A stretch of 39,341 nucleotides of DNA from an uncultured Paracoccaceae bacterium (GTDB taxonomy: Bacteria > Pseudomonadota > Alphaproteobacteria > Rhodobacterales > Rhodobacteraceae): the NCBI GenBank assembly GCA_947489705.1, contig CANLEQ010000026.1:1-39341 (forward strand), in the 5' to 3' direction. Both the position numbers and the translations under genes were made by a program. Shown here in pieces: positions 1-39,341 of this stretch. The notes below the pieces were generated by a model. The model was not told where the DNA came from and did no database searches. It was given only the letters and a program-made list of their open reading frames with translations. Within the stretch, counting starts at the first letter, position 1, and the number at the start of each line of letters is the position of its first letter.

Positions 1-2
1 CG

Positions 3-173
3 CTCAGTGAACGAGCAACACCGGCTATGAAGAAGCAGGTGGACGCCAGTTCCTACACCATCTCTCGGGACACTACCTCCGTCGAAGCCGCCATTCGTGC
101 TGCCCGCAGCATTGTTCATATCGGGCTCCTTCCAGCCGTTCGCCGCGCGCTATCCGAACGACCGCTGTCGGCT
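3..173 (+). CDS. Possible C-terminal fragment of an unknown gene entering from the left edge
   Basis: One frame is open from the first bases of the window to a TAG stop that overlaps the inner end of the left Tn3-type inverted repeat. It would encode about 56 residues, ending in ALSERPLSA. In Tn3-family elements a gene commonly ends close to the repeat, so this could be the tail of a transposase or passenger gene. I do not recognise the peptide, and the frame is short enough to be open by chance. Confidence 0.25.
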
Positions 174-209
174 TAGCGTAGGATTTCACACTCTCCCGCA
201 AACGACCCG
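172..209 (-). repeat. Tn3-family 38-bp terminal inverted repeat (left copy)
   Basis: On the minus strand this 38-bp stretch reads CGGGTCGTTTGCGGG at its outer end and CCTACGCTAAG at its inner end. It matches the repeat at 3274-3311 at all but two positions (1 and 7). The G-rich outer end, TAAG inner end and 38-bp length are typical of Tn3-family termini. The interior of the element lies to the left, outside most of the window. The five bases outside this repeat (210-214) do not match those outside the other copy, so no target duplication joins the two. Confidence 0.85.
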
Positions 210-437
210 AGGTAGGTGTGGATGTTTTGAACAGCGCAGGAAATCCAAAGAACACCCGGACACTCGGCTCGGATATCCTGACTGTTTTAGGCGCGCGTCA
301 TTCCCCATGATGGCAATTCAGCCAGGTTCTTCTTAGGGAAGTTGCGCTCGTGCCCGAGTTGTTGTCGTATAGGGCGACTTTGGCAAAGCTGCCCGGCACC
401 GTGGCTTGATGGAGGAAACCGAGCGTGGCGGGGCGCG
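210..437. other. Gap between Tn3 repeat and WGR gene
   Basis: The open frames here are short and run through the opposite strand of the WGR gene or across the inverted repeat. I see no convincing gene, terminator or promoter. Confidence 0.4.
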
Positions 438-698
438 TCAGGTGCCGTAGCCGCGCCGTGCTTTGGTGCGGGCCATGCTCAGCAGGGACGTTACCGCTTC
501 GCCCTCGTCCGGGTGATGCTCGACGAGAACGCGGCCACGAGCGCCGATGCGGCCCCATTCCCGGATCAGGCTCGCGCCGCCGAAGAGGTCGGGCTGCACC
601 TGCATCAGGTAGAAGCGCCGCATGTTCTGCGCCAGATCGATCCGACGGAGCGTCAGGTGGGTCGGGAAGATCTCACCCTGTTCATCGGCTGAAGACAT
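438..698 (-). CDS. WGR domain-containing protein
   Basis: This 86-residue protein is essentially one WGR domain. The segment RRFYLMQVQPDLFGG, followed by IREWGRIG with the name-giving Trp-Gly-Arg, then a stretch ending in KARRGYG, matches the family pattern. WGR domains occur in PARPs and other nucleic-acid-associated proteins and are thought to bind nucleic acid. Small single-domain versions are common on alphaproteobacterial plasmids, where their role is unknown. I chose the start at 698 because a GGAG lies eight bases upstream; an in-frame ATG at 722 would add eight residues. It reads in the same direction as the H-NS-like gene 69 bases upstream and could be cotranscribed with it. Confidence 0.85.
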   Translation of the reverse strand: MSSADEQGEIFPTHLTLRRIDLAQNMRRFYLMQVQPDLFGGASLIREWGRIGARGRVLVEHHPDEGEAVTSLLSMARTKARRGYGT

Positions 699-767
699 CA
701 CGCGGGCTCCAATGATCTGCATGCCATTGGCACGGCACGACGGCGTTCCGTCAAGCGGCCCGTCGGA

Positions 768-1103
768 TCAGCTCCTGGGCTCGATGAGGAATTCATCGAG
801 AGACGTTCCGTTCTCGAGAGCCTCCTTGATCCAGGCCGGCTGGCGTCCGCGGCCGCTCCAGGTCAGGGACGGGTTCTCGGGATGCCGGTATTTCGGCGGG
901 TTCGGCGTCTTAGTTTTTCCCTTCTTGCCCGATCCGTGGGTCAGTTCCGAAAGCGAAAAACCCATCTCGCGGGCCACTGCTTCAGCCGCGGATCTAGCTT
1001 CCTGCTTCCGGCGGTCTTCATAGGTCTCGACCGCCTTGTTCACGTCTTTCTGGAGCTTCTTCAGTTCGTCGAGTGTCAGGCTGCTCAAGTCGATATCTGC
1101 CAT
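768..1103 (-). CDS. H-NS family nucleoid-associated protein (HvrA-like)
   Basis: The 111-residue protein has an N-terminal helical half with acidic and basic heptads (residues 1-50, LDELKKLQKDVNKAVETYED), suited to oligomerisation. The C-terminal H-NS DNA-binding domain (about 65-105) contains KYRHPENPSLTWSGRGRQP followed by WIKEALENG. The core motif is the TWSGRGRQP loop that inserts into the AT-rich minor groove. In alphaproteobacteria these proteins (HvrA, SpbR) act as transcriptional regulators and can silence foreign DNA. Plasmid-borne copies are thought to limit the fitness cost of the plasmid. A GGA precedes the ATG. The WGR gene follows in the same direction. Confidence 0.92.
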   Translation of the reverse strand: MADIDLSSLTLDELKKLQKDVNKAVETYEDRRKQEARSAAEAVAREMGFSLSELTHGSGKKGKTKTPNPPKYRHPENPSLTWSGRGRQPAWIKEALENGTSLDEFLIEPRS

Positions 1104-1436
1104 TCTGGTCCGTTTCTTCTGGGAGGCACAAACAGGCCTCGGGTTGGGATCTGGCGACTTCTAGAAAAACCGCTTCTTCGCACGGAGATAATGCACGTTT
1201 CTCATCATGCGAGGGGCAGGTACCCATCCTGGTAATGTTCGCGCGCAGGATCGACACCAGCCACTCGCGCACTGCAATTAAAAGCCAGGAATAGCTGGTT
1301 CATTGCAGGTAAGAAATGAGGACGCTGATCGCTGTGATCCGGCGCGTTAACGAGATCAGACGGATCGTCGGGATGTTTCCCGCTTTCGCCACGATCGCGT
1401 CAGGAGACCGTCGGATATTCCTGCGATCCATTCGCG
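1104..1436. other. Intergenic region upstream of the H-NS-like gene
   Basis: This stretch must hold the minus-strand promoter of the H-NS-like gene, with its ribosome binding site (GGACCAGA before the ATG) next to 1103. Short frames on both strands show no recognisable domain. I could not identify a clear promoter or terminator. Confidence 0.4.
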
Positions 1437-1691
1437 ATGCTCGATTTTGTCCGATCCTACATTGAAGAACGTGCGCAAATCCGGCGCGAGGTCGACGCGC
1501 TCTTAGCCGAGTATGGCGCCGACAGCTTCCTTAAGGCCAAAGATCGGGCGTTCGACGTGATGAACAGGACCGGCTGGGACAGCACCGAGACAGAGCGGGC
1601 CTGGAATATCGTCCGTGGCGTTGAGTTACGCCTCAAGATCCATCATCAGCCCGACACGGCAACCCGGTATCTCGAACGGCTGCCGCGCTGA
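1437..1691 (+). CDS. Hypothetical protein, 84 residues
   Basis: The frame encodes a small, charged, probably all-helical protein (MLDFVRSYIEERAQIRREVD, later DSFLKAKDRAFDVMNRTGWD). No signal peptide or membrane segment is visible and I do not recognise the family. The composition, rich in Glu, Arg and Ala with few rare residues, looks like a real protein rather than a shadow frame. No strong ribosome binding site precedes the ATG, which lowers confidence. It stands alone, divergent from the H-NS-like gene. Confidence 0.45.
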   Translation: MLDFVRSYIEERAQIRREVDALLAEYGADSFLKAKDRAFDVMNRTGWDSTETERAWNIVRGVELRLKIHHQPDTATRYLERLPR

Positions 1692-2131
1692 GCGGAAGTG
1701 CGGGGCTCGGCAGGGAGACAGCCGTGGCACTACGTTCCGGCGATCTCTCCGATCGGCATATCGAGGTAAGGGTAGCAGGGGCCCATTCATCAACTCCGTG
1801 TAACTCGCTGTTTTAGTGCAGGAGTTGAACTTCGCTTGCGAATCCACCCCCGTCCGCAAACGTGAATCTGATAATGATATTTATGTTATATTATATCGAT
1901 GACTGCCCCAATCAGAATGCCGGTAGCAGCCATGATCAGTAAGCTGTCGACGAGCGGGTTTATCATGGCGGATGAGCTTGGATCGGATGCGATAGCCTGA
2001 CCTTGATGGGCGACCGCCGCAAAACACCTCGTCCGGAAACCGCAACCAAAAGGGTTTTGAGGATTCACGGCTCATTTCCTTGTGATAGAATCTGGTCACT
2101 TCCCCACCCGTTACATTTTTTCGGAGATGAC
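1692..2131. other. Gap with an AT-rich tract at about 1868-1902
   Basis: No convincing gene is present. A run of A and T around 1868-1902 (GATAATGATATTTATG and TATATTATATCG) stands out in the GC-rich surroundings. It could be a promoter region, a site for the nearby H-NS-like protein, or a relic of a replication origin. A 60-residue minus-strand frame ending in a hydrophobic stretch overlaps it, but I do not regard it as supported. The ribosome binding site GGAGATGAC of the following gene lies at the right end. Confidence 0.4.
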
Positions 2132-2725
2132 ATGACCAGAATGGACCGGACGCGCTCCACTGTAATCGCGCTCGCCAGTACGGCGGCGATTGCCGCCCTC
2201 GCCAGCTTCACTCCGTCCACGGCCTCTGCTGCGGACTACGACATGGATTGCAAGCTGATCCTGTGCATGCCCGCCGGCTTCCCGTCCGGATGCAGCGATG
2301 CCTTCGATCACATGATCGACCGGTTGCGCGACGGCAAATCCCCGATCGGGTTCTGCGCGATGTCGAACGGTGCCGAGTACGACCGCTACGACATCGACTA
2401 CATGTGGAGACAGCCGACCACGCGCGAGGCGTGGAACTGTCCGCCGGACAAGACCCTGTTTCACGACGTTTCGAGCGACGGTGAGGGGTTCTTCAACCGG
2501 TCCGTGACCACGTTCTGCTACGATACCGCGTATCGGCGTCGAAGCTGGACCGGGCCGGACGGATACCAGATCACGACGAGCTACACCAACATGAGCCCAC
2601 CGGAGTATAACAACCTTTGGGTCAACATGACCCTCAATCCTGATACTCCCGATCAGTTCACTCAAGGGTGGCAGAAGTTCGATACTGGTCGGTATTCCTC
2701 CGTACGCGTGCAATACACGCCGTGA
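2132..2725 (+). CDS. TrbM/KikA-like conjugation-associated exported protein
   Basis: This 197-residue protein starts with a signal peptide (residues 1-34, hydrophobic ALASTAAIAALASF, cleavage likely after ASA). The mature start MDCKLILCMPAGFPSGC, followed by a region with PIGFC, fits the TrbM family (PF07424), whose members carry CK-LLC near the N-terminus and further paired cysteines. TrbM/KikA is a periplasmic accessory of the type IV mating-pair apparatus. Later cysteines (NCPPDK, TFCYD) suggest a disulfide-stabilised fold. The start is set by GGAGATGAC just upstream. The next gene overlaps by four bases, so they are probably translated together. No other transfer genes are in view. Confidence 0.7.
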   Translation: MTRMDRTRSTVIALASTAAIAALASFTPSTASAADYDMDCKLILCMPAGFPSGCSDAFDHMIDRLRDGKSPIGFCAMSNGAEYDRYDIDYMWRQPTTREAWNCPPDKTLFHDVSSDGEGFFNRSVTTFCYDTAYRRRSWTGPDGYQITTSYTNMSPPEYNNLWVNMTLNPDTPDQFTQGWQKFDTGRYSSVRVQYTP

Positions 2726-3015
2726 TCCGCAATGTGACCCTACTGACGATGATGGCGGTTCCGACCGTGGCGTTCGGCCAGGTCGGATGCCTGCCTCCCG
2801 AAGAACCGTTCGCCTATGAGCCGCCGATCGACGATCCCGAGTTGCGTGATTTGATCGACGAGCAGTATCAGGACTACATCCGCGGCACGGAAATCTATCT
2901 CAACTGCCTCAATGCGGAATCAACGCGCATGCGGTCAGAGTACCAACTTATCCTCAACCGCTACATCCGGTATTTCGGGGACGAGGCCGCGCTGAAGTCC
3001 GACGCGCCGGGCTGA
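2722..3015 (+). CDS. Small exported protein coupled to the TrbM-like gene
   Basis: The GTG at 2722 overlaps the upstream stop codon (GTGA), which suggests translational coupling. The 97-residue product has an N-terminal signal peptide (NVTLLTMMAVPTVAFGQ) and an acidic mature part with two cysteines (VGCLPPEE and LNCLNAES). The region DDPELRDLIDEQYQDYIRG looks helical. I do not recognise a named family. Position and export signal suggest a periplasmic partner of the TrbM-like protein. An in-frame ATG at 2668 inside the upstream gene would remove the clean signal peptide and is less likely. Confidence 0.7.
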   Translation: MIRNVTLLTMMAVPTVAFGQVGCLPPEEPFAYEPPIDDPELRDLIDEQYQDYIRGTEIYLNCLNAESTRMRSEYQLILNRYIRYFGDEAALKSDAPG

Positions 3016-3111
3016 GGCGTCACCGAACCACCGGCAAGACCGAGAGTCGCATCGTGTAGCGCGAGCTCCGATGGCCGGCCCGGACCCTCCATCCTCGCTC
3101 CACGCCTTCGC

Positions 3112-3273
3112 TCACCACCAGAACGTCGATGCCGGATGCCGAACGATCCACGCGATCGGGTCGATCTCGTCATCAAGATCGTCGCCGCCGAGCGCGGCAA
3201 ACCCGCCCTGACCGGGGATCAAGACCAGTCGCATCGGCGTGCCGTCTCCGGGGGTCTCGATCAAGTGCACCGG
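3112..3273 (-). pseudogene. C-terminal gene remnant cut by the Tn3-type repeat
   Basis: A minus-strand frame runs out of the inverted repeat and continues to a TGA at 3112-3114. Outside the repeat it encodes about 53 residues, including IETPGDGTPMRLVLIPGQGG and ending in HPASTFWW. No start codon is possible outside the transposon end, so this would be the tail of a gene interrupted by the insertion. I do not recognise it, and the frame could be open by chance. Confidence 0.35.
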
Positions 3274-3311
3274 GGGGTCCTTTGCGGGAGAGTGTGAAAT
3301 CCTACGCTAAG
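3274..3311 (+). repeat. Tn3-family 38-bp terminal inverted repeat (right copy)
   Basis: The 38 bases begin GGGGTCCTTTGCGGG and end CCTACGCTAAG, the expected Tn3-family form. The interior of the element lies to the right, where a decayed resolvase gene ends inside the repeat at 3307. The near-identical repeat at 172-209 points the other way, so the two enclose backbone rather than a transposon. Confidence 0.88.
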
Positions 3312-3918
3312 CGGCGATGACATGTTTCCCGGCCTCGCGTAGCCCTCCCTTTGGATCGACGTAGCGGTAGGGCGTCACTGGCCTGATCTTCAGCTCCCTG
3401 CACAGCTCAGAGACGGAGGTGTCCCGGTCGGCCATCGCGGCCTGTGCCATGGGCACCTAAGCTTTGGTCAGCGCGAACTTGCGGCCACCCTTTCGCCCCC
3501 GCGCGCGTGCGGCGGCGAGCCCGGCCATGGTCCGCTCCCGGATCAGTTCACTCTCAAATTCGGCGAGGGATGCGAAAATGCCGAAGGACAGCCACCCGTG
3601 GGCGGTGGTCGGGTCGATCTGCGCGCCCTGGCCGGTCAGTACCTTCAGGCCGACGCCGCGTTCGGATAGGCCCGAGACCGTCTTCACCAGATGGTGCAGG
3701 CTCCGCCCCATGCGGTCGAGCTTCCAGATCACCAGCACGTCGCCGTCCCGGAGGGCCTTCAGGCACGCCTCGAAACCGGGCCGCTCGTCCTTCTTGCCGG
3801 AGGCTCAGTCCGAGTAGATTTGGTCCTCGCCGACGCCCGCGGCAATCAGGGCGTCCCGCTGGAGGTCGAGCGATTGGCTTCCGTGGACCTTCGAGACCCA
3901 TGCGTAGCCGATCAGCAT
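3307..3918 (-). pseudogene. tnpR: Broken Tn3-family serine resolvase (tnpR)
   Basis: One frame of about 203 codons encodes a Tn3-type resolvase. It starts MLIGYAWVSK, continues with SLDLQRDALIAAGVGEDQIYSD, then LVIWKLDRMGRSLHHLV and LAEFESELIRERTMAGLAAA, and ends with a helix-turn-helix tail (SVSELCRELKIRPVTPYRYV). Two in-frame stops break it: TGA at 3805-3807, where the family usually has Arg (SD-R-ASGKKDERPG), and TAG at 3457-3459, just before the helix-turn-helix. The Arg next to the catalytic Ser (usual YARVS) is also Trp. All three are explained by C-to-T changes on the coding strand. No tnpA is visible beside it. The original stop lies inside the inverted repeat. Confidence 0.88.
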
Positions 3919-4235
3919 CTGCCGCAAACGATAATAAGCAAAGGTGAACTGGCCCTGAAACGGGAGAAAAAGACGCCCACGATACAGGGGCCCTTCCACA
4001 GGGACCGGAATATCTAGCAAGATTGTGACGAGGCTTTCGAGCAAAAGGATTGCCCGATGCCGGGCTAAGATGCGAAAGCAGGCCACGCAAGAACGGATTC
4101 GGGGCCCGAGCCCCTCGCAACCTTGCGACAGCGCTTGCCAGAAGGCCGGCAAGAGGTTGGGTCGGGGAGATTTTCGATCCCCTTCTCCCGCGACGACGTA
4201 TGTTGGTGACGATCAAAGAGACGAAGGTTTTTCTC
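3919..4235. other. Former resolution-site region between tnpR and the exosortase gene
   Basis: In Tn3-family elements the res site normally lies just upstream of tnpR, so the AT-containing stretch around 3925-3945 (CGATAATAAGC) is a candidate remnant. No transposase frame follows. The rest up to the exosortase start carries only shadow frames. A GAAGG at about 4223 is the likely ribosome binding site of the next gene. The transposon boundary on this side is not visible. Confidence 0.4.
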
Positions 4236-5846
4236 ATGTCATTTGCCGAGCTGTCCAAGGGCACGCAGAACCGGGGCCTTCTGCATCCCGGCTTGATCTG
4301 GCTGACGCTGGCCACGATCGCCGCGGCGATCTTCTTCGCGCCGGGGCTGCGCGCACTGGCCGACGCATGGCAATTGCCCGAATACAGCCACGGCCCCCTG
4401 ATCCCGGTCCTGTCGGGCTTTCTCTTCCTGCGGCACCTGAAGGAGATCCCGGTCGATCCCGGCCCCAAGACCGACCGCTGGATCGGCGTTGCGGTCATCG
4501 GCCTGGCGCTCCTCATGGGGGCGCTCGGCCGGCTGGCCAACATCGCCGACATCGTCGCCTATGCCACGATCGTGTGGGTGGGCGGCGTGCTGCTGATCAG
4601 TTTCGGCTGGCGGACGGGGCGGAAATTCTGGCCGTCGGTCCTGCATCTCGTCTACATGCTGCCCTTGCCGGGCATCCTCTATTACGGCCTGTCGACCCAG
4701 TTGCAGGTGGTCTCGTCCGAGCTCGGCGTCTGGTTTCTCAAGCTCATGTCGATCCCCGTCTTCCTTGAAGGCAACATCATCGACCTGGGCGTCTTCAAGC
4801 TGCACGTGGCCGAGGCATGTTCCGGCCTGCGCTACCTGTTCCCGATCCTGTCGTTCTCCTACATCTTCGCTGTGCTCTATCGCGGCCCGATGTGGCACAA
4901 GGCGGTGCTGCTGCTCTCGGCGGCACCCATCACGGTCTTCATGAATTCGGTGAGGATCGCCATTTCGGGGGTGATCGTGGATCGCTATGGCCTCGACTGG
5001 ATCGAGGGGTTCAGCCATTTCTTCGAAGGCTGGGTGATTTTTGTGGCCTGCGTCATCCTGCTCTTCGTGCTGGCGCGGCTGATGCTGTTTCTGCACCCCG
5101 TCAAGATGTCGCTGAGCCAGGCGCTCGACCTCGATTACGACGGGCTCGGCACGCAGGCCAAGCGGATCGTGCTGGTCCGCCCCTCCCGCCCGCTGATCAC
5201 CGCGGCCATCATCTTCCTGGTGGGCGCCCTCGTCGCGATCTCCACGCCCGAGCGCCAGGCCGTGATCCCCGACCGCGAGAGCTTCGCGACCTTCCCGCGC
5301 AGCATCGGCGACTGGCAGCAGGTGGGCCCGGCCCAGACGCTCGAGGACAGCGTGGCCACGATCCTCGCGGCCGACGATTATCACTCCATCAACCTCGCAA
5401 GCACCGGGGCCGCGGCACAGGTCGGCCTCTTCATGACGTGGTATGCCGATCAGGATGACGGCGGCGTTCATTCGCCCGAAGTCTGCCTGCCCGGCGCCGG
5501 ATGGGAAATCGCCTGGCTAGAGCGCACGGACATCTCCCAGGAGATCGGCGCCGAGCGTCCCGTGCCGCTCAACCGTGCGATCATCCAGCTGGGCGAAAGC
5601 CGGATGATGGTCTATTACTGGTTCGAACAGCAGGGCCGGATGCTGACCGACGATTTCTCGGCGGCGCTCTACACGCTCTGGGACCGGACCTTCACCGGTC
5701 GGACCGATACCGGGCTGGTGCGTCTGACCACGCCGATCCTGCAAAACGAAACGCCGGATGACGCAACGGCGCGCCTCAACGACGCCACCAAGGCACTCTT
5801 GCCGATCGTCCCGCGCTACCTGCCGGATCAGGAAGAGGAAAACTGA
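4236..5846 (+). CDS. xrtD: Exosortase with C-terminal EpsI domain, XrtD type
   Basis: Exosortases are membrane transpeptidase-like enzymes that process proteins bearing short PEP-CTERM-like tails and usually work with exopolysaccharide export. This 536-residue protein has about eight membrane segments in residues 20-290. The catalytic triad is visible: Cys195 in HVAEACSGLRYLF, Arg240 in FMNSVRIAISG and His261 in GFSHFFEGW. A further membrane segment (about 320-337) leads into an EpsI domain with HSPEVCLPGAGW at 412-423. The fusion and sequence fit XrtD, the enzyme paired with VPLPA-CTERM proteins in Rhodobacteraceae. I chose the ATG at 4236, which follows GAAGG; an upstream ATG at 4200 lacks a binding site. 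No clear substrate gene is in the window. Confidence 0.9.
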   Translation: MSFAELSKGTQNRGLLHPGLIWLTLATIAAAIFFAPGLRALADAWQLPEYSHGPLIPVLSGFLFLRHLKEIPVDPGPKTDRWIGVAVIGLALLMGALGRLANIADIVAYATIVWVGGVLLISFGWRTGRKFWPSVLHLVYMLPLPGILYYGLSTQLQVVSSELGVWFLKLMSIPVFLEGNIIDLGVFKLHVAEACSGLRYLFPILSFSYIFAVLYRGPMWHKAVLLLSAAPITVFMNSVRIAISGVIVDRYGLDWIEGFSHFFEGWVIFVACVILLFVLARLMLFLHPVKMSLSQALDLDYDGLGTQAKRIVLVRPSRPLITAAIIFLVGALVAISTPERQAVIPDRESFATFPRSIGDWQQVGPAQTLEDSVATILAADDYHSINLASTGAAAQVGLFMTWYADQDDGGVHSPEVCLPGAGWEIAWLERTDISQEIGAERPVPLNRAIIQLGESRMMVYYWFEQQGRMLTDDFSAALYTLWDRTFTGRTDTGLVRLTTPILQNETPDDATARLNDATKALLPIVPRYLPDQEEEN

Positions 5847-6119
5847 AATAAGAAGAGTACAAAGCCGATAAGCAACTATGCGAATTGGTAGCTCGGCGGT
5901 CCCTGTCCTGCGCTGGAGCGGCGCAAAGGTTGGGGCGACACCTTTGAGAGTCCCATACAAAGACTTGTTGGAACAGTCGAGTGGGTCCGATTGCTGCGCT
6001 CTTCATGATTGTCGGTCTTGTGGGCATTTCAGCCATGGATTTTTTAGGGTATCCTGTTCGGGAAATTTCGTGTCGGAAAGCATGACGTACATCCGGTTTC
6101 CTCACTGTCGGCGGAATTG
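5847..6119. other. Intergenic region between xrtD and the DUF1624 gene
   Basis: The region carries several short frames but no recognised domain. The best candidate is the 34-codon frame at 5981-6085. An 80-residue frame from 5878 is not hydrophobic, is cysteine-rich and resembles no family I know, so I do not call it. No clear terminator follows xrtD. Confidence 0.4.
5981..6085 (+). CDS. Possible 34-residue membrane peptide
   Basis: A GTG preceded eight bases upstream by GGAA opens a short frame. It encodes VGPIAALFMIVGLVGISAMD followed by a polar tail (YPVREISCRKA). The hydrophobic run could form one membrane helix with a basic cytoplasmic tail. This shape resembles small membrane peptides, and superficially the hydrophobic tail of exosortase substrates, but the signature VPLPA/PEP box is absent. 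It is too short to judge from sequence alone. Confidence 0.3.
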   Translation: MGPIAALFMIVGLVGISAMDFLGYPVREISCRKA

Positions 6120-6905
6120 ATGTCGTCGAATCCAGAAGAAGCGATTTCTGCCGCGACAGAGACCCAAGCTGGGCCTGCCGTTCCATCGCGATACATCTTC
6201 ATTGATGTGTGGCGTGGCTTGGCCATCATCGGGGTCGTCATCTATCATTTCGGCTGGGATTTGACCTTCTTCGGGTTCATTCCCTCTTCGTTCATGTTCA
6301 GCGGGCCGGTCACGCTCTTCGCTCGTGCCCTCGCCGGCTCCTTCATGTTTCTGGCTGGCGTCAGCCTTGTCCTCGCTCACTGCCGCCGGACCCGATGGCG
6401 CAAGTTTCTCAAGCGCCTTGCCAAACTCGTCGCGGCAGCAGCCGCGATTTCAGGAATTACATATTTTCTGTTTCCGGAAGAGTTTATCTACTTTGGTATC
6501 CTGCATGCGATTGCCTTGGCATCCCTGCTTGGCCTCGCTTTTCTGCGGCTGCCGACCAGCCTGGTCTTCCTTGCATCACTTGTGGTTCTCGCTGCACCAT
6601 TCCTTCTCGAAACGTCGGCCTTCGACCCCCGAGCGATTGCGTGGATAGGCTTTGCCGCCGACCCGCCAATTGCAAACGACTTCGTTCCCGTGTTCCCGTG
6701 GTTTGGCGTGACACTTGCCGGCATCGCTTTTGCGCAATTCTTCGTTGCCAAGCAGGGGATGCGGAATGCAATGCCACAGACTACCGGCAGATTTTCCATC
6801 AAGTCTCTGACATGGGCAGGCCAAAGAACCTTGCCCATCTACCTGCTTCACCAGCCGCTCCTTTTTGTCGGGTTCGTCATGTTTACCCGCCTTTCGAGGA
6901 GCTAG
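6120..6905 (+). CDS. DUF1624 / heparan-alpha-glucosaminide N-acetyltransferase-like membrane protein
   Basis: The 261-residue protein begins with a polar segment and then RYIFIDVWRGLAIIGVVIYH, the D-x-x-RG and H pattern that opens the DUF1624 (PF07786) membrane acyltransferase domain. About seven hydrophobic helices follow (for example FARALAGSFMFLAGVSLVL), then FPWFGVTLAGIAFA and the C-terminal LPIYLLHQPLL seen in related acyltransferases. Family members are thought to move acetyl groups across the membrane onto sugars. Bacterial substrates are mostly unknown. Next to an exosortase it might modify an exported polymer, which is inference only. The ATG at 6120 is preferred to the TTG at 6117. 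Confidence 0.85.
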   Translation: MSSNPEEAISAATETQAGPAVPSRYIFIDVWRGLAIIGVVIYHFGWDLTFFGFIPSSFMFSGPVTLFARALAGSFMFLAGVSLVLAHCRRTRWRKFLKRLAKLVAAAAAISGITYFLFPEEFIYFGILHAIALASLLGLAFLRLPTSLVFLASLVVLAAPFLLETSAFDPRAIAWIGFAADPPIANDFVPVFPWFGVTLAGIAFAQFFVAKQGMRNAMPQTTGRFSIKSLTWAGQRTLPIYLLHQPLLFVGFVMFTRLSRS

Positions 6906-6914
6906 TTTTTTACA

Positions 6915-7103
6915 TCAAAGCATGCGTTCGACGAAGATGGTTAACACCAGCCCCACAAGGGTTCCGGCAATCCCGGCGGCGGTGGCATGCTGCAGCTTGT
7001 CGAGACGATTGCCTCCCCTGCGAGAGGCCTTGCGGATGCCCCAGACGATCCCAATTAAGAGGGTGGCGACGACAATCATGATAATCTTTCTATGCGGTGG
7101 CAT
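6915..7103 (-). CDS. Small two-helix membrane protein
   Basis: This 62-residue protein has two hydrophobic helices, IIMIVVATLLIGIVWGI and AGIAGTLVGLVLTIFVERM, joined by a basic loop SRRGGNRLDKLQHA. The second half matches the product of the broken gene at 19086-19253, which reads KKRGGDRLDIAHYA and LLALIVTIFLERIA in the same order. The window therefore carries two members of one small membrane family, one intact. The family's role is unknown to me. The other copy sits between lnt and ctaG, so a link to the envelope or cytochrome oxidase assembly is possible. Confidence 0.65.
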   Translation of the reverse strand: MPPHRKIIMIVVATLLIGIVWGIRKASRRGGNRLDKLQHATAAGIAGTLVGLVLTIFVERML

Positions 7104-7197
7104 GACGGAGTATTGGCGATTTTGGCCACAAGGCTTCGGTGCCTCGGCTCGAAGGCCGAAGCAGTAATGATGCCAAGTCCTTCAGCGGCCATTTTCG

Positions 7198-7782
7198 CTA
7201 TATGATCTTCACCTGTGTGCCTACTTCCGCCAGTTCGTAAAGTTCGACGATCTGTTCGTTATACAGGCCAATGCAGCCGTTAGAGGACCGCCGTCCGATC
7301 TTCCGAGTATCGTTGGTGCCGTGGATGCGATAGTATTGCCAACTCAGCCGGAGGGCGCGGATACCGAGGGGATTTTCTGGGCCTGGGCCGACATATTCTG
7401 GCAAGGTCGGGTCGCGCTCAAGCATGGAAGGTGTCGGAGCCCAGTCCGGAGCAGGATCCTTGTAGACAACACGCGTATAGCCCCGGCGGGTAAGATCCTC
7501 GCTCATCGGAACGCTGGTCGGGTAGAGCTTGTAGACACTCTCGTCTTCCGACCAGAACTGCAGCGCCCGGGAGACGGTATCACACAGGATCACGCCGTGA
7601 TCGAGGTTGTCGAAATGCTCCTGCCAGCTTTCCACCCGGAACGAAGACGTGTTCCGCCTGATGGCCTGCCTTGCCACGTCAGGTCTCTCGAGTTCCTGTC
7701 CGATTGCTGGTGCTGCAATCAGGCCAATACCTGTTCCCATGAGGGACCGAATGGCATCGCGTCTGCTTAGGGTCCTGCGCAT
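7198..7782 (-). CDS. L,D-transpeptidase (YkuD domain), exported
   Basis: L,D-transpeptidases form 3-3 crosslinks in peptidoglycan or attach proteins to it, using a catalytic Cys. This 194-residue protein starts with a twin-arginine-type signal (LSRRDAIRS followed by a hydrophobic stretch, residues 6-27). The YkuD core at the C-terminus has His154 in RIHGTND and Cys170 in SSNGCIGLYN. The DWAPTPSMLERDPTLPEYV region before it is typical of Rhodobacterial members. It stands on the minus strand in the metal island. A second member lies at 15364-16035. Gene order suggests it belongs with the envelope genes of the island. Confidence 0.9.
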   Translation of the reverse strand: MRRTLSRRDAIRSLMGTGIGLIAAPAIGQELERPDVARQAIRRNTSSFRVESWQEHFDNLDHGVILCDTVSRALQFWSEDESVYKLYPTSVPMSEDLTRRGYTRVVYKDPAPDWAPTPSMLERDPTLPEYVGPGPENPLGIRALRLSWQYYRIHGTNDTRKIGRRSSNGCIGLYNEQIVELYELAEVGTQVKII

Positions 7783-7902
7783 TATTCCTGCTCCTTGCGT
7801 CTTTAGAATTTTCTGTAGGGTGCACGGCTGGGCGCAACTTGTGCAGCTGCCAACCCCTGGAAGACGAATCGTGATCTCGTGTGCTCCGACAGCACGCGAT
7901 GA

Positions 7903-8859
7903 CTACGGGTGCGAGGCTTCTTTCCGATCGGAACCGTTCGCTGCATCGCCATGGCCATAGAGATCGGCATTTTTGTGCGCGTGATCCGTATGCTCGAATT
8001 CCAGGCTCGAATGGTTGATCCCGAAGCGATCCGTCAGGCTTCCTTTGAGATCCGCCTTGACCTCTTCGAGGCGGCTCCAGCCCTCGTCGGTCATGACCAC
8101 ATGACAGTCGAGGGCCGCCTCATGCTCCTGCATCTGCCACAGATGGACGTGATGGACATCCTCCACCCCCTCGATTTCGCGCATCGCCTCGATCACGGCG
8201 TCACAATCCAGATCTGGCGGGCTGCCCAGCATGAGCGTCCTGATCGGACCGCCGATCTCGGTGAAGGCCAGGTAGAGAATGTAGAGCGCGATGCCGATCG
8301 TGATCGCCGGATCGACCCACCGAATGTCGTAGAGGATAATGAGCGACCCGCCGACGATCACGGCGACCGACGCGAGCGCATCGGAGAGGTTGTGCAGGAA
8401 CAAGGCGCGGATGTTCACGCTGCCCTTCTGCATGGAATAGGTCAGCACCGCGGTCAGCGTGTCCACGACCAGCGCAACCCCTCCCAGGATCACGACCGTC
8501 CAGCCTGCGACCTCGGGCGGGTCGATCATCCGCATTCCGCCCTCGTAGATCAGGTAGAAGCCTATGAGGATCAACGTGGTGTAGTTGATCAGCGCGGCCA
8601 CGATCTCGATCCGGCCGTAGCCAAAGGTCATCCGTTCGTCAGCCGGTCGCCGGGCGATCTTTCGCGCCGCGAATGCGATCACCAGCGAGGCCATGTCCGA
8701 GAAGTTATGCAGGGCGTCGGCAATCAGAGCGAGACTGCCTGACAGGATGCCGCCGACGATCTGCGCGACGGTCAAAAGACCGTTGGCCCAGATCGCAATG
8801 GAGACGCGACGGTCGCCGGACTCGGGATCGATATGGGCATGGCTGTGATCGTGCGGCAC
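7903..8859 (-). CDS. czcD: Cation diffusion facilitator, CzcD/ZitB-type zinc exporter
   Basis: The 318-residue protein is an inner-membrane metal/proton antiporter with six membrane segments and a C-terminal cytoplasmic metal-binding domain. The metal site is visible as HNFSD (His51, Asp55) in helix 2 and HNLSD (His156, Asp160) in helix 5, the zinc-subfamily pattern. Both tails are rich in His (HDHSHAH at the start, HTDHAHKNAD at the end). The start is a GTG at 8857-8859 with GAGGAG seven bases upstream. That binding site lies in a perfect hairpin (8867-8887), and a MerR-type promoter lies above it (8889-8919), so both transcription and translation may respond to metal. Confidence 0.93.
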   Translation of the reverse strand: MPHDHSHAHIDPESGDRRVSIAIWANGLLTVAQIVGGILSGSLALIADALHNFSDMASLVIAFAARKIARRPADERMTFGYGRIEIVAALINYTTLILIGFYLIYEGGMRMIDPPEVAGWTVVILGGVALVVDTLTAVLTYSMQKGSVNIRALFLHNLSDALASVAVIVGGSLIILYDIRWVDPAITIGIALYILYLAFTEIGGPIRTLMLGSPPDLDCDAVIEAMREIEGVEDVHHVHLWQMQEHEAALDCHVVMTDEGWSRLEEVKADLKGSLTDRFGINHSSLEFEHTDHAHKNADLYGHGDAANGSDRKEASHP

Positions 8860-8866
8860 GGAAAGG

Positions 8867-8887
8867 CTCCTCGAATCGTTCGAGGAG
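8867..8887 (-). promoter_or_regulatory. Hairpin sequestering the czcD ribosome binding site
   Basis: CTCCTCGAA and TTCGAGGAG form a perfect 9-bp stem with a 3-base loop in the leader of czcD. On the transcript the 3' arm contains the GAGGAG that should bind the ribosome. The folded form would hide it. Translational control or mRNA stabilisation is inferred, not shown. Confidence 0.55.
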
Positions 8888-8888
8888 G

Positions 8889-8919
8889 GATGTATTGGCT
8901 ACAGTAGCTGTAGCTTCAA
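8889..8919 (-). promoter_or_regulatory. MerR-type promoter/operator of czcD
   Basis: On the minus strand a -35 TTGAAG and a -10 TACATC are separated by 19 bases instead of the usual 17. The spacer carries the dyad GCTACAG-CTA-CTGTAGC. A long spacer with a central dyad is the hallmark of promoters that MerR-family activators untwist when metal binds. The zntA promoter at 20294-20324 has the same arrangement and a similar dyad. The MerR-type gene at 9953-10381 is the obvious regulator. Confidence 0.75.
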
Positions 8920-8929
8920 GCCCTGTTCG

Positions 8930-9256
8930 TCATGTGCCGCGCGGGGCCATCAGGATGACCGTTGCGCCAGCGAGGCAGATTGCGGTGCCGATCACGTCCC
9001 ATCTGTCCGGGCGCTGCCCCTCGGCCAACCACATCCAGAGAACCGACGCTGCGATATAGATGCCGCCATAGGCTGCGAAGGCGCGTCCCGCCGTGGCGGT
9101 CTCGACCTGAGCGAGCAGCCATCCAAAAATCACGAGCGAAAGGATGCCCGGCACCAGCCAAAGTGGAGCGGCCCCGAGGCGCCACCATGCCCAGATTGCG
9201 AAGCAGCCGGCGATCTCAGCCAATGCGGCCAGCGGATATGCGATTACGGCAGGCAT
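8930..9256 (-). CDS. ynfA: YnfA family small membrane transporter-like protein
   Basis: The 108-residue protein has the exact length of E. coli YnfA (UPF0060). It shows four membrane helices, for example [22 protein letters not shown] and [16 protein letters not shown], followed by [20 protein letters not shown]. The family is structurally related to small multidrug resistance transporters. The ATG at 9256 fits the family N-terminus ([17 protein letters not shown]). It starts 17 bases after the stop of the CDF-like gene, so merR, this CDF-like gene and ynfA probably form one minus-strand operon. Confidence 0.9.
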
Positions 9257-9273
9257 GTCAGGCGGGTTCTCTG

Positions 9274-9888
9274 CTATCCAACCGAATCGTCGTGGACGGC
9301 CTTGTGGTGCTCGCCATGGGCATCCCGCAGGATGTCGACGCCGCCCCAGGCGGCGACCGCCGCCACCGCCACGCCGACGACGAGGTCGGGCCAATTGCTG
9401 CCAAGCCAGGCCACCAGCCCGCCCGCGACGAGGATACCGAGATTGGCCACGAAGTCGTTCAGGCTGAAGGTGTTGGCTGCGCGCACGTTTACGTCCGGTT
9501 CCTGGATGCGACGCAGCAGGATCACGCAGACCAGGTTCACCGCCGCCGCGATCACCGCCATCACGATCATGATGGGACCAAGGGGGTCCGATCCTTCCAG
9601 GAACCGTCGCCCTGCATCGAAGAGGATCCCCACGGCGAAGAGGATGAGGAGGCTACCTGAAACGGTCGCGGCGATGCGTTTCCATCGGTCGGATCGGGAC
9701 ATGGCAAAGAGGCTGAGAGCGTAGACGAAGGCGTCGGAGGTGTTATCGAGCCCGTTGGCGATCAGGGCCGAGGAATCGCCGACAGCGCCCGTGCCGAAGA
9801 AGCCTATGGCAATGGCGAGGTTCAGGATCAGGACGATCCAGAGGATGCGGCGTTGCCTGGCGTCTCGCGGTTCGATTTTCTCGCTCAT
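9274..9888 (-). CDS. CDF-like cation transporter, short form without canonical metal motif
   Basis: The 204-residue protein resembles the membrane part of cation diffusion facilitators ([40 protein letters not shown]) but lacks the C-terminal cytoplasmic domain. In helix 2 the HxxxD motif reads DNTSD (Asp48, Asp52). In helix 5 only the Asp (145) of the second motif remains, since four positions earlier there is Phe. The short tail [11 protein letters not shown] could bind metal. Such short members are often linked to MerR regulators, as here. Substrate and direction are uncertain. The ATG at 9888 follows AAAAGG; a longer frame to 9972 would overlap the regulator gene. Confidence 0.8.
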
Positions 9889-9952
9889 ACGATGCGCCTT
9901 TTTCCGGACGCACGAACGGACCAGCAAGGCAGGTAATTCCGATCGCGAAATC

Positions 9953-10381
9953 TCACGCCCCGATTTCCTCATGATCCGTCAGGCACTCGGAGTGGTCGCG
10001 CAAGACCTCGAGCACCCGGCAATCTGCCGTGCTTCCGCCGCTGCATTCGTGCACCATTCGTTGAAGCTCGGTACGTAGCGCTTCGAGCCGGGCCATCCGC
10101 CGCTCCACCTGCTTAAGCTGTCGTCTCGCAATCCCGTCTGCCTCCTGGCAGGGCCGATCGGGATGGTCGCTGAGATCCAGTAACTCACGAATTGCATCGA
10201 GCGATAAACCCAGCTGTCGCGCGTGTCGGATGAAGGACAACCGGTCAAGTTCGGTATCGGTATAGCGGCGCTGCCCACCTTCAGTCCGGCCCGGCTCCGG
10301 CATCAGCCCGACCTGCTCATAGTAGCGGATCGTCTGCACCTTCGTGCCGGTCTTTTTCCCCAAATCGCCGATCGTCAGCAT
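9953..10381 (-). CDS. MerR-family metal-responsive regulator (CadR/PbrR-like)
   Basis: The 142-residue protein has the MerR winged helix at residues 1-70 (MLTIGDLGKKTGTKVQTIRY, YEQVGLMPEPGR, QRRYTDTELDRLSFI), a dimerisation helix (about 84-110) and a C-terminal metal loop. Cys78, Cys113 and Cys121 (HECSGGSTADC) correspond in order and spacing to the three Cys that bind Cd/Pb/Zn in CadR and PbrR. An extra Cys133 lies near the end. GGAGG precedes the ATG. It is divergent from the first sco operon, whose MerR-type promoter begins 110 bases away. It probably controls that operon, czcD and zntA. Confidence 0.93.
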   Translation of the reverse strand: MLTIGDLGKKTGTKVQTIRYYEQVGLMPEPGRTEGGQRRYTDTELDRLSFIRHARQLGLSLDAIRELLDLSDHPDRPCQEADGIARRQLKQVERRMARLEALRTELQRMVHECSGGSTADCRVLEVLRDHSECLTDHEEIGA

Positions 10382-10491
10382 CTGTGCCTCCGTAAAACGT
10401 CAAGTCTTGGTAGGTTTTTGAGCGTGGATTGGCAAGGCGGGCCAAGCCTTCACATGCACGTGACAGCGCACCACAATCTCGGTGAAAGTGG

Positions 10492-10522
10492 TTGAACCTT
10501 CAGTGGCTAGAGGATGTACCCG
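10492..10522 (+). promoter_or_regulatory. MerR-type promoter/operator of the sco-dsb operon
   Basis: TTGAAC and TACCCG are separated by a 19-base spacer, CTTCAGTGGCTAGAGGATG. The spacer has an imperfect dyad (CTTCAG, CTAGAG) and recalls the lead/cadmium-type operators of MerR proteins. Its arms differ from the CTACAG/CTGTAG arms before czcD and zntA. The -10 match is weak, as expected for an activator-dependent promoter. Confidence 0.6.
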
Positions 10523-10557
10523 GGTCGTTAACCAAGAACGGCGGGCAGGCGATCTAC

Positions 10558-11166
10558 ATGACGCTGACATTTATTCGTAAAGCGCTCTGGGCGCTGGCCG
10601 GTGTTGCCGCCCTTGCGTTTGTCTGGCTTCTTCTCTGGGGCGATTATCGCGCAGATCTGGCGCGGACCGATGGGGAGCTCACCTTTCGAGCGGATTTCGA
10701 GCTGACAGATCATAAAGGAATGCTTCGCACGCAGGAGGACTTCGCGGGCCGGTGGATGATCGTCTTCTTTGGCTTCGCCAACTGTCCGGATGTCTGCCCG
10801 ACCACGCTTTCCGAGGTCGCGGCGGTCATGGACGATCTGGGGGAAGACGCGGAGCAGGTGCAACCGCTCTTCATCTCGATCGACCCGGAGCGCGACACGC
10901 CGGCGGCGCTGGCGGACTTCGTACCGCGCTTCGACGCAGGCATCCTCGGATTGACCGGAACGCCCGACCAGATCGCGAAGACATCGAACACACTCAAGAT
11001 CTTCTACGAGAAGGTCGAAGAAGCCTCCGCACCGGACGGCTACACGATGGGTCATTCGTCGCAGCTGTTCCTGTTCGGCCCCGAGGCGGGGTTCGTGACG
11101 TCGTGGGCGTACGGCACGCCGGCAGAGGAGATCGTCGCCGATCTGCGGGAGCGGATCGCTCGATGA
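10558..11166 (+). CDS. sco: SCO1/SenC family copper chaperone (first copy)
   Basis: Sco proteins deliver copper to the CuA centre of cytochrome c oxidase or act as periplasmic thiol oxidoreductases. This 202-residue protein has an N-terminal membrane anchor (residues 9-28) and a thioredoxin fold. The copper ligands are Cys76 and Cys80 in CPDVCPTT and His166 in TMGHSSQLFLF. The SIDPERDTP loop is also typical. It opens an operon with dsbB (ATGA overlap), dsbA, pcuAC, a second sco, an M23 peptidase and two small genes. The ATG at 10558 is preferred over an upstream TTG. Confidence 0.94.
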   Translation: MTLTFIRKALWALAGVAALAFVWLLLWGDYRADLARTDGELTFRADFELTDHKGMLRTQEDFAGRWMIVFFGFANCPDVCPTTLSEVAAVMDDLGEDAEQVQPLFISIDPERDTPAALADFVPRFDAGILGLTGTPDQIAKTSNTLKIFYEKVEEASAPDGYTMGHSSQLFLFGPEAGFVTSWAYGTPAEEIVADLRERIAR

Positions 11167-11588
11167 CGCAGAGGCTTTCTGCCGACGCCGCGCTTGCCGG
11201 CGCATGGATCGTTGCGCTGACCGCCTCGCTTGCCGTGCTGTTCATCGGCGAGGTGCTGGGTCAGATGCCTTGCCTTCTGTGCTGGTATCAGCGCGCCTTC
11301 ATGTTCCCGCTGCCCATCGTTCTGGGCCTCGGGCTGTGGTGCCAGGACCGCCGCGTCGGGCGTTATGGCATCGCGCTCGCGCTCTCCGGCGGCGCCGTCG
11401 CGCTCTGGCATCTGGGGCTCTACGCCGGTCTCGTCCCCGAGCGCATCCAGCCCTGCACCGCGACGGGACCGTCCTGCACCGACGCCGACCAACTCATCCT
11501 TGGCATACCCATTCCGCTTCTGTCGCTTCTCGCCTTCGCACTCATCGCCGGCCTCTCGGCCGCTTCGCTCATGGATACCAAGAGATGA
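11163..11588 (+). CDS. dsbB: DsbB-type disulfide oxidoreductase, inner membrane
   Basis: DsbB reoxidises DsbA and passes electrons to quinone. The 141-residue protein has four membrane helices and the two cysteine pairs: CLLC (Cys37, Cys40) after the first helix and Cys98 and Cys105 (PCTATGPSC) in the second periplasmic loop. The WYQRAFM segment after the first pair fits the family. Its ATG overlaps the sco stop (ATGA), and it overlaps the following dsbA gene in the same way. This predicts a dedicated DsbA/DsbB pair for the island. Confidence 0.92.
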   Translation: MTQRLSADAALAGAWIVALTASLAVLFIGEVLGQMPCLLCWYQRAFMFPLPIVLGLGLWCQDRRVGRYGIALALSGGAVALWHLGLYAGLVPERIQPCTATGPSCTDADQLILGIPIPLLSLLAFALIAGLSAASLMDTKR

Positions 11589-12244
11589 CACGCAAACCCC
11601 TGCTTCTCGGCGCACTCGCGCTCGCTCTCGCCGTCTTCGCTGTCGCGGCCTGGTTCGCAACCCGTCCTGCGCCCGTCGCCGACGCCGCGCCCGTGGCCCC
11701 CGACATGGCCGAGGCCCTGCTGCGCCCCCATTCGCCGATCCTCGGTCCGGAAGAGGCGCCCGTCACCATCGTCGAGTTCTTCGATCCGGCCTGCGAGGCC
11801 TGCCGCGCCTTCTACCCCGTGGTGAAGGACATTATGGCCGAGCATGGCGATGCCGTCCGTGTCGCGATCCGATACACGCCGTTCCACGGGGAGGCCTCGG
11901 AAGAGGCCATCCGCGTCCTGGAGGCGGCAAGAATGCAGGGCGTTTTCGAGCCGGTACTGGAGGCGCTCCTGCGCGAGCAGCCCCGCTGGGCGTCGCATGG
12001 CGCGCCAAAACCGGGGCTAATCCTCAAGGTCGCTGCGTCGGCCGGTCTCGACGCCGAAGCCGCCGAAACGCAAATTCTGGCGCCGGATGTCGTTGGCATT
12101 CTCAACCAGGACCGCGCGGACGTGGAGACCGTGGGCGTGCGTGGAACACCGACCTTCTTCGTCAACGGCAAACCGCTCGATCCGTTCGGAGAGGCGGAAC
12201 TCCGGGCGCTGGTCGCGGCGGAAGTCGCGGCGGCTGAAAGCTGA
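11585..12244 (+). CDS. DsbA family thioredoxin-fold oxidoreductase
   Basis: This 219-residue exported protein has a hydrophobic N-terminal anchor or signal (residues 5-25) and a thioredoxin fold. The active site is CEAC (70-73) in VEFFDPACEACRAF and the cis-proline loop is RGTPTFFVNG. The opening PILGPEEAPVTIVEF is typical of the DsbA/DsbG-like group. Coupled to dsbB by an ATGA overlap, it probably oxidises or keeps in the right state the cysteines of the neighbouring Sco proteins. That link is inferred from gene order. Confidence 0.92.
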   Translation: MTRKPLLLGALALALAVFAVAAWFATRPAPVADAAPVAPDMAEALLRPHSPILGPEEAPVTIVEFFDPACEACRAFYPVVKDIMAEHGDAVRVAIRYTPFHGEASEEAIRVLEAARMQGVFEPVLEALLREQPRWASHGAPKPGLILKVAASAGLDAEAAETQILAPDVVGILNQDRADVETVGVRGTPTFFVNGKPLDPFGEAELRALVAAEVAAAES

Positions 12245-12284
12245 CCTGGCGGGACGCGCGACCGATAACCGAGAAGGACCCGAA

Positions 12285-12749
12285 ATGAAGTACATCCTTA
12301 TCGCCATGCTTGTGGCCATGACCCTACCCTTCGGCCTCGCAACGTCCGCACGTGCCGGATCCGGAGATGTCGTCGTCGAGAATGCATGGTCGCGGGCCTC
12401 CATCGGCACCGGCCGACCCGGCGCGGCCTACATGGAGATCCGCAACGCGGGCGACGAGGCAGTTACGCTGACCGGGCTCCGGACAGGCCTTGCCGTGAGG
12501 CCCGAGATTCACCTGACCTCCACCGACGACCGGGGCGTGAGCTCGATGAGTCAGGTGGGCGAGATCGTCATCGCACCGGACGAGATCGTCGTATTGGAGC
12601 CCGGCGGGCTGCACGCCATGCTGATGCAGTTGCAGCGTCCGATGGAAGAAGGCGAGACCTTCCCGCTCACCTTCATGTTCTCCGACGGCGGCGAGGTAAC
12701 AGTCGAAGTGTCGGTCCTCGGCGTCGCTGCCCGCGGGCCGAACGGCTGA
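12285..12749 (+). CDS. PCuAC periplasmic copper chaperone
   Basis: PCuAC proteins bind Cu(I) in the periplasm and hand it to Sco or directly to the CuA site. The 154-residue protein has a signal peptide (cleavage likely after ARA at 24) and the full family motif H(M)x10-M-x21-H-x-M: His76, Met88, His110 and Met112 (GGLHAMLM). The first optional Met is Leu77. GAGAAGG precedes the ATG. It lies between two sco genes; its stop shares one base with the start of the second. This is the expected set for oxidase copper loading. Confidence 0.95.
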   Translation: MKYILIAMLVAMTLPFGLATSARAGSGDVVVENAWSRASIGTGRPGAAYMEIRNAGDEAVTLTGLRTGLAVRPEIHLTSTDDRGVSSMSQVGEIVIAPDEIVVLEPGGLHAMLMQLQRPMEEGETFPLTFMFSDGGEVTVEVSVLGVAARGPNG

Positions 12750-13375
12750 TGCGGCGGCGTACTCTTGTCGGCGGCGGCGTCGCAGGCTGCGGTATTCTCG
12801 GCCTGACGCTTTTTGCGGGCTGGTGGCAGGTTGGCGGTCCCGGTGCGTCGGAACCCGTCGGCGCGCGTCCGCTGCCACTCGCCGCGATGGAGTTCAGTTT
12901 GACGGATCAGGACGGTCGCGCGGTCGGCCCGGAGACGCTGATCGGATCGCCAACCATGGCCTTCTTCGGCTTCACCTATTGTCCCGACGTGTGCCCGACC
13001 ACGCTTGCGGACATCTCTGGCTGGCTGGACGCATTGGGCGGGGATGCCGAGCAGTTGAACGTTGTCTTCATCACGGTCGACCCGGAGCGGGACACCGTGG
13101 AGGCAATGGCGGAGTACGTCGACTATTTCCACCCGGCGATCCGCGGCTGGACTGGTACGGAGCAGCAGATAGACCAGGCGGTCGAAGGTTTTCGGGCAAC
13201 CTACGAAAAGGTCCCGACCGACAATGGCGACTACACGATGAACCACACGGCGAGTGTCTTCCTGTTCGACGCGCAGGGGAGCTTCGTGACCACCATCGAC
13301 TACCACGAACCGAGAGAATTCGCGGTGCCGAAAATTCGCCGCGCAATGAATGAAGAAGAAGCAAAGGGGGCATGA
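12749..13375 (+). CDS. sco: SCO1/SenC family copper chaperone (second copy)
   Basis: The 208-residue protein has a membrane anchor (residues 7-27) and a Sco thioredoxin fold with Cys78 and Cys82 (CPDVCPTT) and His166 (TMNHTASVFLF). It differs from the first copy in the N-terminus and in many core residues, so it is a diverged paralogue rather than a recent duplicate. Two Sco proteins in one operon suggest a division of labour, for example copper transfer and thiol reduction. Its ATG shares a base with the pcuAC stop, and the M23 gene overlaps its end. Confidence 0.94.
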   Translation: MRRRTLVGGGVAGCGILGLTLFAGWWQVGGPGASEPVGARPLPLAAMEFSLTDQDGRAVGPETLIGSPTMAFFGFTYCPDVCPTTLADISGWLDALGGDAEQLNVVFITVDPERDTVEAMAEYVDYFHPAIRGWTGTEQQIDQAVEGFRATYEKVPTDNGDYTMNHTASVFLFDAQGSFVTTIDYHEPREFAVPKIRRAMNEEEAKGA

Positions 13376-14760
13376 TGAGGTTGAAATACTGGGCCGCAGG
13401 ATTGGCGATGACCGGCGGTGCGATAACGATGGCTATGGTGCCGACCGGCAGGGCCAAGAGCGAGCCGGCCGCGCCGGGGCCGGCCGAGGCGGCTCTGTGG
13501 ATGGCCGGGCCTGTCGCGTTTCCGGAACAGCTGGACGCCGTTGCGTTCGATACCGCCCTCGCGGTGCCGAGCCGGGATTTCGACACCCTATCCCTGGCTT
13601 TTCCGACAGAAGCACAGGCCCTGCCGATAGCCGGGAATCCCCCGCTCAGGGCCGTTCCTCAGCCGATCATATGGTCGCGCGAAATTGCCTCCGGCGAGAC
13701 ACTCGACGCGCTGCTGACGCAAGCCGGCCTTGCCAAGGCGGATCGCGTTGAAGCGGCGCTGGCGCTCGGAGTCGAATATGATCTCCGGCGCCTGCGTCCG
13801 GGCTATGGGGTGACGGTCACTACGGCGCCTAGTGGCATCCTGCGCAGCGTTTTGCTTGACGTCGAGGACGGCATGCGGATCGAAGCGATCTTCGGCGGCC
13901 AGCCCGAGATCCGTGTCGTAACCCCCGAACCGGAAACCGCCACCCTGGTTAGGGAGGTCCAAATCACAAGCTCACTCTTCGCAGCGCTCGACGAGGCACG
14001 AATCCCGGAGCGTTTCGCCGTCGATCTGGCGCAAATCCTGGCTGGCACCCTAGATTTCCGCCGTGATCTCAGTGGCGGCGAAACGCTGCAAATCCTTTGG
14101 CGCGAGGCGCGCCTGGATGATGAGATCATCGGACAACCGGAAATTACTTTCGCTGCGCTCGATCTCGGGATGGGGCGCTACGAAATTGTCTGGCCCGAGG
14201 ATGGCACGGGCAGCGCCACGATCTATCTCGACGGGGAAGTGGTTCGTGTCTTTGCCCAGCCTGTGGCGGGGTCGCGGCTCAGTTCCGTCTTCGGCCGGCG
14301 CAAGCATCCCATCTATGGCAATGTACGCATGCATACCGGTGTCGATTTCGCGGCGCCACGCGGGACGCCGGTACGTGCGACGGCGCCAGGGCGTATTGCT
14401 TTCACCGGTCGCCGGGGCGGCTACGGTCGCGTCGTCGAAATCGCCCACGGTACGGAAACCATGACCCGCTATGCGCATCTAAGCGCGGTGCCGGATGGCC
14501 TTGCCAAAGGTCAGCGTGTCTCGGCCGGCGATATGATCGGACAAGTCGGGGCTACCGGAACGGCGACGGGGCCGAACCTGCACTACGAAGTGCGCGTGGA
14601 TGGGCGTCCTACCGATCCGCTGTCCAATGGGCGACTTGCGGAAGCCATCGAGCACGAAACGCAGGACGGCGCGAGCTTAAAACAGCTGATTGAGGCGCGT
14701 GCGCGGCTCAAGGACGCACTCTCCAGCGATTTTGCATCCAGCATTCGCGAAAGGCTCTGA
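13372..14760 (+). CDS. M23 family metallopeptidase (LytM domain), exported
   Basis: The 462-residue protein has an N-terminal signal or anchor (residues 5-24), a long middle part with two LysM/OapA-like beta modules (about 98-190 and 195-295) and a C-terminal LytM domain. Zinc ligands and catalytic residues are visible: His321 and Asp325 in RMHTGVDFAAPRGTPV, His369 in TRYAHLS and His404 in GPNLHYEV. The complete HxxxD/HxH pattern suggests an active endopeptidase cutting peptidoglycan crosslinks. It is coupled to sco (ATGA), an unusual place for a cell-wall hydrolase. Confidence 0.92.
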   Translation: MMRLKYWAAGLAMTGGAITMAMVPTGRAKSEPAAPGPAEAALWMAGPVAFPEQLDAVAFDTALAVPSRDFDTLSLAFPTEAQALPIAGNPPLRAVPQPIIWSREIASGETLDALLTQAGLAKADRVEAALALGVEYDLRRLRPGYGVTVTTAPSGILRSVLLDVEDGMRIEAIFGGQPEIRVVTPEPETATLVREVQITSSLFAALDEARIPERFAVDLAQILAGTLDFRRDLSGGETLQILWREARLDDEIIGQPEITFAALDLGMGRYEIVWPEDGTGSATIYLDGEVVRVFAQPVAGSRLSSVFGRRKHPIYGNVRMHTGVDFAAPRGTPVRATAPGRIAFTGRRGGYGRVVEIAHGTETMTRYAHLSAVPDGLAKGQRVSAGDMIGQVGATGTATGPNLHYEVRVDGRPTDPLSNGRLAEAIEHETQDGASLKQLIEARARLKDALSSDFASSIRERL

Positions 14761-14763
14761 ACC

Positions 14764-14910
14764 GTGAGAGTTCTTTTTACCGCGATGGCGACCGCTATTG
14801 TCTTCCTTTTTGCCAGCAAAGCTTTGGCCCAAGTGATCGGGATCGACGATGTTTTCTCCAGCCGCAATGACGGCTCGGCGGACCTCTTTACAAGCGAAGA
14901 AGGAAACTGA
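14764..14910 (+). CDS. Small exported protein, 48 residues
   Basis: A GTG three bases after the M23 stop opens a 49-codon frame. The product has a clear signal peptide (RVLFTAMATAIVFLFASKALA, cleavage after residue 22). That leaves about 26 residues (QVIGIDDVFSS and an acidic end LFTSEEGN). The next gene begins three bases after its stop, so it fits tightly into the operon. I do not recognise a family. The spacing and signal peptide make it more likely to be real than its length suggests. Confidence 0.6.
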   Translation: MRVLFTAMATAIVFLFASKALAQVIGIDDVFSSRNDGSADLFTSEEGN

Positions 14911-14913
14911 TCG

Positions 14914-15219
14914 ATGTTACAAGAACGGGCCACAAACAAGAAGATTATCCTATTTGCAGGGCTACTGGCGCTCGGAAGCTGTGCTGTTCCATCCAGTGAT
15001 AGCAGGGACCCGGAGCCAGCCGTATCCCAGGAGGTGCTGACGCAGCTGAGCACCTTGGCCGCCCCATATCAGGATCTGCAATCGGTGCGTCTGCGGCCCG
15101 GGGATGGGTGCTACTGGTACCGGCATGTCGGGCCGGTCGAGACGACCATGCTGCCGCTCCGTACGCCTGAAGGACGCCCGATCTGCACTCAGGCCACGGC
15201 GCAGGCTGCGAGCTCGTGA
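14914..15219 (+). CDS. Small lipoprotein, unknown function
   Basis: The 101-residue product has a lipoprotein signal: a basic start (NKK), a hydrophobic run IILFAGLLAL and the lipobox LGSC with Cys23. The mature part has a conserved-looking aromatic segment, RPGDGCYWYRHVGPVETTML, and a second cysteine pair with ICTQA near the end. It ends the copper/disulfide operon. Lipoprotein maturation genes lspA and lnt are in the next operon, so it could be one of their clients. Function unknown. Confidence 0.75.
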   Translation: MLQERATNKKIILFAGLLALGSCAVPSSDSRDPEPAVSQEVLTQLSTLAAPYQDLQSVRLRPGDGCYWYRHVGPVETTMLPLRTPEGRPICTQATAQAASS

Positions 15220-15267
15220 ATGGGCCTGTTTCTACGTCAGAAACCAACATATCGAGCCCAGTCAGCG

Positions 15268-15303
15268 CCGTTCCTTGCCTGGACGGCCGCAAGCAAGGAA
15301 CGG
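15268..15303. terminator. Hairpin between convergent operons
   Basis: CCGTTCCTTGC and GCAAGGAACGG form a perfect 11-bp stem with a 14-base loop between the lipoprotein gene (plus) and the L,D-transpeptidase gene (minus). No T-run follows on either side. It may stop transcription with Rho or protect the 3' ends of both transcripts. Confidence 0.5.
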
Positions 15304-15363
15304 GAGGATCGATGCATCCCCGCCCCTGCTGGAAAGCGCGGTTTGCAAGGGTGCAGGAAATGA

Positions 15364-16035
15364 TCAGCTGTGCGCTGTGACCGGCCCGTCGCCTTCGGCT
15401 GGATAGAGAAAGGCCGTTACCCCGGTTTCGACCTGCTCGTAGAGGTCGTTGATATGGGGCATGACCATGCGCACGCACCCCGAACTTGCCCGGCTGCCGA
15501 TCGAGCGGGGATATGGCGTGCCGTGGATCCGAAGGTATGTGTCGCGATCACCGACATAGAGGTAAAGTGCGCGCGACCCGAGTGCATTTTGAGGACCGGG
15601 TTCCATCCCCTCCTCGTACTGGGCGTAGAGGTCCGGCTCCCTTTCGACCATCGCCTGCGTCGGGGTCCAGTGTGGCCATTCCACCTTGCGCCGGATCGTG
15701 TAAGTGCCCGGCTCGTAAAGACCGCCCCGACCGATGGCCACGCCATAGCGCATGGCCGTTCCGCCCGTTTCGATATGGTAGAGATACCGTGCCGTTGCAT
15801 CGACATGGATGTCTCCAGGCACCAATCCCGGCCGCGCCTCGACCCGCTGCGGCAGCAGGCGCGGGTGCAGGCCCCAAGGGTTCGTCATGCGCGGAACGTA
15901 GTCCGGCGGTGTCACCTGCGCGTCCCAGGCGATCTTCTGAGCTTCCGTCGCCCAGGTACTCGCAAGAACCGGCCCGGCGGTCGTTGCGGAGACCATCGCG
16001 GCGGTCGTTGTAAGGAAATGGCGTCTGGTCAGCAT
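15364..16035 (-). CDS. L,D-transpeptidase (YkuD domain), second copy
   Basis: This 223-residue protein carries a twin-arginine-type signal (LTRRHFLTTTAAM). The YkuD core has His171 in LRIHGTPYP and Cys187 in SRASSGCVRM. The segment WGLHPRLLPQRVEARPGLVPGDIHVD before it is a common N-terminal part of alphaproteobacterial L,D-transpeptidases. I prefer the ATG at 16035, which gives the twin-arginine start; an upstream ATG at 16089 adds 18 residues. It is only distantly similar to the 7198-7782 protein outside the active-site motif. Confidence 0.91.
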   Translation of the reverse strand: MLTRRHFLTTTAAMVSATTAGPVLASTWATEAQKIAWDAQVTPPDYVPRMTNPWGLHPRLLPQRVEARPGLVPGDIHVDATARYLYHIETGGTAMRYGVAIGRGGLYEPGTYTIRRKVEWPHWTPTQAMVEREPDLYAQYEEGMEPGPQNALGSRALYLYVGDRDTYLRIHGTPYPRSIGSRASSGCVRMVMPHINDLYEQVETGVTAFLYPAEGDGPVTAHS

Positions 16036-16229
16036 TTTGAAAATCCGCTCCCGGAAGTCTTTGGTGTTTCTGAGCTTCACACGAAGCATTGCAGCAGCCT
16101 AGAAAAGATACTCGCGGATGTCTTGCCTCGTCACCTGGATGTGACTGAGAGGCGCTTTGCGGCCTGCTCCGACGCGGGGATGCTCACCTCACTGTTTCAT
16201 TCGACCTCAGTGTCTTCTCGGGAGAGGCT

Positions 16230-17012
16230 ATGAACGAGTTGTCCGCAATCGCACTCGGCTTCTTCGGGAGCCTCGCCGCTGGATCTTTGACCGCCATCGG
16301 TGCCGTGCCGGTGCTTTTCGGCCGGGTGCCGTCCCGGGCCACCCGCGATATGGCACTCGGCTTCGCGGCCGGCGTGATGCTGGCAGCGTCCTTCTTTTCG
16401 CTGATCATTCCCGCGCTGGATGCGGCCGAGCCCATGTTCGAGAACGGCGCGATGCCCGCCGCCATCGTGTGCGTCTCGATCCTGCTCGGGATGGGTGCGG
16501 TCGCACTGATGAACGAGCGCCTGCCGCACGAGCATTTCAGGACCGGGCGCGAGGGACCGGAAGCGGCATCGTTGCGGCGCGTCTGGCTCTTCATCATCGC
16601 GATCACCATCCACAATTTCCCCGAGGGTCTGGCGGTCGGTGTGGGTTTCGGCGCGGACGGGTTGTCCGGTGGTTTGCCGCTCGCGATCGGGATCGGACTG
16701 CAAAACGCGCCAGAGGGGCTGGCGGTCGCTGTGTCGCTCCTCGGCGAAGGTTATCCCAAGGCCCGCGCATGGGGCATCGCGGCCTTGACCGGCCTGGTGG
16801 AGCCGGTGGGCGGCCTTCTGGGCGCCGGGATCATCACGTGGTCCCAGCCGCTTCTGCCCTGGGGTCTCGCCTTTGCGGCCGGCGCGATGCTCTACGTCAT
16901 CAGCCACGAGATCATTCCCGAGACCCATCGCAGCGGGCATCAGAACCGCGCGACGCTTGGCTTGGCCATAGGCCTGGTCCTAATGCTCTTCCTGGACGTT
17001 TGGCTGGGATGA
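16230..17012 (+). CDS. ZIP family metal transporter
   Basis: ZIP proteins move zinc or other divalent metals into the cytoplasm. The 260-residue protein has about eight membrane helices. Helix 4 has HNFPEG (128-133), the standard binding motif. Helix 5 has QNAPEG (158-163), where a His is more usual in the first position. A His-containing loop (LPHEHFRTG, about 99-105) lies between helices 3 and 4, and HEIIPETHRSGH near the end. GGGAGAGG precedes the ATG. It opens an operon with lspA (ATGA overlap) and lnt. An importer in an otherwise efflux-rich island is notable. Confidence 0.9.
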   Translation: MNELSAIALGFFGSLAAGSLTAIGAVPVLFGRVPSRATRDMALGFAAGVMLAASFFSLIIPALDAAEPMFENGAMPAAIVCVSILLGMGAVALMNERLPHEHFRTGREGPEAASLRRVWLFIIAITIHNFPEGLAVGVGFGADGLSGGLPLAIGIGLQNAPEGLAVAVSLLGEGYPKARAWGIAALTGLVEPVGGLLGAGIITWSQPLLPWGLAFAAGAMLYVISHEIIPETHRSGHQNRATLGLAIGLVLMLFLDVWLG

Positions 17013-17503
17013 CGGCAATGAAATCTTCCAGTTCTTATCTCTCCATTGCAGGGGGCGTTGCCGTAGCGGCATTCGCACTCGATCAGGCAACGAAGGCGCT
17101 AGCCGCCGCGAACGCTGAAATCCTCGCCAGCGGCCTTGCCGTCGCTCCCGGTTTCAACCTCACCTTTCACCGCAATACCGGCGTGAGCTTCGGCCTGCTG
17201 GATGACGTGCCGTCCTTCGCCCTGGTGGCGCTGGCTCTGGCCATCATCGCCTGGCTTGCGGTCCGCGCGTTCCGGGCCGAACGGCTGGGTGATGCCATCG
17301 GCTACGGGCTGATCCTGGGCGGCGCGATTGGCAACGTGACGGACAGGCTTAGGTTCGGCGGCGTTACCGACTTTCTCGACTTCTATGTCGGCGGGGCACA
17401 CTGGCCCGCCTTCAACCTTGCCGACACGGCGATCTTTTGTGGCTTGGTCATGCTTCTGCTCTGGTCGTATCATCCGGTCCGCCGGCAGTCGGACGCGACT
17501 TGA
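17009..17503 (+). CDS. lspA: Lipoprotein signal peptidase (signal peptidase II)
   Basis: LspA removes signal peptides from lipidated prolipoproteins. The 164-residue protein has four membrane helices and the two catalytic aspartates: Asp112 in GNVTDRLR and Asp139 in FNLADTAIF. It also has DQATKA in helix 1 and the HRNTGVSFG motif. The ATG at 17009 overlaps the ZIP stop; a second ATG at 17018 is possible. Extra lspA copies are known beside metal exporters. Here it is followed directly by lnt, the last step of the same pathway. Confidence 0.93.
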   Translation: MTAMKSSSSYLSIAGGVAVAAFALDQATKALAAANAEILASGLAVAPGFNLTFHRNTGVSFGLLDDVPSFALVALALAIIAWLAVRAFRAERLGDAIGYGLILGGAIGNVTDRLRFGGVTDFLDFYVGGAHWPAFNLADTAIFCGLVMLLLWSYHPVRRQSDAT

Positions 17504-17514
17504 TCGGACGCTTG

Positions 17515-19089
17515 ATGAGGCGTGGTCCGAAGCAGGTCGTCCGCCTCAGGGCTTCGTCACGTGGCGTTGCGGCATTCGCGGCAGGTTCGGCGGCGGTTCT
17601 GACGCTGCCGCCCTATTCGATCATCGTCCTCGTTCCCGTCGCCTACGGCGCATTGTTTCTGCTGGTGCGAGGCCACTTGCCCTTGGCGGCCGGAGCGATG
17701 GGATGGCTTTTTGGTCTCGGTTATTTCGGGATCGGGCTTTCCTGGATCGGTGAGAGCTTTCAGGTGGATGCCGAGCGTTTTGGAGCGCTTGCGATCCCGG
17801 CCGTCATAGGCCTTAGCGCGCTTCTTGCGGTCTTCCCGGTCCTGGCCACCACGGCATTCGCATTCCTCCGCAAATGGACCCGGATTCGGGGACCGGCCGC
17901 GGCGGTCTTGTTCGCGACATGCTGGACAGCGACCGAATGGCTGCGCGGCCATGTGCTGACCGGCTTTCCGTGGAACCTCGCGGCTTATGCGATGACGGAC
18001 TATGCTGCGCTTCGCCAGCCCGCCGCCTGGATCGGCAGTTACGGCCTCGGATTTCTTGTGCTCCTTGCGAGCGCCCTTATGGCGCAGTCGATTGCATCGC
18101 GAGGAAGCTCGCGCCACGCGTCGCTCTTGTTTGCGGGCCTTGTCGTGGTTGGCGTGTGGACGATGGGGATAGTCCGCACTGCTCAGCCTCTGCCGATGCC
18201 TGCCGGTGTTTCGGTGCGTATCGTCCAAGGCAACGTGCCCCAACGAGAGAAATGGGATCCCGGCAACGCTGCAGCGACCTTATCGCGCTATCTCGATCTG
18301 TCTACGAAAGGCGGGCCTGTCGACGTAGTGCTCTGGCCAGAGACGGCCTATCCGGGATTTCTGGACGAGAACGCGGACGCGAGAGATCGCATCGGGAACG
18401 CGCTTCCCGACGGACGTCGTCTCCTGACCGGCGCCCCCGATCGGACCACGCATGGACCCGAGCAGCGCTATTTCAATACGATCCAGGCCTACGACGGGTC
18501 CGGTGCAGCCGTGACCGGTTACGCCAAGCATCACCTTGTACCCTTCGGCGAGTATGTTCCGTTCAGGGACTGGTTGTCGGTGGAACGCCTGACCAAGGGG
18601 CGTGGCGACTTCACGCCCGGGCCTGGCCCGAGAACGCTCGCGATCCCGGGCCTGCCGCTCTTGGCCGCTTCGATCTGCTACGAGATCATTTTTCCTGGCC
18701 ATGTCGTGGACGATGCGATCCGTCCCGATTGGATCTTCAACGCCACCAATGATGCTTGGTTCGGAACGTCCATCGGTCCGGAACAGCACCTCGCGGCGGC
18801 CCGCATGCGCGCCGTCGAAGAGGGCCTGCCGGTGATCCGCGCCGCGAATACGGGCATCTCGGCGGTGATTGACGCGAAAGGAACCATCATCCAATCGCTC
18901 GGGCTGGAAAAGACCGGGATCATTGATGCCAGCTTGCCCGCGGCTTTGCCTGCCACGCTCTACGCTCGCGCGGATGACTGGGTGCTTCCCCCTCTTGGCA
19001 TCGCCGTGTGGCTGCTTGCCCTCGGACTGGATCGGTCTGCGTCAGGCCGAACCGGTTTTCACCGTCTCACCTCAAAAAGGTCCGAATGA
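17515..19089 (+). CDS. lnt: Apolipoprotein N-acyltransferase
   Basis: Lnt adds the third acyl chain to mature lipoproteins at the inner membrane. The 524-residue protein has about seven membrane helices and a periplasmic nitrilase domain (about 230-490). The triad is Glu276 (LWPETAYP), Lys338 (YAKHHLVPFGEYVPF) and Cys388 (AASICYEIIFP). Supporting residues Glu346 and Glu390 are present. The length equals that of typical Lnt. I chose ATG 17515; a TTG at 17500 overlapping the lspA stop is an alternative. A small membrane gene overlaps its end (ATGA). Confidence 0.93.
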   Translation: MRRGPKQVVRLRASSRGVAAFAAGSAAVLTLPPYSIIVLVPVAYGALFLLVRGHLPLAAGAMGWLFGLGYFGIGLSWIGESFQVDAERFGALAIPAVIGLSALLAVFPVLATTAFAFLRKWTRIRGPAAAVLFATCWTATEWLRGHVLTGFPWNLAAYAMTDYAALRQPAAWIGSYGLGFLVLLASALMAQSIASRGSSRHASLLFAGLVVVGVWTMGIVRTAQPLPMPAGVSVRIVQGNVPQREKWDPGNAAATLSRYLDLSTKGGPVDVVLWPETAYPGFLDENADARDRIGNALPDGRRLLTGAPDRTTHGPEQRYFNTIQAYDGSGAAVTGYAKHHLVPFGEYVPFRDWLSVERLTKGRGDFTPGPGPRTLAIPGLPLLAASICYEIIFPGHVVDDAIRPDWIFNATNDAWFGTSIGPEQHLAAARMRAVEEGLPVIRAANTGISAVIDAKGTIIQSLGLEKTGIIDASLPAALPATLYARADDWVLPPLGIAVWLLALGLDRSASGRTGFHRLTSKRSE

Positions 19090-19253
19090 TCATGCTTGCA
19101 GGCATGATGGGAGGGGCCTGATGGGGCGCCCGGCTCGCGAAAAAACGTGGTGGCGACCGGCTGGACATCGCGCACTACGCCTCGGGCTTCGCCGTGGCCT
19201 TCGGGTTGCTCGCGCTCATCGTGACGATCTTTCTCGAACGTATCGCCGCATGA
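19086..19253 (+). pseudogene. Small membrane protein gene broken by an in-frame TGA
   Basis: The ATG at 19086 overlaps the lnt stop and follows AAAAAGG, so it looks like a genuine gene start. After 11 codons (MIMLAGMMGGA) a TGA at 19119-19121 interrupts the frame. It then continues WGARLAKKRGGDRLDIAHYA and LLALIVTIFLERIAA to a stop at 19251. The downstream part matches the intact small protein at 6915-7103 in order and spacing, including the residues around the stop (IVWGIRKASRRGG there, A-stop-WGARLAKKRGG here). It is therefore a decayed paralogue, or the base call at 19119 is wrong. Confidence 0.7.
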
Positions 19254-19271
19254 GCGCGCAACGCCTGACCG

Positions 19272-20063
19272 ATGCCGCCATCGCTTGGCCAATTGTTCTT
19301 TTCTGTCCACCAGATCAATCATCTTCTGATCCGGCTGCTCGGTCCCATGTTGATCGTTATCGCGCAGCCATGGGGCGTCTGGCGAGCGGGACTGCCGCGC
19401 AGTCTGCGAAGGCAACTCGTATCCGTGGCGCACCACCCGGCCGGGCGTGTCTTTGGAAGCCCATGGGCCGCAACCGCCCTACTCGTCGCAGCCCTCTACG
19501 TCTGGCAGGTGCCGGCCCTCTTCGCATTCGCGCAGCGAAACGCGGTCATCGAGATCGGTGCGCATTTCGGGATGGCCGCGGCGGGGCTCTGGTTTTTCGC
19601 GTTATTACTCGACCCGCGCGATCCCCCCGAGGGAATGCGGCGTGGCGCCCGACTCCTCAGTGGAATTATCGTCATCCTCTCGAACATCCTGCTGGGCTCG
19701 CTGACGACATTGAAGGAGATCGCGCCCTATGGCGCGACAGACCAAGGCGTCCGCCTTGCCCCACTCACCGATGAAGCCATCGGCGGATACACAATCTGGG
19801 TGCCCTCCTCAATGATCATGATCGTCGCCATCATTCTGGTCTTCAACGGTTGGAACCGGTCCGAGGAACGTCGCTGGAATGCCCGGCACGCTTTGATGCG
19901 GCAGTCGAACTCGGCCGCTCTCGAATTTCCCGAAACCGCGGAAGAGCTTCGGCTCAAGGTAACGCGGCCCAACCGGGATCTGGGCCGCACGCTGGGATTG
20001 GCGGTGTTTTCGATGTTCGCCATCGTCATGGTGACGGCCATCACCGTGGCGTCGCTTGGATGA
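19272..20063 (+). CDS. CtaG-type cytochrome c oxidase assembly protein (caa3_CtaG), N-terminus doubtful
   Basis: The 263-residue membrane protein matches the caa3_CtaG family (PF09678), helpers of oxidase assembly. Motifs include FSVHQINHLLIRLLGPMLIV, WAATALLVAALYVWQVPALFAFA, EIGAHFGMAAAGLWFFALLL and SNILLGSLTTLKEIAPYG, with about six membrane helices. The usual N-terminal helix is missing. An ATG at 19250 overlaps the preceding stop in the pattern used throughout this operon, but it opens another frame (MSAQRLTDAAIAWPIVLF). The true start may be there, followed by a frameshift or small deletion near 19275-19310. The Sco and PCuAC genes nearby support the oxidase role. Confidence 0.82.
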   Translation: MPPSLGQLFFSVHQINHLLIRLLGPMLIVIAQPWGVWRAGLPRSLRRQLVSVAHHPAGRVFGSPWAATALLVAALYVWQVPALFAFAQRNAVIEIGAHFGMAAAGLWFFALLLDPRDPPEGMRRGARLLSGIIVILSNILLGSLTTLKEIAPYGATDQGVRLAPLTDEAIGGYTIWVPSSMIMIVAIILVFNGWNRSEERRWNARHALMRQSNSAALEFPETAEELRLKVTRPNRDLGRTLGLAVFSMFAIVMVTAITVASLG

Positions 20064-20358
20064 AGGCGATGGTCGATGGCATATCGCGTCTCGGGGACCC
20101 CTTTCGATCGATCTGAACGCGATGCGGATGCTGCTCCGGCGCCGGAGGACGGAAAAGCGAAGCTTCAACGTGGCGCTCGAAATCGGCGCTCTTACGGGTC
20201 CGGACCACACCAGGTATCTCGCAAGCTAGACCAGATGGCTGCGCGGCGGCAATCGAAGCGTTAGCGCCCGGCGAATCTTAATAGCGGCACGTCTTGAAGC
20301 TAAAGTTGCTGTAGGTCTTAGATTGGGATGTGATCGGGAATCACGGCGGAGTAACTTC
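20064..20358. other. Intergenic region between ctaG and zntA
   Basis: The left part has short frames only, including a basic 35-codon frame from 20122 (MRMLLRRRRTEKRSF) and an 18-codon frame overlapping the ctaG stop. Neither has a binding site or recognised content. The right part contains the zntA promoter, its operator and the ribosome binding site GGAG. Confidence 0.5.
20294..20324 (+). promoter_or_regulatory. MerR-type promoter/operator of zntA
   Basis: TTGAAG and TAGATT are separated by a 19-base spacer, CTAAAGTTGCTGTAGGTCT. The dyad CTAAAG-TTG-CTGTAG is close to CTACAG-CTA-CTGTAG in front of czcD, with the same -35 and the same spacing. Both promoters are therefore probably controlled by one MerR protein, most simply the one encoded at 9953-10381. 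Confidence 0.75.
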
Positions 20359-22647
20359 ATGGCACACGCTACCCCAGCACATCGCGAGTGGCGTGTGACG
20401 GGCATGGATTGCGGCTCATGTGCCGCCAAGGTGCGCGGCGCGGTTGAGCGCCTGCCTGGCGTCGAGGATGTCGATGTTGCGCTCATGGCCGAACGACTAC
20501 GGCTGACGCTCGATGAGACACAGACACCGCCCGACCGGATCGAGAAGGCCGTGCGCGGCGTCGGCTTCGGCATCGCGCCCAAGGGCGCCCGACCGGAAAA
20601 GCCCAAGGACGGATTCGTCCTGCCGGATGGAGCCTTTCCCGATGATGCGGAGAGCTCGAAGACCGACAGCGAGTCGGAGGAAAACGACGAGCCGGCCGAG
20701 CACGCGCCGAGTTCGTGGATCAAATCCTCCAAGGGCCGACTGGTGATCGGCACCGGCGCATTGTTTGCCGGGGCCTGGGCGTCCCGCCTCGTCGTTCCGG
20801 CGGAGATCGCACATTGGGCGTTCGTCTTGGCAACGCTGGTTGGGATCGTGCCCGTGGCGCAGCGTGCCTTCGCCATGACGCGGGCCGGCATGCCCTTCAC
20901 CATCGAGATGCTGATGACCATCGCCGCCGGCGGCGCGCTGGTGATCGGCGAGCCGGAAGAGGCGGCGCTGGTTGTCTTCCTCTTCGCCGTGGGCGAGCTT
21001 CTCGAAGGCGTCTCGGCCGGCAAGGCGCGTGACAGCATCCGGGCGCTCTCGAAGCTCGTGCCGAAGACGGCGCGGCTCGAAATGGGCGGCAAGACACGTG
21101 AGATTCCGGCCGAGAAGCTCCAGGTCGACCAGGTCGTTCAGGTCCGTCCCGGCGACCGGGTGCCCTGCGACGGCGAGGTGATCGACGGTACGTCGGGTGT
21201 CGACGAGAGCCCGGTGACTGGCGAGAGCGTCCCGAGCCTGAAGGAGCCGGGCGCGGAGGTCTTCGCCGGGTCGATCAACGCGGAGGCGCTATTGCGCGTG
21301 CGGGTCACGAAGGCGGCCGAGGACAACACCGTCGCCCGCATCGTCCGCCTCGTGGAGGAGGCTGAGAGCGCCCGCGCGCCAACCGAACGCTTCATCGACC
21401 GGTTCAGCCGGGTCTACATGCCCGCCGTGGTCGGGGCCGCTGTTCTCGTCGCTGTGGTCCCACCGCTGGCCTTCGGGCTGGCCTGGGGCGAATGGGTCTA
21501 CCGGGCGCTGGCGCTGCTGCTGATCGGCTGCCCCTGCGCGCTGGTCATCTCGGTGCCCGCGTCGATCACCTCGGCGCTGTCGACCGGGGCGCGGAACGGC
21601 CTGCTGATGAAGGGCGGCGCGGTGATCGAGGCAGCGGCCCGCACGACCCATGTCGCCTTCGACAAGACAGGGACGCTGACGCATGGCAAGCCCCGCGTGA
21701 CGGACGTTTCGGTGTTGAGTGGGAGCGAGGACGACCTCATGGCGCTCGCGGCCGGGGTCGAGAACGGCGCGAGCCACCCGCTCGGTCAGGCGATCTGCGC
21801 CGATGCCGATCAGCGGGGCGTGGGCCCGGCGGCGGTCAGCGGCGGCCGCGCACTCCCCGGCAAGGGTGCTGAGGCATCGATCGACGGCGTGACCGTAAGC
21901 GTGGGCTCCCCGCGGCTGGCAGACGAGCGCGGCGCGCTGACAGAGGAGCTGCGGAACCGCGTGTCGGCCTTGGAAGCAGAAGGCAAGACGGTCGTCATCG
22001 TGTTGCGCGATGACGTTCCTCAGGGCCTCATCGCGCTGCGGGACGAACCGCGCGCTGATGCGGCGGACGCGGTCGCGCAGCTGCGCGACCTTGGCATCTC
22101 TTCGGTCATGCTGACCGGGGACAACCCGCGCACGGCCCAGGCCATCGCCGAGGGGCTCGGGATCGAGCATCGCTCCGAACTCATGCCGGAAGACAAGGTG
22201 ACGGCGATCCGCGACCTGACGACGGACGCCCGCGTGATGATGATAGGCGACGGGATCAACGATGCGCCCGCGCTCGCCGCCGCGCATGTCGGTGTCGCCA
22301 TGGGCTCGGGCACCGATGTCGCGCTCGAGACGGCCGACGCGGCGATCCTGCGCAATCGCGTGACCGATGTGCCTGCCAAGATCCGCCTTGCCCGGGCCAC
22401 TATGGTCAACATCCGTCAGAACATCGCCATCGCCCTCGGGCTTAAGGCGATCTTTCTCGTGACCACCGTGCTCGGCATCACCGGCCTCTGGATCGCGATC
22501 CTCGCCGATACCGGCGCCACCGTGCTGGTCACGATGAACGCCCTGCGGCTGATGGTCTTCCGACCCTCGGGGGCCTTTGCGACGACTGGGCGCGCCAGTC
22601 GAGACGCCGGGAATGCCCGCCCCGACCGCTCATCCGCGACGACCTGA
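20359..22647 (+). CDS. zntA: Zn/Cd/Pb-exporting P-type ATPase (P1B-2, ZntA/CadA type)
   Basis: The 763-residue pump has one N-terminal metal-binding domain with GMDCGSC (Cys18, Cys21), an acidic linker (about 85-115), and eight membrane helices. Catalytic features are CPC at 391-393, the phosphorylation site DKTGT at 435, HP at 473-474 and GDGIND at 629-634. In the last helices, Lys696 (GLKAIFL) and Asp717 (LADTGATVL) match the Lys/Asp pair of E. coli ZntA, placing it with Zn/Cd/Pb rather than copper pumps. GGAG precedes the ATG. A truncated DUF411 gene follows 12 bases later. Confidence 0.95.
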   Translation: MAHATPAHREWRVTGMDCGSCAAKVRGAVERLPGVEDVDVALMAERLRLTLDETQTPPDRIEKAVRGVGFGIAPKGARPEKPKDGFVLPDGAFPDDAESSKTDSESEENDEPAEHAPSSWIKSSKGRLVIGTGALFAGAWASRLVVPAEIAHWAFVLATLVGIVPVAQRAFAMTRAGMPFTIEMLMTIAAGGALVIGEPEEAALVVFLFAVGELLEGVSAGKARDSIRALSKLVPKTARLEMGGKTREIPAEKLQVDQVVQVRPGDRVPCDGEVIDGTSGVDESPVTGESVPSLKEPGAEVFAGSINAEALLRVRVTKAAEDNTVARIVRLVEEAESARAPTERFIDRFSRVYMPAVVGAAVLVAVVPPLAFGLAWGEWVYRALALLLIGCPCALVISVPASITSALSTGARNGLLMKGGAVIEAAARTTHVAFDKTGTLTHGKPRVTDVSVLSGSEDDLMALAAGVENGASHPLGQAICADADQRGVGPAAVSGGRALPGKGAEASIDGVTVSVGSPRLADERGALTEELRNRVSALEAEGKTVVIVLRDDVPQGLIALRDEPRADAADAVAQLRDLGISSVMLTGDNPRTAQAIAEGLGIEHRSELMPEDKVTAIRDLTTDARVMMIGDGINDAPALAAAHVGVAMGSGTDVALETADAAILRNRVTDVPAKIRLARATMVNIRQNIAIALGLKAIFLVTTVLGITGLWIAILADTGATVLVTMNALRLMVFRPSGAFATTGRASRDAGNARPDRSSATT

Positions 22648-22659
22648 AAGGAAATACCC

Positions 22660-22830
22660 ATGACCTTCACCCGCCGCGCCATGATCGCCTGCGCCGCGAG
22701 CTTCGCCGTTGCCGCCCCGACTGTCGGGCTGGCACAGGACGGCCCTTCGATCCACGTCCTGAAGGACCCGAATTGCGGATGCTGCACCGCCTGGATCGAA
22801 ATCCTGCGCGAGGACAGTGAGGCGTCTTAA
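22660..22830 (+). pseudogene. DUF411 metal-binding protein gene, truncated by IS110 remnant
   Basis: The frame starts 12 bases after zntA behind AAAGGAAA. It has a signal peptide (residues 1-25, cleavage likely after GLA) and the start of a DUF411 domain: HVLKDPNCGCCTAWIEILRE, with the CGCC metal motif. DUF411 proteins are exported, copper/metal-associated and usually about 150 residues. Here the frame leaves the family after residue 53 and ends at a TAA three codons on, where the IS110 sequence begins. The interrupted rest of the gene is not present downstream. Confidence 0.85.
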
Positions 22831-23133
22831 AACGTCCGCGAAGCGCCGCGATCGGTAGGGATTGACCACCACCACCGGAAGCCCGGCCTCGTGGAGACAC
22901 GCATGGGCGATACGATGATAGCGCCCCGTCGCTTCCATCACGACCAGTTCGGGTAAGACCGTCAGGCATCGCTTCCGAAGCCGCCGGATGCCCGCCGGGT
23001 CATTGTCGACGCGGAACCGCTCCCAATGGGGATGCACGAACACATTCAGCCATCCCTTGCTCACGTCGATGCCGACGACCGAGGCGGTCGGTCGGCAGCT
23101 CTCAGGCTGCGCCTTTCCTTTTATACGGGACAT
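22825..23133 (-). pseudogene. IS110 family transposase, N-terminal fragment
   Basis: The frame starts MSRIKGKAQPESC and contains the RuvC-like DEDD start of IS110 transposases: VVGIDVSKGWLNVFVHPHWE, then PELVVMEATGRYHRIA and VVVNPYRSRRFADVLRRL. The Asp of GIDVSK and the Glu of MEATG are the first two catalytic acids. Identity to the family stops at about 22825, before the expected KTD-xx-DA motif; the frame then runs into the DUF411 sequence in antisense. About 100 of the usual 300-400 residues remain, so it cannot be active. The end marks a deletion or recombination joint. Confidence 0.87.
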
Positions 23134-23424
23134 CGTGGACTTCCCTTCATCTGTTCAGGCCCAAACCGAAGTCGGGGATCGACCCAGCTTTCCCACGGCC
23201 CTGAAAGACCCAGGGGGCGACGGTCCGATCCCCGCCCGAGGTTTTCATAGTCCGGTCCCCTCAGGGAGACGTTCCGCGGGCGGTGACGTCCTGAAGGAGA
23301 GATAAAAGCATCTGACTTAAGGTGTAAGCTCACGGCGATCGGCAGCTCGTCGCTGCGCGATCAGCCGTCGTGCTTTCCCCGGCTTATTTCGGTTCTGGCA
23401 AGTGCGCAGCGACCAGGCAGGACG
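23134..23424. other. IS110 5' non-coding end and adjoining gap
   Basis: IS110 elements carry a long non-coding region before the transposase gene, which in characterised members encodes a bridge RNA that guides recombination. This stretch is in the right place and has short complementary segments (for example around 23175-23230), but I could not fold it reliably. The element's outer boundary is not visible. No gene is supported here. Confidence 0.4.
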
Positions 23425-24246
23425 TCAGGCGGCATCGACTGTTCTGATCAGCGCGTTGATCTCTTCGGCGATGATCCGGGGGTGATCTTCCGGTGTGAAA
23501 TGCAACCCCCCTTCGATCCGCCGCAGCGGAGCGCCGAGATCTGCGGCGAGCCGCCCGGCATACGCGATCTTCTGGAATTCGTCGGCGTCCCCCCAGACGA
23601 TCCGTGCCGGGATGCCGAGCGTGGGCAGTTGATCAGCAATGGCCTTGGTATCTTCGACGTTCAGAGATTGCGCCTGTCGTACGAAAGCCTCTGCCTCGCC
23701 GTGGCGGTCGTAATGCGGCACGTGCGCGTCGTACGCCGCCTCGGCGGCGGCATCGGTCTCGTGGCCTTGCGAGAACATCAGCTTCAGGAGCTGATGGAAG
23801 GAGCCGTCGGGGGCGTGCTTCGCGATGGAGCCGGGTTTTGCGACCGCGCCGATGAGCGGCACGGGCCAGGAATCGTAGCTGATGGCATTGGTGAGAAGAA
23901 GGCCGCTGACCATCTCGGGATGCCGCACGGCCGCGATTTGCGCCACGCCCCCGCCAAGATCATGCGCGGCCAGGATCGCGCGCTCGATGCCCTGGTTGCG
24001 CATCCACGCCACGAGGTAGTCGGCCTGCGTCGCGATGGAGATGTCGCGGTCCTTCCCTTCCGGAATCGAAGCACCGTAGCCTGGCATCTCCCAGGCAAGG
24101 ACGCGCCGGCCTTCGATGAGCGGCCCGACGTCGCGCCAGAGGGCCGGGCAGGTCGGGATGCCGTGGAGCAGAATGAGCGGATCACCCGATCCAGTCTCCT
24201 CCCAACGCATGTCGATTCCGTCGACGTGGGCGGTGTGACTCTGCAT
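23425..24246 (-). CDS. Alpha/beta hydrolase with Asp nucleophile (epoxide hydrolase / dehalogenase-like)
   Basis: The 273-residue protein has an alpha/beta-hydrolase fold. The oxyanion region is LILLHGIPTCPALW, the nucleophile elbow reads AAHDLGGGVAQ with Asp96 in place of Ser, the acid is in IVWGDADEFQK and the His in GGLHFTPEDHP. An Asp nucleophile points to haloalkane or haloacetate dehalogenases and epoxide hydrolases rather than esterases. No signal peptide is present, so it is cytoplasmic. The ATG at 24246 fits the family start (QSHTAHVDGIDMRW). It stands alone between the IS110 remnant and the plasmid block. Substrate unknown. Confidence 0.87.
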   Translation of the reverse strand: MQSHTAHVDGIDMRWEETGSGDPLILLHGIPTCPALWRDVGPLIEGRRVLAWEMPGYGASIPEGKDRDISIATQADYLVAWMRNQGIERAILAAHDLGGGVAQIAAVRHPEMVSGLLLTNAISYDSWPVPLIGAVAKPGSIAKHAPDGSFHQLLKLMFSQGHETDAAAEAAYDAHVPHYDRHGEAEAFVRQAQSLNVEDTKAIADQLPTLGIPARIVWGDADEFQKIAYAGRLAADLGAPLRRIEGGLHFTPEDHPRIIAEEINALIRTVDAA

Positions 24247-24417
24247 GGCGTAGTCTTTCTTCAGGGATGCGAACTTGCTTTCAGGCCAACCCGCACTCTT
24301 CAAGGTCGTTCCTGATGGTCACGCCGGCAGTGACAAGGTTCAAGCCGAGGAATTCCCCCGACGGTCGGTTCCCCAGGAGAGATGTCCCGAGCGCTGAGAC
24401 GTCCCGCCTGAAAGGTA

Positions 24418-24432
24418 AAAGGCGGCGCCTTT
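24418..24432. repeat. Short hairpin before the DUF3768 gene
   Basis: AAAGGC and GCCTTT form a 6-bp stem with loop GGC in the leader of the next gene. A similar hairpin (AAAGGCG, CGCCTTT) lies at 31441-31458 before the DUF736 gene. The role could be an attenuator or leader structure. Confidence 0.45.
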
Positions 24433-24466
24433 CCTTCGTGTTTTCAGGAACCGAAGGAGAGAAACT

Positions 24467-24853
24467 ATGACCCACACCGCCGAGTACGTCGCTGACGCCG
24501 CCAAGGTGGCCGCGCAGAACGACGCCTTCCGCCGCAATGCCTGCCTCGCCATACCCTTTGGGCCGGGCGATCCGGTCCTCGCGGGCCAGATCGTCACCAC
24601 CAGAGCCGTCCATGCGCTGGGTATGCCCTTCGTCCAGGGCAGTCTCGCGGCCATCGGGCGACTGACGGAGTTCCCGGCCGACAACGACCCGGACGGCTTC
24701 CACGACTTCGGCGCGGTCGAAGTCGAGGGCACAACCGTCTGGTTCAAGCTGGACCTCTTCGATGGGTCCGACCTGCAATACGGCTCCGAGGTCCCGGATG
24801 ATCCTGCCCGTACCTACCGCGTGATGACGATCCTGTTTCCCTCGGACTGGTAG
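24467..24853 (+). CDS. DUF3768 domain protein
   Basis: The 128-residue cytoplasmic protein matches DUF3768 (PF12599): an N-terminal helix (VADAAKVAAQNDAFRRNACL), then DNDPDGFHDFGAVEVEGTTV, WFKLDLFD and a C-terminal DDPARTYRVMTILFPSDW. The domain is frequent on alphaproteobacterial plasmids and integrative elements, without a known function. AAGGAGAG precedes the ATG. A strong terminator follows at 24889, so it is a single-gene unit. Confidence 0.88.
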   Translation: MTHTAEYVADAAKVAAQNDAFRRNACLAIPFGPGDPVLAGQIVTTRAVHALGMPFVQGSLAAIGRLTEFPADNDPDGFHDFGAVEVEGTTVWFKLDLFDGSDLQYGSEVPDDPARTYRVMTILFPSDW

Positions 24854-24888
24854 GGCAGCGCATCGTTCGATCCGTCACTCGCGACTGC

Positions 24889-24925
24889 AAGGTCCCCGCT
24901 CCGAAAGTGAGAGGGGGCCTTTTTT
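24889..24925 (+). terminator. Rho-independent terminator after the DUF3768 gene
   Basis: AAGGTCCCC and GGGGGCCTT form a 9-bp stem (one T-G pair) with a 15-base loop, followed by a run of T up to 24925. Confidence 0.8.
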
Positions 24926-24971
24926 CGGGTGCGGCCATGAGGCCGGGGAAAGACAGACAGGAGATCATCCC

Positions 24972-27101
24972 ATGACCAAGACGCCCGAGCTGACCGACAT
25001 CGAGATCGCTATCAAGGACCTGGTGCTGCACGACCTGAACGCCCGAGCAGGCTCGCCCGAGACCTACGAGGCCGACGACATCGCGAGCCTTGCCGCCTCG
25101 ATCGCCACGCTGGGCCTTCTGAACCCGCTTATCGTCCAGAAGACCGGCAAGGTCTGGGGCGTCATCGCCGGCGGTCGTCGCCGCGCGGCGCTCATGCACC
25201 TCGTGAATGACAGGCAAGCGAAGGAGTGGACCATGCGGACCAGGGTTCGGTGCCGGTCTCTGCCCGATGATACCGCCGCGGCGACCGCCATCACCGTGGC
25301 CGAGAACGTGACGCAGAAGGCGATGGACCCGCTCGACGAGTTCGAAGCGTTCGCGCGGATGATGGAGACGGGCGGCCACAGCCCCGAGAGCATCGCCGCC
25401 ATGTTCGGCGTCGAGCGACGCCGGGTCGTCGACCGCCTGCGGTTCGGTCGCATCCATCCTGACATCCGTGCGGCCGCTCGCGTCCGGGACATCACGCTCG
25501 ACGCGATGAAGGCGTTTGCCGAGCATCCCGACCAGACCGTCCAGAAGGACGTCTTCGACGCCATGCAGGGCAGCTACATGCAGGCGTGGACGATCCGCGA
25601 CAAGCTCAGGAACCGCGGCGTGAAGATGGGCGACGCGATCGCCCGGCTCGTGGCCGACGACTACCGCGCCGCGAACGGCGACATCGTGGCCGATCTCATC
25701 GAAGAAGACTCGATCCTGACCGATGAGACGCTGGTCGAACGGCTCCTGATGGAGAAGCTTCAGGCCCATGCCGAGGCCGAGCGGGCGCGGATGGGCTTCG
25801 CCTGGGCGCAGGCCATGCGCCATGTGGACTACAAGACGCTGCAAGAGTTCGGTCGTGTCTATCCCGGCGCAGTCGATCCCACCGGCGAGGCGGTCGAGCG
25901 TTGCGAGGCGATCGCCAACCGTCTCGCGGAACTCGACGAGGCGCGCGACGCCGCGATGGATGATTTCAGCGGGGATGAAGGACATCCCGATGAAGGTCTC
26001 GACCTCGCCGCAATCGACGAGGAATACGAGCAACTGAACGAGGAGTATGAGCGCCTGACGATGGGTTTCAGCGAGACCGATCTGAGCCGTGTCGGCGTGA
26101 TCGCCTATTGGGAGCGCGGGGACATCCAGACCGTCGAGGGCCTGATCCGACCCGAGGACCGGCAGGATCGCAAACCGGAGGCTGATAGGACCGGCGACGC
26201 GACTGACGCCAGTCGCGCAAGTGACGCAAGTGACGCAAGTGACGCCGATGCACTGGTCCTCGCCGACTCGCTCAAGGCCGATCTCAAGACCGAGCAGGCC
26301 GCCGTCATTGGTACTGCGCTGGCCTCCGACCCGGACCTCGCGCACGACCTGCTTCTCTTCAAGACGATTGCCGACCTCCTCGGCCGGGCAGGCACCGTCA
26401 GCTACAGCTTCGGCGTGACCGCGAGCATTGCCGATCGTCCCCATGCCAAACCCGACGAGGTGGACGGGCAGGCCGCTGCGACGCTGGCCGAGCTGTTCGA
26501 CGGTCTCGATCTGACATGGTGGGCGGACGGGAAATCCATGCCCGAACGCTTTGAGGCGTTCCGGTCCGTCGATCCGGGGATGAAATCCCGCATCGTCGCG
26601 GTGGCACTGGCCGACGCGGTGAAGCCCACCGGCTTCGGGTACAGCGAAGGGCTGATGGCGCATGTCGCCAGCCAGCTTGTGCCGGACCTGCGTGCGGTGT
26701 GGCGTCCGACCGGCGGTGCGTTCTTCGGTCGCCTGAAGAAGAGCGTCCTGCTGGGCCTCATCGCCCGCGATCTGGCTTTGCCGGAAGAGGCGGCACGACT
26801 GGCCTCGGAGAAGAAGTCCGCGATCGTCGACTTCGTTGAGTCGCTCTTCGCCGCGCCCTTCGCCACGCTTACGCCCGAGCAGCGCGAGGCGGTGGAGACG
26901 TGGTGCCCGCCCGGCATGGAGATCGAGACCAAGCGCGTCCCCTACGAGGCGTTCGGCGAGGGCAAGCTGCGCGGCATGGAGACCGACGGGGCGGACCCGG
27001 AGGACGCGACCGAGGGCGACGATGAGGCCGATGACGGCTGGACCGAGGAAGTGCCGTTCGAGGACGACGACGCCAACGAGATGGCGGCCGAGACCGCCTG
27101 A
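24972..27101 (+). CDS. Long ParB/RepB-like DNA-binding protein of the plasmid accessory block
   Basis: The 709-residue protein has a ParB N-terminal domain (residues 13-120) with LVLHDLNAR, GLLNPLIVQ and VIAGGRRRAAL at 64-74, equivalent to the nucleotide-binding GERR motif of ParB. A helix-turn-helix region follows (AENVTQKAMDPLDEFEAFA, SPESIAAMFGVERRRVVDRL, about 110-160). The long C-terminal part (160-709) has no domain I recognise and includes a linker with ASD repeats at about 416-424 and an acidic tail. No ParA partner is present, so a role in segregation is doubtful; it may act as a site-specific DNA binder for the neighbouring methylase-helicase. A terminator separates the two genes. 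Confidence 0.88.
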   Translation: MTKTPELTDIEIAIKDLVLHDLNARAGSPETYEADDIASLAASIATLGLLNPLIVQKTGKVWGVIAGGRRRAALMHLVNDRQAKEWTMRTRVRCRSLPDDTAAATAITVAENVTQKAMDPLDEFEAFARMMETGGHSPESIAAMFGVERRRVVDRLRFGRIHPDIRAAARVRDITLDAMKAFAEHPDQTVQKDVFDAMQGSYMQAWTIRDKLRNRGVKMGDAIARLVADDYRAANGDIVADLIEEDSILTDETLVERLLMEKLQAHAEAERARMGFAWAQAMRHVDYKTLQEFGRVYPGAVDPTGEAVERCEAIANRLAELDEARDAAMDDFSGDEGHPDEGLDLAAIDEEYEQLNEEYERLTMGFSETDLSRVGVIAYWERGDIQTVEGLIRPEDRQDRKPEADRTGDATDASRASDASDASDADALVLADSLKADLKTEQAAVIGTALASDPDLAHDLLLFKTIADLLGRAGTVSYSFGVTASIADRPHAKPDEVDGQAAATLAELFDGLDLTWWADGKSMPERFEAFRSVDPGMKSRIVAVALADAVKPTGFGYSEGLMAHVASQLVPDLRAVWRPTGGAFFGRLKKSVLLGLIARDLALPEEAARLASEKKSAIVDFVESLFAAPFATLTPEQREAVETWCPPGMEIETKRVPYEAFGEGKLRGMETDGADPEDATEGDDEADDGWTEEVPFEDDDANEMAAETA
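26218..26244 (+). repeat. Three tandem 9-bp repeats in the ParB-like gene
   Basis: CAAGTGACG occurs three times in a row, encoding Ala-Ser-Asp repeats. The unit length keeps the frame, so copy-number changes would only lengthen or shorten the linker between the N-terminal half and the C-terminal region. Confidence 0.8.
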
Positions 27102-27121
27102 TCCGGCCGGACACATGACGG

Positions 27122-27159
27122 AGCCGCCCCGCCCCGAAAGGGAAGGGGCGGCTTCTTTT
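27122..27159 (+). terminator. Rho-independent terminator after the ParB-like gene
   Basis: AGCCGCCCC and GGGGCGGCT form a perfect 9-bp stem with a 14-base loop, followed by TCTTTT. It lies between the ParB-like gene and the methylase-helicase gene. Confidence 0.82.
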
Positions 27160-27196
27160 CGTGGGGAACCTTGATCCCGCGAAAGGACCGATCCCC

Positions 27197-30100
27197 ATGA
27201 ACCGCCCGGCCATCGACCAACTCCTCCCCCTCCTCACCCGCGATCTGCAAACCGGCTGCCTGACGACCGCCAGCGTGGGGGCACAGATCACGCAAGCCAT
27301 CGGCGGCACCGACGCCGAAGGTGCGTGGAGCTGGCGGCAAGCCTACGACCTCGTGCAATCCGCCGCGATCCTTGCAGATCGGGACATGCCGCTTGCCGCC
27401 AACCCGAGCGACCGTCTCGCCATGCTCACGGCCGGCGCTGGCGCACGGCCGACCGAGACGCGGCGCTCGGAAGCGCAGATCAGGCTTCAGCAATTCTCGA
27501 CGCCGCTTCCCTATGCCTATGTCACGGCATTCGCCGCCGCTATCCGGCCCGGCGACGTGGCGCTGGAGCCTTCGGCCGGGACCGGGGCGCTGGCGCACAT
27601 GGTGCAATGTACCGGTGCGAAGCTGGTGTTGAACGAGATCGACCCGTTCCGCACCATGCTTCTGCAGGCGGTGTTCGACGCTCCTCTCAGCCAGCACGAC
27701 GGCGAACACATCGACGACCTGCTGGACCGCAGGCATGTCGCGGACGTGGTGGTGATGAACCCGCCCTTCTCGTCGTCGGTCTCCCGCGAAGCGGACCCGA
27801 CCATCGCGCTCCGCCACGTCGTCTCGGCCGCCAAGCGCCTCGCCCCCGGCGGGCGGCTGGTGGCGATCCTGCCGATGGCGGCCTCGGCCGATCGCCAGCC
27901 CGCGCTCTGGCGTCGCCTGACGGCGATCGTCACCCCGCGCCTGCATCTCGGCCTGCCCGGCATCGTCTACCGCAAGATGGGCACGAACGTGGAGACAGCC
28001 CTGCTCGTGGCCGACGTGACGGAGGAGCGCGGCGTGGGTGATCTCACGATTCCGCTGCGCCCTATGAGGCTTTCCGCCGCGCTGGACGTGATCCGCAGCG
28101 AGTTGCCGGATCGCCCGGCCCGTGCCGAGCGCGCGCCCGTTGTCTCCGCTGCGGCGATCCAGCCCGCGATCCGTTCCACACGCCCTGCGCCGTCCGCTCC
28201 GGTCGCGTCCCGCGCGGCCGCACGCACGCCGTCAGTCGCCCCCGTCGCCTATGTCGAGCGGACGACGCCCGGCCAGAACGCGGCCGTCTCCGACATCTAC
28301 GCGGCCTACGCGCCGCAGCGCATCGAGATCACGGGCGCGCTGCCTCACCCGACGCCGCTCGTCGAAAGCGTCGCAATGGCGGCCGTCCTTCCGCCGATGC
28401 CCACAGCGCGACCGGTCCTGCCACCGCAGCTCGTCACCCGCGGGGAGCTATCAGAGGCGCAGCTCGAAGCGATCATCATGGCGAACGATGCCCATGAGCG
28501 CGATTTGCCGGGCCGGTTCGTCGCCAACGACGAGTGGACCGAGTTGCAGCCCGCCGCCGAGGGTGAAGGCGTCGCCTTGCGCCAGGGATTCTTCATCGGG
28601 GACGGGACCGGGTGCGGCAAGGGTCGGGAAGCCGCCGGTATCATCATGTCCGGCTGGCTTCAAAATCGAACCCGTTCCGTATGGCTGTCGAAGTCCAAGA
28701 CCCTGATCGAGGACGCGATCCGCGACTGGACCGATCTCGGCGGCTCGCCTACCGACATCCACTCGATCGACCGCTGGACGCCCGACGAGACGATCATGCT
28801 GGGGCGGGGCATCATCTTCATGACATACGCCACGCTGCGCTCCGTGGGCAAAACCGGGCGCACGCGGCTGGAGCAGCTCGTCGAATGGGCGGGCGCGGAC
28901 TTCGAGGGCGTCATCGCCTTCGACGAGGCCCATGCGATGCAGAACGCGGCCGGATCGAGCGAAGGTCGTGGCACGGCTCCGTCCCAGCAAGGCATCGCGG
29001 GCCTGCGGCTCCAGATCGCCCTGCCCCGCGCCCGTATCCTCTACATCTCGGCGACCGGGGCCACGAACGTCTCGAACCTCGCCTATGCCGTGCGGCTCGG
29101 CCTCTGGGGTCCGGGCGACGCCTACCCGTTCACGACGCGCGAGGATTTCGTGGCGGCGATGGAGGCCGGTGGCGTGGCGGCGATGGAAGTGGTCGCCCGC
29201 GACCTCAAGGCGCTCGGCCTCTACACGGCCCGCGCCCTGTCGTTCGATGGCGTCGAGTACGACATTCTCGAACACCGGCTCTCGGACGACGAGCGCCGCG
29301 TCTACGACGCCTTCGCCTCGGCCTTCAAAATCATCCATCAGAACCTGCGCGCAGCCCTCGAAGCGACTGGCATCGTGGACGCGGAATCCGGCACGACCGC
29401 CTCCGCCGCAAAGGCATCGGCCCTGTCACGGTTCGAGTCGATGAAGCAGCGGTTCTTTGGCCATGTCCTGAACGGCTTCAAGGCGAAGAGCATCATCGAC
29501 GCGATCGAGGCGGACCTCGCCGATGGCTGGGCTCCTGTCGTGCAGATCGTCTCCACGGGGGAAAGCCATCTCGACCGAGCCATCGAAGGGCTTGAGGCCG
29601 GCGACGATCTGACGGAGGCGCACCTGACGCCGAAAGAGGTCGTGGTGCACTGGCTGGAAACGGCGTTCCCCATCGAGGCGCAGCAGCTCGTCGAGATCGA
29701 GGGCACCACCGTCAGCCAGCCGCTTCTCGATGGGAGCGGCAACCGCGTTGTTTCGCGCGAGGCCGAGGCACTGCGCGATGCGGCGTTGATGGAACTCTAC
29801 ACCATCGCGCCGATCCCGTCGGTGCTGGACCAGCTTGTCTGGCACTTCGGCGAAGAGCGCCTGGCGGAAGTCACGGGTCGCTCGAAGCGCACGATCCGCA
29901 CCGGTGGCGGCAAGCTGAAGGTCGTGCCACGCTCAGGCTCAGCGAATACAGCCGAGTCTGCCGCGTTCATGTCGGGCGCCAAGGACGTGCTGCTCTTCAG
30001 CGATGCGGGCGGCACCGGGCGCTCCTACCACGCGGCGCTCAAGGCGGCGAACCAGCGCCGTCGTCGCCACTACCTCGTCGAGCCGGGCTGGCGCGCGGAT

Positions 30101-31411
30101 GCGGCGATCCAGGGGCTCGGCCGTACGCACCGGTCTGCGCAAGCCTGCGCGCCGTGGTTCCGCGTCGTGACCAGCGACGTTCACGGCGAGAAGCGGTTCA
30201 CCAGCACGATTGCCCGCCGTCTCGACACGCTCGGCGCGCTCACCCGCGGCCAGCGCCAGACCGGGAGCCAGAACATGTTCCGCGCGTCGGACAATCTCGA
30301 AAGCCCGATCGCCCGCCGCGCGCTCGTCTCGCACTACAAGGAGCTGGTCTCCGACGCCTGCGAGGCGATGACCTACGAGACGTTCGAGGACTGGACCGCG
30401 CTGAAGCTCATCGGCGGCGATGGCGTTCTGCTGGACGATCTGCCGCCGATCCAGCGGTATCTGAACCGCCTTCTGGCACTGCCGATCCAGATGCAGAACG
30501 ACCTCTTCGGCGCGTTCACCCGGAAGATCGAAGCGCAGACCGAGGCGGCCCGGGTTGCCGGCACGCTCGACATCGGCATCGAGACGCTCCGGGCCGACCG
30601 CATTTCTGTTGTCGATGAGGAGACCATCTGGACCTGCCCCAAGAGCGGATCGGTGACACGCACCGTGACGCTGGAAACCGAAACGGCGGTGCAGATCACC
30701 TCGGGCGACGACATCCTGTCGTTCTACGGCCGATACGACCGGCCGATGCGGAACGCCGCCTCGGGCAAGGCCGCCCTGATCTCGAAGCGTCCATCGCAAA
30801 TCTACGACGACGAGGCGTTTGCCGAGGTGCGTGATGTCCGCCGCCCTGGCGGGAGAACCACCGTGACCGAAGAGGCGTTCGCCTCGTCCCACTGGGAACG
30901 CATCGACGACGAGGCATTCGTTGCTCTCTGGGACGCCGAAGCCGACGCGCTTCCGAAGGTCGAGACCGAGATCGTTGTCCTGCTGACCGGCCTGCTGCTG
31001 CCGATCTGGAAGATGATCCCCTCGAACAGCCAGCGCATCTGGCGGGTGACGCCCGAAGACGACATCTCCCGCATCGGACGGGCCATCTCGCCCGATGAAG
31101 CCCTGGTTCTGAAGGGCCGGTTCCGAGGCGACGGGGCCGCCGCGCCCGACGAGCTGATCGCCGCGGCAATGACGGGCGACAAAGCCGTGGATCTCGGACG
31201 CGGCCTGAGCTTGCGCGCCCGCCGCGTCGCGGGGTCCAAGCGGCTCGAACTGGAGGGCTGGGCACCCTCCCAGGTGCCGGCGCTGAAGGCTGCGGGCTGC
31301 TTTTCGGAGATCATCGCCCACCAGCTCCGGGTATTCGTTCCGGTGGGCGATGGAGCGAAGGAGATCATCGCCCGGATCGGCGGGGGTCACGCGGAGGCAA
31401 GCGCGGGGTGA
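27197..31411 (+). CDS. Strawberry-notch-type helicase fused to an N-terminal DNA methylase
   Basis: This 1404-residue protein begins with a class I methyltransferase domain: SAM motif VALEPSAGTGAL (124-130) and catalytic NPPF (188-191), the pattern of adenine-N6 DNA methylases. A Pro/Ala-rich linker (about 300-400) leads to a superfamily 2 helicase of the strawberry notch family. It has Walker A GDGTGCGKGR (468-477), DEAH (576-579), the YISATGAT motif, FSDAGGTGRSYHA and motif VI QGLGRTHRSAQ (972-982). The C-terminal 400 residues have no recognised domain. Start: ATG behind GAAAGGACCGA. Family members on mobile elements are proposed to modify or remodel DNA, but their role is unproven. It forms a block with the ParB-like and DUF736 genes. 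Confidence 0.92.
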   Translation: MNRPAIDQLLPLLTRDLQTGCLTTASVGAQITQAIGGTDAEGAWSWRQAYDLVQSAAILADRDMPLAANPSDRLAMLTAGAGARPTETRRSEAQIRLQQFSTPLPYAYVTAFAAAIRPGDVALEPSAGTGALAHMVQCTGAKLVLNEIDPFRTMLLQAVFDAPLSQHDGEHIDDLLDRRHVADVVVMNPPFSSSVSREADPTIALRHVVSAAKRLAPGGRLVAILPMAASADRQPALWRRLTAIVTPRLHLGLPGIVYRKMGTNVETALLVADVTEERGVGDLTIPLRPMRLSAALDVIRSELPDRPARAERAPVVSAAAIQPAIRSTRPAPSAPVASRAAARTPSVAPVAYVERTTPGQNAAVSDIYAAYAPQRIEITGALPHPTPLVESVAMAAVLPPMPTARPVLPPQLVTRGELSEAQLEAIIMANDAHERDLPGRFVANDEWTELQPAAEGEGVALRQGFFIGDGTGCGKGREAAGIIMSGWLQNRTRSVWLSKSKTLIEDAIRDWTDLGGSPTDIHSIDRWTPDETIMLGRGIIFMTYATLRSVGKTGRTRLEQLVEWAGADFEGVIAFDEAHAMQNAAGSSEGRGTAPSQQGIAGLRLQIALPRARILYISATGATNVSNLAYAVRLGLWGPGDAYPFTTREDFVAAMEAGGVAAMEVVARDLKALGLYTARALSFDGVEYDILEHRLSDDERRVYDAFASAFKIIHQNLRAALEATGIVDAESGTTASAAKASALSRFESMKQRFFGHVLNGFKAKSIIDAIEADLADGWAPVVQIVSTGESHLDRAIEGLEAGDDLTEAHLTPKEVVVHWLETAFPIEAQQLVEIEGTTVSQPLLDGSGNRVVSREAEALRDAALMELYTIAPIPSVLDQLVWHFGEERLAEVTGRSKRTIRTGGGKLKVVPRSGSANTAESAAFMSGAKDVLLFSDAGGTGRSYHAALKAANQRRRRHYLVEPGWRADAAIQGLGRTHRSAQACAPWFRVVTSDVHGEKRFTSTIARRLDTLGALTRGQRQTGSQNMFRASDNLESPIARRALVSHYKELVSDACEAMTYETFEDWTALKLIGGDGVLLDDLPPIQRYLNRLLALPIQMQNDLFGAFTRKIEAQTEAARVAGTLDIGIETLRADRISVVDEETIWTCPKSGSVTRTVTLETETAVQITSGDDILSFYGRYDRPMRNAASGKAALISKRPSQIYDDEAFAEVRDVRRPGGRTTVTEEAFASSHWERIDDEAFVALWDAEADALPKVETEIVVLLTGLLLPIWKMIPSNSQRIWRVTPEDDISRIGRAISPDEALVLKGRFRGDGAAAPDELIAAAMTGDKAVDLGRGLSLRARRVAGSKRLELEGWAPSQVPALKAAGCFSEIIAHQLRVFVPVGDGAKEIIARIGGGHAEASAG

Positions 31412-31440
31412 GGCGGCAGGCGTCGGCGCTAGAGAGGGGA

Positions 31441-31458
31441 AAAGGCGGCTTCGCCTTT
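31441..31458. repeat. Short hairpin before the DUF736 gene
   Basis: AAAGGCG and CGCCTTT form a perfect 7-bp stem with loop GCTT, 28 bases after the end of the methylase-helicase gene. No T-run follows, so it may be a weak terminator or a leader structure like that at 24418-24432. Confidence 0.5.
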
Positions 31459-31506
31459 GGTGATCCGATCCGGATCGGGAAAGCAATCCAGCCAAGGAGC
31501 ACGACA

Positions 31507-32196
31507 ATGATCACCGGAACCCTGACCCAGAACGCCGACGCCCGCACCTTCACCGCCAGCATCTCCACGATGATGTTCGACATCGCGCGGATCGCGGTCG
31601 TGGCGAACGCCTACAAGACCGCCGACAACCATCCCGACTTCCATCTCGAGGTCCGCACCCCGCGCGGCCGTACCATGCGCGTGGGCTCGATGTGGAAGGC
31701 CGTCAGCGAGAAGAGCGGTCGCAGCTACTTCTCGCTCGCGATCACCGACAGGATGGGCCGGACGTGGCGCATGAACGCGGTTCGCAATGACGAGACGCCC
31801 GAGGGGACGTGGCAGATCGTGCCCATGACCGGCGGCAAGACCGAACAGATCGCGATGACCGGCAAGATCGAGACGCTCGACGACGACAATCTCGCGGGGT
31901 TCATTGGTGGCTACGACTTCGACATGGATTTCACGGCCGTCGAGTCCCCGACCAAGACCGATCCGAACCACCCGGATTACCACATCGAGGCGCGCAGCCC
32001 GGCGGGTGTCCTGATCCGGATGGGCTCGATCTGGAAGGCAAAGAGCGAGCGCACGGGGACCGAGTACCTGTCGATCGCCTTCTCGTCGCCGCGCGGCACG
32101 CAGCATCGCGCAAACGCCTTCCGCCGCGAGGATGGGGAGCCCGGCGAGTACGAGATCGTCGCTCTCACCGGGCCGGACCTCGCCGTCGTCGCCTGA
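31507..32196 (+). CDS. Tandem DUF736 protein
   Basis: The 229-residue protein consists of two related parts. Each has the DUF736-type sequence NHPDFHLEVRTPRG followed by MRVGSMWKAVSEKSGRSYFS, and NHPDYHIEARSPAG followed by IRMGSIWKAKSERTGTEYLS. Single-domain DUF736 proteins are about 100 residues and are nearly universal on alphaproteobacterial plasmids and integrative elements. A duplicated version is less usual. The function is unknown; the all-beta character and neighbours suggest DNA or protein binding. AAGGAG precedes the ATG and a strong terminator follows. Confidence 0.9.
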   Translation: MITGTLTQNADARTFTASISTMMFDIARIAVVANAYKTADNHPDFHLEVRTPRGRTMRVGSMWKAVSEKSGRSYFSLAITDRMGRTWRMNAVRNDETPEGTWQIVPMTGGKTEQIAMTGKIETLDDDNLAGFIGGYDFDMDFTAVESPTKTDPNHPDYHIEARSPAGVLIRMGSIWKAKSERTGTEYLSIAFSSPRGTQHRANAFRREDGEPGEYEIVALTGPDLAVVA

Positions 32197-32220
32197 TCCA
32201 TCTCCGGAGCCGAAAACCAA

Positions 32221-32252
32221 GGGCCGCACCCCGCGACGGGTGCGGCCCTTTT
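32221..32252 (+). terminator. Rho-independent terminator after the DUF736 gene
   Basis: GGGCCGCACCC and GGGTGCGGCCC form a perfect 11-bp stem with a 6-base loop, followed by TTTT. Confidence 0.85.
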
Positions 32253-32289
32253 CGTGCGCGATCCCACCCCGCTCGGAAAGGACCGACGC

Positions 32290-32628
32290 ATGACGACTTC
32301 GATAGAAGACACACCCGCGATCGACAGGGAGGCCGTGGCGCGTGATGCGCTCGCGACCGTCGCCCGCCGGATGCAGCTCACTCCGGCCCAGATCGAAAAC
32401 GCCCTCGCGCTCTCCGCGTGGACGACCATCGACGAGATGATCCAGCGTGAGTTCATGGGCCCCTACCGTGGCTACTTTCCGAAATGCGGCATGGCGATCC
32501 GCAGCGAGGCGGTCATCGCCGAGATCTTCGACCAGATCGCGATCGCTCTCGACGATCCGCGCCGCGCGATGCGGTGCGGTGTCTGGACCCCGCCGGGCGG
32601 CTGGACCGGAGGCGCACACAATGGGTGA
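32290..32628 (+). CDS. Hypothetical protein, first of an overlapping gene chain
   Basis: The 112-residue product has a helical N-terminal half (IDREAVARDALATVARRMQL, TPAQIENALALSAWTTIDEMI) and GYFPKCGMAIRSEAVIAEIF. No named family is recognised. The ATG follows GGAAAGGACCGA, the same leader as before the methylase-helicase gene. It overlaps the next gene by eight bases. All genes from here to the PAPS-reductase-like gene are likely one transcript. Confidence 0.75.
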   Translation: MTTSIEDTPAIDREAVARDALATVARRMQLTPAQIENALALSAWTTIDEMIQREFMGPYRGYFPKCGMAIRSEAVIAEIFDQIAIALDDPRRAMRCGVWTPPGGWTGGAHNG

Positions 32629-33043
32629 AGGTCTTTACTGGAGCCGTGATGGCCGCACCGCCTACACCGAGCCCTACGACGACGATCTTGATCCCGAGGA
32701 TGTCGATCTCTGGACATGGGCCTACGACGATCTCGTCGCGACCGTCCGCGCGTCTCTCAGCGCCGCCTGGTGGCCGGTCGCGCAGGAATGGCGGGAGCGA
32801 TCGAGCCGCATCGTCGCCCGCAATGGCCTCCATGAAGTCTGGCTGACCGGCGACAGCTACGGCCGCGTCCATGTTACCTTCGGCGTCCGGCAGCACATCG
32901 ACGAGACCGATGCGCTGGCACGGCACAGCCTCGATGCCCGCGCCGAGGCGTTCTTCGACGCGCTCGGCCAAGTCTATCCGCTGCGCGTCCGGACAAGCGC
33001 CTGGACCAGCGCCCCACGCGAGACGCGGAGGGTTGCGGCATGA
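32621..33043 (+). CDS. Hypothetical protein, 140 residues
   Basis: The product begins MGEGLYWSRDGRTAY and is rich in acidic and aromatic residues (DDDLDPEDVDLWTWAYDDL). A later part (GRVHVTFGVRQHIDETDALARHSLDARAEAFFDAL) looks folded. No signal peptide, membrane helix or known motif is seen. It overlaps both neighbours (eight bases upstream, ATGA downstream), which supports the start and suggests coupled translation. Confidence 0.75.
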   Translation: MGEGLYWSRDGRTAYTEPYDDDLDPEDVDLWTWAYDDLVATVRASLSAAWWPVAQEWRERSSRIVARNGLHEVWLTGDSYGRVHVTFGVRQHIDETDALARHSLDARAEAFFDALGQVYPLRVRTSAWTSAPRETRRVAA

Positions 33044-33282
33044 CGCATCGCATCACTCTGCAATCGAAGCCGTCGCCGCATTTCCATGAGCGGCACAAAC
33101 GCTGGCAGGTCTTCTTGAACGGCGAGCCGTGGGGCGATCCGTTCTACTACAACATGCGCGGCTTTCGCGGCGTCCTGCCCCTGCCCGGCGGTCAGGCATT
33201 CGACCCCGGCGAGCTGAGCCTGACGCGGCTCAGGCAGGAGGTCGCGCAGATCAACCGCGAAGCGCGCGAGGCGGGGGCATGA
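33040..33282 (+). CDS. Hypothetical protein, 80 residues
   Basis: A small basic protein starting MTHRITLQSKPSPHFHERHK, followed by WQVFLNGEPWGDPFYYNMRG and a C-terminal helix (LRQEVAQINREAREA). I do not recognise a family. It overlaps both neighbours by four bases (ATGA), the regular pattern of this chain. Confidence 0.72.
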   Translation: MTHRITLQSKPSPHFHERHKRWQVFLNGEPWGDPFYYNMRGFRGVLPLPGGQAFDPGELSLTRLRQEVAQINREAREAGA

Positions 33283-33506
33283 GCGCGCCCGCTTCGATCC
33301 TTGGCCATTGGTACGCCACCGGCCCCGCGGACAAGCCGTTCACGGCGGGCGATCCCGACTGGAACATCCACCGCATCGTCGAGGACACGCCGGGCCTGCC
33401 GGATGTGCTCGTCGAGAACGCCGGCGGTCAGCGGTTCCTGCTGGCCCGCGAGATCGCCACGGCGATCGCCCTCCCTCCCTCCGACCTCGAAAGGCCGATC
33501 CCATGA
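33279..33506 (+). CDS. Hypothetical protein, 75 residues
   Basis: The product contains LGHWYATGPADKPFTAGDPD and VEDTPGLPDVLVENAGGQRF, a pattern of short strands suggesting a small beta-rich fold. No known domain is recognised. ATGA overlaps on both sides set the start and support it as a gene despite its size. Confidence 0.7.
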   Translation: MSAPASILGHWYATGPADKPFTAGDPDWNIHRIVEDTPGLPDVLVENAGGQRFLLAREIATAIALPPSDLERPIP

Positions 33507-33979
33507 AGATCGAACTCAAGGCCATCCAGTACGCCGCATTTTCGTCCGAGGAGACCAACTGCTACACCGCCAATCTCTACGTCGACGGCCGCAAGATCGG
33601 CACGGTCGGCAATGAGGGGCATGGCGGTCCGGATCACTTTCACGGCGACCATGCGGCCTTCGCGGCGGCCGACGAATGGTGCAAGGCCAACCTGCCCAAG
33701 TGGACCGGCCACGACGGCACGCCGCGCGACACCGATCTGGAGTTTCATTGCGGCCAGCTCGTCGATGACTGGCTCGTGGCCCGCGACCTGAAGACCGCGC
33801 TGCGGACCAAGGTCGTGATGCGCGATCCCGCAGATGGGTGCCTTTACGAAGTGAAACACCGCAAGCAGGTGGAGGCCACGATCGCGGGCGTTCTCAGGCA
33901 GCATCCCGGTGCTGTGATCCTGAACACCCTGCCCTTCGACGAGGCACTGACGCTCTATCGCGCAGCACCCTCGCCATGA
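33503..33979 (+). CDS. Hypothetical protein, 158 residues
   Basis: The product has segments IELKAIQYAAFSSEETNCY, VDGRKIGTVGNEGHGGPDHF and a C-terminal part with DGCLYEVKHRKQVEATIAGV. The His-rich GHGGPDHFHGDH (about 39-50) could bind metal. Proteins of this kind sit beside PAPS-reductase-like genes on other alphaproteobacterial elements as far as I can recall, but no function is assigned. Coupled to both neighbours by ATGA. Confidence 0.75.
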   Translation: MKIELKAIQYAAFSSEETNCYTANLYVDGRKIGTVGNEGHGGPDHFHGDHAAFAAADEWCKANLPKWTGHDGTPRDTDLEFHCGQLVDDWLVARDLKTALRTKVVMRDPADGCLYEVKHRKQVEATIAGVLRQHPGAVILNTLPFDEALTLYRAAPSP

Positions 33980-34653
33980 CGGAGGCGATCCCCCCGCAGA
34001 TCGCGGAGATGATCGACGCCGGTGCGCTCTTTGCCGTCAGCCATTCCGGGGGCAAGGACTCGCAGGCCCAAATGATCCGGCTTCGGTCCATCGTGCCCCC
34101 CGACCAGCTCGTCGTCGTCCACGCGCCCCTCGGGCGCGTGGAATGGCCCAGCACCCTCGCCCACATCCGCGCGACCATCGGAGAGACGCCCCTGATCCTC
34201 GCCCCGGCACGCACGGACCTTCTGGCGATGGTCCGGCGGCGGCGCACATGGCCGACGCCCGCGATCCGGCAATGCACCTCGGACCTGAAGCGCGGCCCGA
34301 TCGAGCGCGAGCTGCGTCGCTATCTCAAGGCCAACCCGCGCCTCAGTGGCCGCGTCGTGTCCTGCATGGGGCTGCGCGCCGATGAAAGCCCGAACCGTGC
34401 CAAGCGACCTGCGCTCAAGTTCTCCGAACGAAACAGCAAGGCCGGACGAGAATGGTGGGAGTGGCTGCCAATTCATCACTGGTCGAAGGCGCGCGTCTTC
34501 GCGGAGATCGCCGCCGCCGGCGAGAGACCGCACTGGGTCTATGCCAAGGGCATGAGCCGCTGCTCCTGTTCGTTTTGCATCATGGCCACGCGGGAAGAAC
34601 TCCGACGCGCGGCGCGTCCGCCCCCGCCTTGCCGCCGAGTATATCGCGCTTGA
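33976..34653 (+). CDS. PAPS-reductase-like PP-loop protein with a C-terminal frameshift
   Basis: The protein has the PP-loop SHSGGKDSQ (residues 22-30) of the PAPS reductase / ATP pyrophosphatase superfamily. Further features are IRQCTSDLKRGPIERELRR, CMGLRADESPNRA, IHHWSKARVFAEIAAAGERP and a cysteine cluster SRCSCSFCIMAT that could hold an iron-sulfur centre. Plasmid and phage members are not sulfate reductases; relatives such as DndC act in DNA modification. At about 34612-34630 the frame shifts: it ends at 34653 as PPPPCRRVYRA, while another frame continues the usual tail (AAEYIALEEEIGHTLSPSR) to a TGA at 34718-34720. The tail is therefore lost or the sequence has an indel error. Confidence 0.82.
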   Translation: MTEAIPPQIAEMIDAGALFAVSHSGGKDSQAQMIRLRSIVPPDQLVVVHAPLGRVEWPSTLAHIRATIGETPLILAPARTDLLAMVRRRRTWPTPAIRQCTSDLKRGPIERELRRYLKANPRLSGRVVSCMGLRADESPNRAKRPALKFSERNSKAGREWWEWLPIHHWSKARVFAEIAAAGERPHWVYAKGMSRCSCSFCIMATREELRRAARPPPPCRRVYRA

Positions 34654-34758
34654 GGAGGAGATCGGCCATACGCTCAGTCCGTCCCGTATTCCGCTGCGAG
34701 AAATCGTCGATATGTCGTGAAAATCGGCCCGGCACATCGGAAACGGATCGACAGGAGA

Positions 34759-34803
34759 ACCCCATAGGGTGTAAACAAACCAAGAACACACCAAATATGG
34801 GGT
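34759..34803. promoter_or_regulatory. Inverted repeat directly upstream of the gene at 34810
   Basis: ACCCCATA (34759-34766) and TATGGGGT (34796-34803) are perfect inverted copies, with inner GGTGT and ACACC arms and an A-rich centre. The right arm ends six bases before the ATG. It could be an operator or a leader hairpin that occludes the start. Confidence 0.55.
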
Positions 34804-34809
34804 CAGGTC

Positions 34810-35355
34810 ATGCTACAGATGATCGACAAGGATACCGGCCTGACGATGAGCATGGCCGTGCAGACGAAACCACAGAACCCCCGCGCGGCCGAGAACAACA
34901 TCTTCCAGTTCGTGACATGGACCAAGGGTCTGGGCGACACACATCGCTGGCGCAGCCACGACGATTTCCTGTCCGTCATCAAGACGCAGGATCACCTGAT
35001 CTACCGGCTCCGGAAGGGGGAGAGATCGCGGCGCGCGACGCTCGCCATTCTCCATGACAACGAAGCCCCCACGATCGGCTACGCCTTCGCCCACTACGAC
35101 CTTCTGCGTCTGGAGTTCGACGTGCCGGGCGACATCGGCCCCGAAGAGGTCAAGCGCGCCCTCGATCTGCTGATGGTGGAGCTGCTGACCTATGAGGAAT
35201 ACATCGCCGGTCAGGTCTACAGCTTCGCGATCACCGACAAGGCCGGGACCGTGCTGGATACTCAGGACAACATCTATGGCGAGGATTACGCCGAGCATCT
35301 CGCTCGCAAAGCCTTCGACATTCACCGCCTCGGGATCGGAGCCCACGGCTCCTGA
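34810..35355 (+). CDS. Hypothetical protein, 181 residues
   Basis: The cytoplasmic product contains NNIFQFVTWTKGLGDTHRWR, LRKGERSRRATLAILHDNEA, a VPGDIGPEEVKRALDLLMVE helix and DNIYGEDYAEHLARKAFDIH. No known motif is recognised. In-frame ATGs at 34819 and 34846 are alternatives to the chosen start. It has its own inverted repeat upstream and terminator downstream, so it is probably an independent unit. Confidence 0.7.
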   Translation: MLQMIDKDTGLTMSMAVQTKPQNPRAAENNIFQFVTWTKGLGDTHRWRSHDDFLSVIKTQDHLIYRLRKGERSRRATLAILHDNEAPTIGYAFAHYDLLRLEFDVPGDIGPEEVKRALDLLMVELLTYEEYIAGQVYSFAITDKAGTVLDTQDNIYGEDYAEHLARKAFDIHRLGIGAHGS

Positions 35356-35381
35356 TCCATCGGACAGTCGACAAGGCAAAG

Positions 35382-35407
35382 GCGCGGGTCTCACGACCCG
35401 CGCTTTT
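35382..35407 (+). terminator. Rho-independent terminator after the gene at 34810
   Basis: GCGCGGGTC and GACCCGCGC form a perfect 9-bp stem with loop TCAC, followed by TTTT. Confidence 0.83.
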
Positions 35408-35505
35408 CGCGTTTCAGCGGCTCGCGTTCAGGTTTAGGGGGAACGGCCCGTCGCTCATGACATTGAATCCTGAGCCGATGCCACTGCTCACAAGGAACAG
35501 GATTC

Positions 35506-35874
35506 ATGCCCTGGAGTGTCATGAACATCCACGAGGCGGCGGTCAGGTTTCATCTGCAAGCCGATTTCGTCGAGTCCAATGCCGACATCCTCGTCCTCGT
35601 GGAAGATCCCGACAACAGCGTGTGGTACGCGGCTTGCCGGGTCGGAGATAGCGTCTGCGGTTTCGTCATCTATTCCGACGTTGCCCTCCGAGACAGAGAC
35701 CTCTGCATGGTGAAGATCGTCCTGGAAGACGAAGGCCCCGACGCTATCGGAGCGCCGCTGGAAGTCCTCGAGCAGCTTTCGCCGACATCAGATCCCGTCG
35801 CAAACGAATGGCGCACCGCCTGCTATCGTACTGCACTCGGCGTTTGCACGATCATCGCGTATTCTGCTCATTGA
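35506..35874 (+). CDS. Hypothetical protein, 122 residues
   Basis: The product alternates strands and turns (ILVLVEDPDNSVWYAACRVG, VCGFVIYSDVALRD, CMVKIVLEDEGPDAIGAPLE), giving an alpha/beta look, with several cysteines. No family is recognised. AAGGA nine bases before supports the ATG at 35506; an ATG at 35521 is also possible. It is convergent with the next gene and overlaps it by seven bases. Confidence 0.6.
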   Translation: MPWSVMNIHEAAVRFHLQADFVESNADILVLVEDPDNSVWYAACRVGDSVCGFVIYSDVALRDRDLCMVKIVLEDEGPDAIGAPLEVLEQLSPTSDPVANEWRTACYRTALGVCTIIAYSAH

Positions 35875-36323
35875 ACATGGACCTTGAGCTTTCCGCCTTC
35901 GATCGAAGCTGATCCGGCGAGAGTTTCCATGAAGCCCACGCTTTCCAGCGCCGAGACCAAGGTCTTGACTGGCAACCCGGCGGCTCGGGTCAGGATTTCA
36001 GCGATCGGTCCGGTATGGAACCCGGCCTCTTCCGAAAAGACGGTCCCGGCATCGGATATTCGTGCGGCCAGATCGCCTACGGAACCGGACCCTCTGACCA
36101 GCTTCGAGGCCATGTAGGCGGCGAGAAACAGCGCGCCATTGTCGTTGAAAAGCGGGTTGTCGTCGCCGATCGCCTTTGCGAGCTTCAAGTTGAACTGCTT
36201 GGCCTCATACATGATCGTCCAGGGATCACCGTCGCCAGTAAGAGTGCCGCCCGCGGCGTTCTCCGCGATCCAGAGATCGTGAAGTTGATAGGCCGCGCCC
36301 TTGATCCTTGTCTGCATCACCAT
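35868..36323 (-). CDS. Hypothetical protein, 151 residues
   Basis: The product starts MVMQTRIKGAAYQLHDLWIA and has a Gly/Asp-rich part (GGTLTGDGDPWTIM), helices (FNLKLAKAIGDDNPLFND, GALFLAAYMASKLVRG) and a C-terminal region resembling a small winged helix (TGPIAEILTRAAGLPVKTLV, SALESVGFM). No named family is recognised. GGGGAG precedes the ATG at 36323. It is the last gene before the IS91-type element. Confidence 0.62.
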   Translation of the reverse strand: MVMQTRIKGAAYQLHDLWIAENAAGGTLTGDGDPWTIMYEAKQFNLKLAKAIGDDNPLFNDNGALFLAAYMASKLVRGSGSVGDLAARISDAGTVFSEEAGFHTGPIAEILTRAAGLPVKTLVSALESVGFMETLAGSASIEGGKLKVHVQ

Positions 36324-36384
36324 GAATCTCCCCGGAAGTTTGCGGATTTTCGTGGACGCTCTGCCGTCTCATTCAAAGAAAAAC

Positions 36385-36416
36385 CGTGTGCCACATCCCG
36401 AGTATCGTGTGCCACA
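36385..36416 (+). repeat. Direct repeat CGTGTGCCACA, two copies
   Basis: The 11-base word occurs at 36385-36395 and 36406-36416. The 21-base period, about two helical turns, puts both on the same face of the DNA, as in tandem protein-binding sites. They lie upstream of the minus-strand gene ending at 35868. Confidence 0.65.
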
Positions 36417-36679
36417 CAGACATAAGGAACGGATTGGCACCTCCCGCCCGGCTGACGCCGGCCGGGACCGCCGCCCTACTCGGCCCCCCTGCGGCGGGCC
36501 TCCCCGAGCCCTGACCCCCTGCCCTCCTGTCACTTCCAGCTAATCTTGCAAACGAGTGAGCGCGGAACCCCGTGAACCGCTACCCTCCAACCGAACGATC
36601 CTACAGCAATAGGTGCAAACGCTTACAGGGATTGGTGCGAACAGGTTCGAGGATCACAGCTCTTGATGCTAGCGGGTTA

Positions 36680-36715
36680 ACCGGCCGTTCGCCGCCAAGA
36701 GTAGGAACGGCCGGT
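36680..36715. repeat. Left-end hairpin of the IS91-type element (candidate terIS)
   Basis: ACCGGCCGTTC and GAACGGCCGGT form a perfect 11-bp stem with a 14-base loop, 140 bases before the recombinase gene. IS91-family elements end in hairpin-bearing sequences rather than inverted repeats of each other, which fits, but the exact end cannot be seen. Confidence 0.5.
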
Positions 36716-36855
36716 ATGCGGGACCTGAACTAAGCCGCTCTCGCGGCAGGGCGCCCGGTCCGGGCGTTTGACGCCGATCCGAGCGTTTCGCTTCTCCAGA
36801 TGAGCTCTTCGGGCTGACGATCGGGACCTTCTCAATCGTCAGATCGGAGGTTCCC

Positions 36856-37746
36856 ATGGAGGAGAAGACCACCCCGCTTCGCAAGCGGATGATCGAGGAC
36901 ATGAACATCCGCGGAATGGGCGACAAAGCCCAGAAGGCCCATATCCGGGCGATCAAGGATTTCGCCGGGTTTCTCGGGCGATCTCCCGACACGGCCACCC
37001 CGGAGGAGCTTCGCGCCTACCAGCTCCACATGACGGAGACCGGGGTCACGCCGCCGACCTTCAACGCGCGCATCATGGCGCTTCGGTTCCTCTTCGGCAC
37101 CACGTGCAAGAAGGAGGAGATGCACACCCACATGCAGTTCCGCCGCCAGCCCCGGCGGCTGCCCGTCGTGCTGAGCATGGGAGATGTATCCGAGATCCTG
37201 GCAGCAGCGCCGGGCCCGGGGCTGAAGTATCGTGCGGCGCTCAGCATCTCCTACGGGGCCGGATTGCGGGCCTCGGAGGTCTGCAATCTCAAGGTCGGCG
37301 ACATCGACAGCGCTCGGATGCTGATCCATGTCGAGCAGGGCAAGGGGCGCAAGGATCGGAAGGTCATGCTGGCGCCCGGCCTCCTCGCGCTTCTCAGGGC
37401 GTACTGGCGCGAGGCCCGTCCCGCGGGCTGGCTGTTCCCGGGCAAGCCGAAGATCAACCCGATCTCGGCGCGACAGCTGAGCCGCGCCTTCCTGACCGCC
37501 AAGCAGTTGGCAGGCATCACCGGGCCCTCCACGCTGCATACCCTGCGCCACAGCTTCGCCACGCACCTCTTGGAGGCCAACACCGACATCCGGGTGATCC
37601 AGGTTCTGCTCGGCCATGCCAAGGTCACCACGACCCAGCAATACGCCCATGTCGCGACCAGGACGATCCGCGATATCGTCAGCCCGTTCGAGGCGCTGGC
37701 CGGGATCGCGGGACAGGTCGCCCCCCCGAGGCCGGGACCGGAGTAG
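36856..37746 (+). CDS. Tyrosine recombinase of the IS91-type element
   Basis: The 296-residue protein has an N-terminal SAM-like core-binding domain (residues 10-95) and a tyrosine recombinase catalytic domain. The active-site residues are Arg138 (GAGLRASEVCNL), Lys163 (EQGKGRKDRKV), His228 and Arg231 (LHTLRHSFATH), His254 (LLGHAKVTTTQQYAHV) and the nucleophile Tyr263. The full RKHRHY set suggests activity. GGAGG precedes the ATG. The transposase gene begins 12 bases after its stop, so they are cotranscribed. Its job may be resolving intermediates. Confidence 0.92.
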   Translation: MEEKTTPLRKRMIEDMNIRGMGDKAQKAHIRAIKDFAGFLGRSPDTATPEELRAYQLHMTETGVTPPTFNARIMALRFLFGTTCKKEEMHTHMQFRRQPRRLPVVLSMGDVSEILAAAPGPGLKYRAALSISYGAGLRASEVCNLKVGDIDSARMLIHVEQGKGRKDRKVMLAPGLLALLRAYWREARPAGWLFPGKPKINPISARQLSRAFLTAKQLAGITGPSTLHTLRHSFATHLLEANTDIRVIQVLLGHAKVTTTQQYAHVATRTIRDIVSPFEALAGIAGQVAPPRPGPE

Positions 37747-37758
37747 ACCGCGCCGGGG

Positions 37759-38955
37759 ATGCCCCGGTTAACGCTGGAGCTCGCCGACATCTTCCGCGCC
37801 TACGGCCCCGCGTGGCGGCGGGCCAATGCAGGGCATGTCGGTCTCGGCCAGCTGAAGGTCATGTCGGCGATCGAAGCCTGCCGAACAGAGGAGCTCGGCG
37901 GGCACGTGGCGGATTGCGCCAGGTGCGGTCACCGACATGTCGCCTACAACTCCTGCAAGAACCGGCATTGCCCGAAGTGCCAGGGGCCGGCAGCAAAGGA
38001 CTGGATGGCGGCGCGGGCCGAAGACCTGCTGCCGGTGGAGTACTTCCACGTGGTCTTCACCCTCCCGGCGGAGATCGCCCGGCTCGCCTACGCCAACAAG
38101 AAGGCCCTCTACGGGCTACTGTTCAAAGCGTCGGCCGAGACGGTGACCACCATCGCTGCCGACCCGCGGCACCTCGGTGCCAGGATCGGCATGACCAGCG
38201 TGCTCCACACCTGGGGCTCGGCGATGACCCACCACCCGCACATCCACATGATCGTCCCGGGCGGCGGGCTGTCACAGGACGGTACCCGGTGGGTGGCCTG
38301 CCGCCCCGGGTTCTTTCTCCCTGTCCGGGTTCTATCCAGGCTGTTTCGGCGCCTCTTCCTGAACGGGCTGTCGGCGCTGCACCGCGCCGGCAAGCTGGCT
38401 TTCTTTGGCGACCTCGAGAAGCTGGCCGACCCCGCCGCCTTTGCCGCCTGGCTCGCGCCGCTGCGCAAGGCCGAATGGGTGGTCTACGCCAAGCCTCCCT
38501 TCGGGGGGCCCGAGGCGGTGCTCGCCTACCTGAGCCGCTACACCCACCGCGTCGCCATCTCGAACACCCGCCTCGTCAGTGCCGATGCCGAGACCGTCGC
38601 GTTCCGCTGGAAGGACTACCGCATCAAGCGCGGCGACAGGACGAAGGTCATGCGGCTGGCGACGGGAGAGTTCATCCGCCGCTTCCTCATCCACGTCCTG
38701 CCGAGCGGATTCCACCGCATCCGCCACTGCGGGCTGCTCGCCAGCGCCGCCCGCAAGCGCAACGTCGAGACGATCCGCCGGCTGCTCGACGCTGCTCCCC
38801 CTGCCACGAGCGACGCACCGGACACCGATCCGGTCCCGCCGCTCACCCTCAGGGAGCCATGCCCGGATTGCGGCGGACCGATGCGCATCATTGAGACCTT
38901 CCGGCGCGGCGAGCGCCCCCTGACCCGTGCCCCGCCCCGAAAGACAGCCGCATGA
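37759..38955 (+). CDS. IS91 family HUH transposase
   Basis: The 398-residue enzyme nicks single-stranded DNA and drives rolling-circle transposition. It has an N-terminal zinc-binding region (Cys41, Cys53, Cys56, Cys66, Cys71, Cys74 in CARCGHRHVAYNSCKNRHCPKC). The HUH motif is HPHIHMIVPGGG (His161, His163), and the paired tyrosines are Tyr257 and Tyr261 in AYLSRYTHRV. A second cysteine pair near the C-terminus (EPCPDCGGPM) is present. Length and motifs are complete. It lies 12 bases after the recombinase gene. Confidence 0.94.
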   Translation: MPRLTLELADIFRAYGPAWRRANAGHVGLGQLKVMSAIEACRTEELGGHVADCARCGHRHVAYNSCKNRHCPKCQGPAAKDWMAARAEDLLPVEYFHVVFTLPAEIARLAYANKKALYGLLFKASAETVTTIAADPRHLGARIGMTSVLHTWGSAMTHHPHIHMIVPGGGLSQDGTRWVACRPGFFLPVRVLSRLFRRLFLNGLSALHRAGKLAFFGDLEKLADPAAFAAWLAPLRKAEWVVYAKPPFGGPEAVLAYLSRYTHRVAISNTRLVSADAETVAFRWKDYRIKRGDRTKVMRLATGEFIRRFLIHVLPSGFHRIRHCGLLASAARKRNVETIRRLLDAAPPATSDAPDTDPVPPLTLREPCPDCGGPMRIIETFRRGERPLTRAPPRKTAA

Positions 38956-39321
38956 TGACAGGGCCATCCATCCCGCCGACCCCGATCCGGAGCGACACGC
39001 CGTCCCGGAAACAGGGATGCCGTGCGCCACTCGTTCTCCAAGGCCGAAACGATGCCACCGCAGCGTCGTTACAGACTCTCCGCCGACCACGGACACCCCC
39101 TACAGAACGCAGAAAAGCTGTCCGACACTGGATCGGGACCCGGCGATCGGCCCAAGCCGCCAACGACGCCGTACCGCTTTCCCCATAGGGTACGGCCAGA
39201 CCCCCGCGGCTTCCTCCTTGTCAGGTTTTCCAACGTGGGCCGCCACCGCGCAGGAGGCCCTAGTTGTTTGATCCCACGGTTTGATGGTGTGATCCTTTCG
39301 CAGGCTTGGAAGGAAGCATTA
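38956..39321. other. Right end of the IS91-type element and start of the next element
   Basis: No gene is supported. The region holds the candidate origin hairpin (39168-39196), the CTTG after the presumed right end, and a short open frame from there (LSGFPTWAATAQEALVV then stop) that could be the tail of an interrupted gene. After it begins the sequence in front of the IS481-like gene. Confidence 0.45.
39168..39196. repeat. Right-end hairpin of the IS91-type element (candidate oriIS)
   Basis: GCCGTACC and GGTACGGC form a perfect 8-bp stem with a 13-base loop, about 210 bases after the transposase gene. CTTG follows at 39212-39215, matching the IS91 target preference at the origin end. Confidence 0.55.
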
Positions 39322-39341
39322 TGGGACAAGTTCGTCACGGG
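39322..39341 (+). CDS. Start of a probable IS481-type transposase gene, cut by the window edge
   Basis: An ATG preceded by GGAAGGAAG opens a frame reading MGQVRH and then glycine at the edge. The start MGQV-HG is one I associate with IS481-family transposases. Only a few codons are present, so this rests on weak evidence. The preceding 60 bases would contain its left terminal repeat. Confidence 0.45.

What the first reader, a model, noticed from the sequence alone, without database searches (positions are those of the whole stretch)
24972..34720. ParB-like / methylase-helicase / DUF736 / PP-loop block as a possible undescribed DNA-modification or anti-defence system
A ParB-type DNA binder without ParA, a 1404-residue fusion of an adenine-type methylase and a strawberry-notch helicase, tandem DUF736, and a chain of coupled unknown genes ending in a PAPS-reductase-like protein with a Cys cluster lie in one direction. 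PP-loop proteins of this type act in DNA phosphorothioation, and methylase-helicase fusions occur in defence and anti-restriction. The combination suggests a system that marks or protects plasmid DNA, perhaps on entry into a new host.
Basis: inference. Interest (0 to 1): 0.8.

Follow-up and report, generated by a model that had tools for sequence, protein, structure and literature searches.

The report
Leading-region entry module of alphaproteobacterial plasmids
This gene block is the part of a conjugative plasmid that probably enters a new bacterial cell first and shields the incoming DNA from that cell's defences; its sulfur-enzyme-like gene is an optional extra, not the core of a new marking system.

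Summary
The genes are real. The methylase-Strawberry-notch helicase has relatives on 683 plasmid records (411 over most of its length); ParB, DUF736 and DUF3768 keep its company. Where a relaxase gene lies in the same fetched stretch, the block lies on its 5' side and points at it in 11 of 12 elements. In the four elements with a recognisable VirD2-type nick site, transfer would run away from the relaxase towards module genes, which the transferred strand templates; in two of the four only one module gene or fragment was seen there. The ParB is homologous to the F leading-region ParB (25% over 607 aa). Best reading: a leading-region establishment and anti-restriction module with a DarB-like methylase-helicase. 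The PP-loop ("PAPS reductase") gene is accessory: in 3 of 149 family genomes, cleanly absent from a 96-98% identical sister copy, broken in others, yet present in such modules at different positions. Nothing was tested at the bench.

The parts
24467..24853 (+). DUF3768 protein (128 aa), first gene of the module still present in the window
   Evidence: Pfam DUF3768 E 3.8e-24; lies just 5' of ParB in most relatives
24972..27101 (+). Long ParB-type DNA-binding protein (709 aa), F leading-region ParB type
   Evidence: HTH_ParB E 9e-6; 25% identity over 607 aligned residues, pairwise E 4e-25, to the F-plasmid leading-region ParB
27197..31411 (+). Adenine-type methylase fused to Strawberry-notch SF2 helicase (1404 aa)
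   Evidence: AAA_34 E 1.7e-114, Helicase_C_4 E 1.3e-90, MTS E 1.1e-4 below cut-off; motifs intact; methylase half matches phage proteins, some annotated DarB-like antirestriction
31507..32196 (+). Protein with two DUF736 domains (229 aa); all-beta in a low-confidence model
   Evidence: DUF736 E 1.3e-19, two stretches; model pLDDT 50.6; on the same contig as the methylase-helicase in 18 of 21 places
32290..32628 (+). Small conserved gene g4 (112 aa), no family found
   Evidence: 54-66% identical in relatives
32621..33043 (+). Small conserved gene g5 (140 aa)
   Evidence: overlaps g4 by 8 bases; 46-97% identical in relatives
33040..33282 (+). Small gene g6 (80 aa)
   Evidence: 4-base overlap; relatives
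33279..33506 (+). Small gene g7 (75 aa)
   Evidence: 4-base overlap; relatives
33503..33979 (+). Small gene g8 (158 aa), partial match to phage family phrog_17767
   Evidence: phrog_17767 E 8e-11 over residues 72-154; 97% identical in the sister block C29
33976..34653 (+). PP-loop protein, annotated as PAPS reductase family in relatives (225 aa): accessory gene; C-terminus departs from relatives as if out of frame
   Evidence: PAPS_reduct E 2.9e-11; phrog_424 E 2.6e-33; BrxP E 3.6e-14, SspD E 4.1e-8; PP-loop fold; absent from sister copy C29
34810..35355 (+). Small gene g10 (181 aa) downstream of the accessory gene
   Evidence: 97% identical in C29, 34-36% in other relatives
35506..35874 (+). 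Small gene g11 (122 aa)
   Evidence: 68% and 89% identical pieces in C29

Best explanation
The block is the leading-region (establishment) module of an alphaproteobacterial conjugative plasmid. On conjugation the transferred strand enters from oriT and carries these genes into the recipient before the relaxase gene. Their coding direction makes the incoming strand their template, so they can be expressed early. ArdC (not found in the window, present in most relatives) binds and shields single-stranded DNA; the ParB-type protein and perhaps DUF736 act on the incoming DNA; the methylase-translocase moves along the plasmid and methylates adenines so that host type I or similar restriction does not cut it, as is proposed for DarB of phage P1. 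The PP-loop enzyme is an optional add-on. Shown here: gene content, conserved order, position and direction relative to relaxase genes and to the nick sites that could be recognised, ParB homology, accessory status of the PP-loop gene. Inferred: early expression, methylation, anti-restriction effect, DUF736 role, and that the window's own plasmid has the same layout as its relatives.
For: Block on the 5' side of the relaxase gene and pointing at it in 11 of 12 elements (C29, G009, G049, G081, G086, G076, G035, G048 and M317; pAt; pP73B; against: pP51_d). VirD2-type oriT: the 13-mer ATATATCCTGCCA occurs three times in the 4.34-Mb genome (reversed control 0) and once in G048, each between virC1-like and virD1-like genes and directly after a short hairpin (z -3.96, -3.99, -3.91, -2.17). 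The strand sends transfer to the side that bears module genes in 4 of 4: DUF736 to DUF2493 in C29 (the rest on C60, inferred to adjoin), all but DUF736 in G048, DUF2493 alone in C23, an ArdC piece in C67. Nick consensus with upstream inverted repeat: PMC3772185 passages. ParB homologous to the F leading-region ParB, which stands in the order methylase, antirestriction, SSB, ParB, psiB, traM. ArdC of M317 = ArdcN + MPTase-PolyVal. ParB on the contig of the methylase-helicase in 35 of 45, same strand 35 of 35, upstream 33 of 35. Precedents: ArdC (PMC7213743 abstract), strand-specific plasmid methylase acting early in conjugation (PMC7736820 abstract), leading-region anti-defence islands (PMC11541004 passages and one section), DarB dyad (PMC5512222 section 14).
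Against: The window's own contig holds no relaxase hit and no such nick site; position is read from sister copies and relatives. In pP51_d the relaxase lies on the other side; in M317 and G048 about 25-40 kb of other DNA lies between module and relaxase. For the second relaxase type (seven elements plus M317) no nick site could be recognised; bare 8-base matches in five of the seven lie on the opposite strand and at face value would point the other way. [quoted passage not shown] The virC1-like gene on the leading side runs the other way. Deleting parB2 of pED208 had no detected effect on transfer or SOS (PMC8406263 passages). The elements are related, so counts are not independent. No methylation or transfer data; the Pfam score of the methylase half is under its cut-off.
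Confidence: 0.72

Rival explanations
1. A DNA-phosphorothioation-like or other sulfur-based marking system in which the PP-loop protein is the key enzyme and ParB, methylase-helicase and DUF736 are partners.
For: PP-loop protein matches BrxP (E 3.6e-14), SspD (4.1e-8) and DndC (4e-4) profiles; such enzymes work in phosphorothioation (PMC12839542 passages); cysteines 100, 130, 198 and 201 are invariant in 8 sequences; recurrent presence in the module.
Against: Rare (3 of 149); absent from a 96-98% identical sister block; interrupted in C47 and M317 and off-frame at the window's 3' end; no Dnd or Ssp partner among ten of the twelve block proteins; found without the module on unrelated plasmids and in phages.
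Confidence: 0.06
2. A stability or partition backbone: ParB and neighbours help segregation or replication and have nothing to do with entry.
For: ParB annotation; conserved backbone position; RepABC or RepC genes lie near the block in some plasmids.
Against: No ParA gene is annotated next to this ParB; plasmids carry RepA/RepB or a ParA elsewhere; the homologous F protein lies in the leading region apart from SopA and its partner; ArdC and the methylase-helicase have no known partition role.
Confidence: 0.11
3. A resident defence island: the methylase-helicase is part of a restriction-like system that attacks phages or rival plasmids.
For: Methylase-helicase couplings occur in R-M systems (PMC5512222); mad2 profile match (2.4e-10); M317 carries SAVED and Shedu genes 5' of the module.
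Against: No restriction-nuclease family among the proteins scanned (ParB-superfamily domains may nick DNA, so this is not complete); fixed place and direction relative to the relaxase; ArdC is anti-restriction.
Confidence: 0.08

Closest known systems
F-plasmid leading region (methylase, antirestriction, SSB, ParB, psiB)
   Same: Homologous long ParB; methylase gene; genes in one direction, towards traM
   Different: No psiB or SSB seen in the window block (an SSB gene is annotated in the two sphingomonad versions); methylase fused to a Strawberry-notch helicase; ArdC, DUF736, DUF3768, DUF2493 instead
DarB-type DNA methylase-helicase dyad (PMC5512222)
   Same: Adenine-type methylase followed by an SNF2-clade ATPase in one protein on a mobile element; methylase half matches phage DarB-like proteins
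   Different: Strawberry-notch helicase family; plasmid-encoded near relaxase genes rather than packaged in a virion; LPD36 domain not tested
ArdC of R388 (PMC7213743)
   Same: ArdcN plus metallopeptidase architecture in the M317 module gene
   Different: No match in the window; only C-terminal pieces on C60 and C76
BrxP, SspD and DndC PP-loop enzymes; phage PAPS-reductase-like family phrog_424
   Same: PP-loop with SGGKDS and a cysteine cluster; best family match phrog_424 (E 2.6e-33)
   Different: No partner genes found in the block; accessory; no DUF4007 fusion, which is frequent in BrxP (PMC12839542 passages)
ICEMlSym-type rhizobial ICEs with DUF736 (PMC8627217)
   Same: DUF736 genes reported on all elements of that kind, often in duplicate
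   Different: The one passage seen does not speak of a leading region or of ParB and helicase

Membership tests
Plasmid leading region (sense of PMC11541004) | Lies on the side of oriT opposite the relaxase gene | tested here: met
   4 of 4 elements with a recognised VirD2-type nick site carry module genes there, C23 only DUF2493 and C67 only an ArdC piece; unresolved for the second relaxase type; not readable for the window contig itself
Plasmid leading region (sense of PMC11541004) | Genes templated by the transferred strand | tested here: met
   Module genes point towards oriT in C29, C23, C67 and G048; the virC1-like gene does not
Plasmid leading region (sense of PMC11541004) | Early expression in the recipient | not testable with these tools
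   needs transcript data
DarB-like methylase-helicase dyad | Adenine-type MTase with NPP(Y/F) motif N-terminal to an SNF2-clade ATPase | tested here: met
   NPPF at 27758, Walker A at 28598, DEAH at 28922; AAA_34 and Helicase_C_4; MTase Pfam score just under cut-off
DarB-like methylase-helicase dyad | Protects DNA from type I restriction | not testable with these tools
   bench assay
F leading-region ParB family | Homology beyond the ParB and HTH domains, into the C-terminal part | tested here: met
   607-column alignment, pairwise E 4e-25; 9-sequence alignment
Dnd/Ssp/BREX-4 phosphorothioation system | PP-loop enzyme together with DndD/E or SspB/C partners | tested here: not met
   no such partner among ten of twelve block proteins; elsewhere in the genome not settled: the DndE search was uninformative because its controls were silent
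CysH PAPS reductase | PP-loop fold like CysH | tested here: met
   1sur, TM-score 0.59, E 4.6e-7
CysH PAPS reductase | C-terminal catalytic Cys motif ECGLH (recalled) | tested here: not met
   not seen by eye in eight aligned sequences; the window copy is off-frame there

The most novel reading that the evidence does not exclude
The orphan PP-loop enzyme is an undescribed anti-defence factor of leading regions: it chemically marks the incoming strand (for example by thiolation) without Dnd or Ssp partners, as a plug-in recruited at different positions of the same entry module (after g8, next to ArdC, some way after DUF736) and also carried by phages, once inside a 1982-codon open frame that looks like a polyvalent protein.
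Probability: 0.12. Interest if true: 0.8.

Novelty: new variant of a known kind. Interest (0 to 1): 0.5.

Why it matters
Relatives of this methylase-helicase lie on 683 plasmid records, most of the ten commonest genera being alphaproteobacterial, under names such as 'strawberry notch' and 'ParB partition protein' that hide the likely role. Recognising the module as a leading region gives testable functions for DUF736, DUF3768, DUF2493 and the small genes, candidate anti-restriction genes in marine and soil bacteria, and shows the F-type entry strategy (ParB, methylase, ssDNA-binding protein) in another class with a different methylase. The sister pair with and without the PP-loop gene is a natural test of that gene's role.

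Tried and rejected
DUF736 as an SSB-like fold: weak hint only (phrog_7364 E 0.0078); profile search of solved structures gave three matches at E 0.88-0.99; the model was too poor for a fold search (pLDDT 50.6), so left open. Close viral relatives of DUF736 and of the methylase-helicase: none by back-translated scans of IMG/VR; distant matches, mostly to the methylase half, in 14 phage records. PP-loop protein as ordinary CysH: fold fits but the C-terminal motif (recalled) was not seen. DndE search of the genome: controls silent, so uninformative. Nick site in the second relaxase type: 8-base matches on the opposite strand in five of seven elements, none in two, a conserved inverted repeat whose cleavage side is unclear; M317's match is on the expected strand but lies in an iterated array and is not counted. 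pAt: an 8-base MOBQ-like match on the expected strand (core recalled), not counted. A ParB-PAPS pair like IbrAB: considered from memory, a paper search gave nothing useful.
Full report
What is there. The block is real and lies in one direction. Gene starts were set by eye from relatives and overlaps: DUF3768 24467-24853, ParB 24972-27101, methylase-helicase 27197-31411, double-DUF736 31507-32196, g4 to g8 32290-33979, PP-loop 33976-34653, g10 34810-35355, g11 35506-35874. Genes g4 to the PP-loop gene overlap by 8 or 4 bases; the other gaps are 93-156 bases. Pfam gives HTH_ParB and a sub-threshold ParB_N, AAA_34 and Helicase_C_4 (Strawberry-notch family) with a sub-threshold methylase domain, DUF736 in two stretches, and PAPS_reduct; DUF3768. 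The methylase and helicase motifs looked for are intact.

Copies in the same genome. The genome (4.34 Mb, 156 contigs) holds three versions: the window (C26), C60 plus C29, and C76 plus C47. The last two are each split by contig ends; that the halves belong together is inferred from gene order and identity. Ka/Ks is 0.16-0.33 for ParB, methylase-helicase, DUF736 and the PP-loop core, and 0.05-0.29 for g5 and g8; g10 is at 0.08 against C29 and 0.57-0.61 against more distant relatives.

The PP-loop gene is separable. In C29 the 179 and 212 bases compared on either side of the PP-loop gene are 96% and 98% identical to the window, but 709 bases (33980-34688) are replaced by 12. In C47 the gene is interrupted, in plasmid M317 it has two in-frame stops, and in the window its last part departs from relatives as if out of frame. 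Among 149 genomes of the family it is found in 3 (E 1e-12), against 40 for ParB (E 1e-20), 14 for DUF736 (E 1e-8) and 28 for the helicase part (E 1e-40). In all three it lies with module genes on the same contig. It is also linked to the methylase-helicase on M317, Salipiger pTPRO5, sphingomonad CP099618 and Erythrobacteraceae WH01K, in three of the four named contigs, and by coordinates on the Paracoccus, Sagittula and Sulfitobacter alexandrii plasmids. It is not linked in the fourth named contig (Saccharopolyspora), in four IMG/VR contigs, or in the stretches read on Bosea, P. aeruginosa, Xanthomonas, Polaromonas and Achromobacter plasmids, though in Achromobacter an N6 methylase gene is next to it; Phaeobacter piscinae is unclear because the gene lies at the start of a record marked linear. 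So it is an accessory that recurs in this module at different positions. Its best family match is phage phrog_424 and, in the defence library, BrxP and SspD; its predicted fold (pLDDT 79.7) is closest to CysH, with TtuA and LarE among the next.

The core travels together. In the family survey 45 contigs carry the helicase part; 35 of them also carry a ParB match, always on the same strand and upstream in 33; 18 of 21 DUF736 places are on such a contig. Of the ten contigs without ParB, three have the helicase match at a contig edge (C47, G072:C20, G138:C19). Across plasmid records the methylase-helicase has 683 matches at E 1e-5, 411 of them over at least 80% of its length, from Rhodobacterales, Rhizobiales and Sphingomonadales to Nostoc.

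Position and direction. In nine contigs or plasmids with module and relaxase the order is ArdC, DUF3768, ParB, methylase-helicase, DUF736, DUF2493, relaxase, all in one direction. Exceptions in detail: C29 begins at DUF736 and its coupling-protein gene runs the other way; G048 has no DUF736 match. Celeribacter pP73B and Agrobacterium pAt (with DUF2493 before DUF736) agree; Phaeobacter pP51_d does not, its MobQ gene lying 5' of the module. That is 11 of 12, over three relaxase types for the 11. Of eight family contigs fetched almost whole, out of 45, seven had a relaxase match and one (G083) had none by my queries and a different gene order; they were chosen from the best ParB, DUF736 and PP-loop hits, so the count is a sample. 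Other plasmid stretches read list no relaxase; the gene tables of that collection are incomplete.

Transfer origin. Between the virC1-like and virD1-like genes of C29 and G048 lies ATATATCCTGCCA, once per contig and not in the other eleven sequences searched, directly after hairpins of 9 and 10 pairs (z -3.96 and -3.99). In the whole own genome it occurs three times, none for the reversed control; the other two, on C23 and C67, have the same neighbours and hairpins of 8 and 9 pairs (z -3.91 and -2.17; for C67, 7 of 200 shuffles fold as well, and its lowest-energy fold has further pairs). The nick consensus (C/T)ATCCTG(C/T) of the MOBP family with an adjacent inverted repeat is described in PMC3772185 (passages); that the 5' end made by the nick leads the transferred strand is established knowledge of relaxases. 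The nick strand sends transfer away from the relaxase gene: towards DUF2493 and the module in C29 and G048, towards a DUF2493 gene 97.7% identical over residues 21-320 in C23, and towards an ArdC fragment in C67. All these genes are templated by the transferred strand; the virC1-like gene is not. This is the leading-region layout of PMC11541004 (passages and one section), where the relaxase lies in the lagging region; that paper saw no enrichment for three MOB types, and the MOB subtype here was not determined. For the second relaxase type the site is unresolved.

Homology to known entry genes. The ParB aligns over 607 columns with the F-plasmid ParB that sits between ssb and psiB in the F leading region. 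A pED208 ParB2, in an ssb-parB2-psiB-psiA cluster, is translocated to recipients, although its deletion had no detected effect on transfer or SOS (PMC8406263 passages). ArdC is an anti-restriction ssDNA-binding protein required in the recipient (PMC7213743 abstract). Plasmid methylase M.EcoGIX appears to act on the entering strand early in transfer (PMC7736820 abstract). The methylase-helicase dyad, including Strawberry-notch forms and their coupling to adenine methylases on plasmids, is described and proposed to protect invading DNA in PMC5512222 (section 14 read in full; other passages).

Verdict. A leading-region establishment module, the alphaproteobacterial variant of a known kind. I found no paper in the held library that describes this gene set as a leading region (listings; none of the 16 papers held DUF2493 or DUF3768), but subscription papers and supplements were not searched and most listed papers were not opened.

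Noticed in passing
L021:6519-12464 (IMG/VR contig): A 1982-codon open frame holds a PP-loop domain like the window's among other segments, resembling phage polyvalent proteins; 'PAPS', 'PP-loop' and 'phosphoadenosine' have no occurrence in PMC5512222.
   Followed up: partly
window 36856-38955: A tyrosine recombinase and an IS91-like transposase-type gene (named by eye from the translations) lie 3' of the block near the end of the contig; DUF2493 and a relaxase gave no match on it.
   Followed up: no
window 20323-24303: A metal P-type ATPase, a truncated IS110-like transposase and an alpha/beta hydrolase on the minus strand (named by eye) lie where ArdC stands in relatives; ArdC gave no match in the window.
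   Followed up: partly
L025:13320-13380, L049:3660-3725, L100:7510-7570, L101:2672-2735: Four VirD2-type oriT sites share the 13-base nick motif while the hairpin stem before it varies in sequence with its pairing kept.
   Followed up: partly
seven elements, upstream of the second relaxase type: A highly conserved stretch upstream of the virD1-like open frame with an inverted repeat (GATTTGGC..GCCAAATC), a likely oriT whose cleavage side is unknown.
   Followed up: partly
window 36435-36527; C47 (L013) 8200-8287 and 13156-13244: A roughly 90-base sequence repeated at 81-83% identity on two contigs of the genome.
   Followed up: no
NC_014642 162562-164458 (L023:14962-16858): On Achromobacter pA82 the PP-loop gene lies directly after an N-6 DNA methylase gene, with no Strawberry-notch gene in the stretch read.
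   Followed up: no
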